Source: Streptomyces aquilus (lineage in GTDB: Bacteria > Actinomycetota > Actinomycetes > Streptomycetales > Streptomycetaceae). From it: 64,000 bases of DNA. Made by a program: the position numbers and the translations under genes. The stretch lies in NCBI RefSeq assembly GCF_003955715.1, contig NZ_CP034463.1, positions 682,001 to 746,000 of the forward strand, given 5' to 3'. Under the pieces are notes generated by a model. That model ran no database searches. It was not told the origin of the DNA and was given only the letters and a program-made list of their open reading frames with translations. This document shows, one piece after another, positions 1-64,000 of the stretch. Positions within the stretch are counted from its first letter, which is position 1. Each line of letters opens with the position of its first letter.

Positions 1-232
1 CCGTCAGCAGGAGACCGCCGAACGTGAGCGAGTAGGCGCCGGTGACCCACTGCAGGGCGGTGGTGCCGCCGCCGAGGTCGCGGCCGATGGTCGGCAGCGC
101 GATCGAGAGCAGGGTGTTGTCGACCATCTCGACGAAGAAGGCCAGGCAGAGCGCGGCCAGCGGAATCCAGGCCGCGCGCAGGGATGAGTAGGTACGGGTT
201 GAAGCTGACTCGGTGGTGGTGGTCGCGGTCAT
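1..232 (-). CDS. MFS drug/solute exporter, DHA2-like, 5' part (runs off left edge)
   Basis: Only the N-terminal ~77 residues are in the window; the gene continues beyond base 1. The start is ATG at 230-232. After a Thr/Ser-rich cytoplasmic head the protein has a first membrane helix followed by the LFVEMVDNTLLSIALPTIG-like stretch (here FFVEMVDNTLLSIALPTIG), typical of helix 1 of 14-TM DHA2 proton-coupled exporters of the EmrB/QacA type, and then LQWVTGAYSLTFGGLLL of helix 2. It is transcribed divergently from a TetR gene across a 114-bp intergenic region filled with operator-like repeats. The usual reading is a TetR-controlled efflux pump. The family call is firm; the substrate cannot be told. 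Confidence 0.85.
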   Translation of the reverse strand, partial: MTATTTTESASTRTYSSLRAAWIPLAALCLAFFVEMVDNTLLSIALPTIGRDLGGGTTALQWVTGAYSLTFGGLLLT

Positions 233-247
233 GGCCGGCCTCCTGAC

Positions 248-314
248 GGAACGGGATTCGATTAACGAACGGCGTTCGATACTGGAACGATGTTCGAGAG
301 TAGAACGTCGTTCG
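248..314. promoter_or_regulatory. Four operator-like palindromes phased at exactly 18 bp
   Basis: Four 13-bp units begin at 248, 266, 284 and 302, each 18 bp from the next: GGAACGGGATTCG, CGAACGGCGTTCG, GGAACGATGTTCG and AGAACGTCGTTCG. The second is a perfect palindrome, the fourth is perfect over its central 11 bp, and the other two are imperfect. The units share GAACG on the left and TTCG on the right and are followed by AT or AG. The array fills the divergent promoter region between the MFS exporter and the TetR gene, so the natural inference is the binding array of that TetR protein, controlling both genes. Confidence 0.75.
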
Positions 315-318
315 ATGA

Positions 319-3393
<3,075 letters not shown>

Positions 3394-3406
3394 GCGACCG
3401 TCGGGG

Positions 3407-3443
3407 CCGCAGGCCAGGAGTTCTCCGAGCTCCTGGCCTGCGG
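3407..3443 (+). terminator. Hairpin terminator after katG
   Basis: Perfect 14-bp stem (3407-3420 with 3430-3443) and a 9-nt loop, 14 nt after the katG stop codon. There is no U-tract, as is usual for Streptomyces terminators. Confidence 0.75.
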
Positions 3444-3546
3444 GCGCGGGGCCCGTCGGCCCTGGTCAGACGCGTCGGCGCTGTGACACGCCGCCGGATG
3501 GCCTATCGAGGCCATTTGCTTATCTTCCGGTCATAACGTGCCGAAT

Positions 3547-4608
3547 ATGATGAAAACTCATGTCGCCTACCTGGCATGTGCCGCAGCACTCACCGGGGCA
3601 GCACTCGGCGCCGGACCGGCCGTCGCCGCCGCCCCCAGGACGCACCTCGTCTTTCCCGGGGACTCGATCCAGAAGGCGGTGGACACCGCCGACCCGGGAG
3701 ACACCGTTCTGCTGACCCCCGGCACCTACCGCCAGAGCGTCAAGGTGACCACCCCTCATCTCACCCTGCGCGGCATGGGCCGCCTCACCGTCCTGGAGCC
3801 GGCCAAGACCAAAGCCGCCGAGAGCTGTGGTGAGAACGGCAACGGCATCTGCGTGGTCGGCAAGAAGGACAAGGACATCGAAGGCGTCACCATCGCCGAC
3901 CTGACCGTGACCGGCTTCTCCAAAGCCGGGGTCATCGCGGTGGGGACCGACAAGCTGACGGTGCGGAACGTGACCGCGGTGAAGAACAAGGTCTGGGGGA
4001 TCGCGCAAGAGCGTTCGGTCCGCAGCGTGTTGCGCCACAACACCGTCCGGGACAGCGGTGACGCCGGCCTGTTCCTCGCGAACACGATCAGAGCCGAGGA
4101 GGGCGCCGTGGACACCGAGGGGACCGTGATCGAAGCCAACCTCCTGCAAGGGAACCGGATCGGTGTCACCGTCCGGCGGCTGCGCGACCTCACCGTCGCG
4201 CACAACCGCATCTCCGGCAATTGCGCAGGCGTCTTCGTCGTCGGCGACGAGAACAAGCCGAAGGCCGGCGCTCTGACCGTGCGCGACAACCGCATCGCCC
4301 GCAACAACAAGTCCTGCCCCAAGACCGAGCGGCTCGAAGCGCTCCAGGGTTCCGGCATCGTGCTGACCGGCACCGAGGACACCGTGGTGACGAACAACCG
4401 CGTCATGGACAACGTAGGCAACTCCTCGATGTCCGGCGGCATCGTCCTGGCCAAGAGCTTCGTGGGCACCCCCAACGACCGGAACCGGATCACCGGCAAC
4501 GTGCTCCAGGGCAACTCCCCGGCGGATCTCGTCAACACGGGCACCGGCGACGGCAACACCTTCCAGGGCAACTCCTGCCGGGCGTCGCGGCCCGCCGGCC
4601 TGTGCTGA
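3547..4608 (+). CDS. Secreted right-handed parallel beta-helix protein
   Basis: About 353 residues from ATG 3547; ATG 3550 and GTG 3538 are alternatives, and no ribosome binding site is obvious. An Ala-rich signal peptide ends near AVAAA. The mature protein opens with a DSIQKAVDTADPGDTVLLTPGTY segment typical of NosD/pectate-lyase-like beta-helices, followed by repeated coils of the form V-x-N-N-x-V/I (LTVRNVTAVKNKVWGI, VIEANLLQGNRIGV, LTVRDNRIARNN, VVTNNRVMDN, NRITGNVLQGN). It is probably extracellular. The substrate is unknown; carbohydrate binding or cleavage is only an inference from the fold. It ends 44 nt before an O-methyltransferase on the same strand and may be cotranscribed with it, despite no obvious functional link. 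Confidence 0.75.
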   Translation: MMKTHVAYLACAAALTGAALGAGPAVAAAPRTHLVFPGDSIQKAVDTADPGDTVLLTPGTYRQSVKVTTPHLTLRGMGRLTVLEPAKTKAAESCGENGNGICVVGKKDKDIEGVTIADLTVTGFSKAGVIAVGTDKLTVRNVTAVKNKVWGIAQERSVRSVLRHNTVRDSGDAGLFLANTIRAEEGAVDTEGTVIEANLLQGNRIGVTVRRLRDLTVAHNRISGNCAGVFVVGDENKPKAGALTVRDNRIARNNKSCPKTERLEALQGSGIVLTGTEDTVVTNNRVMDNVGNSSMSGGIVLAKSFVGTPNDRNRITGNVLQGNSPADLVNTGTGDGNTFQGNSCRASRPAGLC

Positions 4609-4652
4609 CCGCCCGCGGCACCGCTCATGAACTCCACGAAGGAGGGCGGCCC

Positions 4653-5696
4653 ATGACGACCGCACAGACCTCACCCACGACATCCACCGCGCCACCAACC
4701 ATGCGGCTCAGGGAACTCGCCTTCGGAGCGGCCTGCGCAGCCGCCCTCCGCGCCGCGACCCGCCTGAACGTCGCCGACGCCCTCGGTGACACCCCGCTGA
4801 CCGCCGAGGAACTCGCCGCCGCGGTCACGACCGAACCGAAGCCGCTGCGACGGCTGCTGCGCGCCCTGTCCTGCTACGGCGTCTTCGCCGAGCGCCCGGA
4901 CGGCACGTTCACCCACACCGACATGTCCCGGCAACTGCGCACGGACGACCCGCACAGCCTGCGCGACATCGTGCTGTGGTGCACCGAGCCATGGACCTGG
5001 GACGCGTGGCCCCGCCTGGACGAAGCGGTGCGCTCCGGCCGCAACGTCGTCGAGGAGCTCTACGGCAAGGAGTTCTTCCCCTACCTCAACGAAGACGCCC
5101 CCGAGTCGGCCGACGTCTTCAACCGCGCCATGACGACCTCCAGCGTGCAGTCAGCGCGCGATGTCGCCCGGTTCCTCGACCTGTCGACAGCCACCTCCGT
5201 CGCCGACATCGGGGGCGGCCAGGGGCATGTGGTGGCGAGCCTGCTGGAGAAGTACCCGTCGCTGCACGGCACTCTGCTCGACCTGCCGCGCGTGGTGGCC
5301 AACGCCGATCCACGGCTGCGGGCGGGAGGCGCGCTCGCCGACCGGATGCGCCTGGTGCCCGGTGACTGCCGCGAGGACGTCCCGGTCGAGGCCGACGTGT
5401 ACGTCATCAAGAACATCCTGGAGTGGGACGACGACAGCACGACCCGCACCCTGCGCAACGTCATCCGGGCGGGCGGTCCCGGGGCGCGGGTCGTGGTCAT
5501 CGAGAACCTCGTCGACGACACCCCGTCGATGCGGTTCAGCACCGCCATGGACCTGCTGCTGCTTTTGAACGTGGGCGGCGCCAAGCACACCACCGCCAGC
5601 ATGACCGACCGGCTGACCAAGGCGGGCCTGGTCATCGACGACGTACGCCCCGTCAACCCCTATCTGCACGCCTTCGACTGCACCGTCCCCGGGTGA
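4653..5696 (+). CDS. SAM-dependent O-methyltransferase, TcmO-like
   Basis: 347 residues; ATG 4653 follows GGAGGG. The N-terminal winged-helix dimerisation domain occupies roughly residues 20-105 (FGAACAAALRAATRLNVADAL, then LLRALSCYGVFAE). The C-terminal Rossmann domain carries the SAM motif VADIGGGQGHVV, followed by the acidic LLDLPRVV loop that binds the adenosine ribose and the GDCRED and KNILEWDDD segments. This is the acetylserotonin-type O-methyltransferase family, which includes polyketide tailoring enzymes such as TcmO. It converges on the type II PKS operon across a shared terminator, so the likely substrate is a phenolic hydroxyl of the locus product. That assignment rests on position. 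Confidence 0.85.
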   Translation: MTTAQTSPTTSTAPPTMRLRELAFGAACAAALRAATRLNVADALGDTPLTAEELAAAVTTEPKPLRRLLRALSCYGVFAERPDGTFTHTDMSRQLRTDDPHSLRDIVLWCTEPWTWDAWPRLDEAVRSGRNVVEELYGKEFFPYLNEDAPESADVFNRAMTTSSVQSARDVARFLDLSTATSVADIGGGQGHVVASLLEKYPSLHGTLLDLPRVVANADPRLRAGGALADRMRLVPGDCREDVPVEADVYVIKNILEWDDDSTTRTLRNVIRAGGPGARVVVIENLVDDTPSMRFSTAMDLLLLLNVGGAKHTTASMTDRLTKAGLVIDDVRPVNPYLHAFDCTVPG

Positions 5697-5723
5697 CCGG
5701 ACCCGATCCGGCACCACCTCGCA

Positions 5724-5774
5724 AACCGCCGGTCGCCGGGCGCGCAACCCTCGCGTGCCCGGCGACCGGCGGTT
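5724..5774. terminator. Bidirectional hairpin terminator
   Basis: An 18-bp perfect stem (5724-5741 with 5757-5774) lies in the 90-bp gap between the convergent methyltransferase and TcmI-type cyclase genes, so it can stop transcription from both sides. Confidence 0.85.
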
Positions 5775-5786
5775 GATGCGGGTGCT

Positions 5787-6119
5787 TCAGGAGGTGGCGT
5801 CCCGCTCCCAGCGGTAGAAGCAGCGCGCCATCGCGTCCTTCGGCGACCGCCAGGTCTCCGGGTCGTACGCGGTGACGTACGCCGACAGCCGTTCGCTGAC
5901 GTCCCGGAACTGGGGATGGCCAACCACCTTGGCGATGGCGGGTGCGGGGTCCCGCTCGGACTCGATGAGGTGCAGATAGACGTCGCCGAACTGGAAGAGG
6001 CTGCGGCGGGCGACGCCCACGAGGTGCGGCAGCTCTCCCCTGTCCGACTCCTCGAAGACCTTGGCGATGTCGATGGCCGACTCCGGCGCCATGCGGGCGA
6101 CGATCAGGGACTGGTGCAT
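5787..6119 (-). CDS. TcmI-family polyketide cyclase (WhiE ORFVII-like)
   Basis: 110 residues from ATG 6117-6119, matching the ~109-residue TcmI family of small dimeric ferredoxin-like-fold cyclases that close late rings of aromatic polyketides. Recognisable segments are the opening MHQSLIVARM, then FGDVYLHLIESERDP, and the C-terminal PKDAMARCFYRWE. It is the last gene of the leftward PKS operon, 20 nt after the aromatase/cyclase stop. In the S. coelicolor whiE order it corresponds to ORFVII. The longer open frame upstream of ATG 6119 lacks family similarity and was not used. Confidence 0.88.
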   Translation of the reverse strand: MHQSLIVARMAPESAIDIAKVFEESDRGELPHLVGVARRSLFQFGDVYLHLIESERDPAPAIAKVVGHPQFRDVSERLSAYVTAYDPETWRSPKDAMARCFYRWERDATS

Positions 6120-6139
6120 CGTCCTGTCCTCCGTCCGGC

Positions 6140-6878
<739 letters not shown>

Positions 6879-6934
6879 GCGGTGTTTCTCCCTGCTGTGT
6901 CGGGTGCTGGGTGAGGAGGGCTGGCGATGCCTCG

Positions 6935-8182
6935 TCAGGAGGCGTCGCCGGCGCCGCGCCGGAGCACGAGCGCCGAGTTCGACCCCATGAGTCCTCGGCT
7001 GAGGACGAGCGCGGTGCGCAGTTCGGCGGCGCGGGCGCGGGAGGTCACGAGGTCGAGGTCGTGGCAGGCGTCGAAGACGTTGGGGGTGGGCGGGATCAGA
7101 CCGTGCTCCAGCGCGAGGACGGCCGCGGCGACGTCCAGGACGGGCGCTGCCGCGTAGCTGCGGCCGGTGCCGGTCTTCGGCGCGGTGACGGGGACGCGCC
7201 TGCCGCGCTCGCCCAGGGCGTCCACGATCGCCAGCGCCTCGGCACGATCCGCCTCCGGTGCACCGAGGGCGTCGGCGAAGACCACGTCGATGTCCTCGGG
7301 CGCGCAGTCGGCCTCCGCCAAGGCACCCAGGACGGCCTGGGCCAGCCCTTGCCGGGACTCCTCCCAGCGGGAGGCACCCGTGAACGTGGCCGCATGGCCC
7401 GCCACGGTGGCCCGCACGGATGCGCCGCGGTCGCGGGCCGCGGCCTCGCTCTCCACGACGAGCATGGCGCCGCCCTCGGCGGGCACGAATCCGCAGGCCG
7501 CCGTGGTGAAGGGGCGGTAGGCGCGCTGGGGGTCGTCGACGGTGCTCAACTCCTCGTAGCCGAGCTGGCAGACCATCGAGTAGGGGGCCAGCGGCGCCTC
7601 GGTCGCGCCGGCCACGAGCACGTCGGTGCCGCGCCGCACGGCCCGCGCCGCATGCGCCACGGCGTCGAGGCCGCCGGCCTCGTCGGCGGCGACCACACCG
7701 CACGGCCCCTTGAAACCACGGCGGATCGAGATCTGGCCGGTGCTCGCGGCGTAGAACCAGGCGATGGACTGATACGGCCCGACGAAACGGCTGCCCTTGT
7801 CCCACAGCCGCTCAAGCTCGCGCTGCCCGAACTCGCCGCCACCGGAGCCCGCCGCGGTCACCACCCCCACGGAGAACGGCGCCGCGTCCGTCTCGCCGCG
7901 GCCGAGACCGGCGTCGTCGAGGGCCTGGTCGGCCGCGGCCATCGCGAAGTGGGTGAACCGGTCGGTCTGGACGAGGTAGCGCTCCTCGACCAGGGCCGGC
8001 GGGTCGAAGTCCCGGACCTCACCGGCCACCCGCAGCGGCAGGTGCCCGCATCCCTCACGGGTGATGCGGTCCAGGACGCTGATGCCCTCCTTGGTCGACT
8101 TCCAGAAGGTGTCGGTGCTGGTGCCGTTGGGCGCGACCACGCCGATGCCGGTGATGGCCGCGCGCCGAGGATGTCCGCTCAT
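6935..8182 (-). CDS. Ketosynthase-beta / chain-length factor (WhiE ORFIV-like)
   Basis: 415 residues of thiolase fold, partner of KS-alpha and determinant of polyketide chain length. The segment that aligns with the KS-alpha active-site motif [10 protein letters not shown] reads [10 protein letters not shown] here, so the nucleophilic Cys is replaced by Glu168. Loss of the Cys is diagnostic of chain-length factors, though the replacement is commonly Gln. The ATG overlaps the KS-alpha stop by 4 bp (ATGA at 8179-8182), the classic translational coupling that gives a 1:1 heterodimer. Confidence 0.95.
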
Positions 8183-9447
8183 CGTCTTTCCTCCCTCGGC
8201 AGGTCGAGGACCACCGCGGACTGGAAGCCGCCGAAGCCGCTGCCCACGGAGAGAACGCTGTTCAGCCTTCGCTCACGGGCGACGCGCGGGACGTAGTCCA
8301 GATCGCACTCGGGGTCCGGCGTCTCGTAGTTCGCGGTGGGCGGGACGACCTGGTGGGTCAGGGACAGCGCACAGGCGACGAGTTCGATCGCCCCGATCGC
8401 GCCGAGCGAGTGGCCCACCATGGACTTGATGGAGCTCATGGGCGTGTCGTAGGCGTGCGCGCCCAGGGCCCGTTTGACCGCGGCCGTCTCGTGCCGGTCG
8501 TTCTGGAGGGTGCCCGAGCCGTGCGCGTTGACGTAGTCGATCGCGGTGCGGTCCAGCCGGGCCTGGTCCAGGGCCTCCTCGATGGCCCGGGCCATCTCCA
8601 GTCCCTCACTGGTCAGACCGGTCATGTGGTAGGCGTTGCCGAACGTGGCATAGCCGCCGATCTCGCAGTACACGCGCGCGCCGCGGGCCCGGGCGTGTTC
8701 CAGCTCCTCCAGGACGAGGACCGCGCCGCCCTCCCCCATGACGAACCCGTTGCGGTCCGCGTCGAAGGGACGCGAGGCGTGGGCGGGATCGTCGTTGTTC
8801 GGGGACGTCGCCTTGATCGCGTCGAAGCAGGCCATGGTGATCGGTGAGATCGGCGAGTCCGACGCCCCGGTTATGCAGATGTCGGCCCGGCCCTCCTCGA
8901 TCGTGTGGAAGGCGTATCCGACCGCGTCCAGGCCCGAGGTGCAGCCGGTGGAGACCGTCTGCACCGGGCCGCGGGCCTCGAACCGCTCGGCCACCGTCGA
9001 GGCGAGGGTGCTCGGCGAGAACGCGCGGTGCAGATGCGGGCCGGCCTGCCGGTGGTCCACGTCCCAGCGCCTGCCCCGCTCGCTGACCAGCACGTAGTCG
9101 TGCTCCAGCCGGGTGGTGCCGCCGACGGCGGTGCCCAGGGAGACCGCCACGCGCCACGGGTTCTCCACGGCGAGGTCGAGGCCGGAGTCCCGTACCGCCT
9201 CCTCGCCGGCCGCCAGGGCGAACTGGATGTACCGGTCGCAGCGGGCGATCTGCTCCGGGTCCAGACCGTGGGCCGCCGGATCGAAGTCGCACTCGGCGGC
9301 GATCCGCGACCGCAGCCCGGCCGGGTCGAAGAAGGTGATGCCCCGCGTCGCCGTGCGCCCCTCGGACAGCAGGTCCCAGAAGGCCGGGACCCCGATGCCC
9401 TGCGGGGCGACGACGCCCAGGCCGGTGACCGCAACGCGCCTGGTCAT
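8179..9447 (-). CDS. Ketosynthase-alpha (WhiE ORFIII-like)
   Basis: 422 residues from ATG 9445-9447. Condensing enzyme of the minimal type II PKS, catalysing decarboxylative Claisen condensations of malonyl units on the ACP. The catalytic Cys169 lies in [15 protein letters not shown], the two His residues in VNAHGSGT and [11 protein letters not shown], and the second-half [14 protein letters not shown] motif is intact. The start overlaps the upstream cupin stop by 4 bp and the end overlaps the chain-length-factor start by 4 bp. A longer in-frame extension upstream is antisense or out-of-frame coding for the cupin and was rejected. Confidence 0.97.
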
Positions 9448-9902
9448 GAACGGACCTGAGGTCGCTCGGCCACCCGCCCCACGCTCGTGTGGGTCGGTTC
9501 CGCGGCGATCGGCACTCCGTCCGCGTCCTCGGTGTCGACGTGGCCGAGCGGCGGGCTCGGGGCGAGCGGGCCGAGGTGGAAGACCATGCGGGCCTCCACC
9601 TTGCCGACGTTGCGGAAGCGGTGCCGCATGTAGGCGGGGATCAGCAGCCCCTGCTCGGGCTGCAGCGGATGGGTCTCGCCGTCCAGGTCCACCTCCAGCT
9701 GCCCGCAGAGGACGTAGATGAACTCCTCGGAGTAGGGGTGGTAGTGCTCGGCGATGCGGTCGCCGGGCTGCACGATGGCCACTCCCATGAAACCGCTGGT
9801 GGAGCCGACGGTGGCGGGGGTGAGCATGGCGCGCAGGTCCCCGCCGCGCCGGGTGTTGGGCTCGACCTCGCTCAGGTCCACGATTCCGGGAAGTTTGGTC
9901 AC
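9444..9902 (-). CDS. Cupin-domain polyketide protein (WhiE ORFII-like)
   Basis: 152 residues if started at GTG 9900-9902, which follows GGAGGAA at good spacing; in-frame ATGs about 45 nt upstream are alternatives without such a site. A single cupin beta-barrel is shown by the metal-type motif [20 protein letters not shown] and a second-motif [12 protein letters not shown]. Cupins at this position accompany spore-pigment and related type II PKS loci (WhiE ORFII) and are thought to assist cyclisation or oxidation of the polyphenol; the chemistry is not settled. The stop overlaps the KS-alpha start (ATGA). Confidence 0.85.
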
Positions 9903-9973
9903 GACGTTCCTCCGAACATGTGTGTCGCCGGCATGGCGCGTGGACATCACGGCCCGGTTGCCGGCGGGGCGAA

Positions 9974-11125
9974 TCAGGCGTCGGGCGCCCGGCGGTCGGT
10001 GACGAGGTCCATACGGGGGATGTTGAGCTGGTGTGCGGCAACGCCGTCCTTCGCTCCCGCGCGGTCGGCGTGGAGGGCTTCCGCCTCCAGGAGTTCCGCG
10101 AGCTCGGTCGCCTCGGCAGGCTCCGAGAGGCCCAGCATGGCAACGTTGTCGAACCCTTCACGCACGTCCACGAGCCGTACCACCACGTCGTCGCGCTGGA
10201 AGATCGTGCTGCGCAGCAGCGGCGTGCGCGGATCGTCGGACGCCGCCGCGTCCTGACGGGCGAGCAGCTCGGCCAGGCGCATACCGCACCCTTCACGGGC
10301 CGGGTAGTACAGCGCCTGCCGCACGGCATCCGCACTGTCCTGACCCGACGTCACATGGTGGACGGCGGGCAGCGCCGCGCGGGTGAAGAAGAGACGGGCG
10401 GCCTCGGGGTCGTCGAGGTCCCTGTCCTGCTCCAGGTAGGGGTTGATGGCTTCCTCGACGGCCCGTACCTCGGGCTGCTTGGCGACGTGACGCAGCGCGG
10501 CGAGCAGGTCGCCCCGCACCTCGATGGCCCGCACCACCCGGTTGCCGTGCATGAACAGGGAGGTGCGGCACAGCTGGGTGGTGTCGTCGACGCGTGACTC
10601 CGGCGAGGCGTATCCGGCCAGGATCTCGGCGACGGCTTCCTCGCTGCCCGGCTTGACCGTGAAGGTGAGCGCGTGCCGGACCAGCCCGTCACCGATTCTC
10701 GGGGAGGCCTGCAGCCCACGGCCGCCGGGTTCGGCGGCCGCCGCCGGGCCGCCGGTCTCCCGCACGACGTGGAAGCGCAGCGACCGGGTGTCGCGGACGC
10801 AGCTGTGCAGCGGCTCCACCATCCGTACGTGGTCCTCGCTGTTGACCCAGGTGAGGAAGGGCGGGGCACTCTCCCACTCGCTCGTGATGAGCCATTGCGA
10901 GGGGTTCTCGATGGACTGGCACAGCTGGTCGCTGACATGCCCAGGGACGGAGGCGACCTGGTTGCACAGCTGCTCGTAGGCCTCCAGGAACTGCTGCTGG
11001 GCACCGTCGTAGACGTCCACGAGCAGGACGACACGCAGCCGGGAGCCGTCGAACACGGACTGGGCGACGCGCTGCGACGCCTCTCGCATGAAGGTTTCCG
11101 AAACACGTTCGGACGTGGTGGTCAT
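9974..11125 (-). CDS. SchA/CurD-domain protein (WhiE ORFI-like)
   Basis: About 383 residues from ATG 11123-11125, with AAGGAG 11 nt upstream. It has three dimeric alpha/beta-barrel-like segments: an N-terminal ABM-like region ([21 protein letters not shown]), a central SchA/CurD domain ([20 protein letters not shown]), and a C-terminal region ending near RMDLVTDRR. This is the architecture of WhiE ORFI and of SchA/CurD of spore-pigment and curamycin loci, whose biochemical role is unclear. It is the first gene of the seven-gene leftward PKS operon; the next gene starts 71 bp on. Confidence 0.85.
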
Positions 11126-11193
11126 CCTGCGCACATCTCCTTGACGGGGAACGGACCGGACAGGTCTCGATCACGTCGCTGCGGCTCCGACGT

Positions 11194-11217
11194 GCCTCGA
11201 TCCCTCGATCCCTCGAT
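11194..11217. repeat. Three tandem 8-bp repeats upstream of the PKS operon
   Basis: GCCTCGAT followed by two CCCTCGAT units in direct tandem, about 70 bp upstream of the first PKS-operon gene. It is a simple repeat of unknown role. No sigma-factor consensus was recognised in this leader. Confidence 0.6.
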
Positions 11218-11294
11218 CCTGAGCCCGCTTCCGGAGGTGCGCGACTCTTATGCGACTGGCCGGGCGACCCCGGGGCCTGGCGGGCCGGTCCCGC

Positions 11295-11948
11295 TCAGAC
11301 CAGGTGGGCGAAGACCACCAGGTTGTCCGTGTAGTCCCGGACCGTATGGTCGTAGTCACCCGCACAGGTGATGAGCCGGACCTGCGCCTGGGCCGTGTCG
11401 GCGTAGACGCGCCGGCTCGGGAAGCGGTCCTTCTCGAACGTCTCCACGCTGTCGACCACGAAGGACGCGGTGCGCCCGTCGGCCCGCCGCACCTTGAAGG
11501 TGTCCCCCTTCTCCAGCTCTCCGAGGTCCACGAAGACGGCAGCCGAGGTCGTCGTGTCGACGTGCCCGGCGATGATCGAGGTGCCCGCCTCCCCGGGGGA
11601 GGCTCCCTTGGCGAACCAGCCGACGAGATTGGTGTCCCCGGCCGGGGGCGGCTGGAGCTGTCCGGTGGGGCCGATGGCGAGATCCGTGAAGGGCGCATCG
11701 ACGGAGATCTTCGGAATGAGCAGGCGTACGGGTCTCGCGCGCGGCAGATGGTTCCCCGCGGCCCGTGCGGCCGGCGGAGCCGCCGCGGCATCGGTGTGCG
11801 GGGCCCGGGTCGGGCGGGAGGCGTCGGACGGCGTGCCGTCATGGCCGCCGAACAGGCCCATGGCCAGTACCAGGACCGCTACCGCACCCACCACCAGCGC
11901 TTTGGTGCGGGGCGGGTTGTCTGCGAGGGAAGGGGGGTGGTCTGCCAT
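11295..11948 (-). CDS. Class F sortase
   Basis: 217 residues. After a short cytoplasmic N-terminus, one membrane helix (ALVVGAVAVLVLAMGLFGG) anchors the protein, followed by a Ser/Pro/Ala linker and a catalytic sortase domain from about residue 75. The catalytic triad is visible: His in IIAGHVDT, Cys in RLITCAG (the TLxTC-like motif), and Arg in VRDYTDN. It cleaves a C-terminal sorting signal and links the protein to the cell wall. ATG 11946-11948 is preceded by GAGG. The gene immediately upstream on the same strand encodes a small secreted protein with a C-terminal membrane anchor, very likely its substrate. Both lie between the PKS operon and the hydroxylase. Confidence 0.9.
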   Translation of the reverse strand: MADHPPSLADNPPRTKALVVGAVAVLVLAMGLFGGHDGTPSDASRPTRAPHTDAAAAPPAARAAGNHLPRARPVRLLIPKISVDAPFTDLAIGPTGQLQPPPAGDTNLVGWFAKGASPGEAGTSIIAGHVDTTTSAAVFVDLGELEKGDTFKVRRADGRTASFVVDSVETFEKDRFPSRRVYADTAQAQVRLITCAGDYDHTVRDYTDNLVVFAHLV

Positions 11949-12067
11949 CGGACGCTACCTCACCAAGGCGTGACAGAAGTTCAGATGAAGAACGGGTAGG
12001 GGGGAGCCGGCGGGCCGCCACGCGACACGCGCGTGGCGGCCGCAGCGGCTATCGCATCCGGCATGGG

Positions 12068-12583
12068 TCAGGCCACGCTTTCGGAGATCTTCTTACGGCG
12101 CGCCGCGTAGAGACCGGTACCGGCGACCGCCAGGACGGCCAGCCCACCCGCGGTCACGGCCGGCGAGGCGAGTGCGCCGCCGCCGGTGTGCATGCCGCCG
12201 CTCGGCTTCTCCTCGCGGCCGCTCCACCCGTCGCTGTCCTGCTCCCCGCTCCAGGAGTCCTCCTCCTGCTTCGTGCTGCCGGAGTCCTTGCCCTGTCCCT
12301 TGTCCTTGTACGTCTCCGGGTCGAACCTGGGGTCCTTCGCGGTGTCCGAACCGTCCGCGTTCACCGCGGTCAACGCCCCACCACCGGTGTGCATGCCACC
12401 GCGCGGCGAGTCGTGACCGCTGTCCTTGTCGTGCTCCTTGCTGTACGAGGAGTCCGTTTCCTTGCTGTACGAGGAGTCCGTGTGGTCCTCCCAGTCGCTG
12501 CCGGCGGCATGGGCGCCGGGTGCGCCCAGAACGAGGACGGTCGAAGCCGCCGCGGTGGCAAGGAGCATGCGAGCAGAGTGCAT
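12068..12583 (-). CDS. Secreted wall-anchored protein, probable class F sortase substrate
   Basis: 171 residues from ATG 12581-12583, after GGAGGG. It has a signal peptide to about residue 27 (GAPGAHAAG), then a low-complexity acidic Ser/Asp/Lys/Gly region with a tandem TDSSYSKE repeat. The ten-residue motif GGMHTGGGAL occurs twice, at 62-71 and 129-138. The second copy is followed directly by a hydrophobic helix (141-160) and the basic tail ARRKK. That is the layout of a cell-wall sorting signal, but with HTGGG where LPxTG or LAxTG would be expected. It lies 119 bp upstream of the sortase on the same strand. The function is unknown; a sporulation surface role is possible given the pigment context. 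Confidence 0.8.
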   Translation of the reverse strand: MHSARMLLATAAASTVLVLGAPGAHAAGSDWEDHTDSSYSKETDSSYSKEHDKDSGHDSPRGGMHTGGGALTAVNADGSDTAKDPRFDPETYKDKGQGKDSGSTKQEEDSWSGEQDSDGWSGREEKPSGGMHTGGGALASPAVTAGGLAVLAVAGTGLYAARRKKISESVA

Positions 12584-12751
12584 CTGACATTCCCTCCGCC
12601 GAGGAGCGGACAGCTGGCGCTTCGTCAGCTGAGGTGATCCGTCCCCGACGTGATCCACCGTCAGTGCCCACCGTGCCTCGCACCACTCGGGACGATCGCT
12701 CGGGTGAACACACCCACTCGTTCGACGGCGGCAGAACCACGACCGCACGAC

Positions 12752-12788
12752 ACGGCCGACCGGCCCCGTCGAGGGACCGGTCGGCCGT
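12752..12788 (-). terminator. Hairpin terminator after FAD hydroxylase
   Basis: Perfect 12-bp stem (12752-12763 with 12777-12788) and a 13-nt loop, 11 bp past the stop codon of the leftward hydroxylase gene. Confidence 0.7.
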
Positions 12789-12799
12789 ATCTGCCAAGG

Positions 12800-14479
12800 T
12801 CAGACGGTTGCCAGCAGCGTGGTCAGCGCATGACGCAGCACTGACTCGGCGTCAGGCTCCGCCCCTGCGGCCCGCCAGGCCACGAACCCGTCGGGCCGGA
12901 CCAGCACGGCGCCTTCGGGCGTCGTTCCATGAGCGGCCGCCCAGTCCGCCCCGCCCTCGGGCGTCAGCTCGGCATCGGGGCCGCTGCCCAGCCGGTACGA
13001 GGTCAGGGGGACGGACATCGATGCGGCGACGCGGACGGCCGCCTCGTGCCAGCCACTTGGGTGATCGGCGTCGCTGAGCAGGACGAACGACCTCTCGTAG
13101 AGGTCCAGAGTGGAGATCTGTTCGCCTCGATGACGGACCGCCAAGTGCGGCGCTCTGCTGCCGGGTTCCCCGGACAGCTCGAAGCGTTCCGGTACGACCG
13201 GAGTGTCGGGGTCGGTTCCGAGGACTGCTCCGCGTGGATAGCGGTAGCCGAGGACCACGCCGAGGATGCCGCGCTGCGGGCCGCCGCCACCGCCACCGCC
13301 CATGCCGGGTGGCGGAGCGAAGCCGGGGTGGCTGTGCTCCACGGACCGTGCGGAGGCGCGGGCGCTGGTCGCCTCGGCCACCGGGCGCCGCTCGGCGTCG
13401 TAGCTGTCCAGCAGCGCCTCCCCCGCCCAGCCGCCGAGCACCGCGGCCAGTTTCCAGGCGAGGTTGTGCGCGTCCTGGATGCCGGTGTTGGAGCCGAAGG
13501 CACCGGTGGGGGACATCTCGTGGGCCGAGTCTCCGGCCAGGAAGACCCGCCCCGCCCGATAGCTGCGGGCCACCCGCTCGGCGGCGTTCCAGGGAGCCTT
13601 ACCGGTGACCTGTACGTCGAGGTCGGCCACTCCGATCGCGCGCCGGATGTGCTCCGCGCACCGCTCGTCGGTGAACTCCTCCAGCGTTTCGCCCTGTTCG
13701 GGATGCCAGGGAGCGTGGAACACCCAGTTCTCCCGGTTGTCCACCGGCAGCAGCGCCCCGTCCGCCTCCGGGTTCGTCAGGTAGCAGACGATGAAGCGGC
13801 GGTCGCCCACGACCTCGGCGAGCCGGCGGGACCGGAAGGTGATGCTGACGTTGCTGAACAGGTCGCCAGGACCGCTCTGGGCGATGCCGAGTTGCTCACG
13901 AACGGGGCTGCGGGGGCCGTCCGCGGCGACGAGGTAGTCCGCGCGGATGGTGGTGTGCTCGCCGGTCTCCCGGCTCTTGACCACCGCGGTGACGCCGGAG
14001 GAGTCACTGTCGAACGACAGCATTTCGGTGCCGTAGCGCAGATCGCCGCCGAGCCGCTCGGCGTGCGCGAGCAGCACCGGCTCCAGGTCGTTCTGGCTGC
14101 ACAGGCACCAGGAGCTGGGGCTGAAGCGGGCCAGTGCGCCGCCCGCGTCGATCTCCTTGAACAGCCACTCCCCCGCGTCGCCCACCAGGGTGGGTGTCTG
14201 GAGGATCCCGTGGTTGTCGTCCAGGGTGGCGGCGGCCTCCCGGATCCCCGGCTCGACGCCGGCCGTCCGGAACAGCTCCATCGTACGGACGTTGTTCCCG
14301 CGCCCACGGGGGTGAATGGACGTTCCTGCGTGCCGCTCCACCAGCGTGTGCCGTACGCCCAACCGGCTCAGGAACAACGACGTCGACAGCCCGACGAGGG
14401 ATCCTCCGACGATGAGGACGGGGACGTGATGGATCGTCTCGTCGGTCTGCTCGTCTGTTCGTTCCGTTCTTCGTGCCAT
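12800..14479 (-). CDS. FAD-dependent aromatic polyketide hydroxylase (WhiE ORFVIII/TcmG-like)
   Basis: 559 residues from ATG 14477-14479 after GGAGG. It is a class A flavoprotein monooxygenase: the FAD beta-alpha-beta motif VGGSLVGLSTSL at residue ~24, the VAADGPRSPVR (DG) motif, and the RVFLAGDSAHEMSPTGAFG (GD) motif, followed by a thioredoxin-like C-terminal domain. Such enzymes oxygenate aromatic polyketides (TcmG, WhiE ORFVIII). A run of seven glycines (GMGGGGGGGP) sits in a surface linker. In S. coelicolor the whiE hydroxylase is divergent from ORFI; here it is on the same strand as the PKS operon and separated from it by the sortase pair. Confidence 0.9.
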   Translation of the reverse strand: MARRTERTDEQTDETIHHVPVLIVGGSLVGLSTSLFLSRLGVRHTLVERHAGTSIHPRGRGNNVRTMELFRTAGVEPGIREAAATLDDNHGILQTPTLVGDAGEWLFKEIDAGGALARFSPSSWCLCSQNDLEPVLLAHAERLGGDLRYGTEMLSFDSDSSGVTAVVKSRETGEHTTIRADYLVAADGPRSPVREQLGIAQSGPGDLFSNVSITFRSRRLAEVVGDRRFIVCYLTNPEADGALLPVDNRENWVFHAPWHPEQGETLEEFTDERCAEHIRRAIGVADLDVQVTGKAPWNAAERVARSYRAGRVFLAGDSAHEMSPTGAFGSNTGIQDAHNLAWKLAAVLGGWAGEALLDSYDAERRPVAEATSARASARSVEHSHPGFAPPPGMGGGGGGGPQRGILGVVLGYRYPRGAVLGTDPDTPVVPERFELSGEPGSRAPHLAVRHRGEQISTLDLYERSFVLLSDADHPSGWHEAAVRVAASMSVPLTSYRLGSGPDAELTPEGGADWAAAHGTTPEGAVLVRPDGFVAWRAAGAEPDAESVLRHALTTLLATV

Positions 14480-14780
14480 GGCCCGCCTCCAGCTCGCTGT
14501 CTCTGTCGACCCGGCCGCATTCGGCCGCGAGCCTCATCCATGCCCCCCTGGCAACCGCACGGGCCCAAGCTTCACCCGCTCTACTCGCCGGGTTCGCCGA
14601 GTCAGCGGAACCGGGGCGTCGTATGTGGCGGGGCAGGCTTCGTCGGCCGGCGGCCTGGACCTGGACGGTGAGGACGTGCTGGGCATCGCCTGGGACGCAC
14701 ACATCAGGGCGGCGATACCACCGGCACAGGGTGCGGTGGTATCGCGCTCGCGTACGGTCGTTCAGCGTGTCGCGCCGTCC
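14480..14780. other. Intergenic region, no gene seen
   Basis: This stretch holds the leader of the leftward hydroxylase gene (its GGAGG lies just upstream of the start) and the terminator hairpin of the upstream DUF7144 gene at 14712-14745. No conserved frame was recognised on either strand. Confidence 0.6.
14712..14745 (-). terminator. Hairpin terminator after DUF7144 gene
   Basis: A 15-bp stem with one bulged G (14723) and a 3-nt loop: 14712-14722 pairs with 14735-14745, and GCAC at 14724-14727 pairs with GTGC at 14731-14734. It starts 36 bp past the leftward stop codon. Confidence 0.7.
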
Positions 14781-15263
14781 TCACGCGGGACCGTGCGGTG
14801 TGGAGACCGGCGGGCGCTGCTCGGACATCGGGCGTTCCTCGGACAGGTCGAAGAGGTTGTCGCGCTGGACCACGCACAGGGCCCAGATGATGAAGCCGGA
14901 GAGGGCGATCATCACCACCGACCACACCGGGTAGTACGGCAGGGAGAGGAAGTTGGCGATGATGACGAATCCGGCGATGACCACGCCGGACACGCGCGCC
15001 CAGGTCGCCGTCTGGAGCAGCCCGATACTGACGATCACGGCGACCACGCCCAGAGCGAGGTGGACCCAGCCCCAGCCGGTCAGGTCGAACTCGAAGACGT
15101 AGTTGCGCGTCGTGACGAAGATGTCGTCCTCGGCGATGCCCATGATGCCCCGGAAGATGTCGAGCAGGCCGACGAGAAAGAGCATCACGGCTGCGAAGGC
15201 CGCCAGGCCGGTGGCCCACTCCTGCTTCGCCGTGTGTGCCGGCCGGGTGTGTGTCGCGGTCAT
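14781..15263 (-). CDS. DUF7144-type four-helix membrane protein
   Basis: 160 residues. Four transmembrane helices are apparent (FAAVMLFLVGLLDIFRGI, VHLALGVVAVIVSIGLL, SGVVIAGFVIIANFLSL, VVMIALSGFIIWALCVV), with a conserved GWGWVHLALG segment between the first two, as in a widespread actinobacterial family of unknown function. The tail after VQRDNLFDLS is polar and probably disordered. It is 30 bp downstream of the SHOCT gene and probably cotranscribed with it. No enzymatic residues stand out. Confidence 0.75.
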   Translation of the reverse strand: MTATHTRPAHTAKQEWATGLAAFAAVMLFLVGLLDIFRGIMGIAEDDIFVTTRNYVFEFDLTGWGWVHLALGVVAVIVSIGLLQTATWARVSGVVIAGFVIIANFLSLPYYPVWSVVMIALSGFIIWALCVVQRDNLFDLSEERPMSEQRPPVSTPHGPA

Positions 15264-15293
15264 CTTGCGCCTCGATTCATGTGGCCCGGACGC

Positions 15294-15755
15294 TCAGCGA
15301 CCGGTGGTGCCGGGCGCGGAGCCGGTGGGCTGCGCCGGTCCCTGGCCTGCCAGGACCAGGTCCTTCGCCCTGCGGAACTCCTCGTCCGTGATGTCGCCGC
15401 GGGAGCGGATCTCGGACAGCTTGGCGAGCTCGTCGACGCTGCTGGTCCCGCCGGCCGCGGTCTGCCTGATGTAGGCGTTGAACTCCTCCTGCTGCGCACG
15501 CGCCTGGGCGACCTCCCGGCGCCCCATGTTCTTGCCGCGGGCGATGACGTAGACGAACACGCCGAGGAAGGGCAGCACGATGGTGAACACCAGCCAGCCC
15601 GCCTTCGCCCACCCGCTCAGCTGGTCGTCGCGGAAGATGTCGACCACGATCCGGAAGAGCAGGATGAACCACATGATCCACAGGAAGAACCAGAGCATGC
15701 TCCAGAAGACGCTCAGCAGGGGATAGTCGTACGCCAGGTAGGTCTGTGCGCTCAT
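15294..15755 (-). CDS. SHOCT-domain membrane protein
   Basis: 153 residues. Two N-terminal membrane helices of the phospholipase D-nuclease N-terminal type (FWSMLWFFLWIMWFILLFRI and AGWLVFTIVLPFLGVFVYVI) are followed by a basic stretch (RGKNMGRREVAQAR) and a C-terminal SHOCT module (SSVDELAKLSEIRSRGDI then TDEEFRRAKDLVL). SHOCT modules are oligomerisation or targeting elements without known catalysis. Such proteins are common in stress-related gene groups of streptomycetes. Cotranscribed with the DUF7144 gene. Confidence 0.85.
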   Translation of the reverse strand: MSAQTYLAYDYPLLSVFWSMLWFFLWIMWFILLFRIVVDIFRDDQLSGWAKAGWLVFTIVLPFLGVFVYVIARGKNMGRREVAQARAQQEEFNAYIRQTAAGGTSSVDELAKLSEIRSRGDITDEEFRRAKDLVLAGQGPAQPTGSAPGTTGR

Positions 15756-15831
15756 GTCTCTCCTCCGTCCCGGGCCCCCGTCCCGCCGCCGTTGCTGTCC
15801 TCAGCGTGGACGGGACTGGGGCCGCGTGGCC

Positions 15832-16725
15832 TCACCCGGCGCGGGTGAACGGGCGCCACCGGGCCACCGCCCGGTACCAGGCGGTGGAGGCGACGTACTC
15901 ACCGAGAGCCAAGGCGGAGACGGCCACCAGGAAGACGGCGATCAGCCAGGAAAGAAAGGTGAAGACGGGGCCCAGCGGGCCGAACTCGGCCAGGCTGCGC
16001 TCCATGGCCGCGGGCAGCACCGCATGGGCGGCCCGGCTCAGCAGGACCGAACCCCCGCCGGCCAGCACCGCTCCGGGCAGCAGACGCGTCCAGCCGATCC
16101 GGCCGCCCAGCAGCAGATGCTGGGACCACCACCACAGCAGCGTCGCCGAGAGCAGGGAGAGCACCAGCCCGGTCAGAGCACCGGCGCCGAATCCGTCGCG
16201 CAGCGGCGCCTGGAGCAGGAGGTAGGCCAGCCAGACGACCAGCCACAGCACCCAGCGCCAGACCGCGGTGCGCACCGGCGCGCGCGGCAGATGCCAGCAC
16301 CGCTCGCACACCGCCTGGAGCGCCCGGCTGAACGCGGTGGCCGACACCAAGGTGACGACCACGCCCACGGCCCCGGTGGTGTTGCTGGTCGGGCCGGTGG
16401 CGGAGAAGACCTCGCGCAGCTCCTCGAGGGTGTCGCCGCGCACCCCCAGCACCGTGCGGAGGGAGTCGGCCAGCAGGTCCTGGAGCCAGCCGGGGGCGAA
16501 TGCCGCGACGGTCATGAGCAGGGGCAGCGCGGTGAGGAACGCCTGCGCGGCGAGCCGCACGGAGCCCTCGACGACGTTGAGTGCCGTAAGACGAGACACC
16601 AGCCGGGCCGCAGCTCCGGACCGCAGACTCTCCATCAGCGCGTGAGCGTGTACGCGCGGGACGCCGGTCGTGTGCGGAACGCGCGCCGGCCTCGGGATTC
16701 TCCGACCGCTGCGACCGAGGCTCAC
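15832..16725 (-). CDS. YihY/BrkB-family inner membrane protein
   Basis: About 297 residues from GTG 16723-16725; ATG 16635 is a possible internal start. The characteristic N-terminal region FLTALPLLMTVAAF and the ALQAVCERCWHLPRAP segment identify the YihY/BrkB family of ~six-helix membrane proteins, often misnamed ribonuclease BN. The function is unresolved; envelope or resistance roles have been proposed. The GTG start overlaps the stop of the small upstream gene by 4 bp (GTGA), implying translational coupling and supporting this start. Confidence 0.85.
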   Translation of the reverse strand: MSLGRSGRRIPRPARVPHTTGVPRVHAHALMESLRSGAAARLVSRLTALNVVEGSVRLAAQAFLTALPLLMTVAAFAPGWLQDLLADSLRTVLGVRGDTLEELREVFSATGPTSNTTGAVGVVVTLVSATAFSRALQAVCERCWHLPRAPVRTAVWRWVLWLVVWLAYLLLQAPLRDGFGAGALTGLVLSLLSATLLWWWSQHLLLGGRIGWTRLLPGAVLAGGGSVLLSRAAHAVLPAAMERSLAEFGPLGPVFTFLSWLIAVFLVAVSALALGEYVASTAWYRAVARWRPFTRAG

Positions 16726-16967
16726 GGGGCCGTCCGTTCCGCGCCCGGGCCGGGCGGCGAATCGGCCGGTACGGCCGCCATCCCGCGGATCGCCAGGGTG
16801 ATCAGGTCGGCCATGGCCCCACCGGCGGCCCGTGCGCGGTGGTCCGCCGGCAGCCACGCCATGGACTCGGTTGCTTCGGGTTCCCTCCCGCGCCGACCGC
16901 GGCGCGGGGCACCGGCCGGAGCGGCGGTCGTGGCGGCTGCCGCACCGGAAACCGGGTGCGGCGTCAT
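16722..16967 (-). CDS. Small unknown protein, coupled at both ends
   Basis: 81 residues, Ala/Arg/Pro-rich, with a more ordered C-terminal half (MADLITLAIRGMAAVPA). No family was recognised. It is taken as real because its ATG (16965-16967) overlaps the HdeD stop by 4 bp and its stop overlaps the YihY start by 4 bp, leaving no gap in a three-gene operon. It has no signal peptide or membrane segment. The codon pattern is compatible with the neighbours but composition alone cannot prove translation. Confidence 0.5.
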   Translation of the reverse strand: MTPHPVSGAAAATTAAPAGAPRRGRRGREPEATESMAWLPADHRARAAGGAMADLITLAIRGMAAVPADSPPGPGAERTAP

Positions 16968-17620
16968 GCCGTCGCGTCGGGGTCCGGCCCCGGAGGAAGC
17001 GTCTTTCGCAGCGCGGCACGCCATGCCAGGGCGACCGCCACCTCCGCCACCCCCAGCAGGACGAGCCACAGGCCGAGCAGCCGGGTCAGGGCGCGGGCCG
17101 ACTCGGTGGGGAAGGCGAGCACCACGATCCCGGCGACGATGCCGAGCAGGGCGGCGGCCGCGACGACGCCTCGGTGCGGCAGGGACGTGACGGAGATCGC
17201 CGTGTAGAGGGTGAGGATGCCGGACACGAGCCAGACGGCCCCGGTGATCAGCGAGAGTGCGGCGATCGTCTGCAGCGGGTTGCGCAGGCTCAGCACTCCG
17301 GCCAGGACGTACAGCACGGCCAGGAGCAGTCCCGGCAACCGCTCGTGCCCCTCCCGGCCGAAGACGGCCACGAACCGGAACGCGCCGGTCACCAGCAGGT
17401 ACAGGCCGATGAGGACGGCCAGGACGTGCAGGGTGGCGTCAGGCCAGACCAGCACCAGAATCCCCGGCACGAGGGTCGCCAGAGCCGATGCCAGCAGCCA
17501 GGTCCAGGAACGGCCGAGCCGCGCGAGTTCCTCCGCGGGGTCGCCGGTCGGAGAGTCACCCGCCCCGTCGGGCCCGTACGGCTGCCCGGCACGCGATACC
17601 GGTTCACGCGACATGGTCAT
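16964..17620 (-). CDS. HdeD-family membrane protein
   Basis: 218 residues from ATG 17618-17620, immediately after GAGGAGGAG; a second in-frame ATG follows at 17614. It has six transmembrane helices arranged as three hairpins, with the typical P-G-x-L-x-x-x-x-P segment after helix 1 (LVPGILVLVWPDATLHVL) and repeated GLYLLVTGAF / GAVWLVSGIL motifs. HdeD is linked to acid resistance in E. coli; actinobacterial copies are mostly of unknown role. It is the first gene of the HdeD, small protein, YihY operon. Confidence 0.88.
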   Translation of the reverse strand: MTMSREPVSRAGQPYGPDGAGDSPTGDPAEELARLGRSWTWLLASALATLVPGILVLVWPDATLHVLAVLIGLYLLVTGAFRFVAVFGREGHERLPGLLLAVLYVLAGVLSLRNPLQTIAALSLITGAVWLVSGILTLYTAISVTSLPHRGVVAAAALLGIVAGIVVLAFPTESARALTRLLGLWLVLLGVAEVAVALAWRAALRKTLPPGPDPDATA

Positions 17621-18025
17621 GGCTCCTCCTCGCGTGATCAGCCGTCGCTCCGAGAGCCGACGGGACGGGTGAAGGGGGTGCACCCGACCGGTCCAGGGTC
17701 ACGCCGGCCGCTCGGTGACCGGCTCACCCACCACGGGTGAGCCGTCGACGCCGCCGTGGCGGTGAGCTGGAGGCCCCCGGCGCCCGGCTGATCCGGCGCC
17801 CGGCCGGACGGAACGAGACGACATGAGCGATCCGAGCACAGCCCGGACGGACCGCGCCCGGCCCGGGCCCGTGACACGGCCCCCGGAAGCGGTCGGCGGT
17901 CATCCCGCTCCGACCCCCGCAGCACCGCCGTCGGACCGCTCCTCGACAGCACCGTCACGCCGACCGTGGCGTGCTCGTCCAGCGGCAGCGGCCGGCGCCG
18001 GGACACCGGACAAGGAGGCGGGACC
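17621..18025. promoter_or_regulatory. Divergent intergenic region with a 10-bp-arm palindrome
   Basis: 405 bp between the divergent HdeD operon and DUF2252 gene; no gene was recognised. It contains an inverted repeat with 10-bp arms and a 5-nt centre at 17720-17744 (CGGCTCACCC / GGGTGAGCCG), a candidate operator. A 12-bp direct repeat CCGGCGCCCGGC occurs near 17780-17805. No clear -35/-10 pair was identified. Confidence 0.4.
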
Positions 18026-19435
18026 ATGACCGTGCCGAGCGTTTTCACCGCGTCGCTGCCCCCGGCCGAGCGAGCCGCCCACGGCAGGGAGGCACGGCGG
18101 CGGGCGCCGCGTTCGTCGCACGGCTGGTACGAGCCCGCACCGCAGCGGCTCGACCCCGTCGAGGTGGTGGAGCGTCAGTCGGCGGAGCGCGTACCGGAGT
18201 TGGTGCCGATCCGCTACGGCCGCATGCTGGAGTCGCCGTTCCGTTTCTACCGCGGCGCTGCCGCGATCATGGCGGCCGACCTGGCGCCCCTGCCCGACAC
18301 CGGGCTGCAGGTGCAGTTGTGCGGGGACGCCCACCCTCTGAACTTCCGGCTGCTCGCCTCGCCCGAGCGCCGTCTGGTCTTCGACATCAACGACTTCGAC
18401 GAGACGCTGCCCGGGCCGTTCGAGTGGGACGTCAAACGGCTGGCGGCCGGTTTCGTGACGGCGGCCCGGGCGAACGGCTTCTCGCGCAAGCAGCAGAACA
18501 GCACCGTGCGGGCCTGCGTGCGGGCCTACCGGGAGCGGATGCACGAGTTCGCCGGGATGCGCACCCTGGACATCTGGTACGCGCAGGACGCCGCCGACCG
18601 GCTACGGGAGCTGATGGCCTCGGCGATGGACGAGGAAGAGGCCCGCCGTACCGCCCGCGCCACCGAGCGGGCCCGCACCCGCACCCACCTGAAGGCCTAC
18701 GCCAAGCTCACCGAGATGACCGATCAGGGTCGTCGTATCACCCCCGACCCTCCGCTGATCACCCCGCTCGACCAGCTGCTGGACGACCCCTCCGAGGAAG
18801 GGCGTGAGAAGCAGCTGCGCGGCCTCGTCGACCAGTACGCGCAGACCCTTCCGTCCGAACGCCGCCATCTGTTGCGCCGCTACCGTCTGGTGGACATGGC
18901 CCGCAAGGTGGTGGGCGTCGGCAGTGTCGGCACGCGCTGCTGGATTCTGCTGCTGCTCGGCAGGGACGACGACGATCCACTGCTGCTGCAGGCCAAGGAG
19001 GCCGGGGAGTCGGTGCTGTCCGCCCCCACGGGCGGCGACCGGTACGACAACCAGGGGCGCCGGGTGGTGACCGGACAGCGGCTGATGCAGACGACCAGTG
19101 ACATCTTCCTGGGCTGGACGAGTGTCGTGGGCCTCGACGGGCAGGACCGGGACTTCTACGTACGCCAGCTGTGGGACTGGAAGGGCATCGCCCAGACGGA
19201 GACCATGGGGCCGGACCTGCTCGACCTCTTCGGACGGCTGTGCGGGGCGTCCCTGGCGCGGGCGCACGCCCGCTCCGGCGACCCCATCGCCCTCGCCGCC
19301 TACCTCGGGACGAGCGACCGCTTCGACCGTGCGCTCACCGAGTTCGCCCAGTCCTACGCCGACCAGAACGAACGGGACTTCGCGGCGCTGGAGGCCGCCC
19401 GCCGCTCCGGCCGGATCAGGGCGGAGCAGCGCTGA
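18026..19435 (+). CDS. DUF2252 protein, kinase-like fold suspected
   Basis: 469 residues; ATG 18026 follows AAGGAGG. The DUF2252 hallmarks are present: IRYGRMLESPFRFYRGAA, then CGDAHPLNFR, then LVFDINDFDET. The GDxHxxN and DFDE pair resembles the catalytic-loop and metal-binding motifs of aminoglycoside-phosphotransferase/protein-kinase folds, so a phosphotransferase activity is plausible, but no substrate is established for the family. A later block GVGSVGTRCWILLLLG is also conserved. Transcribed divergently from the HdeD operon. Confidence 0.88.
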   Translation: MTVPSVFTASLPPAERAAHGREARRRAPRSSHGWYEPAPQRLDPVEVVERQSAERVPELVPIRYGRMLESPFRFYRGAAAIMAADLAPLPDTGLQVQLCGDAHPLNFRLLASPERRLVFDINDFDETLPGPFEWDVKRLAAGFVTAARANGFSRKQQNSTVRACVRAYRERMHEFAGMRTLDIWYAQDAADRLRELMASAMDEEEARRTARATERARTRTHLKAYAKLTEMTDQGRRITPDPPLITPLDQLLDDPSEEGREKQLRGLVDQYAQTLPSERRHLLRRYRLVDMARKVVGVGSVGTRCWILLLLGRDDDDPLLLQAKEAGESVLSAPTGGDRYDNQGRRVVTGQRLMQTTSDIFLGWTSVVGLDGQDRDFYVRQLWDWKGIAQTETMGPDLLDLFGRLCGASLARAHARSGDPIALAAYLGTSDRFDRALTEFAQSYADQNERDFAALEAARRSGRIRAEQR

Positions 19436-19452
19436 GCGGACCGCGCCGCTCA
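19433..19452. terminator. Weak hairpin between convergent genes
   Basis: 7-bp stem (19433-19439 with 19446-19452) and a 6-nt loop at the end of the DUF2252 gene, in the 27-bp convergent gap. Confidence 0.4.
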
Positions 19453-19462
19453 CCTCGTCCCC

Positions 19463-19675
19463 TCACTCGGGCAGCTGGCGCATCTCCAGGACCCGCAGTC
19501 CCAGTGACTGGCACCTCGCCAACAGGCCGTACAGGTGCGCCTCGTCCACGACGGGGCCGAACAGGACGGTCTGGCCGGCCATCACCACGTGGCCGAGCTC
19601 CGGAAAGGCCTTGGCCAGCGTTTCCGACAGGTGTCCTTCGACGCGGATCTCGTAGCGCACGAGCTGTTCTCCCAC
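19463..19675 (-). CDS. Small conserved protein of unknown function
   Basis: 70 residues from GTG 19673-19675. It is predicted to be a compact alpha/beta protein: strand RYEIRVEG, helix LSETLAKAFP, strand GQTVLFGPV, helix DEAHLYGLLARCQSLG, strand LRVLEMRQL. The pattern suggests a real folded domain in the ferredoxin-like style rather than a chance frame, and it matches a type of small hypothetical protein seen near stress genes in streptomycetes. There are no catalytic residues or membrane segments. No ribosome binding site is obvious. Convergent with DUF2252. Confidence 0.65.
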   Translation of the reverse strand: MGEQLVRYEIRVEGHLSETLAKAFPELGHVVMAGQTVLFGPVVDEAHLYGLLARCQSLGLRVLEMRQLPE

Positions 19676-19786
19676 GGAGTGCGAGGGACGGGTGGACGTG
19701 CCCTTGGCTGCGATCGTCTCGCCCTCGTGTCGGTTCGGGCCTCACCCGGTACAGGTGACCGTGTCACGCAGGTCGGAGATGGTCGA

Positions 19787-20293
19787 TCAGTGGGTCAGGA
19801 CGATCTTGAAGGTGATGATCAGCAGGCCGAGCACCAGGTTGACCGACGCGGTGGCCGCCATGAGGCGCGGCGAGGCGCCGGCGTGTCGTGCCGCGGCCAG
19901 GGACCAGCCCACCTGGCCCGCCACGGCGACGCACAGGGCCAGCCATCCGGCACCGCGCACGTCCATGCCCAGGAGCGGGCTGACGGCCACCGCCACGGCC
20001 GGCGGGACGGCGGCCTTGACGATCGGCCACTCCTCCCGGCACACGTGCGCCACGACCCGCCGTTCCAGAGGCTGTCGCGCGAGACGGGCCCCGAACAGCT
20101 GGGCGTGCACGTGCGCGATCCAGAACACCACGCCGGTGAGCAACAGCAGCAGCACCAGCTCGGTGCGGGGGAAGGAGCCCAGGGAACCGGCGCCGATCAC
20201 CACGGAGGCCGCGAGCATGGATCCGTAGACGCCGCCGGTGTAGTCCTCCCGCGATTGCCGGGCCTTGGCCGTGCCGGTCCTGAGTCTCGACAC
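19787..20293 (-). CDS. Four-helix integral membrane protein of unknown function
   Basis: 168 residues from GTG 20291-20293, after GGAGGGAG. Four hydrophobic segments (GSMLAASVVIGAGSLG, LVLLLLLTGVVFWIAHVHA, VKAAVPPAVAVAVSPLLG and ATASVNLVLGLLIITFKIVL) are separated by short basic loops, with a conserved-looking HVHAQLFGARLA segment. No family function is known to me. It lies 18 bp downstream of the DHA2 exporter stop and may be cotranscribed with it and the GH15 gene. Confidence 0.7.
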   Translation of the reverse strand: MSRLRTGTAKARQSREDYTGGVYGSMLAASVVIGAGSLGSFPRTELVLLLLLTGVVFWIAHVHAQLFGARLARQPLERRVVAHVCREEWPIVKAAVPPAVAVAVSPLLGMDVRGAGWLALCVAVAGQVGWSLAAARHAGASPRLMAATASVNLVLGLLIITFKIVLTH

Positions 20294-20311
20294 CGGTGAC
20301 TCCCTCCGGAC

Positions 20312-21940
20312 TCAGTGCGTCGAACCGGTGGCTTCGGCCGGGGCATCGGCGTCCGGCCGCCGCGTCCGGCTCTCCCGTGCGGCCGGCAGGTGGTGAGTGA
20401 CCAGGAAACTGGCGAGGGCGATGCCGCCCGTGGCCAGGATGGCCGCCTTCAGTCCGTCCAGTTGCGCGTCGGCGTAGGAGTCCGTGACGGCTTCCACCTC
20501 GGAGGCCGGCAGCCCGGCGCGCTCGGCGGCCGCGTGCACCTGGTCGGTGGGGACGAAGCTGATCCCGGCTTCGAGGGAGACGCCGACCTGTTCACGCGTC
20601 GCCTCGGACAGCTGAGGATGGGTTTCCACCTGTGCCGTGAAAGCGTGCGCCAGTGCACCGATCAGGATGGACCCGATGAGTGCGGTGCCCAGCGCGGAGC
20701 CCAGGTTCTGCGCCGTGAACTGCAGCCCTCCGGCCTCACTGCGTTCCTCCTCGCTGACGCTGGACTGGACGACGTTGCCCAGCTGCGAGGCGAGCAGGCC
20801 GACACCCACGCCCAGCAGGGCCATGGCGCCGGCGAACTGGGCGTCGTCGATGGCCGGCTCGATGGTGGCCAGCAGCCACACGATGGAACCCGTCAGGATC
20901 AGCAGGGCCAGCCGGACCACCCGGCGCGGCCCCAGGATCCGGCCCAGCGACGACCCCGACAGGGAGGTCACGAACATGGTCACGGACACCGGAAGCAGCC
21001 GCAGCCCCGTCTCGAAGGCGTCGAACCCCTGAACCACCTGCAAGTACAGCGGGATGGTGAAGAACAGCCCCAGCAGGATGAGGTTCTGGCTGAGCAGCGT
21101 CAGCAGCCCGGACCGCAGCACCGGCCTGCCCAGCAGCGACAGGTGGACGAGGGGGTCGGCGCCGGTGGCGTCGCGTCGCTGCTCCCAGTGCCGGAAGACG
21201 GCGAGGACGGCCGCCCCGGCCGCGACGACGAAGAGCGTGGGGGCGAAACCGAGGACGGTGAAGGGAGCGTTGCGGGGCTGCACCCACCCCCAGGTGCTGC
21301 TTTGCAGCACCCCGAGCACGCACAGCCCCAGCCCGGCCGCGGAGAGCACCGCGCCGACCCAGTCCAGGCGGGGACGCGGGCCGGCCTGGGCGGGCGTCGG
21401 GATCACCCGCCGGCACAGCAGGATCGCCACGACGATCACGACCTCGCCGGCGAAGACCAGCCGCCAGGTCAGATACGTCGTCACCCAGCCGCCCAGCAAG
21501 GGGCCGACCGCGATTCCGGCACCGGCGAGGCCGCCGATGACCGCGTAGGCGACCGCCCGGTCCTTGCCGCGGTACGACTCCGCCACGAGGGCGGCCATGG
21601 CCGGCAGCACCATGGCCGCCCCGAGGCCCTCGATGACGGACCAGCCCAGGGTGAGGACCCACAGCGTGGGCGCCACCGCGGTCAGTGCCGAGCCCACGGC
21701 GTAGACGACCAGGCCCAGGAGGAACATGCGGCGCCGGCCCAGGATGTCCCCGAACCTGCCCCCGATGATCATGAATGCGGCCATGACCAGGGCATACAGG
21801 GTGATGACCGCCTGGATGGCGGTCACCTCCGTGTCGAAGTCCTCGACCAGCTGGCTGACGGACACGTTCATGACGGAGGTGTCCAGGACCATCAGGAACT
21901 GGGCCGTTCCGAGGACGATCAGAGCCCGCCAGTGCTTCAC
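20312..21940 (-). CDS. DHA2-family (14-TM) MFS exporter
   Basis: About 542 residues from GTG 21938-21940, chosen because a GGTGAGG site lies 8 nt upstream; GTG 21949 is the alternative. Motif A-type sequence GGRFGDILGRRRMF, the helix-1 motif FLMVLDTSVMNVSVSQL, and the helix-5 motif GGLAGAGIAVGPLLGGWV identify the EmrB/QacA DHA2 proton antiporter family. An extracytoplasmic loop lies between helices 13 and 14 (TAQVETHPQLSEATREQVG). The substrate is unknown. It is 19 bp downstream on the same strand from the GH15 gene, and no regulator is adjacent. Confidence 0.9.
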   Translation of the reverse strand: MKHWRALIVLGTAQFLMVLDTSVMNVSVSQLVEDFDTEVTAIQAVITLYALVMAAFMIIGGRFGDILGRRRMFLLGLVVYAVGSALTAVAPTLWVLTLGWSVIEGLGAAMVLPAMAALVAESYRGKDRAVAYAVIGGLAGAGIAVGPLLGGWVTTYLTWRLVFAGEVVIVVAILLCRRVIPTPAQAGPRPRLDWVGAVLSAAGLGLCVLGVLQSSTWGWVQPRNAPFTVLGFAPTLFVVAAGAAVLAVFRHWEQRRDATGADPLVHLSLLGRPVLRSGLLTLLSQNLILLGLFFTIPLYLQVVQGFDAFETGLRLLPVSVTMFVTSLSGSSLGRILGPRRVVRLALLILTGSIVWLLATIEPAIDDAQFAGAMALLGVGVGLLASQLGNVVQSSVSEEERSEAGGLQFTAQNLGSALGTALIGSILIGALAHAFTAQVETHPQLSEATREQVGVSLEAGISFVPTDQVHAAAERAGLPASEVEAVTDSYADAQLDGLKAAILATGGIALASFLVTHHLPAARESRTRRPDADAPAEATGSTH

Positions 21941-21968
21941 GCTCGCCACCTCACCGGGTCCGTCCCGC

Positions 21969-23789
21969 TCAGCGGGCCGCGTCCATCTGCTCGTCGAGCG
22001 AGAGGGCGGCCGTGATCAGCGCGAGGTGGGTGAAGGCCTGCGGGAAGTTGCCCAGTTGTTCTCCCGTGGGGCCGACCTCCTCCGCGAACAGCCCTCCGTG
22101 ACTGGCGTACGTGAGCATCTTGTCGAAGGCGTAACGGGCCTGCCCGAGCCGCCCCGCCCGGGCAAGCGCGTTCACGTACAGGAAGCTGCACAGCGAGAAC
22201 GTGCCTTCGCTGCCCCGCAGTCCGTCCGGGGACGCCGCGGGGTCGTAGCGGTAGACGAGGCTGTCGGAGACCAGTTCCTCTTCCATCGCGTCCAGGGTGG
22301 ACAGCCAACGCGGGTCGTTCGGTGCGATGAATCCGACGGAGGGCATCAGCAGCAGGGACGCGTCGAGCGTGGTGGCGTCGTAGTGCTGGACGAACGCCCG
22401 GCGGTCGGTGCTCCAGCCGCGCTCCATCACCTGGCGCAGGATGTCGTCCCGTGCCGTGATCCACCCGGTGAGGTCGGCGGGGCGGGCGAAGTCGCGGGCC
22501 ATCCGGATGCCCCGGTCGAAGGCCGCCCAGCACATCAGCCGGCTGTAGGTGAAGTCCTTCTGCCCGCCCCGGGTCTCCCAGATGCCTTCGTCGGGCCGGT
22601 CCCACGCCTTGACCAGCCAGTCCAGCACCCCGGCCAGGGACTGCCAGCCGTCGTACGGCGGCGCCGAGGCGGCGTCCTCGACGGCCTGGGACAGGGCGAG
22701 GACCGCCTCTCCGTAGATGTCGAGCTGTAGCTGGCCCGCCGCGCCGTTGCCCACGCGGACCGGCGCGGACCCGCGGTAGCCCTCCCAGTGGTCGAGGACC
22801 TCTTCCGGCAGGTCCGGGTCGCCGTCGATCCGGTACATGATCTGCAGGGGCTCACCGCTGACCGTGCCTCCTGCCCTGATCCGCTCGCCCAGCCAGTCAC
22901 GGAAGGCGTGCGCCTCCTCCAGGTAGCCGAGCCCCAGCAGGGCACCGACCGACATCGAGCCGTCCCGGACCCAGGTGTAGCGGTAGTCCCAGTTGCGCCC
23001 GCCGCCGATCTGCTCCGGCAGCCCCATGGTGGGAGCCGCGACAGGCGCTCCGGTGGGCGCGTAGGTGAGCAGCTTGAGGGTGATGGCCGCCCGGTTCACC
23101 ATGTCCTGCCAGCGTCCCCGGTACCGGCTGCGGCGGACCCACGCATGCCAGAAGTCACGGGTCTGCTCGTACAGCGTCACCACGTCGGCCCGGCTCAGCG
23201 GTGGCGGAGCGGCGTCGTCCGGGTCCCCGACCGTCAGGACGACGGCGGCGAAGTCGTCCGGCCCCAGGGTCGCCTCGCCACGGAGGTCGTCGCCGTCCCC
23301 GCGCCAGGTCACCGGTCCGACGCTCTGCACCGTGGCCTGGGCGCCGGGCGCGTCGAATCGCGCGGCTTCCTCGGTGAGGTCCAGCCGGTGGCCGGCGCGG
23401 CCGTAGTCGAAGCGGGGGCGGCACTCGAGGGCGAAGCGGACCCGGCCGCGCGTGACCCGCAGGACGCGGACCAGCCGGTGCCGGCCTTCCGGTCGGCTTG
23501 TCGACTCCACCGGCATGAAGTCGACGACCTCGCCCACCCCGTCCTCCGCGAGGAAACGGGTCACGAGCACGGCGGTGTCCTGCAGGTACAGCTGGACCGG
23601 GGGCCGCGGGGTGTCGGCGCGGACGCTGAAGTGTCCGCCGCGGTCGTGGTCGAGCAGCGAGGCGAACACGCTGGGCGAGTCGAATCGCGGGGCGCACAGC
23701 CAGTCGACCGTGCCCTCGGAGGAGACGAGCGCGGCCGTCTGGAGGTCTCCGACCATCCCGTGATCGGCGATCGGGGGGTAGCGGCGCAT
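21969..23789 (-). CDS. GH15 glycosidase (trehalase/glucoamylase-like)
   Basis: 606 residues from ATG 23787-23789 after AAGGAG. It has an N-terminal beta-sandwich domain (MRRYPPIADHGMVGDLQTAAL, VDWLCAPRFDSPSVFA) and a C-terminal (alpha/alpha)6 barrel. The active-site segment GRNWDYRYTWVRDGS, the likely catalytic acid in DEGIWETRGG and the base in LFAEEVGPTGEQLGNFPQAF are all present. No signal peptide is seen, so it should act in the cytoplasm on trehalose or maltooligosaccharides; actinobacterial members include trehalases. Divergent from the PAS-GAF regulator at 23998, and 28 bp upstream of the DHA2 exporter. Confidence 0.9.
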   Translation of the reverse strand: MRRYPPIADHGMVGDLQTAALVSSEGTVDWLCAPRFDSPSVFASLLDHDRGGHFSVRADTPRPPVQLYLQDTAVLVTRFLAEDGVGEVVDFMPVESTSRPEGRHRLVRVLRVTRGRVRFALECRPRFDYGRAGHRLDLTEEAARFDAPGAQATVQSVGPVTWRGDGDDLRGEATLGPDDFAAVVLTVGDPDDAAPPPLSRADVVTLYEQTRDFWHAWVRRSRYRGRWQDMVNRAAITLKLLTYAPTGAPVAAPTMGLPEQIGGGRNWDYRYTWVRDGSMSVGALLGLGYLEEAHAFRDWLGERIRAGGTVSGEPLQIMYRIDGDPDLPEEVLDHWEGYRGSAPVRVGNGAAGQLQLDIYGEAVLALSQAVEDAASAPPYDGWQSLAGVLDWLVKAWDRPDEGIWETRGGQKDFTYSRLMCWAAFDRGIRMARDFARPADLTGWITARDDILRQVMERGWSTDRRAFVQHYDATTLDASLLLMPSVGFIAPNDPRWLSTLDAMEEELVSDSLVYRYDPAASPDGLRGSEGTFSLCSFLYVNALARAGRLGQARYAFDKMLTYASHGGLFAEEVGPTGEQLGNFPQAFTHLALITAALSLDEQMDAAR

Positions 23790-23997
23790 CTGCGGGGCTC
23801 CTTCCGGCGGCATGTCCCGGTCGTCGTGGCGCGCCCGGCCTCCACCACCTTGGCCACGACCGGCCCGGGCCGGCTTCCCCCGTCGCGGGTGAGTCTCCGC
23901 CGGGCCGCCGGCAACCGGCCCCCGCCGCCCGAGGATGCAGCGGTCCCGGGCGCAGAGGACGCTGGGAGGACGTCCCGGTGCGCGAGGGAAGCGGTAG

Positions 23998-26076
23998 GTG
24001 ATCTCCATGGCGGACGGTGCTGCCGGCCGACCGGTGGACGAGACGGCGGTCTCGATGCTGGACGCGTTGTTCGACCAGGCACCGATCGGGCTGCATCTGC
24101 TGGACGCCGACCTGCGGGTCGTACGCGTCAACACGGCGACTCCCGCGATGCGGGGCGTGCCCGAGGACGAGCTGGCGGGGCGCCCGGCCCGCGAGGTGTA
24201 CGCCATGGTCGACACCGATGTCGAGGCCCTTCTCCGCGAGGTCCTGGACACGGGCGTGCCTCTGGTACGGCATCGTGTGCCGGCCCGCCTCGACGGGGTG
24301 CGGCACCACTACGAGGTGACGGCGCTGCGGCTGCGGAACCCGCACCAGAGGGTGCTGGGTGTGGCGCTCGCCGTGGTCGACGTCACCGACAGCGAGCGGA
24401 GCCGCGACCGAGCCCGGGTGCTCGACACCGTGCGCGTGCGTGTGGGCCGCACGCTGGATCCCACCGTCACCGGCGAGGAGCTCGTGGCCTCGTTGGTCCC
24501 CGATTTCGCCGATGTGGCCATCGTGGAGGTGGTGGACGCGGTGATCCGTGGCGACGACCCGCCCCTGGCTCCCCTGCCGCCGGGCACCCCCCTGATGCGC
24601 ACCGCGTTCCGCGGCACCCGCACGCCCTCGCCCCAGGCCCACCCGGTCGGTGACGTGTGCACCCTGCCGGCTCCCACGCCTTTCACCCAGGCTCTGGCCG
24701 ACCTGCACCCGCGGACGGTCGCGCTGGACGGCACCGCCCCCTGGTACTCCGTCGATCCCGCGCGGGCGGAGGCGATCCGCTCCTCGAAGGCCCACTCCCT
24801 GCTCGTGGTCCCCCTGGCGCTGCGCGACGCCGCGCTCGGCGTGGTCAGCCTCTACCGCACAGGGCAGTCGCCCGCCTTCGACGCGGGCGACCAGGAGCTG
24901 GCCATGGAACTGGCCGCCCACACCGCCCTGTGCATCGACAACGCGCGCCGCTACACGCGGGAGCACACCGTCGCGGCCACGGTGCAGCGGCAGTTGCTGC
25001 CCCGCCGCCCGGAGACCCACACCTCGCTGGAGGCCGCCTATCTCACCCTCACGGGCGCCGACCCCGGTGCCTGGTACGACACGATCGCCCTCTCCAGCGC
25101 ACGCACCGCCCTCGTCGTCGGCAACGTGTCGGGCCGCGCCCTGAACGCCGCGGCGACCATGGGGCAGCTGCGCACCGCCGTGCGTTCGCTGACGGCGTTC
25201 GACCTGCCTCCCGACGAGCTCATGGCCCGTCTCCACGCGACCGCCGGTCAGCTGGCCGCCGAACGCGCGAGCCTCCCCGTCGGCGATCCGCTGCGCCGCG
25301 AGGCCCTCACCGCCGACTGCGTGTACGCGGTTCACGACCCCCTGTCCACCACCTGCACGCTGGCCGCGGCCGGCGCTCTCGTCCCGCTGGTCGTGCGCCC
25401 CGATGCCACCGTGCTGCTTCCCCGGACACCGGCGGGACCGCGCCTGGGCACGGCGCCGGACGCCCCCTTCGCGGCCACCGAGATCGAAGTGCCGGAGGGC
25501 AGCGTGCTGGTGTTCACCAGCGACCCGCTGCTCACCTCGTACCTGTCGGACGTCTCCGGGCCGCTGACTTCGGCGCCCCACTTCCGGGACCGCCCGCTGC
25601 AGGACCTGTGCGACGCCCTGGTGTACGCCCTCGGCGCGGGCCCGGGGATCGGCGCCGCGGCGGTGATCGTCGCGCGCACCCGGGCCTTTCCCGCCGACCG
25701 GCGTGCCGCGTGGCGGCTCGACGCGAGCCCCTCGGCCGTCGCCGTCGCCCGACGCCGTACCCGCGAGCAGCTCGCCGCCTGGGGCCTGAAGGGCGAGACG
25801 GCGGACGACACCCAGCTCATCGTCAGCGAACTCGTCACCAACGCCGTCCGCTACGGCACTCCTCCCATCGAGCTCCGCCTGATCCACGACCGGACGTTGA
25901 CGTGCGAGGTCCGGGACGCCGGCTCGGCCTCTCCCCGCCTGCGGCACGCCGGTGTCGTGGAGGAGGGCGGACGCGGCCTGTTCATCACCGCCCAGCTCGC
26001 CCAGGCGTGGGGCACGCGGTACACGGCGTCGGGCAAGACGATCTGGACCGAGCAGACGCTGCCGCCCGCCGACTGA
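23998..26076 (+). CDS. PAS-GAF-pseudo-SpoIIE-HATPase regulator
   Basis: 692 residues from GTG 23998, which has GAGGGAA 7 nt upstream; ATG 24007 is the alternative. Domains: PAS (about 15-130), GAF (about 135-325), SpoIIE/PP2C-like (about 335-550), and a C-terminal anti-sigma HATPase (about 575-690, N-box ELVTNAVRYG). The phosphatase core looks dead: the metal Asp of GGDW is Ala358 (GAWYD), the Asp of GDVxGHG is Asn376 (GNVSGRA), and the TDGL motif reads TSDP. An intact paralogue lies at 60416. A sensor that keeps kinase or anti-sigma function without phosphatase activity is the likely reading. Confidence 0.88.
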   Translation: MISMADGAAGRPVDETAVSMLDALFDQAPIGLHLLDADLRVVRVNTATPAMRGVPEDELAGRPAREVYAMVDTDVEALLREVLDTGVPLVRHRVPARLDGVRHHYEVTALRLRNPHQRVLGVALAVVDVTDSERSRDRARVLDTVRVRVGRTLDPTVTGEELVASLVPDFADVAIVEVVDAVIRGDDPPLAPLPPGTPLMRTAFRGTRTPSPQAHPVGDVCTLPAPTPFTQALADLHPRTVALDGTAPWYSVDPARAEAIRSSKAHSLLVVPLALRDAALGVVSLYRTGQSPAFDAGDQELAMELAAHTALCIDNARRYTREHTVAATVQRQLLPRRPETHTSLEAAYLTLTGADPGAWYDTIALSSARTALVVGNVSGRALNAAATMGQLRTAVRSLTAFDLPPDELMARLHATAGQLAAERASLPVGDPLRREALTADCVYAVHDPLSTTCTLAAAGALVPLVVRPDATVLLPRTPAGPRLGTAPDAPFAATEIEVPEGSVLVFTSDPLLTSYLSDVSGPLTSAPHFRDRPLQDLCDALVYALGAGPGIGAAAVIVARTRAFPADRRAAWRLDASPSAVAVARRRTREQLAAWGLKGETADDTQLIVSELVTNAVRYGTPPIELRLIHDRTLTCEVRDAGSASPRLRHAGVVEEGGRGLFITAQLAQAWGTRYTASGKTIWTEQTLPPAD

Positions 26077-26119
26077 ACGGCGGCAGCTCACTCTGCCGGC
26101 GGGACCGCCGACAGGGAGA

Positions 26120-28843
26120 TCACAGCAGCCGGAGGTCCCGGGCGCGGCGCACCGCGTCACTCCGCCGGTTCACCGCGAGCTTCCGGTAGACGCTCTTGAG
26201 GTGCGTCTTCACCGTGTTCACCGACAGATAGAGGTCGGCCGCGATCTCCTCCGTCGACATCATCCTCGCCAGCCGCTCCAGCACGTCCCGCTCGCGTCCG
26301 CTCAGTTCCACCGCGACGAGCGGGGGGAGCGACGACTCCGGTCGCGCCCGCTCGCCGCCGGCCGGCGGCCCCGGCGTCAGCCAGCCGGCCGCCAGCTCGT
26401 GCAGCGCGGCCGTGGCCAACAGGGGCCGGATCCAGGCTCCGGCGTCGAGGAACGGACGCCGCAGCCGCTCGCGGCGGGCGTCCAGCAGCGCCCGCGCCAC
26501 GAGCCGGTGAGCGGTGGCGGAGTCTCCCGCCTCCGCGGCGGCCTGTGCCCTCACCAGCGCCGCCCGCACGGTCACCGCCGGGCCCGTCCCGCCCTGGGTG
26601 TGGATGCTGTCGAGCAGATCGATGGCCTCCGCGGGGCGCCCTGCGGCGAGCTGGATGGCCGCGGCCTCCACGGCACAGGCCGGCTGGTCCGCGCCGACGC
26701 TCCGGAGCGCCTCGGCGGCCTCGTCCGGCCGTCCTTCGGCCAGGTGCGCGGCGGAGGTGACGACCGCTTCGTGGCTTTCCGCCCACGGCGAGGACACCGC
26801 ACCGGAAACGGCCGCGTCCGACGCCTCGACGGCAGCTCGTGCCCGGCCCCTGACCAGCAGGAGACGAGCTGTGGCGAGGGCACGTCCCGCCCTCGGCACC
26901 GGATCGCGCGTGCCCGCCGGCAGTTCGGCCGTCTCGTCGAGCAGGGCCTGGGCCCGGTCCAGTTCGTTGCGGTCGACGGCCACGGCCGCCAGGACCAGCC
27001 TCCCGATGCCGGAGCCGGCCGACTGGGGCAGCCCGTCCTGCTCGGCCTCGGACACCGCCGCCAGGGCCTTGCGCTCCGCCCGGCCGGGCCAGCCGTTCAG
27101 ATAGTCCAGCAGGGCCAGGTGAGACCTCGACTCCTCCCGGGGCATCGCGGTGGCGGCACCCTCGGGAGCACCGGCCACCGCGGACAGGGCGGCACGTGCC
27201 TCCTCGAAACGTCCGGCCCACAGCCGCACCGAGCCCAGATGGGTCAGCAGCAGTGCGGGCAGTTCGGGATGCCTGTCCAGAAGGTGCTGCGGGACCTCCC
27301 GGCCCAGTGCGTCGGCGGCTTCGACGGCCCTCTCGGCCTGGGGGAGGCATCCGGTCAGGCGGGCGGCGAGCGTCTCCAGCAGTGCGCAGCTCAGCTGGGC
27401 GGCCGCCCGGTCGGGCGCCTGGCCGGCCAGCTGTTCCTCGGCGTGGCGCAGGCTTGCCAGACCGTGGTCGAGGTCGTAACGGGCCAGCTCGCGAGCCGCC
27501 CGCACCAGTTCCGTGTCGGGGCTCCCGGCCCCGGGCGTCATGGTGGAGAACAGCTGGGCAAGGTCGTCCGTCGGCGCTCGCGTGAGGAGCCGGCCGATCG
27601 CGAGGTCGTCGACGAGGGCGCCCGCAGCGGCGTCCCAGTCGCCCGCCGCGGCGCCGTGCGCGACCGTCTCCGGCAGGAATCCGGAACTGCGCAGCCACTG
27701 TGCGGCCCGCCGGTGGAGTTCCGGCTCCAGCCCGGGCAGGCGCATGCGCAGATGCGCCCGGAGGATCTCCCCGAACAGCGGGTGGAGCCGGTACCAGGAG
27801 CGGCCGAGGTGCTCGACGAAGGCGTTCGCGCGGTGCAGTCCGAGGAGAAGGGGCTCGGCATCGGTCCGTCCGGTCAGCGCGTTGGCCAGCTCGGGACAGA
27901 ACCGCTCCAGGACGCTCACCCGCATCAGCAGGTCCTGAGTCTCCTCCGTCTGCCCCTTGAGGACCTCGGCCAGCAGGAAGTCCGCGATCGTGCCCCGCTC
28001 CGCCTCGAACTCCTTCAGGTACAGCTCGGGATCGGCGTTCTCCCGGGCGGCCAGCGCGGACAGGCGCAGGCCTACGGCCCACCCCCGGGTGCGGTCCACC
28101 AGGGCGCGCGCGGCCGTCACCGGAAGGCTCAGACCGTGCAGTTCCAGCAGGGTGACGGCTTCCTCCGGGGTGAAGGCCAGCTCGGCGGCACGGATCTCCG
28201 TCAGCTCACCGGCCGCCCGGTAGCGGTGCAGCGGCAGCAGCGGTTCGGTGCGGGTCACGAGGACGAGGTGCAGCCCCCGTCCGGTGTGGTGCAGGACGAA
28301 CTCCAGCTGCTCGGCGATCTCAGGTGCGCTGACGCGGTCGTACTCGTCGAGCACGAGGACCACGGGCCGGTCACGATCGTTCAGTTCGGCGGCGAGCGTG
28401 GTCAGCAGCCTGCCGTCCACCCGGGGCGGGTCCGCCGGGAATCCGGCCGGGCCGGCTGCCAGGGCGCCGGCGGCATGCAGGGCCTGAACGACGTAGGCCC
28501 AGAACACCTCTGGATGCCGGTCCCCCTCTTCGACGCTCAGCCAGGCGACCGGATGCCGCAGACCGGCCGCCCAGTCGGCGGCCAGCAGGGTCTTGCCGGC
28601 CCCTGCCGAGCCGTTGAGGAGGGTCAGCGGCGTGCGCAGCGCCTGGTCGAGATGGTCGACGAGCCGCTGCCGCCGCACGAAGGTGGCCGGCCTCGCGGGG
28701 ACGGCGAACCTGGTGCGCAGGAACGGGTCGCCCAGGGGATCGGTGCCTGGAACGGACGGGTGCCCCAGGGGATCGGTGCCTGGAACGGGCGGAGCCGTGG
28801 GCTCCGTATCGCCGCTGGAAGTGTCGGCCACACCATTCACCAC
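26120..28843 (-). CDS. MalT-like LuxR-family ATP-dependent transcriptional regulator
   Basis: About 907 residues from GTG 28841-28843; the exact start is uncertain because several GTGs cluster here. It is a STAND-type ATPase regulator: Walker A NGSAGAGKTLLAADW, Walker B VVLVLDEYDRVS, an arginine-type VTRTEP sensor, a winged-helix region, then a long TPR-like repeat region (about 400-800) and a C-terminal LuxR HTH (SGRERDVLERLARMMSTEEI, SVNTVKTHLKSVYRKL). The signal is unknown. The N-terminus contains an 11-residue duplication (VPGTDPLGHPS / VPGTDPLGDPF). Convergent with the PAS-GAF regulator, with only 43 bp between the stop codons. Confidence 0.9.
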   Translation of the reverse strand: MVNGVADTSSGDTEPTAPPVPGTDPLGHPSVPGTDPLGDPFLRTRFAVPARPATFVRRQRLVDHLDQALRTPLTLLNGSAGAGKTLLAADWAAGLRHPVAWLSVEEGDRHPEVFWAYVVQALHAAGALAAGPAGFPADPPRVDGRLLTTLAAELNDRDRPVVLVLDEYDRVSAPEIAEQLEFVLHHTGRGLHLVLVTRTEPLLPLHRYRAAGELTEIRAAELAFTPEEAVTLLELHGLSLPVTAARALVDRTRGWAVGLRLSALAARENADPELYLKEFEAERGTIADFLLAEVLKGQTEETQDLLMRVSVLERFCPELANALTGRTDAEPLLLGLHRANAFVEHLGRSWYRLHPLFGEILRAHLRMRLPGLEPELHRRAAQWLRSSGFLPETVAHGAAAGDWDAAAGALVDDLAIGRLLTRAPTDDLAQLFSTMTPGAGSPDTELVRAARELARYDLDHGLASLRHAEEQLAGQAPDRAAAQLSCALLETLAARLTGCLPQAERAVEAADALGREVPQHLLDRHPELPALLLTHLGSVRLWAGRFEEARAALSAVAGAPEGAATAMPREESRSHLALLDYLNGWPGRAERKALAAVSEAEQDGLPQSAGSGIGRLVLAAVAVDRNELDRAQALLDETAELPAGTRDPVPRAGRALATARLLLVRGRARAAVEASDAAVSGAVSSPWAESHEAVVTSAAHLAEGRPDEAAEALRSVGADQPACAVEAAAIQLAAGRPAEAIDLLDSIHTQGGTGPAVTVRAALVRAQAAAEAGDSATAHRLVARALLDARRERLRRPFLDAGAWIRPLLATAALHELAAGWLTPGPPAGGERARPESSLPPLVAVELSGRERDVLERLARMMSTEEIAADLYLSVNTVKTHLKSVYRKLAVNRRSDAVRRARDLRLL
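28731..28788. repeat. Two identical 25-bp copies at 33-bp offset inside the MalT-like gene
   Basis: The same 25 bases occur at 28731-28755 and 28764-28788, an in-frame 11-codon duplication in the N-terminal linker of the regulator before the ATPase domain. It is probably a slippage product with no effect on the fold. Confidence 0.8.
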
Positions 28844-28965
28844 CCTCACCCCTGTCCGTCGGGACCAGATCACGGGCGGCGCTCCCCCACCAGCATCCCA
28901 GCCCTGCCGGCACGGCGCTCGGCGCACGGCGTCACAGGCCGTTCACCAGGCCTTGTGCACGCCGC

Positions 28966-29820
28966 TCAGCCGCGGATCACGTCCTGTTCCAGGTCGGGCC
29001 GGAACGCATGGAACGCGTCCTGGCCCGGCTGGACGACGCCGTAACTGTTCTCCGGTACCTCGTTCCAGGCGCCGGGCAGGTCACCCAGCGGCTCGGACAC
29101 GACCAGGCGGGTGTCGTCGGAGACCTCCTGCAGGAACGCGGCGTCCGGGTGGAGTGCGCGCAGGGTCTCCACCCTGGTGCTGTAGAACAGCGACCGCGAG
29201 CGGCCTTCGCTGGAGTGGCGGAACGCCCAGACACGCTCGCCGTCGGCCACCGCGACGGTCATCTGCAAGGGGTGTTGCACGCCGTGCGAGTGCCCCGTCC
29301 TCTCGACGAAGGCCGCCATGCGCGCCACGGCACCGGGCGGATCGTCCGTCAGACCGAAGGTGAGGGCCAGGAAGAACATGAGTTCGGAGTCGGTGGACCC
29401 CTCGATGTCGGGGTACAGCGCCGGATCGACCGCCACAGCCAGGTCTCGGCGCAGGAGCCGGAAGTCGTTGATCATGCCGTTGTGCATCCACAGCCAGCGG
29501 CCGTGGCGGAAGGGGTGGCAGTTGGACTGCTGCACGGCCGTCCCGGTCGCCGCCCTGATGTGGGCGAAGAAGAGACCCGAGCGAACGTGGTGGGCGACCT
29601 CGCGCAGATTCCGGTTGTTCCAGGCCGGGCCCACGTCCCGCACGACAGCGGGAGTGGCCACGGACTCGTCGGCGTACCAGCCGATACCGAAGCCGTCGCC
29701 GTTGGTCGTCTCCACCCCCATACGGGAGTGGAGGCTCTGGTCGATCAACGAGTGCGACGGCTCGAACAGGACCTGGCTGAGCAGGACCGGGGTGCCCGAG
29801 TAGGCGATCCAGCGACACAT
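28966..29820 (-). CDS. Class II (Ntn) glutamine amidotransferase, EgtC/YafJ-like
   Basis: 284 residues from ATG 29818-29820, with GGAGGG upstream. The catalytic Cys2 follows the initiator Met (MCRWIAYSG), as in Ntn-hydrolase amidotransferases. Also seen are the glutamine-binding NGDGFGIGWY, the FAHIRAAT segment and the WMHNGMIND oxyanion region. It is a stand-alone glutaminase-type domain resembling EgtC or YafJ. No ergothioneine genes are adjacent, so the substrate, perhaps a gamma-glutamyl amide, is open. Confidence 0.88.
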   Translation of the reverse strand: MCRWIAYSGTPVLLSQVLFEPSHSLIDQSLHSRMGVETTNGDGFGIGWYADESVATPAVVRDVGPAWNNRNLREVAHHVRSGLFFAHIRAATGTAVQQSNCHPFRHGRWLWMHNGMINDFRLLRRDLAVAVDPALYPDIEGSTDSELMFFLALTFGLTDDPPGAVARMAAFVERTGHSHGVQHPLQMTVAVADGERVWAFRHSSEGRSRSLFYSTRVETLRALHPDAAFLQEVSDDTRLVVSEPLGDLPGAWNEVPENSYGVVQPGQDAFHAFRPDLEQDVIRG

Positions 29821-30069
29821 CTTGGATCCCTCCGCTCCGAGGATCGACAGCGTCGGGACCGGCGGCGACATTCGATGCCTCTGCGCGCATGGGCGATGGC
29901 GTTCCGCCGTACCGCGGCGGGGACGGACTCGGAGGCGGCGAAGTGGGAGCGTCGTCCTTGCGAGTAACCACCAGTATCTCGTGCCCCGGCCCGCGGGGCA
30001 CGTCGAGCCCGGACGGCGCGGACGCGCGGCCACGGATCGGACGCCTCGTGAGTCGAACGCGATGCCCGG

Positions 30070-30804
30070 TCAGATGCCACAGGTCGGAGCGGACCAGTAG
30101 GGCGAGGGGTCGAGCGCCACATGCGTGTGGTCATCGTGGTCCGGGTAGCCCGGGCCGAGAATCTCCGAGAAGCCGTGCGTACGGGCCTGCTGGGCGAGCC
30201 GGCACAGGCTCACCGAACCGGTCAGGTCGGCCGCGTCGCCGTACAGGTGGCGGCTCGTGGACGATCCGCCGACCGCACTGTTGCAGGCGTAGGAACGAAA
30301 GCCGCTCGATATCGTGATCGGCACGTCACCCAGCGCGTGGCGCATCGCCTCCAGTTTCCACATGGTCTTCAGCGCGTTGGCCTTCGCCGTGGCCGCGGAG
30401 ACCGCGCCGCCCGACCAGTCGCCATTGCACTTGTTGAGTTCCGCGTAGCTGAAGTGGACCGGCGTGCAGTCCGCGTCCTGGAGGGAGTAGAGCTTGGCAT
30501 AGGTCGCGGGGCCCGCCACGCCGTCGGCCGTCAGACCGTACGCCGACTGGAACTTGGCGACCGCCGCCGCGGTTCGCGCCCCGTACTGGCCGTCGTAGGA
30601 CAGCCGCTCGCCGGAGGTGACCCATCCGGCGACCCGTATCTGCAGCTGTGTCACATCACTGCCGGACGCCCCCTGGGACAGGGTGCGGTTCCACGTGTAG
30701 CAGTCGTCGGCCGCGGCGGTACCCGCTCCGAAGCCCACCCCCACCACCACGCCTGACGCGATCATGACAAGCGAGGCGATCAAGCGTGCCACCCGTACGA
30801 ACAT
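30070..30804 (-). CDS. Secreted zinc D-Ala-D-Ala carboxypeptidase (M15), S. albus G-type
   Basis: 244 residues from ATG 30802-30804 after GGGAGG. The signal peptide ends near GTAAAD. The N-terminal peptidoglycan-binding domain (about 40-105: LSQGASGSDVTQLQIRV, GARTAAAVAKFQSAYGLTAD) is followed by an M15 zinc DD-peptidase with ligands in SRHLYGDAADL (His, Asp) and DDHTHVA (His), plus the GFRS segment. The overall arrangement and the ends CYTWNRTLS and YWSAPTCGI match the Streptomyces albus G zinc DD-carboxypeptidase. It would trim the terminal D-Ala of wall peptides outside the cell. The signal peptide argues for secretion, not resistance-type cytoplasmic VanX action. Confidence 0.93.
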   Translation of the reverse strand: MFVRVARLIASLVMIASGVVVGVGFGAGTAAADDCYTWNRTLSQGASGSDVTQLQIRVAGWVTSGERLSYDGQYGARTAAAVAKFQSAYGLTADGVAGPATYAKLYSLQDADCTPVHFSYAELNKCNGDWSGGAVSAATAKANALKTMWKLEAMRHALGDVPITISSGFRSYACNSAVGGSSTSRHLYGDAADLTGSVSLCRLAQQARTHGFSEILGPGYPDHDDHTHVALDPSPYWSAPTCGI

Positions 30805-31105
30805 TCCGGCCTCCCGACCGCACGTCCCGAAACAGCACCGACAAACGGATCGACTGCCACAGTGTGACCATCCACCGCTCAGCGTGAGGCCGGTCGGCTA
30901 CGCGCGTCAACGGGCGCGAACTTCCGTCATTTGTCCAGACCTTGGTGGGGGGTGTATTCACGGTCGGACGGACAGGTCGGATGACCGAACGGCCGGGTTC
31001 ACGCTACGGGCCGGTGCCCACCCGGGACTTGGCGCGCTCGGCGTGGAAGCGCAAGGCTCGCGGTGGGACCGACCCGGCGGTCGACCCCACCGCTCGCCTC
31101 TCGCC
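30805..31105. other. Intergenic region, no gene seen
   Basis: 301 bp between the DD-carboxypeptidase leader and the end of the Ala-rich protein gene. I looked for a ydaO-type c-di-AMP riboswitch, common ahead of Streptomyces wall hydrolases, and did not find its conserved core. A TTGACG element on the minus strand near 30907 has no convincing -10 partner. Confidence 0.5.
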
Positions 31106-31534
31106 TCAAATCCGCCCGCCGGTCAGGCGGGTGATGGGACCGTGTGTGCGGCGCCCCGCACGACGGCCCGCCAGGTACGACGTGGCGCCCAGCGCCGACA
31201 GGCCCGCACCCACACCGGCGACGAGGGCCTTGCGGTGGGCGATCACCGTCCACGTGGTCTTGGCCAGCGCCGCCGCCTGCCCCGAGGCGTCGATGACAGC
31301 CCGGCGGCCGGCCTGGACGCGCTCAGCCGCGCTGTTCACGACCGCGGTGGCCGTCCCGGCCGCACGCTCCGTCGCGTCCACGGCCGCTGACGACGCGTCA
31401 CCGACCGTCTCGGTCGCCTTGTCCGCCGCCTTCGACGCGGGAGCGGTCGCCTTCGCCGTGGCGCGCCGGGTCTTGGCGGAAGCGCTCTGCCCGGCCTTGG
31501 AATCTCGATTCGTGTCGCTGTTCGATTGGCTCAT
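31106..31534 (-). CDS. Ala/Lys/Thr-rich helical protein with C-terminal hydrophobic segment
   Basis: 142 residues from ATG 31532-31534; no clear ribosome binding site. After a polar N-terminus (MSQSNSDTNRDSKAGQ) there is a long Ala-rich amphipathic helix region with frequent Lys/Thr/Glu (ATAKATAPASKAADKATETV), reminiscent of phasin-like or LEA-like proteins, then a short hydrophobic Gly/Ala segment (ALVAGVGAGLSALGATSYLA) and a basic RRAGRR tail. No known domain. It may associate with the membrane or with nucleic acid. A coding call rests on composition and the plausible end. Confidence 0.55.
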   Translation of the reverse strand: MSQSNSDTNRDSKAGQSASAKTRRATAKATAPASKAADKATETVGDASSAAVDATERAAGTATAVVNSAAERVQAGRRAVIDASGQAAALAKTTWTVIAHRKALVAGVGAGLSALGATSYLAGRRAGRRTHGPITRLTGGRI

Positions 31535-31752
31535 GTATTGCGCGTTGCCGCACACGGCGATGACAAACACGCTCGGTCGTCGCTGCCGGGCCGGGCGGTG
31601 GCAGCCGTGTCCAGTGACATTGCGCGGTGCTGGTCACCGATTCGCAACAGACGGTGCCGGGGTGATCGAATACGCCACGGCGTGGCTGAATATGGTCTCT
31701 CCAGCTCACGCGGTCACACAGGCGGCCGCGGCAACCACCCTCGGGGGACATC

Positions 31753-32409
31753 ATGAAGGTCACGCATCGCCGCAGACAGAACGCGCTCCGGACGCTCGCC
31801 CTGAGCGCATGCGCGGCCGGCGTCCTGGCGCTCACCGCCTGCTCCTCCAACTCGCCGGACGGGGCCGCCGCGACAGCGGCCGCCACTGCCTCGCCGGCCA
31901 AGGCCGGCAACGGCGCCAAGGCGACCGCACCCGCCACAGCCGTGCCCGCCGGTAAGGTCTCGACGCCGCCCGCCTCCAAGGCGACCCCTCCCCCGGCGTC
32001 CCCCACCTCGTCGACCGCGAGCACGCCGAACGCTGCCGCCACCGGCGGCGCGGACGACGGCTGCGACCACAAGATGCCCATCTCGCCGGACGAGATCGCC
32101 GTCTACCGCTACACACCCGAAGGCGGCTCGCTGAGCCTGATCTTCCGGCACGGCAACTGGGGCTGCGGCACGCCCGATTCCGACGGCGCCCCGTTCGAGA
32201 CCGTCGGCAAGGAAACCTATCTGCCGCTGGACCAGGCCGCGTACATCACCGTCACCAACCCCATCGTGACCAGCACCGAGAACCAGCACATCGGCGTCCA
32301 GGAGTTCCTGGACTGGCTGGAAGCACACCCCGACAGCGGTCTGGTCTTCCAGTACCACGTCGGTGCGGACGGAGCCATCGACAGCCTCGAGCAGGTCTTC
32401 ACCCCCTGA
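31753..32409 (+). CDS. Secreted lipoprotein of unknown function
   Basis: 218 residues from ATG 31753. The signal peptide with lipobox LTAC places the lipidated Cys at residue 30. A Thr/Ala/Pro-rich disordered linker (about 31-100) leads to a folded C-terminal domain (about 103-218) with two Cys (DDGCDHKMP and NWGCGTPD) and aromatic strands (AVYRYTPEGGSLSLIFRHG, GLVFQYHVGADGAID). The domain was not recognised. It is a surface-exposed membrane-anchored protein; the long linker would let it reach into the peptidoglycan. Convergent with the GH27 gene. Confidence 0.8.
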   Translation: MKVTHRRRQNALRTLALSACAAGVLALTACSSNSPDGAAATAAATASPAKAGNGAKATAPATAVPAGKVSTPPASKATPPPASPTSSTASTPNAAATGGADDGCDHKMPISPDEIAVYRYTPEGGSLSLIFRHGNWGCGTPDSDGAPFETVGKETYLPLDQAAYITVTNPIVTSTENQHIGVQEFLDWLEAHPDSGLVFQYHVGADGAIDSLEQVFTP

Positions 32410-32433
32410 CGCGGACGCGGCCGGGATGACGCC

Positions 32434-33720
32434 TCAACGGGTCAGCCGGTACAGGGCGGCGCCATGCGCGGGCAGGTCGACGTGGAGGACGCGGCCGTCA
32501 TGTGGCAGCTCGGTGTGGGTCCACAGCTCCCGCACCCGGTCGTCGGGCCGGGCGCCGACGGAACCCAGCGGCACGTCGATCCGCTGCGGGCTGTCGGCGA
32601 GCGAGAAGACCGCGGCGTAGCGGGTACGCCCGTCGGTGTCCGCGGCGGTCCACAGCACCAGGTCCCGCTCCCGGAGCACCTCGCGGTTGTCCCTGCTGTG
32701 CCACAGCACCTCGAGTGCCTCGTCGTTGGTGAGGAGGTCGATCGTCTCGCGTGGGCTGGTGGGCAGATCGCCGCCCGCCATCAGCGGGGAGCGGGAGATG
32801 AACCACAGGGTCAGCAGACTGATCTGCTCGGCACGGGTGAGCCGGGACATGCGGTCCTCGCCCCGCTCGGCGCGGATGCCGATGTGGCCGAGGGGCAGCA
32901 TGTCGGCGTCCGCCCAGCCGCCTTCGCCCTGCCAGGGCGCCCACCGGGCCATGCGGGAGAACTGCGCCGCGACGTCCTCCCACCGGTCCCACAGGTCGTC
33001 GCACACGCGCCACATGGTGGCGTTCTCCCGCAGGTGGTCGAGGTGCGCGAGGGAGACGTCGGTGCCCGGGGAGAGGCTCAGTTCGATGGGCCGGCCGCTG
33101 CGGGCCATCGCCCGGGCGTAGGCGCTGATCTCCCGCTCGTGGTAGGGGAAGAGCATGTCGTCGGCCTTGATGAAGTCGACGCCCCACTCGGCGAACTGGG
33201 CGACCTGGGAGTCGTAGTAGGCCTGGGCGCCCGGGTGGTCGTGGTTCAGGCCGTAGTTGTCGGAGTTCCAGGGGCAGACCGAGTCGGTGTCGGCGATCTC
33301 GTCGGCGGTGAAGTCGGTGCCCGCCACGGGCAGTCGGGCGGTGACGGCGCGGCGCGGGATGCCGCGCATGATGTGCAGGCCGAACCGCAGGCCGAGCTCG
33401 TGCACGCGGTCGGCCAGCGGCGCGAACCCCGCGCCGCCCGCCGCCGAGGGAAACCTGTTCGGGGCGGGCAGTTGGCGCCCGTGGTCGTCGAGGACCAGCG
33501 GGGCGTCCGGGTTGTAGCCGTGGGCGCGGGCCGTGGGCTCGTACCACTGGATGTCGACGACGACGGTGTCCCAGCCGTGGGCGAGCAAGTGCTCATGCAT
33601 GAAGCGCGCGTTGGCGAGGACCTCCTCCTCGGTGACGGTCGTGCCGTAGCAGTCCCAGCTGTTCCAGCCCATCGGCGGACGCAGGTGTCGTGCGGGGATC
33701 GGGCGGGCGGATCGGGTCAT
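32434..33720 (-). CDS. Glycoside hydrolase GH27-like (alpha-galactosidase clan D)
   Basis: 428 residues from ATG 33718-33720. A (beta/alpha)8 barrel with the clan-D opening PPMGWNSWDCYG, the strand-2 segment WDTVVVDIQWYEP, the likely nucleophile Asp in VDFIKADDML, and an acid/base candidate in the WRVCDDLWDRW region, followed by a C-terminal beta domain (AAVFSLADSPQRIDVPL). No signal peptide, so it is intracellular. Substrate may be an alpha-galactoside or beta-L-arabinopyranoside; the family contains both and I cannot decide. It lies on the same strand as the PHP gene pair upstream, 147 bp away. Confidence 0.85.
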   Translation of the reverse strand: MTRSARPIPARHLRPPMGWNSWDCYGTTVTEEEVLANARFMHEHLLAHGWDTVVVDIQWYEPTARAHGYNPDAPLVLDDHGRQLPAPNRFPSAAGGAGFAPLADRVHELGLRFGLHIMRGIPRRAVTARLPVAGTDFTADEIADTDSVCPWNSDNYGLNHDHPGAQAYYDSQVAQFAEWGVDFIKADDMLFPYHEREISAYARAMARSGRPIELSLSPGTDVSLAHLDHLRENATMWRVCDDLWDRWEDVAAQFSRMARWAPWQGEGGWADADMLPLGHIGIRAERGEDRMSRLTRAEQISLLTLWFISRSPLMAGGDLPTSPRETIDLLTNDEALEVLWHSRDNREVLRERDLVLWTAADTDGRTRYAAVFSLADSPQRIDVPLGSVGARPDDRVRELWTHTELPHDGRVLHVDLPAHGAALYRLTR

Positions 33721-33867
33721 CGGCGATCGTTTCCTGTACGGGTGTGCGGAACGGGGGGCGGATGTCGCTGCGAATCCCTACGTCACGCATGATCGCACCA
33801 GGCGCATTTCGCGTGGCCGGACGGTGGTCCGGCACCCGGCGGCTCCGCATCGGGCCGGTGGGGTGTG

Positions 33868-34380
33868 TCAGTGGTCCGCGCAGCACGGGGTCGGCTCCGG
33901 TACCTCGAACGGGACCAGCACTCCCCCAGCCGCCGGCAGCGTTGCCAGGACGAGTTCGCCGCCCTGCCACTGCGGGCGAACGTGATCACGCGTCACCAGC
34001 ACCGTGCCGGGAGCGGGCGGGCCGGAGGTGCCCAGTACCGTCACGCGGTCGATCGCTGAGCGTGTGAGCAGGTCCGCGATCGTCAGGGTGCCGGTGACGG
34101 CGGCAGCCCCCGGGTAGAGGACCGCACGCCCCACCGGGTCGGGCAGACCGTCGCGCACCTCGTGGCCCCGCACGGCGAGCCGCTCCCGGACGGTGCTCAG
34201 GAGCGGCTCGGACGGCACGGCCAGGGAGAGAGCGACGCGCGGGCGGTCTCCCCGCACCAGGTGCGTGCAGCCGAACACGCCCTCGGGGAGGGCGAGTTCG
34301 GTGGCCAGCTCCTGGAGCAGGTGATCGCCCGCACGCAGCTCCCGGACGCCGGGGTCCAGCGTCAGTGCGAACCGCGTCAC
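33868..34380 (-). CDS. Unknown protein coupled to the PHP-domain gene
   Basis: 170 residues from GTG 34378-34380, which overlaps the PHP stop codon by 4 bp (GTGA), so translation is coupled. The sequence (FALTLDPGVRELRAGDHLLQELATELALPEG, LVRGDRPRVALSLAVPSEP) has beta/alpha alternation but no family I recognise. There is no signal peptide. The C-terminus ends PTPCCADH, a vicinal Cys pair plus His that could bind a metal or be redox active. A far longer reading frame upstream in this frame is out-of-frame overlap with the PHP gene and is not part of it. Confidence 0.65.
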   Translation of the reverse strand: MTRFALTLDPGVRELRAGDHLLQELATELALPEGVFGCTHLVRGDRPRVALSLAVPSEPLLSTVRERLAVRGHEVRDGLPDPVGRAVLYPGAAAVTGTLTIADLLTRSAIDRVTVLGTSGPPAPGTVLVTRDHVRPQWQGGELVLATLPAAGGVLVPFEVPEPTPCCADH

Positions 34381-36083
34381 GACGGCAGGACCCAGATCGG
34401 GTTGGAGTAGAACCACAGGTCGAGCCACGGGTCGGCGTCGCCCACGACGTCGACGGCCGGGCCCGCCGGGTCGACGGCCGCGCCCATCGCCCCGACGGCG
34501 CTCCGGTTGCCGTCGCTGCCGCGCAGCCGGACGTACAGCGGCCGGTCGACCCGGCCGAGCCGGTAGGTCAGCCGGACGGCACCGGAGGACTTGTCCACCT
34601 CGTAGGAGCGGACGACCTTCGCCGTGGGCGCGGTGAACGTGTCCTTGTCCGCGACCGGCCCGGTGACATCGCCCTGGATGACGTCGACACGCGCCAGTCT
34701 GGGCAGGTAGCCGGCCCAGTTGGGGCCGCCCGCGAGCGCCGCGTCGACCGTGAGCGTGACGTTCGTGCCCTTCTTCACGTGCAGGGCGCCGCCCAGCGTG
34801 GCCCACCGGCCGCCGCCCGCGACCCTGGCGTCCAGGCCGTCGAGGAGCTGTCCGTGGTCGACCCAGACCCGGCCCGCGCGGATGCCGTCCATGACCGCGG
34901 CGTAGGAGAAGCCGTCGGCGCCCACGTGGGTACGGCTGTACTGGCCGGGCCAGTAGTCGCCCTGAGTGATGTCGATCTTGCCGCCGTAGACCGGGTCCTC
35001 GTAGCGGCCGTTGGCGTTGAAGTCCCCGCCGGGTCCGCGCACCGCGGTGTCGGCGTAGACCTGGTGGCTGTCGCTGTTGGCGGTGATCCACCACGGCTTG
35101 CCCTCGGCGAGGAGGCTGTCCCACAGTCCGCCGACGGTGGCGGTCATCCAGTCGAAGCCGCCCCAGGTGCGGTAGCTCTCCAGGGGGTAGCCGGCGAAGG
35201 AGTTGGCGCTGGGGCTGTTGTCGTAGATGCCGCGGGCGCGGGCCATGCCCAGGGGCGCGGGCAGTCCGGCGGCCTGGTGGCCGGGGGCGCCCTCGAAGCC
35301 GACGGCTATCTGGCGGCCCGAGCCGGTGGCGTCCCGCCAGCCGCGGATCTCGTGCGGGGAGTCGACACCGCGCCGCGCCGGGTGGTTGGCGAGCATCAGC
35401 GCGTCCTTCACCTTGCGCCGCCGCACCTGCTCGGCCAGGAAGTTCAGGCCCGCGACGGCCAGCGCCTCGTTGGCGGGCGTGGAGTCGCTCGCGCTGTTGA
35501 CGCTGCCGTCGTAGTCGGTCTCGAACTGCTTGAGGACGGCGACCTCGTTCTTGCCGGGGTGCACGAAAACGGTGCCGTGTTCGGCGGCCGGGATGTTCCA
35601 CTCCAGGCCCTGGAAGACGAGGGTGTCCTCGTAGGCGGCGCGGGCCTGTCTGATGTCCGGGTTCACCTTGTCGACGCCGATCTTGGCGTGCGTGGCGCTG
35701 CCGTGGTCGGTGATGACCATCCAGTCCAGGCCGTGCCGGGCGCCCTGGCGGACCTGGTCGACGACGCGGTACTTGCCGTCGCTGCTGTACTGGGTGTGGA
35801 TGTGGTGGTCGCCGGCCAGCCACAGGAAGCCCTTGGACCGTCGGCCACCGGAGGCGGGGGCGGCGGCGGCCGGCGTGGTCGTGGCCAGGACGTTGCCGGC
35901 GGCAAGTCCCGCACCGAGCAGCCCGGCCCGGCGCAGCAAGGTGCGGCGGGACTGCTGCTCGGGGGTGAGGGCCTCGTCGGGCACGGAGGTGTCGAAGGCC
36001 GCGGGCAGGACGGCAGCCGCCTCGTGCGGGTGGCCGTGACCGTGGTCGTGATCGTGACGGTGGTGGTGATGCCCGTGTCCCAT
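34377..36083 (-). CDS. Tat-exported PHP-domain phosphoesterase with His-rich N-terminus
   Basis: 568 residues from ATG 36081-36083 after AGGAGG. Residues 1-20 hold a His-rich run (HGHHHHRHDHDHGHGHPH). The twin-arginine motif SRRTLLRR follows only at residues 45-52, then a hydrophobic segment ending near PAAAAPASG. The PHP-type metal centre appears in DHHIHTQYSSDG, VITDHGS and later His/Asp residues (ANHPARRG, NSDSHQ). The C-terminal part is beta-rich. It is probably a secreted metal-dependent phosphoesterase. A His-rich stretch in front of a Tat signal is unusual and suggests metal capture before export. The companion gene at 33868 is coupled to it. Confidence 0.85.
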   Translation of the reverse strand: MGHGHHHHRHDHDHGHGHPHEAAAVLPAAFDTSVPDEALTPEQQSRRTLLRRAGLLGAGLAAGNVLATTTPAAAAPASGGRRSKGFLWLAGDHHIHTQYSSDGKYRVVDQVRQGARHGLDWMVITDHGSATHAKIGVDKVNPDIRQARAAYEDTLVFQGLEWNIPAAEHGTVFVHPGKNEVAVLKQFETDYDGSVNSASDSTPANEALAVAGLNFLAEQVRRRKVKDALMLANHPARRGVDSPHEIRGWRDATGSGRQIAVGFEGAPGHQAAGLPAPLGMARARGIYDNSPSANSFAGYPLESYRTWGGFDWMTATVGGLWDSLLAEGKPWWITANSDSHQVYADTAVRGPGGDFNANGRYEDPVYGGKIDITQGDYWPGQYSRTHVGADGFSYAAVMDGIRAGRVWVDHGQLLDGLDARVAGGGRWATLGGALHVKKGTNVTLTVDAALAGGPNWAGYLPRLARVDVIQGDVTGPVADKDTFTAPTAKVVRSYEVDKSSGAVRLTYRLGRVDRPLYVRLRGSDGNRSAVGAMGAAVDPAGPAVDVVGDADPWLDLWFYSNPIWVLPS

Positions 36084-36451
36084 GACGCCTCCTGGTTGCC
36101 GCTGCCTTCCGCGGCTGCCTTCCGCCGCGCGACCGCGCCGCGTGTGTGGAGGATCAAGGTGATAGATGAACGAGGACCGAGCGGCAGGTGACCGCCGGGC
36201 ACCCCACACGCGGCAGATCGCCACACCTGCCCCGGCAAGACCAGCGACCCGCCTCCAAGTCTTCAACTCCACAACAGCACACGGGACTTGTGCTGCCGCA
36301 CCTCTTGACGGCCTTGGTATAGACCTTTAGGTTCACCAGCCAGCGGACTTCCCATGCATGCAACCCCTCAACACATATGTGAACCCCGCGTTGATCCCTC
36401 ACCGGCTGACGCACGCGCTCCGCGGCCCACTTGGAAAGGACCGACCAGACG
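36084..36451. other. Divergent intergenic region, PHP gene / ThuA gene
   Basis: 368 bp, AT-richer than its surroundings around 36290-36370. It holds the rightward promoter described separately and a leader of about 110 nt before the ThuA gene. No conserved small frame was recognised. Confidence 0.6.
36305..36333 (+). promoter_or_regulatory. Vegetative-type promoter with DasR-like site in the spacer
   Basis: TTGACG at 36305-36310 and TAGGTT at 36328-36333 with a 17-bp spacer match a Streptomyces HrdB-type promoter for the ThuA gene. Inside the spacer, GGTATAGACC (36316-36325) in the context TTGGTATAGACCT closely resembles the DasR responsive element (TGGTCTAGACCA core). Repression by a GntR/HutC-type regulator that senses amino-sugar phosphates is a reasonable inference. 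Confidence 0.65.
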
Positions 36452-37750
36452 ATGAGCACCGTCAGATCCGCCTCCACCCGCACACTCCTGCGCGTCCTGC
36501 TCCTGCTCGCCACGCTGCTGGGCCTCGCGACCGCACCGCCCGTCGCGCGGGCGAGCACCACCGCGACCCCGTTCAAGGTCCTCGCCCTGTACAGCGGCAC
36601 CTACGACGCGGCGCACATCGACTTCGACAAGGAGGCGAACGTCTGGTTCCCGCAGCAGGCGGCTGCCAACGGCTTCACGTACACGGCCAGCACCAACTGG
36701 GACCTGCTGGCCAACGGCGGGGTCAACGCCTACCAAGTCGTGCTGTTCCTCGATGATCTGCCGCAGACGTCAGCCCAACGCGCCGGTTTCGAGGCGTACA
36801 TGAGAGGCGGAGGCGGCTTCATGGGCTTCCACGTCTCGGCGTTCACGACCGACGCGGCGAGCTGGTCCTGGTACCACAACACCTTCCTCGGCTCGGGCAA
36901 CTTCGCGTCCAACACCTGGGGCCCGACCGCGGTGACCCTGAAGGTGGAGGACCACACGAACCCTGCCACCGCCAACCTGCCGGCCACCTTCACCTCATCG
37001 GTCAGCGAGTGGTACAGCTGGTCCAGGGATCTGCGGCAGAACCCGGACATCAAGATCCTCGCGTCGATCGACCCCAGCAGCTTCCCGGTCGGCACCGACC
37101 CCAACCAGTCCTGGTACAGCGGCTATTACCCGATCCTGTGGACCAACACGAAGTACCGGATGCTGTACGCCAACTTCGGCCACAACGCGATGAACTACAC
37201 GACCAACACACGCCTGTCGTCGACCTTCGCGAGCGCGACCCAGAACCGGTTCCTGCTGGACGGGCTCAAGTGGCTGGGCGGGAACGGCACCACGACCCCA
37301 CCGACCGGCGACCAGATCTCCGAGACCGCCTGGCACACCCTGCGCAACGCCGGCAACGGCACGTGCGTGGACGCCCGTTCGGCCGCCACCGCCAACGGCA
37401 CGGCGATCCAGCAGTACGCCTGCAACGGCACGACGGCGCAGCACTACCAGTTCCGGAGCACCGACAGCGGATACCTGCGGATCACCGCCCGCAACGACCC
37501 CGCACAGGTGATCGACGTGACCGACCGCTCGACGGCGGACAACGCGCCGTTGCAGCTGTGGGCCTACTCCGGCGGCACGAATCAGCAGTGGCAGCCGGTG
37601 CGCGAGACGAGCGGGCTCTATCACTTCGTCGCCCGGCACAGCGGCAAGTGCCTGACGGCCGCCGCGGCGGCGACGAACAGTGTCCAGCTCACCCAGCGAA
37701 CCTGCGACGGTTCGGCCGCGCAGGCCTTCCAACTCGCCGTGCAGTCCTGA
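36452..37750 (+). CDS. Secreted ThuA-like domain fused to ricin-type beta-trefoil
   Basis: 432 residues from ATG 36452, preceded by GGAAAGGA. The signal peptide ends near VARAS. A ThuA/class-I-amidotransferase-like domain spans about 40-280 (FKVLALYSGTYDAAHIDFDK, VVLFLDDLPQ, RGGGGFMGFHVSA, YPILWTNTKYRMLYANFGH). A short Thr/Pro linker leads to a C-terminal beta-trefoil (about 295-432) with the Q-W signatures GGTNQQWQP and repeated Gly-Thr-Cys-Val-Asp segments. ThuA domains occur with sugar catabolism enzymes; secreted ThuA-lectin fusions are mostly uncharacterised. The lectin module would target it to a polysaccharide, and the DasR-like promoter hints at aminosugar control. Confidence 0.85.
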   Translation: MSTVRSASTRTLLRVLLLLATLLGLATAPPVARASTTATPFKVLALYSGTYDAAHIDFDKEANVWFPQQAAANGFTYTASTNWDLLANGGVNAYQVVLFLDDLPQTSAQRAGFEAYMRGGGGFMGFHVSAFTTDAASWSWYHNTFLGSGNFASNTWGPTAVTLKVEDHTNPATANLPATFTSSVSEWYSWSRDLRQNPDIKILASIDPSSFPVGTDPNQSWYSGYYPILWTNTKYRMLYANFGHNAMNYTTNTRLSSTFASATQNRFLLDGLKWLGGNGTTTPPTGDQISETAWHTLRNAGNGTCVDARSAATANGTAIQQYACNGTTAQHYQFRSTDSGYLRITARNDPAQVIDVTDRSTADNAPLQLWAYSGGTNQQWQPVRETSGLYHFVARHSGKCLTAAAAATNSVQLTQRTCDGSAAQAFQLAVQS

Positions 37751-37829
37751 GCCCCGGCTCGGCGACACCGAAGCGGCTGACCCGTTAATCGGTTGCATGC
37801 CGCCGAGACGTTGTGTGTGATCCTCGGCC

Positions 37830-38696
37830 ATGACGATGGTGCTGAGCACGCCGACGGCCGGCCGAGTCCGCGAAGCCATGGCGGCGTTGCGGGAGTGGCA
37901 GTACGACGAAGCGCCGATGCAGCTGCATCCCGGCGACATCGGCTGGAACTACCGGTTCGGAACAGCTGAGACGGCCGCGGCGATCCGCACCTGGAGCCGG
38001 GACGGACGGATCCTCGCGGTCGGGATGCTGGATTCGCCGACGTTGGTGCGGATGACGGTCGCTCCCGACGTCTTCCAGGACGAGGACCTGGCGCGGCAAC
38101 TCGTCAACGACCTCTCGCTGCCTGAGCGCGGCGTGCTGCCGGAAGGAGCCGTGTCCGTCGAAGCGCCGCGGGGCCTGCTGCTCCACGACCTGCTGGCCGA
38201 GGAGGGCTGGGGTGTCGACGAGCCGTGGACACCGCTCTTCCGCGACCTCGCCGAGGCGGTGGAGGACCCCGGTGTGCCGATCAAGGAGATCGGCCTGGAA
38301 CAGGCGCAGGACTTCGCGGACGTCCTGCGGTCCGCGTTCAACACCACGAGGCCCACGCGCGACTACCGTCACGGGATGTCCGCGGCACCGTTCTTCTCCG
38401 AGGCCCGCTGTCTGGGCGCGCACGACGACCACGGCAACCCTGCGGCGGTGGTGACGGTCTGGTCGGCCGGTCCCGGAAGGCCGGGACTGGTCGAGCCGAT
38501 GGGCGTCCACGCGGACCACCGCGGCCGCGGCTACGGCCGGGCGATCACCCTTGCCGGGGCAGCCGCACTGCGGGAGATGGGCTCGTCGAGTGTGCGCGTG
38601 TGCACGCCGAGCGCCAACGTCGGCGGCGTCGCCACGTACAAGGCGGCCGGATTCACGGCCATGCCTGAGATCGCCGACCGGATCCGCAAGGTCTGA
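37830..38696 (+). CDS. GNAT-family N-acetyltransferase
   Basis: 288 residues from ATG 37830. It appears to be a two-domain GNAT: a degenerate N-terminal half and a C-terminal acetyltransferase with motif A MGVHADHRGRGYGRAITLAG, where the R-G-x-G-x-G/A loop binds acetyl-CoA pyrophosphate, and motif B near SSVRVCTPSANVGGVATYKAAGF. The acceptor is unknown. It stands alone between the ThuA and PucR genes, and a structured terminator follows about 100 nt downstream. Confidence 0.9.
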   Translation: MTMVLSTPTAGRVREAMAALREWQYDEAPMQLHPGDIGWNYRFGTAETAAAIRTWSRDGRILAVGMLDSPTLVRMTVAPDVFQDEDLARQLVNDLSLPERGVLPEGAVSVEAPRGLLLHDLLAEEGWGVDEPWTPLFRDLAEAVEDPGVPIKEIGLEQAQDFADVLRSAFNTTRPTRDYRHGMSAAPFFSEARCLGAHDDHGNPAAVVTVWSAGPGRPGLVEPMGVHADHRGRGYGRAITLAGAAALREMGSSSVRVCTPSANVGGVATYKAAGFTAMPEIADRIRKV

Positions 38697-38795
38697 GGAA
38701 GGGTTCCGTGACGCGGTGTCCGAGCGTCAGGGGGGCGAGGTCGATCTGCAGCCAGCACCCCCGCGCCCACGATCAAGCGCCCTGCTGCCTACGCC

Positions 38796-38837
38796 GGTTC
38801 CGATGCCGCACACCTGCCGGTGCCCGGCATCGGAACC
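38796..38837 (+). terminator. Long hairpin after the GNAT gene
   Basis: Outer 13-bp perfect stem (38796-38808 with 38825-38837), a 2x2 internal loop, then an inner CACC/GGTG stem with a TGCC loop. It lies about 100 nt after the GNAT stop in a 282-bp gap that contains no recognisable gene. It could also be a structured leader element of the PucR gene. Confidence 0.55.
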
Positions 38838-38978
38838 ATCCGCAGTGCTCCCCTCGCGTCATGATGCCCGCCCGACGTCCGCCCGCGCATTGCCGGTCCC
38901 CGGCAGAGTTCACTAAGGTCTGCATGCCGGTGAAGCGCTAAGAAACCGTCACCGGCGCGTCAGGATTACGGGGGCGGC

Positions 38979-40037
38979 GTGGCGGAGCGGGAGATACCCG
39001 AGCACTATCTGGACGGCTATGCCCGCATCCTGGCGGACGTCTCGGCCACCGGCCGCCGTCTCACCCGCGCGGAGATCGAGTCCCGGCGCGCACTCGGCGA
39101 ACAGGCCGCGGACGCCGGCCACGGTCTGCGCGCCTTGGTCGTCACTCACCTCGCGGCGGCCCGCGCCGCCTGGCCGGGTGCGCCCGGCTCGGCCGACAGC
39201 ACACTCGCCGCCGTACAGCAGGTCATCGACGCCTTCGCCGAAGGCTACGAACGCGCCCAGCGCCTGGCGGTACGTCAGGAGGAGGCCGCCCGCCGGGAGT
39301 TCATCGACGACCTCCTCTACGGCCGCAGCGGCCTGGGCCGCCTCGTCGAACGTGCCGAGCGCTTCGGGCTGCGCCTGGCCCACGCCCACGCCGTGGCCGT
39401 CGCGCAGGGCCCGGCCGCCTACAACGAGGGCGGGGCGGTGCCCCGACAGGTGGAGCAGGCCCTGACCACCCGCTTCGGCAACCGCAACGTCCTGCTCACC
39501 ACCAAGGACGGCCGGCTCCTGTGCATCGCCCCCGGCCACGAGGACGAGATCCTGCCCTACTTCGCCAAGCAGGCGCACGCCGCCACCGACGGTGGCCGGG
39601 TCGCGATCGGACGCCCGCAGCCGGGTCCCGGCGGGGTCGTCCAGTCGTACGAAGAGGCCCTCAGAGCCCTGGAACTGGCGGAGCGTCTCGACCTCGACCA
39701 GCCGGTCCTGCACGCCACCGACCTGCTCGTCTACCCCGTCCTCACCCGGGACCGGCAGGCCATGGCCGACCTCGTGGTGAACGCGCTCGGCCCGCTCACC
39801 ACCGCCCGCGGGGGCGCCCAGCCCCTCCTCGACACCCTCACGGCCTACTTCGACTCCGGCTGCGTCGCCGCCGAGGCCGCCCGCCGCCTCTCGCTGAGCG
39901 TGCGGGCCATGACGTACCGTCTGCAACGCATCCACCAGCTCACCGGCGCCGACCCGTCCGACCCGGCCCACCGCTACATGCTCCAGACCGCCGTCATCGG
40001 CGCCAGGTTGCTGGACTGGCCGAACATGGAGCTGTGA
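38979..40037 (+). CDS. PucR/CdaR-type transcriptional regulator
   Basis: 352 residues from GTG 38979. The C-terminal PucR HTH (about 295-350) is clear: LLDTLTAYFDSGCVAAEAARRLSLSVRAMTYRLQRI, preceded by a GGDEF-like regulatory core (about 120-260: FGLRLAHAHAVAVAQ, VAIGRPQPGPGGVVQSYEEAL). The N-terminus is a helical RsbR-like segment without a known ligand domain. PucR proteins usually activate nitrogen or carbon catabolic genes; no obvious target operon lies beside it. A TfoX-N gene follows 41 bp downstream on the same strand. Confidence 0.88.
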   Translation: MAEREIPEHYLDGYARILADVSATGRRLTRAEIESRRALGEQAADAGHGLRALVVTHLAAARAAWPGAPGSADSTLAAVQQVIDAFAEGYERAQRLAVRQEEAARREFIDDLLYGRSGLGRLVERAERFGLRLAHAHAVAVAQGPAAYNEGGAVPRQVEQALTTRFGNRNVLLTTKDGRLLCIAPGHEDEILPYFAKQAHAATDGGRVAIGRPQPGPGGVVQSYEEALRALELAERLDLDQPVLHATDLLVYPVLTRDRQAMADLVVNALGPLTTARGGAQPLLDTLTAYFDSGCVAAEAARRLSLSVRAMTYRLQRIHQLTGADPSDPAHRYMLQTAVIGARLLDWPNMEL

Positions 40038-40078
40038 CCCGCTCGAAGCGAGGCCCGTGGAACAGGAGGGAGGCGACG

Positions 40079-40408
40079 ATGGCGTACGACGAGGGGTTGG
40101 CGGAGCGGATCAGGGAGCGGCTCGGTGCGGACCCGGCCGTCACCGAGAGGCGGATGTTCGGCGGGGTGGCGTTTCTGTACGACGGCAACATGGCCGTCGG
40201 CGTCACCGGAGACGACCTCATGGTCCGGGTCGGCCCCCACGCGACCGACATCGCCCTCGCCCGGCCGGGCACACGTGTCTTCGACATGACCGGCCGCCCG
40301 ATGCGCGGCTGGGTCGTGGTCGACGGGGCGGCGGTCGCGGAGGACGACGCGCTCGGTGCCTGGCTGGACGAGGGACGCGCCTTCGCGGCGAGCCTGCCGC
40401 CCAAGTAG
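40079..40408 (+). CDS. TfoX N-terminal domain protein
   Basis: 109 residues from ATG 40079, after GGAGGG. The whole protein is a single TfoX-N domain: MAYDEGLAERIRERLG, then RMFGGVAFLYDGNMAVGV, MVRVGPH and the GRPMRGWVVVDG segment. In gamma-proteobacteria TfoX/Sxy proteins regulate competence, but stand-alone TfoX-N proteins are widespread in actinobacteria and their role is unknown. Probably cotranscribed with the PucR gene. Confidence 0.88.
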   Translation: MAYDEGLAERIRERLGADPAVTERRMFGGVAFLYDGNMAVGVTGDDLMVRVGPHATDIALARPGTRVFDMTGRPMRGWVVVDGAAVAEDDALGAWLDEGRAFAASLPPK

Positions 40409-40433
40409 ATCGCCGCTCGACGACAAGCCCCGG

Positions 40434-40871
40434 TCAGCGAGCGCGGTGTTCAGGGTCCGGTTCGGCTGGGGCGGCGACTTCGGTGACGCGGCGGTAGGCG
40501 GCTCGGGCGTGGTGGACGCGGGCCATGGCCGTGCCCACGAGGGCGGCGGTGCACAGGCAGGTGAGCCAGAAGGTGTCCCGGTACGAGGCCCAGGTGAGGG
40601 TGCCGGCGGGTGGAATCGCGAAGCCGTTGAGGAACACCCAGCAGAGCACGGCCGTGCCCGGGGCCGCGGTGAAACGGGCCCACAGGCCGAGCAGGGCGGC
40701 CAGCAAGGACAGCGCGGCCAGGGCGGGACCGGGGCGGTCCGGGCCTATTAGGGTGTTGTGCAGCGCCACGAGGGTCAGGGCACCGCAGCAGGCGGTGGCC
40801 CATACCCACCGAGTGGCGACGGGTCGGGGAACGGGCTTTGCCTCCGCGCTGAGGGACACCCACTCGATCAT
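40434..40871 (-). CDS. Integral membrane protein of unknown function
   Basis: 145 residues from ATG 40869-40871, with GAAGGAAC upstream. Four hydrophobic segments (WVWATACCGALTLVALH, ALAALSLLAALLGLWARF, GTAVLCWVFLNGFAIPPAG, YRDTFWLTCLCTAALVGTAM) and a basic, Glu-rich cytoplasmic tail. It resembles small actinobacterial membrane proteins found beside sensor genes, but no domain function is known. It contains rare CTA and ATA codons in succession (near 40745). Convergent with the TfoX-N gene. Confidence 0.7.
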   Translation of the reverse strand: MIEWVSLSAEAKPVPRPVATRWVWATACCGALTLVALHNTLIGPDRPGPALAALSLLAALLGLWARFTAAPGTAVLCWVFLNGFAIPPAGTLTWASYRDTFWLTCLCTAALVGTAMARVHHARAAYRRVTEVAAPAEPDPEHRAR

Positions 40872-40943
40872 GCTGTCAGTTCCTTCCGCTCCAAGTGCCC
40901 GAACCGGCGCGCCGATAAGACACCGAGTGAGATCGGATTTCTC

Positions 40944-41135
40944 ATGAGCGGCTCAGGCCCTGTGTCCGGATACCGGACCTACGGCCACCCGTCGGGGCCC
41001 GTGGATCCTACCCAGAAGGTCTACGAGAACCTCGTTCGCGAGCGCGGTGATGACGTCGCCGAGGCGCATCTGACGGCGCAGCACACACTTCCATCAGGCG
41101 GTGGCGCTGCTCGGCACACACCTCCGGTTGCCGGG
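40944..41135 (+). CDS. Possible small or decayed gene
   Basis: From ATG 40944 about 35 residues look protein-like (VSGYRTYGHPSGPVDPTQKV, then YENLVRERGDDVAEA); after that the frame becomes low-complexity and runs into the antisense of snapalysin. I recognise no family. It may be the surviving head of a gene whose 3' part is lost, or a chance frame in the 315-bp gap between the membrane protein and snapalysin. The end given here is nominal. Confidence 0.2.
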
Positions 41136-41186
41136 CAGGGCGACCGCGTCCTCGGAAGGCCGCGGTCGCCCTGTGGGGCAGCGTGC

Positions 41187-41762
41187 TCAGGGTGCGTCGA
41201 CGAGGGTCCGGCCGTCAGCGCGCAGGAGCGCGGCGACGGCACTCGCGTAGGCGGACTGGACGCGGGACCTCTCGGTCGCGTCGGGTACGGCGTTGGTGCA
41301 TGCCGTGCCGGCGCTCGACCCCGACATCAGTTGTGAGCAGGGGCCGGGTTTGGTGTCCGGCAGGCCGAGGCTGTGGCCCAGTTCGTGGGCGGCGATCCGG
41401 GTCTTGTCGTACCCCTGGCTCACGGCCTGGCTGCCGAGTTCGACACGGACCTGCCGGCCCGGACGCACGGGGCCGAGGGTGGCCTGCGGCCAGCCCGTGG
41501 TGGCGACGATCACGATTTCGGCGCCGGCGCCGGGTGCCGCTTCCACGAGCCTGACGTTGCTCACGTTCGCGTTCCACGAGGCGACTCCGGCCGCGATCGC
41601 CGATTCCCAGCCGCCGGCGCGGCTGTCGTCGTAGCGAAGGGTCACCACTGCCGCCTGGGCGGTGGGCGGTTCACTCGCGGGGGCGGCGGTCGCGGCGCCC
41701 GCCATGGCGAGGACGAGCGCCGTGGCAGACGTTCCTGCCTTGAGCCATGTGCCGAGGGGCAT
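41187..41762 (-). CDS. Snapalysin, small secreted neutral metalloprotease (M7)
   Basis: 191 residues from ATG 41760-41762 with AAGGAG upstream. A signal peptide (ATALVLAMAGAATAAPA) precedes a short propeptide-like region. The catalytic domain has the zinc motif AAHELGHSLGLPD (HExxHxxGxxD) and the Cys pair expected for the Streptomyces small neutral protease (PGPCSQLM, TACTNA). It is a secreted casein-degrading endopeptidase. Snapalysin genes usually sit beside a divergent LysR-type activator; here the divergent gene is a small lipoprotein, so that regulator is missing locally. Confidence 0.93.
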   Translation of the reverse strand: MPLGTWLKAGTSATALVLAMAGAATAAPASEPPTAQAAVVTLRYDDSRAGGWESAIAAGVASWNANVSNVRLVEAAPGAGAEIVIVATTGWPQATLGPVRPGRQVRVELGSQAVSQGYDKTRIAAHELGHSLGLPDTKPGPCSQLMSGSSAGTACTNAVPDATERSRVQSAYASAVAALLRADGRTLVDAP

Positions 41763-41790
41763 TGCTGCTCCTTCATCCGTGGGGGGATTT

Positions 41791-41809
41791 CCGGCCCCGG
41801 CGGGGCCGG
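41791..41809 (-). promoter_or_regulatory. Hairpin in the snapalysin leader
   Basis: Perfect 8-bp arms (CCGGCCCC / GGGGCCGG) with a 3-nt centre, about 30 nt upstream of the snapalysin start. The remainder of the 349-bp divergent gap (41763-42111) holds no recognised gene. The hairpin could stabilise the mRNA leader or be an operator; there is no direct evidence for either. Confidence 0.35.
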
Positions 41810-42111
41810 GTACGCGAAGGAGCGGCACAGGTGTTCCGGTCGGGCGGACACGCCGTCGACCGCCCCTCCGAGGCCTTGCGATGGTATGCCCGTGACACCC
41901 ATTCGGTCATGTACCTGCCATCAACTCTGTCCTTCAACCGCCCGTCCTCAAAGGAAGTTGGCCGGTTCGGTCACTCGCGTGACCGCTCGACGACGCACGT
42001 CACCAGCAACACATTGAGCATCCGCACGGGTCTCTCTGAGTACGCGGGCTCAGGAGGCGGCGGCCCCTCGGCGGCGAGAGTGGAAGCACACCGAACGACA
42101 GGAGAGACACG

Positions 42112-42444
42112 ATGATCACGCCCCGCAACGACAGCCGCGCCACATCCGGCCTGTGGCCCCAGAAGGCCCGCATCGCCGCGGTGTTGGCGAGCACGGTCGC
42201 AGCTCTGGCGCTCACTGGATGCGCGGGCTGGGAGTACCGGGAGAACGTCTGCGGCAGTGGTGAGTACCCCGTCCTGGCCGTGGGCTCGACCGGCTCCGCC
42301 TGCGTCTCGGACAAGGAGGAACCCTCTGCGGGATACGTCAGATACCCCAAGGGGAGGGTGCCGCAGGAGGTCGGCGACAAGTGGGACGTGTACTGGGAGA
42401 CCCACACCCTCGACGAAGACGGCAAGACAGTTGACGTCCCGTAG
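42112..42444 (+). CDS. Small secreted lipoprotein
   Basis: 110 residues from ATG 42112 after GGAGAG. The lipobox LTGC follows a 33-residue signal region. The mature part has two further Cys (NVCGSGEYPVLAVGSTGSAC) and ends VYWETHTLDEDGKTVDVP. The CGSGEYPVLAVGS and YPKGRVPQEVGDKWDVYW segments recall a family of short lipoproteins found in multiple copies in streptomycetes, some near conservon or sensor genes. Function unknown. Divergent from snapalysin. Confidence 0.8.
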   Translation: MITPRNDSRATSGLWPQKARIAAVLASTVAALALTGCAGWEYRENVCGSGEYPVLAVGSTGSACVSDKEEPSAGYVRYPKGRVPQEVGDKWDVYWETHTLDEDGKTVDVP

Positions 42445-42507
42445 GCACGCGGACTCCGTTGTTCGGACGCCACGACGCCTGCCGTGGCGAGGGGCTGATC
42501 GCGGACG

Positions 42508-42585
42508 GCCGGGGTGGTTCTTGGGCTCGATCAGCACATGAGGACTCAGTACGGCTTCCATCGTCGGCGAGTAGGCGAACCCCAC
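42508..42585 (-). pseudogene. Remnant of an ArsR-like (DUF5937-type) regulator N-terminus
   Basis: From GTG 42583-42585 the minus strand reads VGFAYSPTMEAVLSPHVLIE then PKNHPG, closely resembling the start of winged-helix regulators whose first residues are of the form V-x-F-A-x-S-P-x-x-E-x-x-L-S-x-H-V-L-V-E-P-K-x-H. After about 26 codons similarity is lost without a stop, so only the head survives. A remnant, not a functional gene. Confidence 0.5.
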
Positions 42586-42634
42586 CCGCTCCGCGCCGCC
42601 GGACGGCCATGCGGCGCGTGCGCATCGTCGCGCG

Positions 42635-42706
42635 TCAGGGCGAGGGGCTGCCGTAGTGCAGGCCACGGCTATTGGTTCCGACATACACCCGGCCGTAGGT
42701 GCCTGG
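42635..42706 (-). pseudogene. Remnant of a GH74-like C-terminal tail
   Basis: The minus strand from 42706 reads PGTYGRVYVGTNSRGLHYGS and then a stop at 42635-42637. The GxYGRVYxGTNxRG tail is characteristic of the last propeller blade of GH74 xyloglucanases. Upstream in the same frame the similarity stops and a different frame (YYRLMVVGGGYVTELVFNPK) is open, so the catalytic domain is gone. Confidence 0.45.
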
Positions 42707-44652
<1,946 letters not shown>

Positions 44653-44656
44653 CCCA

Positions 44657-44689
44657 CGGGCACGGCACCAGCTGCTGGTGCCGTGCCCG
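44657..44689 (+). terminator. Hairpin terminator after GH62
   Basis: 15-bp perfect stem (44657-44671 with 44675-44689) with a 3-nt loop, 5 nt after the stop codon. Confidence 0.85.
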
Positions 44690-44731
44690 CCAACCCGCTG
44701 ATTCAGCTATCACTCGCAAAGAGGACGCCGC

Positions 44732-45838
44732 ATGAGAAAGCCCTGGATCCTGCCCGTGCTCACCCTGGTCGCCGCCACGCTCGGGGTGACGGCGACAGGT
44801 GCAGCCCCTGCCTCCGCCGCCCCCAACACCCCTTTACGGGTCATGCCGTTGGGCGACTCGATCACCTGGGGCGTGGGGAGCAGCACGGGCAACGGCTACC
44901 GAGGTCCACTGTGGAACCAGCTCGCCTCGGACGGCCACCCGCTGGACTTCGTCGGCACGGTGCGCAACGGCTCGATGTCCGACCCCGACAACGAAGGTCA
45001 CTCCGGATACCGCACCGACCAGATCGCCGCCCTCGCCGACGCCTCGCTGACCCGCTACCGGCCCAACGTGGTGACGCTGCACATCGGCACCAACGACCTC
45101 CAGGGGGCCTCCGAGGTCGACAGCGCGATCGCCCGGCTGAGGTCGCTGGTCAACCAGATCACGGCCGACGTCCCCGACGCGACCGTCCTCGTCGCCTCCC
45201 TGGTGGTGTCCACCAGCAGCTCGGAGGAGCAGTGGCGGGGCACGTACAACCAGGCCACACGGCAGATCGTCAGCGACGCACAGGGTGCGGGCAAGCATGT
45301 CGCGTTCGTCGACATGAGCGGCCTGACCACGGCCGACCTGGCCGATCCGCTGCATCCCAATGACGCCGGCTACCAGAAGATGGCCGACGCCTTCCACCGC
45401 GGTGTCCAGGCCGCGGACAGCGCGGGGTGGTTGAAGAACCCCGCCCCCGCCCCGGCGCACATCCAGTCCGGCATCGCCGGCAAGTGCATGGACGTCAACG
45501 GCGCCGCCACCGCCGACGGGACCGCCGTCCAGACGTGGAGCTGCGCCGACAGCGCCAACCAGTACTGGTCGGCCTACACCGACGGCACGCTGCGCTCCAT
45601 GGGCAAGTGCCTCGACGCCGCCGGCGGGGCCACCGCCAACGGCACCAAGGTGCAGCTCTGGTCCTGCCATGGCGGCGCCAACCAGGTCTGGCAGCCCTAC
45701 AACGGCGGCTACCGCAACCCCGCCTCCGGCCGCTGCCTCGATGTGCCGGGCGGCTCGACGACGGACGGCACACAGCTCGTGCTGTGGGACTGCAACGGCG
45801 GTTCCAACCAGAAGTGGACCACTCTGACCGCCGGATGA
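44732..45838 (+). CDS. Secreted SGNH-family esterase with C-terminal beta-trefoil; has a TTA codon
   Basis: 368 residues from ATG 44732. The signal peptide ends near ASAAP. An SGNH hydrolase domain (about 33-230) shows block I MPLGDSITWG (Ser nucleophile), block III HIGTND, and block V DPLHPNDAGY (Asp/His). A ricin-type beta-trefoil (about 240-365) follows. Likely an acetyl-xylan or other polysaccharide esterase acting with the neighbouring GH62. Codon 35 (44834-44836) is TTA, the only in-frame TTA I found in the window, so translation should require the bldA tRNA and be developmentally timed. It has its own leader 79 bp after GH62, behind the terminator. Confidence 0.93.
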   Translation: MRKPWILPVLTLVAATLGVTATGAAPASAAPNTPLRVMPLGDSITWGVGSSTGNGYRGPLWNQLASDGHPLDFVGTVRNGSMSDPDNEGHSGYRTDQIAALADASLTRYRPNVVTLHIGTNDLQGASEVDSAIARLRSLVNQITADVPDATVLVASLVVSTSSSEEQWRGTYNQATRQIVSDAQGAGKHVAFVDMSGLTTADLADPLHPNDAGYQKMADAFHRGVQAADSAGWLKNPAPAPAHIQSGIAGKCMDVNGAATADGTAVQTWSCADSANQYWSAYTDGTLRSMGKCLDAAGGATANGTKVQLWSCHGGANQVWQPYNGGYRNPASGRCLDVPGGSTTDGTQLVLWDCNGGSNQKWTTLTAG

Positions 45839-45844
45839 ACCCGC

Positions 45845-45878
45845 CTCCCGGGGCCTGAGGCGGCTCAGGCCCCGGGAG
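45845..45878. terminator. Bidirectional hairpin terminator
   Basis: 15-bp perfect stem (45845-45859 with 45864-45878) and a 4-nt loop, between the convergent SGNH and GntR genes; it overlaps the GntR stop codon. Confidence 0.85.
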
Positions 45879-46602
45879 AGGCGACGCGTGGGACGGCAGA
45901 CGTCGGACCGGCTTCCCCGGAGCTCAGGTGCACCCGCAGCCACTGCTCGGTGTTGCTCACGTGCATCAGTGCCGCGGCCTGACTGAGGGTGGCATCGCGC
46001 GTGGACAGGGCGTTGAAGATCGCCTCGTGCTCCGCGAGCGTGCGGCCCGCGGCCCGGTCGTCGACCAGACCACGCCAGATGCGGGCCCGCAGGGTGCGGC
46101 CGGAGATCCCTTCGAGGAGGGTGAGGAGGCTTTCGTTGCCGGTGGCCGAGACCACGGCCCGGTGGAATGCTGCGTCGTGGACGTTGAGCTGTTCGACGTC
46201 GTCGCGGGCCTCGCGCATGGCGTCCAGATGCCGCTTCACCTCGGCCAGCTGGTCCTCGGAGATCCGGGTCGCGGCAAGCGCCGTGGCGACCGGTTCCAGG
46301 AGCCGGCGTACCTCCATGAGGTCCTGCAAGGCGGCCGCGTCGCCCTGCAAGAGGTCCACCGCACCACCGAGCCCCTCCAACAGCAGGCTCGGCTGGAGGC
46401 TGGTCACATAGGTGCCGTCGCCTCGCCGGACTTCCAGGACGCGCGCGACGGCCAGCGCCTTGACCGCTTCCCGGGCGAGATTGCGCGACAGTCCCAGCTG
46501 AGCCGCCAGGTCCGGCTCCGGCGGCAGCTTCGAGCCCGGCGGCAGGGCACCGGTCCGGATCAGCTCACGGATCTGCTCGATGGCCTTGTCCGTCAGAGAC
46601 AT
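45865..46602 (-). CDS. GntR/FadR-type repressor of the fucose operon
   Basis: 245 residues from ATG 46600-46602 after GGGAGGG. The N-terminal winged helix (about 5-70: IEQIRELIRTGALPPGSKLP, LAAQLGLSRNLAREAVKALA, RRGDGTYV) is followed by a helical FCD ligand domain (about 85-220) with metal-type residues in AAFHRAVVSATGN and SEHEAI-like LAEHEAIFNAL. It is the last gene of the leftward 12-gene fucose-type operon and overlaps the preceding dehydrogenase gene by 10 bp. Control of the operon from its promoter, with an intermediate such as a fuconate derivative as inducer, is the natural inference. Confidence 0.9.
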   Translation of the reverse strand: MSLTDKAIEQIRELIRTGALPPGSKLPPEPDLAAQLGLSRNLAREAVKALAVARVLEVRRGDGTYVTSLQPSLLLEGLGGAVDLLQGDAAALQDLMEVRRLLEPVATALAATRISEDQLAEVKRHLDAMREARDDVEQLNVHDAAFHRAVVSATGNESLLTLLEGISGRTLRARIWRGLVDDRAAGRTLAEHEAIFNALSTRDATLSQAAALMHVSNTEQWLRVHLSSGEAGPTSAVPRVASPGA

Positions 46603-47606
46603 TGGGCATCCCTCCCCCCACCGTGCCCGGCGAGCACGTCCGACCTGATCAGCCCCTGAGTACGGAGATCTTGCCAGAGACCGTCAGGTACGCGCTGATC
46701 CTTGAGTTTCACGTTCCGTACGACCTGTTCAGCGGTCCGCATGCCGAGGGTGACGTTGATGATACTGGGGTGGGTGTCCGGGAAGGCGATCGCGGCGGCG
46801 GGGAGGGTGGTCCCGTACGCCTCGCAGACGTCGGCGATGGCCCGGGCCCGGGCGACCAGTTCCGGTGGGGCGTCCTGGTAGTCGTATCTCATGCCTTCGG
46901 CGGGCCGGTCGCGGGAGAGCAGTCCGGAGTTGAACACACCGACGGCCACCACGCTCTTGCCGAGTTCCCGTGCGGCGGGCAGGACGTCGTCCAGAGCGGA
47001 CTGGTCCAGGAGGGTGTAGCGGCCGGCGAGCATGACGATGTCGGCGGCGGTCTCGCGCAGGAAGCGGGCCAGCATGGCCGACTGGTTCATGCCCGCGCCG
47101 ATCGCGCCGATCACACCCTGGTCGCGCAGCTCGGCGAGGGCGGGCATGGCCTCTTCGGCGGCTTGGCGCCAGTGGTCGTCGGGGTCGTGCAGATAGACGA
47201 CGTCGAGGCGGTCCAGGCCGGTGCGCGTGAGCGTCTCCTCGACGGAGCGCAGGACGCCGTCGCGGCTGAAGTCCCACTGGCGGCGCAGGTCGTCCCGTAC
47301 GACGAAGCCCTCGGTGTCGACGCCGCGCGGCTCCTCGTTGGGGACGAGGAGCCTGCCCACCTTGGAGGAGATGACGTACTCCTCGCGCGGGCGGTCCCGC
47401 AGGGCGGCGCCCAGGCGGTGTTCGGAAAGGCCGAGGCCGTAGTGGGGTGCGGTGTCGAAGTACCGTATGCCGGCCTGCCAGGCCGCGTCGACGGCGGCCG
47501 TGGCGTCGTCGGCCGGGGTGACGCGGTAGAGGTTGCCGATCACGGACGCGCCGAAGCCGAGCTCGGTGAGGGAGACCGACGTGTGAGGGATCTTCCGCTG
47601 CTGCAA
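46593..47606 (-). CDS. Aldo/keto reductase, probable L-fucose (aldose) 1-dehydrogenase
   Basis: 337 residues starting at TTG 47604-47606, chosen because AGGAG lies 6 nt upstream and no in-frame ATG fits the family start. The catalytic tetrad of AKRs is present: Asp and Tyr in IRYFDTAPHYG, Lys in ISSKVGR, His in VYLHDPDDHW. It belongs to the group that includes bacterial D-threo-aldose/L-fucose 1-dehydrogenases and pyridoxal 4-dehydrogenase. It would oxidise L-fucose to L-fuconolactone with NAD(P). It lies between the sugar kinase and GntR genes in the operon. Confidence 0.85.
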   Translation of the reverse strand: MQQRKIPHTSVSLTELGFGASVIGNLYRVTPADDATAAVDAAWQAGIRYFDTAPHYGLGLSEHRLGAALRDRPREEYVISSKVGRLLVPNEEPRGVDTEGFVVRDDLRRQWDFSRDGVLRSVEETLTRTGLDRLDVVYLHDPDDHWRQAAEEAMPALAELRDQGVIGAIGAGMNQSAMLARFLRETAADIVMLAGRYTLLDQSALDDVLPAARELGKSVVAVGVFNSGLLSRDRPAEGMRYDYQDAPPELVARARAIADVCEAYGTTLPAAAIAFPDTHPSIINVTLGMRTAEQVVRNVKLKDQRVPDGLWQDLRTQGLIRSDVLAGHGGGRDAQCL

Positions 47607-47640
47607 GACGTGCTCCTGGGATACGTGCGATGGGGCGCCG

Positions 47641-48678
47641 TCAGCGTCTGACGTGGGCCGAGCCGCCCGCGAGGAGTGCCTCGACCTCGGCGAGGGTGGC
47701 CATGGAGACGTCTCCGGGGGTGGTCATGACGAGGGCGCCGTGGGCGGTGCCGTAGGCCAGGGCCTGCTGGAGGCCGACGCCGGTGAGCAGGCCGTGGATG
47801 AGGCCGGCGGCGAAGGCGTCGCCGGAGCCGATGCGGTCCAGGACGTGCAGGCCGGGCATGCGGGGGCCGGTGATGACGCCGGTGTCGACGGACCACGCGG
47901 CCGAGGACCAGTCGTTCACCCCGGCCGAGGGCACCTCGCGCAGCGTCGTCGCCAGTACCTTCGCTTCGGGCAGGAGGACGGCGACGCAGGCCAGGGCGTC
48001 GGGTACCTCGTCGGCAGCGACCCGCACGTCGCCCGGACACGTCCCGGCCAGGCCGAGGGCGCCCACCACGACGTCGGCGTGCCGGGCCAGGCGCAGGTCG
48101 ACCTCGCGGGCCGCCTCCGCGCCGCCGCGGCCGGTCCAGAGGCTGGGGCGGTAGTTGGGGTCGTAGGACACGGTGACGCCGTGCCGACGCGCGGCCGCCA
48201 TGGCCTCGTCGGCGACGTCGACGGTGGTGTCCGACAGGCCGGCGAAGATGCCGCCGGTGTGGAACCAGCGCACGCCGGCCGAGAAGACCGCCTCCCAGTC
48301 GACGTCCCCCTTGCGCAGCTGGGAGACGGCGGTGTGGGCGCGGTCGCTGACGCCGAGGGCGCCGCGGATGCCGTAGCCGCGCTCGACGAAGTTGAGGCCG
48401 TTGCGGGCGCCGCGGCCGATGCCGTCGTCGGGCACCCAGCGGATCAGCGAGGTGTCGACGCCGCCCTGGAGGATCAGGTCCTCCACCAGCCGGCCCACCG
48501 CGTTGTCGGCGAGCGCGGTCACGACCGCGGTGCGCAGTCCGAAGCAGCGGCGTAGGCCGCGGACGACGTTGTACTCGCCGCCGCCCTCCCACACCTGGAA
48601 GGTGCGGGCGGTACGGATGCGTCCCTCGCCCGGATCGAAGCGCAGCATCACCTCACCGAGCGCCACCACGTCGGTCAT
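47641..48678 (-). CDS. PfkB-family sugar acid kinase (KDG kinase-like)
   Basis: 345 residues; the ATG overlaps the aldolase stop by 4 bp. Ribokinase-fold features: the N-terminal VVALGEVMLRFDPGEG, the substrate-binding WEGGGEYNVVRGLRR, and the C-terminal anion-hole/catalytic base motif DRIGSGDAFAAGL with Asp. Overall it resembles 2-keto-3-deoxygluconate kinases. Such enzymes phosphorylate the C6 hydroxyl, which a 6-deoxy acid derived from L-fucose lacks. The true substrate may therefore be a related non-deoxy sugar acid, which would widen the substrate range of the operon. Confidence 0.85.
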   Translation of the reverse strand: MTDVVALGEVMLRFDPGEGRIRTARTFQVWEGGGEYNVVRGLRRCFGLRTAVVTALADNAVGRLVEDLILQGGVDTSLIRWVPDDGIGRGARNGLNFVERGYGIRGALGVSDRAHTAVSQLRKGDVDWEAVFSAGVRWFHTGGIFAGLSDTTVDVADEAMAAARRHGVTVSYDPNYRPSLWTGRGGAEAAREVDLRLARHADVVVGALGLAGTCPGDVRVAADEVPDALACVAVLLPEAKVLATTLREVPSAGVNDWSSAAWSVDTGVITGPRMPGLHVLDRIGSGDAFAAGLIHGLLTGVGLQQALAYGTAHGALVMTTPGDVSMATLAEVEALLAGGSAHVRR

Positions 48679-49307
48679 GTCGTGCTCCTGTTCACCGCGT
48701 CGGCGGTCAGCCGGCGGATCTCCTCGTAGTCACCCCGGCCGAGGTGATCGGTGGTGGCCATCCAGCTGCCGCCGACGGCGAGGACCGCGGGCTCGGCCAG
48801 ATAACCGGACAGCTGGGCGGCAGCGATCCCGCCGGTCGGCACGAACCGCGTCCCGGGGAACGGGGCCGCGAGCGCACGCAGTGTGCGCACCCCGCCGAGC
48901 GACTCGGCGGGGAAGAGCTTGACGGTGTCCAGGCCTGCCTTGAGCGCGCGCATCAACTCGGTCGCGGTGGCGACGCCGGGCACGACGGGCACCCCGAGCT
49001 CGCGGCACGTGGCGACGACCTCCTCGTCGAAGCCGGGCGAGACCACGAAGCGGGCCCCGGCCGCCACGGCCCGCTCCGCCTGTGCGGCCGTGAGAACCGT
49101 GCCGGCGCCGACCGTGAGCCCGCCGTGGTCGGCCATCTCCTTGAGCACCTGCTCGGCGTCCGGGGTGCGGAAGGTGACCTCGGCACACCGTGCGCCGCCC
49201 GCCGCGAGCGCGTCGGCCAGCCGGCCGGCGGTCGAGACGGACGGCACCGTGAGGACCGGCATCACACGGGCACCGCCGAGCACGGAGGCCAGGTCGCTGT
49301 CACTCAC
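48675..49307 (-). CDS. KDPG/KHG-type class I aldolase
   Basis: 210 residues from GTG 49305-49307, which overlaps the SDR stop by 4 bp (GTGA); ATG 49319, 12 nt upstream, is the alternative. A small TIM-barrel Eda-type aldolase: Glu and Arg of CAEVTFRTPDA, the GAGTVL strand, and the Schiff-base Lys in DTVKLFPAESLGG. It would cleave a 2-keto-3-deoxy sugar acid (phosphate) to pyruvate plus an aldehyde. For an L-fucose-derived acid the products would be pyruvate and L-lactaldehyde. It sits between the SDR and the kinase. Confidence 0.88.
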   Translation of the reverse strand: MSDSDLASVLGGARVMPVLTVPSVSTAGRLADALAAGGARCAEVTFRTPDAEQVLKEMADHGGLTVGAGTVLTAAQAERAVAAGARFVVSPGFDEEVVATCRELGVPVVPGVATATELMRALKAGLDTVKLFPAESLGGVRTLRALAAPFPGTRFVPTGGIAAAQLSGYLAEPAVLAVGGSWMATTDHLGRGDYEEIRRLTADAVNRSTT

Positions 49308-50065
49308 CGGCCGAGCCATCCGCCGTCGACGGGCAGGGTGACGCCGTGGACGTAGGCGGCCGCGTCCGACGCCAGGAACACGGTGGCGCCGGCGAGGTCG
49401 TCGGCGCTGCCCCAGCGGCCGGCCGGGATACGGTCCAGGATCGCCTTGCTGCGCACCGGGTCGTCCTGGAGGGCCTGGGTGTTGTCGGTGGCGATGTAGC
49501 CCGGCGCGATCGCGTTGACGTTCACGCCGTGCGGGGCCCATTCGTTGGCCAGCGCCTTGGTGAGACCGGCGACGCCGTGCTTGGCGGCGGTGTAGCCGGG
49601 GACAGTGATCCCGCCCTGGAAGCTGAGCAACGACGCCGTGAAGATGACCTTGCCCTGGCCGCGGGCCACCATCGTGGCGCCGACGGCCCGGGTCAGCGCG
49701 AACTGCGCGCTCAGATTGACCTGGAGCACCAACTCCCAGTCCGCGTCGGTGTGTTCGGCGGCCGGGGCGCGGCGGATCGTGCCCGCGTTGTTGACCAGGA
49801 TGTCCACCGGACGCTCCCGTCCGGCGAGGTCGGCGCCCAAGGCACGTACGGCCTCGGGGTCCGCGAAGTCGGTGCGGATCGCCTCGAAGGTGCGGCCCGC
49901 GGCGGTGACGTCCTTCTCCACCGCGCTGCCGGACTCCTCCAGCGAGGCGCTCACCCCGATGACGTCCGCGCCGGCGTCGGCGAGCGCGCGGGCCATGGCC
50001 CGGCCGATGCCGCGGCGGGCGCCGGTGACCACGGCGAGCTTCCCGGTGAGGTCGAAGGCGGTCAT
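49304..50065 (-). CDS. SDR dehydrogenase, KduD / 2-keto-3-deoxy-L-fuconate dehydrogenase-like
   Basis: 253 residues. Classical short-chain dehydrogenase: the cofactor motif TGARRGIGRAMA, NNAGTI, and the catalytic Ser and Tyr-x-x-x-Lys in TASLLSFQGG and YTAAKHG. The C-terminal TLPVDGGWLGR is typical of KduD-like sugar acid dehydrogenases. In the oxidative L-fucose pathway an SDR oxidises 2-keto-3-deoxy-L-fuconate at C4; that fits here. The start overlaps the zinc dehydrogenase stop (ATGA at 50062-50065). Confidence 0.88.
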   Translation of the reverse strand: MTAFDLTGKLAVVTGARRGIGRAMARALADAGADVIGVSASLEESGSAVEKDVTAAGRTFEAIRTDFADPEAVRALGADLAGRERPVDILVNNAGTIRRAPAAEHTDADWELVLQVNLSAQFALTRAVGATMVARGQGKVIFTASLLSFQGGITVPGYTAAKHGVAGLTKALANEWAPHGVNVNAIAPGYIATDNTQALQDDPVRSKAILDRIPAGRWGSADDLAGATVFLASDAAAYVHGVTLPVDGGWLGR

Positions 50066-51105
50066 GCGGTGGCTCCCTCAAGGGTGTCGGTGCAGTCCAC
50101 GAGGATCTTCATCACGTCTCCGCCGCCCTCCAGCGCCTCGAACGCGGCCGGTGCCTGGGTGAGCGGCACGACCTTGCTGATCAGCCGGTCGGCCGGGATC
50201 GTGCCGTCGGCGACCAGGGCCACGGCGTACTCGAAGTCGGAGCGGTCGTACAACCGGGCCCCGACGAGGGTGAGTTCGCGCCAGAAGAAGCGGTGCAGGT
50301 TCACCTCGCGGGGACGGGGGTGGATCGCGACCAGGCACAACCGGCCGCGCACACCCAGGACATCGACGGCGGTGTCCACGCCACCGGCCGCACCGGACAC
50401 CTCGAACGCGACATCCGCGCCCGCGTCCTGGGTCCATGCGGCCACCAGGGCGCCGATGTCGTCCGCGGCCGGGTCCCAGGCGGTCAGCCCCAACTCCCCT
50501 GCCAGCAGCCGCCGGTGGGCGCTGAGCTCCACCACCCGCACCTCCGCGCCGGCCGCGCGGGCGACCAGCGCGATCAGGATGCCGACCGGCCCGCCGCCGA
50601 CCACCACGACCTTCTCGCCCGAGACGACCCGCGCCCGGCCCACGTCGTGCACGGCCACCGCGGTGGGCTCCACCAGCGCGGCCCGGTCCAGAGGCAGCGA
50701 GCCGGGCAGCCGGATGAGCGTGGCGGCCGGCACCGTCCAGCGCTGCTGCATCGCGCCCGGCGAGTCGATCCCGATGAAGTCCAGGTGCTGGCACACATGC
50801 TGATGACCGGCGCGGCAGGCCGGGCAGGTGTCGTCCCAGCGCAGCGGCATCACGGTCACCGCGTCCCCGGGCGCCCAGCCCTCCACCCCGGCGCCCACCC
50901 GCACGATCCGGCCGGACATCTCATGCCCCAACACAGCCGGCGCGGCCACCCGCGCGTCCATGTCGCCGTGGAAGATGTGCAGATCGGTGCCGCAGATACC
51001 GACATAGGCAGGGGCCAACTCCACCTCACCGGGACCGGGCGGCACATCAACCGCGGGAGCCGTGTCCAGGGTGCGGGCGGACGTGTAACGGACGGCGAGA
51101 GTCAT
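50062..51105 (-). CDS. Zinc-dependent medium-chain alcohol/polyol dehydrogenase
   Basis: 347 residues. MDR family: catalytic zinc ligands in GICGTDLHIFHG (Cys) and LGHEMSGRI (His, Glu), and the NAD motif VVVVGGGPVGILIAL. The structural-zinc loop reads DTCPACRAGHQHVC, with one fewer Cys than the usual four, so structural zinc binding may be altered. Members include sorbitol, galactitol and L-threonine dehydrogenases. In this operon it could be a second sugar dehydrogenase or act on the aldehyde product. It overlaps both neighbours by 4 bp. Confidence 0.87.
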   Translation of the reverse strand: MTLAVRYTSARTLDTAPAVDVPPGPGEVELAPAYVGICGTDLHIFHGDMDARVAAPAVLGHEMSGRIVRVGAGVEGWAPGDAVTVMPLRWDDTCPACRAGHQHVCQHLDFIGIDSPGAMQQRWTVPAATLIRLPGSLPLDRAALVEPTAVAVHDVGRARVVSGEKVVVVGGGPVGILIALVARAAGAEVRVVELSAHRRLLAGELGLTAWDPAADDIGALVAAWTQDAGADVAFEVSGAAGGVDTAVDVLGVRGRLCLVAIHPRPREVNLHRFFWRELTLVGARLYDRSDFEYAVALVADGTIPADRLISKVVPLTQAPAAFEALEGGGDVMKILVDCTDTLEGATA

Positions 51106-51539
51106 CGTGTGGTCAGGGTCCCTTCAGCGCGGACGCCGATCGTCAGCAGCAGGTTGGCGTAGGTACGGGTGTCGGCGGTGACGACGGCCAGCGCCAGGTC
51201 GGGCGAGCGGGCGGCGTCGTAGAACTCGTAGCGCCCCAGCGTGTCGACCGGGACGGGCGCCAGCCTCTTGCGGTAGTCCGCGATGGCCGGAGGCTCCGGT
51301 TCGCCCTCGGGCGGCACCATCACCTGGGCGGCCTCGACGGGCAGGGCGCGCAGCAGGACGTCGAGGACGGTGGTGACGTCCAGCAGGCCGGGGGCGAGGT
51401 TGAGGTGGACGGTCCTGGCACGCCCGCCGGTGGCGGTGCTGGCCGGGTAGTGACCGTCGGCGAGCAGGACACGGGCCCCGTGGCCGGCCCCGGCCAGGGC
51501 TTCGAGGATGCCGGGGTGGAGCAGTTCCGTCAGAAGCAT
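51102..51539 (-). CDS. fucU: RbsD/FucU-family L-fucose mutarotase
   Basis: 145 residues from ATG 51537-51539; the start overlaps the lactonase stop and the end overlaps the dehydrogenase start. The hallmark residues are present: the N-terminal His in LLHPGILEALAGAGHG, VLLADGHYPAST, and the C-terminal Tyr/Asn region TRTYANLLLTIGV. FucU interconverts the alpha and beta anomers of L-fucose, supplying the anomer used by the 1-dehydrogenase. Its presence is one of the better indicators that the operon handles L-fucose. Confidence 0.88.
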   Translation of the reverse strand: MLLTELLHPGILEALAGAGHGARVLLADGHYPASTATGGRARTVHLNLAPGLLDVTTVLDVLLRALPVEAAQVMVPPEGEPEPPAIADYRKRLAPVPVDTLGRYEFYDAARSPDLALAVVTADTRTYANLLLTIGVRAEGTLTTR

Positions 51540-52432
51540 TCGGTCCCCTCCTTCGTGGGGGCGGGGGTCAGGCGGTAGAAGGTGGTGGCGGTGCCGACGA
51601 GCACCGCGTGGATCTCGGTGGCGGAACAGCCGGTGAGGAGTTCGTCGACGGTGGCGGCCCAGCGGTTCCATCCGCCCGCGAGGTTCGCCACCGGCCAGTC
51701 GGAACCGAACATCAGCCGGTCGGGACCGAAGGCGGAGAGCAGCACGTCCCACACCGGGCGGATGTCGTCGACCGTCCACTTCTCGTGGTCGGCCTCGGTG
51801 ATCAGTCCCGAGACCTTGCAGCGGACTTGGGAGTGCCGGGCCAGCGCCCGCAACTGCTGTTCCCAATCGGCCAGTTCCCGCCGTGCGATGGGGGGCTTGC
51901 CCGCGTGGTCCAGGACCAGCGGCAGCTCGGGGAGCCGCTGCGCGAGGCGGATCGCCTGCGGAAGCTGGTGGGGGCCGATCAGAACGTCGTATCCCAGGCC
52001 GCGCTCCCCGACCGCCCGCAACCCGCGCTCGACGTCGGGTCGTTGGAGCCAGTGCGGGTCCGACTCGGCCTGTACGAGGTGCCGTACGGCCCGCAGGTAG
52101 CCGCCCGCGTTCCCGCTGCGCAGGTCGTCGAGTACGTCACCGATCGCGGGTGACGTCAGGTCCGCCCAGCCGACGACGGCGCCGATCAGCGGATCGCTGT
52201 CCGCCAGTGCGAGCAGGTCGCGGGTCTCGGGCACGGACGCGATGCACTGGACGACCACCGTGCTGGTCAGTCGCCGTCCGGCGATCGGCCGGGTCGCGGC
52301 CGATCGCAGGGCGTGCGCGCTGAACGTGCGGCGGATCGGGTCGTGGGCGGGCTCGTCCAGCCAGGGCTGTGGCCGCACCTCCAGGTCCCAGACGTGGTGG
52401 TGGGCGTCGACGAGGGCCTGTGCGTCAGGCAC
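51530..52432 (-). CDS. Amidohydrolase, probable L-fuconolactonase
   Basis: 300 residues from GTG 52430-52432, overlapping the dehydratase stop by 8 bp. Amidohydrolase_2 TIM barrel: the metal motif VDAHHHVWD, the strand [12 protein letters not shown], and the terminal [11 protein letters not shown]sp. This is the fuconolactonase/PDC-lactonase subgroup of COG3618, which opens L-fucono-lactone to L-fuconate without necessarily needing a metal. It sits between the fuconate dehydratase and fucU genes, exactly where the pathway needs it. Confidence 0.9.
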
Positions 52433-53759
52433 GGGCGGTCCAGACGGGGCCGCCGGGGTAGGCGTACTCCTTGAGCGAGGCGGCGTGCATCTGCGCGCTC
52501 AGTCCGGGCAGCGTCGGCGCGAGGTAGTGGCCGTCGACGATGCGTACCGGGTCGACGAAGTGCTCGTGCAGATGGTCGACGTACTCGATGACGCGGTCCT
52601 CGGTGGTGCCGGAGACGGCGACGTAGTCGAACATCGACAGGTGCTGGACCATCTCGCACAGGCCCACTCCGCCGGCGTGCGGGCAGACCGGGACGCCGAA
52701 CTTCGCGGCGAGGAGCAGGATCGCGATGTTCTCGTTGACGCCGCCGACCCGCGCGGAGTCGATCTGGACGATGTCCACCGCGCCGGCCTGGAGGAGCTGC
52801 TTGAAGACGACCCGGTTGGCGATGTGCTCGCCGGTGGCGACCTTGATGGGGCTGACGGCCTTGCGTACGGCGGCGTGGCCGAGGATGTCGTCGGGTGAGG
52901 TGGGCTCCTCGATCCAGTACGGCTGGTAGGGGGCCAGGGCGCTCATCCAGTCGATGGCGGGCTGGACGTCCCACCGCTGGTTGGCGTCCACCGCGATGCG
53001 GATGCCGTCGCCGACCGTCTCGCGGGCGGTGCGCATGCGCCGTACGTCGTCCTCCAGGTCCGCGCCGACCTTCAGCTTGATCTGGGTGAAGCCGTCGGCG
53101 ACGGCCTCGCGGGCCAGGCGGGCGAGCTTCTCGTCGGAGTAGCCGAGCCAGCCGGGGGTGGTGGTGTAGGCGGGGTAGCCCTTCTCGAGGAGCTGGGCGG
53201 TGCGCTCGGCGCGGCCGGGTTCGGCGTGGCGCAGGATCTCCAGGGCGTCTTCGGGGGTGAGGGCGTCGGACAGCCAGCGGAAGTCGACCTGGGCGACGAG
53301 CTCTTCGGGCGACATCTCGGCGAGGAACCGCCACACGGGCTTGCCGGCCCGCTTGGCGGCGAGGTCCCAGGCGGCGTTGACGACGGCGCCGGTCGCCATG
53401 TGGATGGCGCCCTTCTCCGGGCCGAGCCAGCGCAGTTGGGGGTCGTGGACGAGGGAGTTGGAGAACGCGCCGAGGTCGGCGCAGACCTCGTGGACCGACA
53501 GGCCCACCACATGCGGGGCGAGGGCCGCGATGGCGGCGGCCTGGACATCGTTGCCGCGGCCGGTGGTGAACGCCAGGGCGTGGCCCTCCAGTCCGTCGCC
53601 GGCGTCGGTGCGCAGGACCACGTAGGCGGCGGAGTAGTCGGGTTCGGGGTTCATCGCGTCCGACCCGTCCAGGTGCTCGGACGTCGGGAACCGTACGTCC
53701 AGGACGTCCAGGGCGGTGATGCGGGCTGAGGAAGGAGAGGAGGACAGGGCGGATGACAT
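52425..53759 (-). CDS. L-fuconate dehydratase (enolase superfamily)
   Basis: 444 residues from ATG 53757-53759 after AGGAG. Mandelate-racemase/muconate-lactonising fold: the Lys base in [12 protein letters not shown], metal ligands in [10 protein letters not shown], the Glu of [11 protein letters not shown], the TGEH segment, and the His in [12 protein letters not shown]. The N-terminal [20 protein letters not shown] segment is characteristic of L-fuconate dehydratases. It converts L-fuconate to 2-keto-3-deoxy-L-fuconate. First catabolic gene after the permease, 93 bp away. Confidence 0.93.
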
Positions 53760-53852
53760 GGCGGCAACTCCTGGAAGAGCAGGGGCTGGTACGGCCCGTG
53801 CGACGAGACGGCGGTACGGCGGAGGGCGGGCGGCCGGCGACGGCCGCCCGGG

Positions 53853-54896
53853 TCACTCCTGGACTTTGCCGCCGGTGATGCGGGAGATGGCGAGGGCGAC
53901 GAGGATGATCAGGCCGTTGAGGGCGCCGATCCACTGGGCGGGGACGCCGCCCAGGGTCAGCACGTTCTGGATCATGAAGAGCAGCAGGATGCCGCAGAAC
54001 GCGCCGAACATGGTGCCTTTGCCGCCGTTGAGGCTGATCCCGCCGATGACGGCGGCCGCGAACACGGTGAAGATGTAGCCGTTGCCCTGTGCCGAGGCGA
54101 CGGAGGCCAGTCGGCCGGAGAGCAGCAGTCCGGCGAGGGCGGCGAGCACGCTGCCGGTGACGATGACGATCCACAGCACCCGGTCGGTGCGGATGCCGGC
54201 GGCCTTGGCCGCGTCGACGTTGCCGCCGATGGCGTACAGCGAGCGTCCGAAGCTCGTCCAGCCGAGGACGACGATCGCGACGGCGAACAGCGCCAGGCAG
54301 ATCCAGATCGAGGCGGGCATGCCGAGCCACTGTGCGGTGCCGAGGTAGAGCATCGACTCCGGCAGCTGGAAGAAGGTCTGGCCGCCGGAGATGCCGGTGA
54401 GGACGCCGCGCACGACGATCAGCATGCCCAGGGTGACGATGAACCCGTTGAGGCCGAAGCGGATGATGAGCAGGGCGTTGATCACACCGATGAGCGCGCC
54501 CACGGCGAGGGTGATGGGAATGGCCAATGCGCCGGGGAGCAGTCCGAGGCCGTGGGTCGCGCCGGTCGGCACCACCAGCCAGGCCGCGACACCGGGCGCG
54601 AGGCCCATGGTGGACTCCAGCGACAGGTCCATCTTCCCGACGATCAGGACCATGGTCTGGGCGAGGACCAGCAGGGCGATCTCGGACATGGTCTGGAGGA
54701 CGTTGATGAGGTTGTCGGTCTGGAGGAAGACGGGGTTGACGATCTGTCCGACGACGGCGATGACCACGATGGCCGGGACGAGCGCGAGGTCGCGCAGTCG
54801 GGCCAGGGGTATCCGGCCGCCGAACAGTGCGGCGTGCTTGGGCCGCGGGGCATCCGGGGCTTTGGCGGCGGTGTCCGCGACGACGGTCTCAGGCAT
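53853..54896 (-). CDS. Sugar ABC transporter permease (RbsC/XylH family)
   Basis: 347 residues from ATG 54894-54896, overlapping the ATPase gene by 8 bp. An N-terminal ~30-residue cytoplasmic extension, then eight to ten membrane helices, with the family motif GKMDLSLESTMGLAPG and the C-terminal GGISLNGGKGTMFGAFCGIL block. It forms the channel of a CUT2-type sugar importer. Encoded between its ATPase and the fuconate dehydratase, so L-fucose or related 6-deoxyhexoses are the expected cargo. Confidence 0.92.
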   Translation of the reverse strand: MPETVVADTAAKAPDAPRPKHAALFGGRIPLARLRDLALVPAIVVIAVVGQIVNPVFLQTDNLINVLQTMSEIALLVLAQTMVLIVGKMDLSLESTMGLAPGVAAWLVVPTGATHGLGLLPGALAIPITLAVGALIGVINALLIIRFGLNGFIVTLGMLIVVRGVLTGISGGQTFFQLPESMLYLGTAQWLGMPASIWICLALFAVAIVVLGWTSFGRSLYAIGGNVDAAKAAGIRTDRVLWIVIVTGSVLAALAGLLLSGRLASVASAQGNGYIFTVFAAAVIGGISLNGGKGTMFGAFCGILLLFMIQNVLTLGGVPAQWIGALNGLIILVALAISRITGGKVQE

Positions 54897-56451
54897 GCAG
54901 GTCCACTCCTTCCATCGCGGCCACGAGGTCGTGGTCGTGCCAGCCGCGGGCGATCTCTGAGGTCACTCGGCCCTGGAACATCACCAGGACCCGGTCGCAC
55001 ATGCGCAGGTCGTCGAGTTCGTCGGAGGCGATGAGCACTCCGGTGCCGGTTTCCGCGGTCTCCTCGACCTTGCCGAGGAGGAACTCCTTGGAGCGCACGT
55101 CCACGCCCGCGGTCGGGTTGATCAGGACCAGCAGCTTCGGGTCGTCGGCCAGGGCGCGGGCCATGACCACCTTCTGCTGGTTGCCGCCGGACAGGGCGGA
55201 GACGGGCAGGTCGGGGCCGGGAGTCTTGATCGCCAGGTGCTCGATCATGCCTTCGGCGAGCCGGTCGCGGCGACTGCGGCTCAGGAACCCGTTGTTGCCC
55301 AGCTTCTTGGGCACCGACAGGGTGGCGTTGTCGGCGATCGACATGTCGGGGACGAAGCCCTGATGGTGCCGGTCCTGCGGGACGAACCCGGCGCCGGCGG
55401 CGAGCGCGGCCGGCACGCTGCCGAGCCGGGGCCGGTTGCCGGCGATCTCCACCTCCCCCGCCGTGGGCGCCCGCAGTCCTACGACGGTCTCGGCGACCTC
55501 GGTCCGGCCGCTGCCCGCGGCCCCCGCGAGGCCGACGATCTCTCCGGCGCCCACCTGGAATGTGACACCTTGATAGGTCTCGCCCTCCAGGCCGCTGACG
55601 CCGAGGGCCGCCGTGGCACCGGCGTCCAGTGAACTCGCCCGTTCCTCGCGGCTGTCGGCGGCGGCCTCGCCGGTCATGGCGGCGACGAGTTCGGTACGGG
55701 GGAGCTCGGCGACCGGCGCGGTCACGATGTGCCGGGCGTCCCGGAACACGGTCACCATGTCGCAGATCTCGTAGACCTCCTGGAGGTGGTGACTGATGAA
55801 CAGGAAGGTCACGCCCTGCCGTTGGAGGTCACGGATGCGGTCGAAGAGCCGGTTGATGGCCGCGCCGTCGAGCTGGGCGGTCGGCTCGTCGAGGATGATG
55901 AACCGGGCGCCGAAGGACAGGGCCCGGGCGATCTCCACGAACTGCCGCTGCTCCACGCTGAGGTCACCGGCCGGGGTCTGCGGATCCACGTCCACCGACC
56001 ACGTCGACAGCAGCTCCTGTGCCCGGCGGCGCACCCCCTGCCAGCTGATCAGCGGGCCGCGGGCGCGATCGTGCCGGTTCAGGAAGAGGTTCTCGGCCAC
56101 GGTCAGCGTGGGGATGATCGTCGACTTCTGGTAGACGCACGCCACCCGCCGGCGCCAGGCGTCGCGGTCGGCGAGCCGTGGTGCGGGGCTGCCGCCGAAG
56201 GTGACCGTTCCCTCGTCGGCGGCCTGGAGTCCGGTGAGGACGGACACCAGGGTCGACTTGCCCGCTCCGTTGCGGCCGACGAGCGCGTGGGTCTCGCCGG
56301 GCCTGATGGTGATCCCGGCGCCGTTGAGAGCCACCGTCGGACCGTATCGCTTGACTATGCCCGCCGCTTCGACGACGGGCAGGCCCGCGTGGGCCTGGCC
56401 GTCGTCCGCCGGGGCGGGCGCGGGGGTGGCTGTTCGCTCCCCGTCACTCAT
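54889..56451 (-). CDS. Sugar ABC transporter ATPase (RbsA/XylG family, two NBDs)
   Basis: 520 residues from ATG 56449-56451. The first nucleotide-binding domain has an intact Walker A (GRNGAGKST), signature (DLSVEQRQ) and Walker B (FIILDEPTAQLD). The second has a degenerate Walker A (GAAGSGRTEV, as in RbsA) and, more unusually, a Walker B reading VLINPTAGVD, where both acidic residues of LDEPT are lost. One catalytic site probably does the hydrolysis. CUT2 family importer subunit; it follows the binding-protein gene after 44 bp and overlaps the permease gene. Confidence 0.92.
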   Translation of the reverse strand: MSDGERTATPAPAPADDGQAHAGLPVVEAAGIVKRYGPTVALNGAGITIRPGETHALVGRNGAGKSTLVSVLTGLQAADEGTVTFGGSPAPRLADRDAWRRRVACVYQKSTIIPTLTVAENLFLNRHDRARGPLISWQGVRRRAQELLSTWSVDVDPQTPAGDLSVEQRQFVEIARALSFGARFIILDEPTAQLDGAAINRLFDRIRDLQRQGVTFLFISHHLQEVYEICDMVTVFRDARHIVTAPVAELPRTELVAAMTGEAAADSREERASSLDAGATAALGVSGLEGETYQGVTFQVGAGEIVGLAGAAGSGRTEVAETVVGLRAPTAGEVEIAGNRPRLGSVPAALAAGAGFVPQDRHHQGFVPDMSIADNATLSVPKKLGNNGFLSRSRRDRLAEGMIEHLAIKTPGPDLPVSALSGGNQQKVVMARALADDPKLLVLINPTAGVDVRSKEFLLGKVEETAETGTGVLIASDELDDLRMCDRVLVMFQGRVTSEIARGWHDHDLVAAMEGVDLHA

Positions 56452-56495
56452 CGCAACCGCCTTGTGTTGGATAGCCGTTGGGTTCAGAAGAGCTG

Positions 56496-57557
56496 TCAGC
56501 CGAGGTTGTTGCCCCACAGCGACTTGTCGCCGCTCTTCACGCTGGGCACCCCGCCGTAGGTGCCGCCGTCGGCGGTGACCAGCGGCGCGGACAGCTGGTC
56601 CTCCAGCACACCCTCACGGACCTGGATGATCGTGCTGTCGTGATCGGTCTTGCCGGGCTTGAACGTCTTCCCGTCGATCGCGGCCTTCAGGTAGTACAGC
56701 GCGTACTTGGCATAGAGGTCGGCCGGCTGCGAGACGGTGGCGTCGATCTTGCCCGCGGCGATGTCCTTGAGCTCCTCGGGGATGCCGTCGTTGGAGACGA
56801 TGAAGACGTGCTTCTTGTCCTTGGGGTCGACCAGCAGGCCCTTCTGCTTGAGGACCTGGAGCGTGCCGGACAACGCGAAGCTGGACTGCATGTAGACGCC
56901 CTTGATGTCCGGGTGGGCGGTCAGGTCCGTCTGGAGCTTCTGCGCGGCGACGGCGCCGTCCCAGTTGGTGGCCTCACCGAACACCTTGATGTCCGGGTAG
57001 TTCTTCTTCATGCAGTCGTTGAACGCCTCGGTACGGTCACGCCCGTTGATGGAGTCCAGGCCGCCCTGGAGCATGACGACCTTGCCCTTGCCGCCCAGCT
57101 TGGTGCCGAGGTACTGGCAGGCCTTCTCGCCGTACGCGCGGTTGTCGGCGCGCACCACCATGAACACCTTGCCGGTGTCGGGGCGGGTGTCCACGGTGAC
57201 GACCGGGATCTTCTTCGCCTCCAGCTGCGCCAGCGTCGGCGCGATGGCGGCGGTGTCCTGCGGGGCCATCGCCAGGCCCTTGACGCCCTGGCTGATGAAC
57301 GTCTGCGCGTTGGCCGTCAGCTTGGCGACGTCGTTCTGCGAGTTGGTGGTCTTCAGGTCCAGCCCCAGCTCCTTGGCGTACTGGGGGGTGTACTTGATGT
57401 ACGAGTTCCAGAAGTCGGTGTCGGAGCGCGGGTAGTCGACGCCGACCAGCGGCTTGTCGCTCGACGAGGACGAGGTGGAGCCGCTGCCGCACGCAGTGAG
57501 CAGTGCCAGTGCGGACAGGGTAGATACTGCGGAACAGAGGGCTGTCCTGAGTCTCAT
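56496..57557 (-). CDS. Sugar-binding lipoprotein of ABC transporter
   Basis: 353 residues from ATG 57555-57557 after GAGGAA. The lipobox LTAC is followed by a Gly/Ser linker. Periplasmic-binding-protein-like domain of the RbsB/peripla_BP_4 type: VGVDYPRSDTDFWNSYIKY, TNSQNDVAKLTANAQTFISQ, VDTRPDTGKVFMVVRADN, VFIVSNDGIPEELKDI. It is the extracellular receptor of the importer and the first gene of the 12-gene operon. The promoter and a perfect palindrome lie directly upstream. Confidence 0.92.
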   Translation of the reverse strand: MRLRTALCSAVSTLSALALLTACGSGSTSSSSSDKPLVGVDYPRSDTDFWNSYIKYTPQYAKELGLDLKTTNSQNDVAKLTANAQTFISQGVKGLAMAPQDTAAIAPTLAQLEAKKIPVVTVDTRPDTGKVFMVVRADNRAYGEKACQYLGTKLGGKGKVVMLQGGLDSINGRDRTEAFNDCMKKNYPDIKVFGEATNWDGAVAAQKLQTDLTAHPDIKGVYMQSSFALSGTLQVLKQKGLLVDPKDKKHVFIVSNDGIPEELKDIAAGKIDATVSQPADLYAKYALYYLKAAIDGKTFKPGKTDHDSTIIQVREGVLEDQLSAPLVTADGGTYGGVPSVKSGDKSLWGNNLG

Positions 57558-57641
57558 CGGTGCTTCCTCGCGCCGGTCCCGTAGCGGGAGATGTTTCGCC
57601 TCGACGACATCTGCGTATCGCCGTTCAGCAGAGATGGGATG

Positions 57642-57671
57642 TTTATAGGCCTGCCTCTGCCGCACTGTCCA
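57642..57671 (-). promoter_or_regulatory. Probable promoter of the fucose operon
   Basis: On the minus strand, TGGACA (57666-57671) and TATAAA (57642-57647) are separated by 18 bp. Transcription would start near 57635, giving a leader of about 78 nt before the binding-protein gene. Confidence 0.55.
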
Positions 57672-57680
57672 GACCCTTGC

Positions 57681-57701
57681 GGCACTTCATGGAGAAGTGC
57701 C
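57681..57701. promoter_or_regulatory. Palindromic operator upstream of the fucose operon promoter
   Basis: GGCACTTC-ATGGA-GAAGTGCC, perfect 8-bp arms, 10 bp upstream of the -35 element. A likely binding site for the operon's GntR regulator. Confidence 0.6.
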
Positions 57702-57843
57702 AGCTCACTTCACGCGACAAGGACAAGTGCAGGCCAGATCCATCCCATCAATCATCATCGCTGGCCAAGCGGATCCAGCCACGAGGAGCCTGGCAGACAT
57801 GCCATGTTTAAGCCCTGGAGAATCACAGCAAAGCCCCACAAAA

Positions 57844-57872
57844 GGGTTAAAACCCCTGAAGCGCCAGCGCTT
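57844..57872. promoter_or_regulatory. Two adjacent palindromes upstream of GH29
   Basis: GGGTT-AA-AACCC (57844-57855) and AAGCGC-CA-GCGCTT (57859-57872). A TTGACA follows at 57891 toward the fucosidase gene, without a good -10. They lie in a 454-bp divergent region (57558-58011), AT-rich for this genome, in which I see no gene. Confidence 0.45.
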
Positions 57873-58011
57873 TTCATCCCTGCACACTGGTTGACATCCC
57901 CAGGAGACATGGCGGACCTTCGTCCGTAACAAGTGGCGCTCCGCGCACAGGAGTTACGCCCCCTTGTGTTCTCAGCTCTCCCCCTCCCCCCTCTGCAACA
58001 GGGATGTCTCC

Positions 58012-60243
58012 ATGCCGAGTTCGTTCAACAGACGCCACTTCCTGGCCGGCGCCACCGGTGTGGCCGCAGCTGCCGTCGCCGGAGGGATCTTCGGCTCCGG
58101 CACCGCTCAGGCGGCGCCCAGCACCTACACGCCCGACTGGAACTCAGTCGACCAGCACCCGCCGGCTCCGGAGTGGTTCCAGGACGCGAAGTTCGGGATC
58201 TACTTCCACTGGGGAGTCTTCAGCGTCCCGGCCTACGACAACGAGTGGTACCCGCGCAACATGTACCAGTCGGGCAGCAACGCCAACCAGCACCACATCG
58301 CGACCTACGGCCAGCCCGCGGCGTGGCCGTACCACAACTTCATCAACGGCGCCCAGGACCTCGCGGGCAACTTCGTGAAGTTCGCGCCGAAGCTGAAGTC
58401 GGCCGGCGGCAAGTTCGACCCCGACGAGTGGGCGCAGCTCTTCGTCGACGCCGGCGCCAAGTTCGCCGGGCCGGTCGCCGAGCACCACGACGGCTTCTCC
58501 ATGTGGAACAGCCAGGTCAACGAGTGGAACTCGGTGAACAAGGGCCCCGGCCTCGACCTCCTGCAACTCTTCACCACCGCCATCCGCGCCAAGAACCTCA
58601 AGCTGCTGGTGGCCATGCACCACGCGTACAACTTCACCGGCTTCTACCAGTACGCCCCCGCCCAGACGGACGCCAGCCTCAAGAAGCTCTACGGGCAGCT
58701 CGGCGCGACCGCGGAGAACCAACTCTGGTACGACAAGCTCAAGGAGGTCATCGACCGCGCCCAACCCGACATCCTGTGGCAGGACTTCAACCTGAGCGCC
58801 GTCGACGAAGCGCAGCGCCTGAAGTTCCTGTCCTACTACTACAACCAGGCCAACAGCTGGGGCCGTGAGGTCGTCGCCACCTACAAGGACGGGTTCAACG
58901 GCAAGGGCGAGGTCTTCGACTACGAGCGCGGCGGCCCGGCCGATCTCACCACCCCGTACTGGCTGACCGACGACAGCATCTCCAGCAGCAGTTGGTGCTA
59001 CACCCAGGGCATCGGCTACTACAGCATCCCGCAGATGCTGCACTCGTTCATCGACCGGGTCAGCAAGAACGGCAACATGCTGCTGAACATCGCGCCCATG
59101 GCGGACGGCACCATCCCCCAGGCGCAGAAGGACATCCTGCTGGGCATCGGTGACCATCTGAAGCGCTTCGGCGAGTCGATCTACGCGACCCGCGCCTGGA
59201 CCGAGTACGGCGAGGGTCCGACGAAGATGGGCGGCGGCTCGTTCACCACCCCGCACGCCGGCACCGCGCAGGACATCCGCTTCACCCGCAACAAGGCCGG
59301 CAACGTCCTGTACGCCACCGTCCTGGGCTGGCCCGGCAGCTCCCTCACGATCAAGACCCTTTCCTCGGACCGCATCAATCTCTCGTCGCTGTCCTCGGTG
59401 AAGCTCCTCGGCACCACGGCCGGCACCTACATCGACCTCCCCGCTCCGGCCCAGAGCTCCTCCGGCCTCACGGTCACCCTGCCGTCCTCGGCGCCCTACA
59501 GTGCGAACGCGTACGTCCTCAAGCTCACCTTCTCCGGCACGATCCCGGCGCTCCAGCCGCTCGGCGGAGCGGTCGCCTTCGCGGACGTCAACTACACCGG
59601 AACCTCTGCGGTGCTCCCCCTCGGCGACTACACCACGGCCGGCCTCACCTCGGCCGGGCTCGGCGCGGGCAGCATCTCCTCCCTCCGGCCGGCCCCCGGC
59701 TACCAGGTGATCGGATACTCCGGGGACAACTTCAGTGGCACCGCCTGGACCTTCACCGCCGCTAACCCAGACCTGCGCGTCACCGGCAACAACGACCAGA
59801 TCGCCTCCCTGCGGGTCCAGTTCAACCCGGCGACGTACTTCCGGCTCACCAACGCCACCAACGGGCTCGCCCTGGACAGCGGCGGCAACGTCGCCTCCGG
59901 GTCCAACCTCAAGCAGTGGACCTGGGACGGCAGCACCAACCTCCAGTGGCGCGCGGAGGCGCTCGACGGCGGCTACTACCGGCTGGTCAACCGGACCAAC
60001 GGCATGGTCGCGGACGGCTGGGGCGCCACCGCCAACGGCGATCCGGCCCGCCAGGCAGCCTGGAACGGCGGCAGCAATCAGCAGTGGAAGATCGTCGCCC
60101 GCGGCGGCAACCGCTACTCGATCGCCAACCGCACCACCGGCCTGGTCCTCGACGGCGGCGGCGACGTCGCATCGGGCTCCGTCACCAAGCAGTGGACGTA
60201 CGACGGCAGCAGCAACCTGCTATGGGTCTTCACCGCGCAGTGA
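58012..60243 (+). CDS. Secreted GH29 alpha-L-fucosidase with crystallin-like and beta-trefoil domains
   Basis: 743 residues from ATG 58012. A Tat signal (NRRHFLAGATG) ends at AQAAP. The GH29 barrel (about 40-400) shows FGIYFHWGVFSVPAYDNEWY, AEHHDGFSMWNS and the probable nucleophile Asp258 in DILWQDFNLS; a C-terminal beta-sandwich follows. Then a beta/gamma-crystallin-like domain (about 520-600: GYQVIGYSGDNFSGTAWTF) and a ricin-type beta-trefoil (about 605-743). It would cleave fucosyl residues from plant or fungal glycans outside the cell and feed the divergent ABC/fucose operon. Confidence 0.93.
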   Translation: MPSSFNRRHFLAGATGVAAAAVAGGIFGSGTAQAAPSTYTPDWNSVDQHPPAPEWFQDAKFGIYFHWGVFSVPAYDNEWYPRNMYQSGSNANQHHIATYGQPAAWPYHNFINGAQDLAGNFVKFAPKLKSAGGKFDPDEWAQLFVDAGAKFAGPVAEHHDGFSMWNSQVNEWNSVNKGPGLDLLQLFTTAIRAKNLKLLVAMHHAYNFTGFYQYAPAQTDASLKKLYGQLGATAENQLWYDKLKEVIDRAQPDILWQDFNLSAVDEAQRLKFLSYYYNQANSWGREVVATYKDGFNGKGEVFDYERGGPADLTTPYWLTDDSISSSSWCYTQGIGYYSIPQMLHSFIDRVSKNGNMLLNIAPMADGTIPQAQKDILLGIGDHLKRFGESIYATRAWTEYGEGPTKMGGGSFTTPHAGTAQDIRFTRNKAGNVLYATVLGWPGSSLTIKTLSSDRINLSSLSSVKLLGTTAGTYIDLPAPAQSSSGLTVTLPSSAPYSANAYVLKLTFSGTIPALQPLGGAVAFADVNYTGTSAVLPLGDYTTAGLTSAGLGAGSISSLRPAPGYQVIGYSGDNFSGTAWTFTAANPDLRVTGNNDQIASLRVQFNPATYFRLTNATNGLALDSGGNVASGSNLKQWTWDGSTNLQWRAEALDGGYYRLVNRTNGMVADGWGATANGDPARQAAWNGGSNQQWKIVARGGNRYSIANRTTGLVLDGGGDVASGSVTKQWTYDGSSNLLWVFTAQ

Positions 60244-60263
60244 CCGGCGGCTCCACGGTTAGG

Positions 60264-60308
60264 GGGCGTCCCTGGGCTCGGCGGCTGCCGCCGAGCCCAG
60301 GGACGCCC
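60264..60308 (+). terminator. Very stable hairpin terminator after GH29
   Basis: 21-bp perfect stem (60264-60284 with 60288-60308) with a 3-nt loop, 20 nt past the stop codon; the longest uninterrupted stem in the window. Confidence 0.9.
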
Positions 60309-60415
60309 TGTCCAGGCGCCCTGCGCCTGCCGCGTGGCTTCAGCGGATCTAGCCTGGAAGCAACCGCTGGAAGTGTGCCCCGGCAGGCACGGCCACCCGG
60401 ACGGAGGTGTCGCTC

Positions 60416-62875
60416 GTGGACAGGGCCGGCGAGCAGGATGCCCCCACTGCCGCCGTCGTCGTCGACCCGAACGGCGCGGTGAGCGGCTGGAGCGAGGGCG
60501 GACGGCTCCTGCTGGGCTGGTCGGCGGAGGACGTCGTCGGGCGCCCCGTGACCGAGCTGCTGGCCGGTCCCGCACCCGCCGGGTTCCCCGAGAGCCATGA
60601 GAGCGCCCGAGGCCCCGCCGGGCCCATCCCCCTGCGTCATCGGGACGGCTCCACGGTGGATGCCGTGGTGACGGCTCAACCCCTGTCCGGCACCGGCGGG
60701 CGGGGGCTCGGGCACGTGGTGACCGCCCAGCGCTGGGAAAGCCGCCCGGTGATCGCCGACCGAGCCTTCGAGCAGTGTCCCTTCGCTCTGGGTGTGTACG
60801 ACCCTGAGCTGCGGTTTCTGTGGATCAACGCCTCCTCGGCGCGGGTGATCGCGCACTCCGAGGACCAAGTGATCGGCAGAAAGTACCGCGAGGTGCTGCC
60901 CGAGTTCGACCGCACACTGTTTCCCGAAAGGGACGACAAGCCCTACACCGACGCGCTCGCCCAAGTGGCGAGGACGGGCGAGCCCACGCGTCTCATCACG
61001 GTCTTCCGTCCTCGCGGCAGTGACTATGCCAATGCCTGGGCCACGAGCATCTGGCCGGTCCGAGATACCGAAGGCACCGTCCGCGCGATCGCCAACTGGG
61101 GATTCGACATGAGCGCCGAGTACTGGGCTCGGCAACGCCTGCTCATCCTCAACAACGCCAGCGGCGGCATCGGCCGGACACTCGACGTGATCGGCACCGC
61201 CCGAGAACTGGCCATGACCCCGGTGCCGCGATTCGTCGACCAGGTCAGCGTGGACCTGTTCGACGAGGTGCTGCGCGGAGAGGAACCACCCTCCGAGTCC
61301 GCGGCCAATCCGCACGAGGCGATCGGACTCGTCCGTGCCGCCCAGCACAGCGCGCAGGACGGCACCGACCGGGATGCCGGGCCCCCGACGCCGGTCACAC
61401 ACAGCCCCGGCTCTGTCGCCGCCCGCTGCATGGCGACCGGCAGATCCACGGTCGAGCTCGCCACCGACCCCGGCCAGGGCGGCGAGTGGGCCTTCGGGCC
61501 CGGGCTCGCCGCCGACCCCGCCCACTGGCCACCGGGCAACCCGGTGATCGACGCGTCCCTCGCCAGGGACGGGCTGACGGGCCGGATCACCGTGCCGCTC
61601 CGGGCGCGCGGCGCGCTGCTCGGCGTCGTCGCCTTCTCCCGCCTGGACCGGCCGGAGGCCTTCACCGCCGACGACCTGATCCTCGCCGAAGAGCTGGCCG
61701 CCAAGGCGGCCGTCGCCATCGACAACGCCCGCCGCTACTCGCGCGAGCGCACGACCGCACTGACCCTGCAACGCAGCCTGCTGCCGCAGGGACCGCCGAA
61801 CCAGGAGGCGGTCGAGGTGGCATCCCGCTACCTGCCCGGAGGCACCGGCACGGAGGTGGGCGGTGACTGGTTCGACGTCATTCCGCTGTCCGGGGCCCGG
61901 GTCGCCCTGGTCGTCGGCGACGTGGTCGGCCACGGCCTGCACGCCGCGGCCAGCATGGGCCGACTGCGCACGGCCGTACGCACCCTCGCCGACGTCGACC
62001 TGCCACCGGACGAGCTGCTGACCCACCTGGACGACCTGGTCCTCCACCTCGCCGGCGACCTCCGCCCCGACAACCACTTCCAGCCGACCGGCGAGTCCGG
62101 GGCCACGTGCCTGTACACCGTCTACGACCCCGTCTCCCGGCGCTTCACCCTGGCGAGTGCCGGCCATCCCCTGCCACTGGTCATCTCCCCGGACGGCACC
62201 AGGACCCCGGTACCCGCCCACCCGGGACCGCCGCTCGGCATCGGTGGTCTGCCGTTCGAGGCCACCGAGCTCGAACTGCCCGAGGGCACCCTGCTCGCTC
62301 TCTTCACCGACGGACTGGTGGAGAGCCGCGAGCGCGACGTCGACCAGCGGATCACCGAGCTCCAGCACGCCCTCACCGACGCGACCACCCCGTTGGAGCC
62401 GCTGTGCGACACGGTGATGGACGCCATGCTCCCCGATCGCCGCACCGACGACGCCGCCCTGCTGCTCGTTCGCACCCGCGCGCTGGCCCGCCATCACGTC
62501 GCCGACTGGCCCGTCGAGCCCGACACCGCGCAGGTGCCGCGCGTCAGGAAGCTCGCTGTCGACCAGGTGGACGCCTGGGGCCTGGAGGAAGCGGCGTTCG
62601 TCACCGAACTGGTCGTCAGCGAGCTGGTCACCAATGCCATCCGCTACGGCGAACCGCCGATCAGGCTCCGGCTGATCCGGGACACCTCCCTGATCTGCGA
62701 GGTCTCCGACGCCAGCAGCACCGCCCCGCACCTGCGCCGGGCCCGCGCCTTCGACGAGGGCGGCCGGGGCCTGCTGCTCGTCGCCCAGCTCACCCAGGGG
62801 TGGGGCACGCGGCACACCACCGAAGGCAAGACCATCTGGTGCGCCCAGACCCTCACCCCGCCCACGCCGCTATGA
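60416..62875 (+). CDS. PAS-GAF-SpoIIE phosphatase-HATPase regulator (intact)
   Basis: 819 residues from GTG 60416, 8 nt after GGAGG; the in-frame GTG at 60407 overlaps that site. Domains: a PAS-like N-terminal region (about 15-105), a second PAS (about 115-240), GAF (about 245-440), SpoIIE/PP2C phosphatase (about 455-680), anti-sigma HATPase (about 690-815, ELVTNAIRYG). Phosphatase metal residues are present: Asp484 (GGDWFD), Asp502 (GDVVGHG), Asp632 (FTDGLVE). It likely dephosphorylates an anti-anti-sigma factor and can also bind or phosphorylate one. Paralogue of the degenerate protein at 23998. Confidence 0.92.
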   Translation: MDRAGEQDAPTAAVVVDPNGAVSGWSEGGRLLLGWSAEDVVGRPVTELLAGPAPAGFPESHESARGPAGPIPLRHRDGSTVDAVVTAQPLSGTGGRGLGHVVTAQRWESRPVIADRAFEQCPFALGVYDPELRFLWINASSARVIAHSEDQVIGRKYREVLPEFDRTLFPERDDKPYTDALAQVARTGEPTRLITVFRPRGSDYANAWATSIWPVRDTEGTVRAIANWGFDMSAEYWARQRLLILNNASGGIGRTLDVIGTARELAMTPVPRFVDQVSVDLFDEVLRGEEPPSESAANPHEAIGLVRAAQHSAQDGTDRDAGPPTPVTHSPGSVAARCMATGRSTVELATDPGQGGEWAFGPGLAADPAHWPPGNPVIDASLARDGLTGRITVPLRARGALLGVVAFSRLDRPEAFTADDLILAEELAAKAAVAIDNARRYSRERTTALTLQRSLLPQGPPNQEAVEVASRYLPGGTGTEVGGDWFDVIPLSGARVALVVGDVVGHGLHAAASMGRLRTAVRTLADVDLPPDELLTHLDDLVLHLAGDLRPDNHFQPTGESGATCLYTVYDPVSRRFTLASAGHPLPLVISPDGTRTPVPAHPGPPLGIGGLPFEATELELPEGTLLALFTDGLVESRERDVDQRITELQHALTDATTPLEPLCDTVMDAMLPDRRTDDAALLLVRTRALARHHVADWPVEPDTAQVPRVRKLAVDQVDAWGLEEAAFVTELVVSELVTNAIRYGEPPIRLRLIRDTSLICEVSDASSTAPHLRRARAFDEGGRGLLLVAQLTQGWGTRHTTEGKTIWCAQTLTPPTPL

Positions 62876-62947
62876 CACCCGTTCCGTCGAGGAGCACGTG
62901 CTCACACCTCTGTGACACACGTACTCGACACGTATGTCGCAGCGGCG

Positions 62948-62976
62948 AGGCCGGCCGGTGGGCAGCCGGCCGGCCT
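62948..62976. terminator. Bidirectional hairpin terminator
   Basis: 11-bp perfect stem (62948-62958 with 62966-62976) followed by TTTC on the + strand, between the convergent SpoIIE-type gene and the xylanase gene. Confidence 0.8.
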
Positions 62977-62993
62977 TTCACATCAGGGGGTCA

Positions 62994-64000
<1,007 letters not shown>

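Follow-up and report, generated by a model that had tools for sequence, protein, structure and literature searches.

A Streptomyces aquilus operon predicted to join an L-fucose-type upper half to an agar-type lower half for L-galactose

Several described pathways resemble parts of the locus treated here. In the non-phosphorylating L-fucose route 3 of Xanthomonas and Herbaspirillum, a mutarotase, a 1-dehydrogenase, a lactonase and a FucD-type dehydratase are followed by a KDF 4-dehydrogenase of the SDR family and a diketo-fuconate hydrolase of the FAH type. L-fucose route 1 ends with aldol cleavage of the 2-keto-3-deoxy acid by a KDF aldolase of the DHDPS/NAL type. In pectin breakdown, KduD, KDG kinase and KDPG aldolase process a uronate-derived 2-keto-3-deoxy acid. 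Few papers on bacterial L-galactose breakdown were found in the literature searched. A D-altronate route is known from Acidovorax and from Luteolibacter (LguA-E), the latter with an L-galactose dehydrogenase, a C5 inversion by two dehydrogenases before dehydration, D-tagaturonate reductase, altronate dehydratase, KDG and a KDPG aldolase. Agar degraders obtain 2-keto-3-deoxy-L-galactonate (L-KDGal) from anhydro-L-galactonate via a cycloisomerase and process it with EC 1.1.1.389, EC 1.1.1.127, KDG kinase and KDPG aldolase; the available text of PMC5943477 and PMC10163077 reports a zinc MDR dehydrogenase and KduD, then KDG kinase and KDPG aldolase, as the lower route for L-KDGal.

The window is a stretch of 64,000 nucleotides of Streptomyces aquilus (contig NZ_CP034463.1, positions 682,001 to 746,000). 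Its features considered here are as follows.

56496..57557, minus strand: sugar-binding lipoprotein of an ABC importer (SBP); ORF with ATG start, named by eye, position conserved
54889..56451, minus strand: ABC importer ATPase; ORF with ATG start, named by eye, position conserved
53853..54896, minus strand: ABC importer permease; ORF, named by eye, position conserved
52425..53759, minus strand: FucD-B, L-fuconate-dehydratase family, proposed L-galactonate dehydratase; PDB 1yey, E 1.7e-209; clade apart from FucD-A
51530..52432, minus strand: sugar 1,5-lactonase (amidohydrolase); NF052480, 187.1 bits (cut-off 400), E 4.9e-55; PF04909
51102..51539, minus strand: FucU/RbsD-type mutarotase; PF05025, 89.9 bits; ATG start
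50062..51105, minus strand: zinc MDR dehydrogenase, proposed L-KDGal 5-dehydrogenase; PF08240, PF00107; clade shared with a KduD-adjoining Zobellia enzyme
49304..50065, minus strand: KduD-type SDR, proposed reductase of 2,5-diketo-3-deoxygalactonate to D-KDG; TIGR01832, 334.5 bits (cut-off 338.85); PDB 4hp8, 4z9y
48675..49307, minus strand: KDPG aldolase; TIGR01182, 226.2 bits (cut-off 156.05), PF01081; alignment to 1eua
47641..48678, minus strand: PfkB kinase, proposed KDG kinase; PF00294; PDB 2afb (KDG kinase), E 9.5e-41
46593..47606, minus strand: aldo/keto reductase (AKR), proposed L-galactose/L-fucose 1-dehydrogenase, start codon uncertain; PF00248, PDB matches
45865..46602, minus strand: GntR/FCD regulator; PF00392, PF07729
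57558..58011, no strand: control region shared by operon and GH29 gene; alignment of the window with 21 homologues
58012..60243, plus strand: divergent secreted GH29 enzyme with a ricin-type lectin domain, ORF opening at 57964; PF01120, PF14200

ORF analysis bore out the twelve-gene unit described in a sequence-only reading, with its coordinates; all twelve operon genes lie on the minus strand, from 57557 to 45865. Overlaps of 4 to 10 bases occur at 8 of the 11 junctions (ATPase/permease, FucD/lactonase, lactonase/FucU, FucU/zinc dehydrogenase, zinc dehydrogenase/KduD, KduD/aldolase, aldolase/kinase and AKR/GntR), and gaps separate SBP/ATPase (44 bases), permease/FucD (93) and kinase/AKR (34). 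The nine non-importer genes were assigned to families by HMM and the three importer genes by eye. Scores of the KduD-type SDR, the lactonase and the kinase were under the curated cut-offs. A GH62 gene is also located near the operon.

The four upper functions of route 3 all have counterparts in the operon, the lactonase falling below the NF052480 cut-off. The lower half, which the sequence-only reading called hybrid, does not resemble a fucose pathway. The operon lacks the two closing enzymes of route 3: its SDR was rejected as a KDF 4-dehydrogenase because it is KduD-type, and no FAH hydrolase occurs among the nine HMM-scanned genes, as had been noted from the sequence; the nearest candidate is unlinked. 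Like route 1, the operon ends with the aldol cleavage of a 2-keto-3-deoxy acid, but by a KDPG aldolase (PF01081/TIGR01182) with its own kinase, and no member of the DHDPS/NAL family was found among the nine genes.

A 6-deoxy acid should not be a substrate for a KDG-type kinase, an objection of the sequence-only reading that holds on chemical grounds. Two ways out had been offered. In the first, unphosphorylated 2-keto-3-deoxy-L-fuconate is the substrate of the aldolase, which releases pyruvate together with L-lactaldehyde for the zinc dehydrogenase. An aldolase ending is indeed known for a fucose pathway (route 1, in the part of PMC11199699 available), but the operon aldolase belongs to the phosphate-dependent KDPG type and keeps its motifs in the alignment to 1eua, a KDG-type kinase adjoins it, and all 42 FucD-A loci examined have another SDR instead. 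The zinc enzyme was rejected as a lactaldehyde enzyme because it belongs to the clade of agar-type KduD partners, and this way out is scarcely credible. The second, an operon for a non-deoxy sugar such as L-galactose degraded through the kinase, is the best-fitting option. The operon is rather likely to be chiefly an L-galactose operon, with an upper half of L-fucose type and a lower half for L-KDGal. Its kinase matches KDG kinase and its aldolase KDPG aldolase, and the five PDB sequences that match the AKR at E 1e-20 or better are all named L-galactose dehydrogenase.

The predicted route is complete and without gaps, with known halves in a new combination. L-galactose would be freed from plant or algal glycans by the divergent GH29 enzyme, imported by the ABC importer and mutarotated by FucU. 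The AKR would oxidize it to L-galactono-1,5-lactone, which the amidohydrolase would open to L-galactonate, and FucD-B would dehydrate the latter to L-KDGal. The zinc dehydrogenase is predicted to oxidize C5 of L-KDGal and the KduD-type SDR to reduce it again, giving D-KDG, so that C5 is inverted overall. The PfkB kinase would then phosphorylate the C6 hydroxyl of D-KDG, and the KDPG aldolase would yield pyruvate and D-glyceraldehyde 3-phosphate. We infer every substrate and reaction in this scheme; computed were the gene content, the families, the relationship of the two dehydrogenases to those of an agar-type cluster and the linkage of the module to one FucD paralogue only.

Since the SDR is KduD-like, a point missed in the sequence-only reading, it and the zinc dehydrogenase were read as one two-step unit. 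In an agar-type cluster of Zobellia the two genes are likewise adjacent, their products being 44% and 62% identical to the window proteins, and a midpoint-rooted tree groups the Zobellia dehydrogenase with the KduD-linked enzymes in one clade (support 0.94). KduD adjoins the zinc dehydrogenase at 60 of 68 loci of at least 44% identity (two of the 60 being Zobellia loci fetched through KduD) and at none of 25 below. The pair has both the adjacency of MDR and KduD-type SDR and the clade of agar-type clusters, and the kinase and aldolase agree with that module at family level only. The four lower families of the agar degraders are common to the operon, with the dehydrogenase genes adjacent in both; the difference lies upstream, where L-KDGal would here arise from L-galactonate through a FucD-type dehydratase. 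Neither an anhydro-L-galactose dehydrogenase (aldehyde dehydrogenase family) nor a cycloisomerase is present among the nine scanned genes, whose single enolase-type member is FucD-like. A primer for SCO3480, taken from the accessible part of PMC9706016 and scanned against the genome contigs as a way to the agar cluster of S. coelicolor, gave no match. Database names for the zinc dehydrogenase family are only zinc-dependent alcohol or butanediol dehydrogenase, and a homologue search gave generic names only among the 120 matches listed.

The steps might also run in another order, L-galactonate being inverted at C5 before dehydration (via D-tagaturonate to D-altronate) and FucD-B dehydrating D-altronate to D-KDG. 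Luteolibacter is reported to degrade L-galactose in this way, according to the available text of PMC12632266, and the operon proposal has the L-galactose dehydrogenase, the two-dehydrogenase inversion, KDG and the KDPG aldolase in common with it. Furthermore, Xanthomonas FucD, which prefers L-fuconate, is described in the accessible text of PMC13406643 as having residual activity on both L-galactonate and D-altronate, the former also favouring the L-galactose operon as proposed above. However, the operon reductase is KduD-type and not a tagaturonate reductase, and neither D-tagaturonate reductase nor altronate dehydratase was found among the nine scanned genes. Both are present at Zobellia locus L197, whose dehydrogenase is more distant (33%). 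The agar-type pair must act after L-KDGal because the cycloisomerase gives L-KDGal directly (PMC9706016, as far as available). We regard the other order as quite improbable.

It is highly improbable that the kinase, the aldolase and the KduD protein work on a 2-keto-3-deoxy acid derived from uronates, apart from the fucose-type genes. The pectin role of these three families, FucD-B loci without the module and the nearby GH62 gene would fit, but the zinc dehydrogenase is then left unexplained, no KduI or uronate enzyme occurs among the nine scanned genes, and the zinc MDR/KduD pair adjoins relatives of FucD that fall into several branches of the FucD tree.

A genome search for a FAH hydrolase, which the sequence-only reading had proposed, found a diketo-deoxy-sugar-acid hydrolase unlinked to the operon and a second fuconate dehydratase locus (FucD-A) with a different SDR. 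Ordinary L-fucose breakdown probably runs at this second locus with the unlinked hydrolase, and a FAH enzyme used for fucose elsewhere in the genome is compatible with the L-galactose reading. The upper enzymes of the operon may take L-fucose too, and its acid could pass to the same two places.

FucD-B and FucD-A form separate clades in the FucD tree. Neither this tree nor that of the zinc dehydrogenase includes rows that were short or contained a stop, and the FucD tree also omits identical sequences. The sample comprised all 35 FucD-B matches plus contexts, and 42 FucD-A loci (40 among the matches listed, mostly on large contigs, plus L014 and L115). All four lower genes (zinc MDR, KduD-type SDR, kinase and aldolase) recur at 28 of the 35 FucD-B loci of the genus, so the composition is not due to chance; they occur at none of the 42 FucD-A loci examined. 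A KDF-dehydrogenase-like SDR stands at every one of these 42 and at 0/35 FucD-B loci, and FAH is found within 9 kb at 21 of the 42 FucD-A loci and linked to FucD-B at 0/35. The zinc dehydrogenase is present in 28 of 34 genomes with FucD-B and in 4 of the 358 that lack FucD-B, which gives a Fisher P of 9e-33 with kinship not corrected for. A fucose operon deprived of its hydrolase by loss was rejected because FucD-B stands with FAH or a KDF-dehydrogenase-like SDR at 0/35 loci.

The KDF-dehydrogenase-like label of the FucD-A-locus SDR is a weak one, given for its position beside FucD at 42/42 examined loci, the FAH within 9 kb at 21 and its arginine spacing. Arginines at 141, 184 and 207 are found in 46, 44 and 45 of 46 sequences; their spacing of 43 and 23 is close to the 44 and 22 of L-KDFDH (Arg148, Arg192 and Arg214, in the part of PMC11199699 available). 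Among PDB entries only 4dqx, a 'probable oxidoreductase', matches this SDR at E 1e-45 or better, and the SDR falls short of the cut-off in all 25 NCBIfam models listed.

The operon may serve two sugars, L-fucose being the main one for importer, GH29 and upper enzymes and the lower genes rescuing co-entering L-galactose, with the second locus completing the breakdown of the fucose acid together with the unlinked hydrolase. The lower module is absent at seven FucD-B loci. Contig ends truncate two of them, L102 and L225, but not L095, L103, L107, L111 and L226; four of these five keep importer and GH29, which indicates that FucD-B can work without the module. Another FucD is present in 31 of the 34 FucD-B genomes, both lower branches occur in one cluster in a few actinobacteria (at L184 in one row with a single upper pathway, which speaks for the L-galactose reading as well), and the best solved GH29 relatives are fucosidases. 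Against two sugars stand the 0/35 linkage of FucD-B to either fucose-type closing gene and the lack of a GH29 of the window type with FucD-A at all 42 loci examined, and we consider it unlikely. A point against the L-galactose reading itself is that the module was also found without FucD (L112 and others). The accessible text of PMC13406643 reports that the Xanthomonas KDF dehydrogenase also accepts L-KDGal, so that, with a FucD preferring L-fuconate, L-galactose could use the other branch.

The L-galactose reading accounts, by a specific predicted route, for the puzzling KDG-type kinase of a fucose-like operon, gives a predicted substrate to a protein family named only generically in databases, and suggests a dedicated L-galactose route in soil actinobacteria. 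FucD clusters should not be taken as L-fucose pathways before the lower module is checked. More tentatively, and short of probable, this may be a dedicated actinobacterial system in which FucD-B is a true L-galactonate dehydratase split from L-fuconate dehydratase, the agar-type pair inverts C5 after dehydration, and the linked type of GH29 is an alpha-L-galactosidase (or L-galactose-tolerant) that harvests L-galactose from plant cell walls. Such a system would be an L-galactose route separate from the D-altronate route, assembled, perhaps repeatedly, from one fucose and one agar half.

The GH29 gene, which the sequence-only reading had left outside the unit, accompanies FucD-B at 28 of 35 loci. 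Fucosidases are the two closest relatives of its product with a solved structure, and an exo-alpha-L-galactosidase shares the next rank, with a far lower score. In the control region, no palindrome counted with up to 2 mismatches occurs in more than 11 of 24 sequences. The alignment of the window with 21 homologues contains a conserved ACATNCCATGT palindrome at 57797-57807 and GGGATG/CATCCC boxes at 57630-57641, 57738-57752, 57872-57885 and 57999-58006, which are putative operators.

The twelve minus-strand genes proposed in the sequence-only reading are all present at positions 45865-57557 of the window. In the order of transcription they encode a sugar-binding lipoprotein, an ABC ATPase, a permease, a FucD-type dehydratase, a lactonase, FucU, a zinc MDR dehydrogenase, a KduD-type SDR, a KDPG aldolase, a PfkB kinase, an AKR and a GntR/FCD regulator. 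The three importer genes were named by eye and the other nine by HMM. Overlaps of 4-10 bases were found at eight of the eleven gene junctions. A region of 454 bases, common to the operon and to a divergent GH29 gene, lies between the two. In an alignment of the window with 21 homologues, ACATGCCATGT half-sites and several GGGATG/CATCCC boxes of this region are conserved at 90% or more; both are putative operators. Many plant-cell-wall enzymes are also encoded in the window (positions 43039-45838, 32434-33720 and 62994-63998).

From 58012, divergent from the operon: GH29 enzyme with a ricin-type lectin domain (Pfam)
Plant-cell-wall set, by Pfam: GH62 enzyme with a ricin domain; alpha-galactosidase family protein
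Plant-cell-wall set, by eye: SGNH-type esterase with a ricin domain; GH10-like xylanase

The KduD-type SDR, the lactonase and the kinase score under the curated HMM cut-offs (334.5 bits for the SDR against the KduD model, cut-off 338.85). The two top PDB matches of the SDR are both deposited as 2-deoxy-D-gluconate 3-dehydrogenase. The aldolase scores above the cut-off set for Eda and can be aligned over its full length with the KDPG aldolase 1eua, with conserved EVTxRT, GAGTVL, KxFPAE, PTGGI and GGSW stretches, which we take to have catalytic and phosphate-binding roles. The solved structure nearest to the kinase is the 2-keto-3-deoxygluconate (KDG) kinase 2afb, and the top NCBIfam hit of the kinase is a family of KDPG-aldolase/kinase fusions, which it matches at 221.1 bits across the kinase half against a full-length cut-off of 700. 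Five solved sequences match the AKR at E ≤1e-20, all named L-galactose dehydrogenase. In the PDB the dehydratase matches the L-fuconate dehydratase of Xanthomonas. Close relatives of the zinc dehydrogenase (50062-51105) are variously labelled butanediol dehydrogenase, bacteriochlorophyllide dehydrogenase and molecular chaperone GroES, probably by misannotation.

The lower module has the same families as the 2-keto-3-deoxy-L-galactonate (L-KDGal) module of agar degraders: MDR dehydrogenase, KduD type, KDG kinase and KDPG aldolase. In agar degraders the MDR dehydrogenase (EC 1.1.1.389) oxidises L-KDGal at C5, a KduD-type enzyme (EC 1.1.1.127) performs the reduction to D-KDG, and KDG kinase and KDPG aldolase follow (excerpts of PMC5943477, which cites Lee et al. 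2014, and of PMC10163077). The first two enzymes were matched to PDB 1E3J and 4Z9Y (excerpt of PMC10163077), which are also among the PDB matches of the window's zinc dehydrogenase and SDR. KduD loci from two Zobellia genomes were compared. In one of them, L282, dehydrogenase and KduD are adjacent, with 44% and 62% identity to the window's pair; an aldehyde dehydrogenase and an enolase-superfamily gene belong to the same co-oriented row, and the gene preceding the pair is GH117 by eye and a partial GH43 match in Pfam. The window and L282 dehydrogenases share one clade (support 0.94) of a midpoint-rooted MDR dehydrogenase tree, and KduD adjoins most of its members. KduD adjoins the dehydrogenase at 60 of 68 loci with at least 44% identity, versus none of 25 below 44%.

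We propose that this is chiefly an L-galactose operon. L-Fuconate has the C2-C4 configuration of L-galactonate, D-arabinonate and D-altronate. The latter three have this configuration in common (excerpt of PMC6336799); the Xanthomonas FucD shows residual activity on them, and the AKR from one related cluster uses L-fucose, D-arabinose and L-galactose (excerpts of PMC13406643 and PMC6336799). Of the matching sugars, L-galactose alone combines a C6 hydroxyl, on which the kinase could act, with a C5 of L configuration, which has to be inverted to reach D-KDG; from D-altronate, D-KDG would arise without the two dehydrogenases. The preference of the Xanthomonas FucD for L-fuconate, and the acceptance of L-KDGal by the Xanthomonas 2-keto-3-deoxy-L-fuconate (KDF) dehydrogenase (excerpts of PMC13406643), count against an exclusive L-galactose role. 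In the Luteolibacter L-galactose route C5 is inverted before dehydration (excerpt of PMC12632266), whereas in the route proposed here dehydration would come first. A further Zobellia locus, L197 of Z. uliginosa, is probably an L-galactose locus of the D-altronate kind, the same general kind as that of Luteolibacter.

7205-17571, one row: GH29, MDR dehydrogenase, UxaA/GarD-family dehydratase, tagaturonate reductase, lactonase-like gene
Same row, by eye or weak identity: SDR, transporter, mutarotase-like gene

Watanabe et al. 2019 reportedly worked on L-galactose in Acidovorax.

Matches to FucD at E ≤1e-100 occur in 40 of 396 genomes across the phylum and in 248 of 392 of the genus. The window type, FucD-B, was defined by at least 82% identity (35 loci in 34 genomes of the genus; the next among the matches listed, at 77%, is the paralogue FucD-A), and 31 of these 34 genomes carry another FucD. 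Neighbour genes within 9 kb were counted for FucD-B and for a selected sample of 42 FucD-A loci. All four lower genes occur at 28 of the 35 FucD-B loci, window-type GH29 at 28 and FucU at 30, and a putative KDF-dehydrogenase-like SDR and FAH at none. This SDR was found at 42 of 42 sampled FucD-A loci and FAH at 21; the lower genes, FucU and GH29 were found at none of them. Seven FucD-B loci are without the lower module, two at a contig edge (L102, L225) and five not (L095, L103, L107, L111, L226); these five would be natural tests of the role of FucD-B alone. Importer and GH29 are retained at the first four of the five. The zinc dehydrogenase occurs in 39 of the 392 genus genomes, at 83% identity or more in 32 and at 58-62% in seven; the former type accompanies FucD-B in 28 of 34 genomes and occurs in 4 of the 358 that lack FucD-B (Fisher P 9e-33, nominal because the genomes are related). 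Seventeen alignment columns set FucD-B apart from FucD-A (35 and 41 sequences); the Xanthomonas enzyme agrees with A in 13 of these columns, with B in three and with neither in one. Two of them fall in SEHLDGS (window) versus SRELDGS, which we take to be part of a specificity loop of the capping domain.

The second FucD of the genome, at 8.86 Mb, is 74% identical to that of the window; beside it lie a separate GntR, binding protein, permease and AKR, together with a non-KduD-like SDR of the putative KDF-dehydrogenase-like type; neither lactonase nor FAH was found within 9 kb. The genome-wide search for a FAH hydrolase suggested by the sequence-only reading yielded a candidate outside the operon. 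Eleven FAH-family places were detected with PF01557; the neighbouring gene calls were inspected for each of them, in nine stretches, with further comparison for the protein at 4.27 Mb only. This protein resembles the L-2,4-diketo-3-deoxyrhamnonate hydrolase 8gsr (E 2.3e-81) and scores 353.2 bits against NF053535 (cut-off 500). Ordinary fucose breakdown could therefore run elsewhere in the genome, with the second FucD locus and this protein as candidates.

In a wider survey (80 of 581 named loci) the dehydrogenase-KduD pair adjoins FucD-like or other enolase-type genes in many loci, from Streptomyces, Micromonospora, Arthrobacter, Microbacterium, Botrimarina and Rhodobacterales; the Chloroflexi loci have their enolase-type gene about 4 kb from the pair, on the opposite strand. 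In the locus L184 a single row of co-oriented genes encodes FucD, lactonase, FucU, dehydrogenase, KduD, aldolase, kinase, FAH, SDR and AKR. Both branches also occur in L148 and L150, whose enolase-type gene resembles FucD at only 29-32%, and in L093, where the SDR match is only partial and FucD is absent from the stretch. L143 has dehydrogenase, KduD, FAH, SDR and AKR, with aldolase and kinase absent before the contig end, and the contig of L162 stops within FAH. Two-branch clusters are what would be expected of one promiscuous upper pathway feeding 6-deoxy and 6-hydroxy branches. In the FucD tree, several deep nodes of which are weak (0.11-0.74), the dehydrogenase accompanies FucD in several parts (the main B clade, Micromonospora, L125, L149b and L180), which suggests that the two were joined repeatedly. 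A literature search, mostly of freely available papers and so not proof of absence, found no account of an agar-type lower half combined with an L-fucose-type upper half. Each half is already known; what appears to be new is that they are combined, that the combination is linked with one FucD paralogue and that two-branch clusters exist.

Lactonase, zinc dehydrogenase, KduD and AKR occur in nine further Streptomyces loci, with aldolase and kinase in six (L112, L114, L116, L120, L122, L123) and without them in three (L113, L117, L121); FucD is absent from the fetched stretch of all nine. L112 has one protein without any Pfam match, and L117 encodes a large secreted protein that carries both a GH141 insertion domain and a ricin domain. 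In five loci of Rhodobacterales and Ahrensia (L167, L171, L172, L175, L179) an enolase-type gene (27-29% identity to FucD), zinc dehydrogenase and KduD adjoin, in some with an ABC importer; these loci may encode a route of this kind for an algal sugar.
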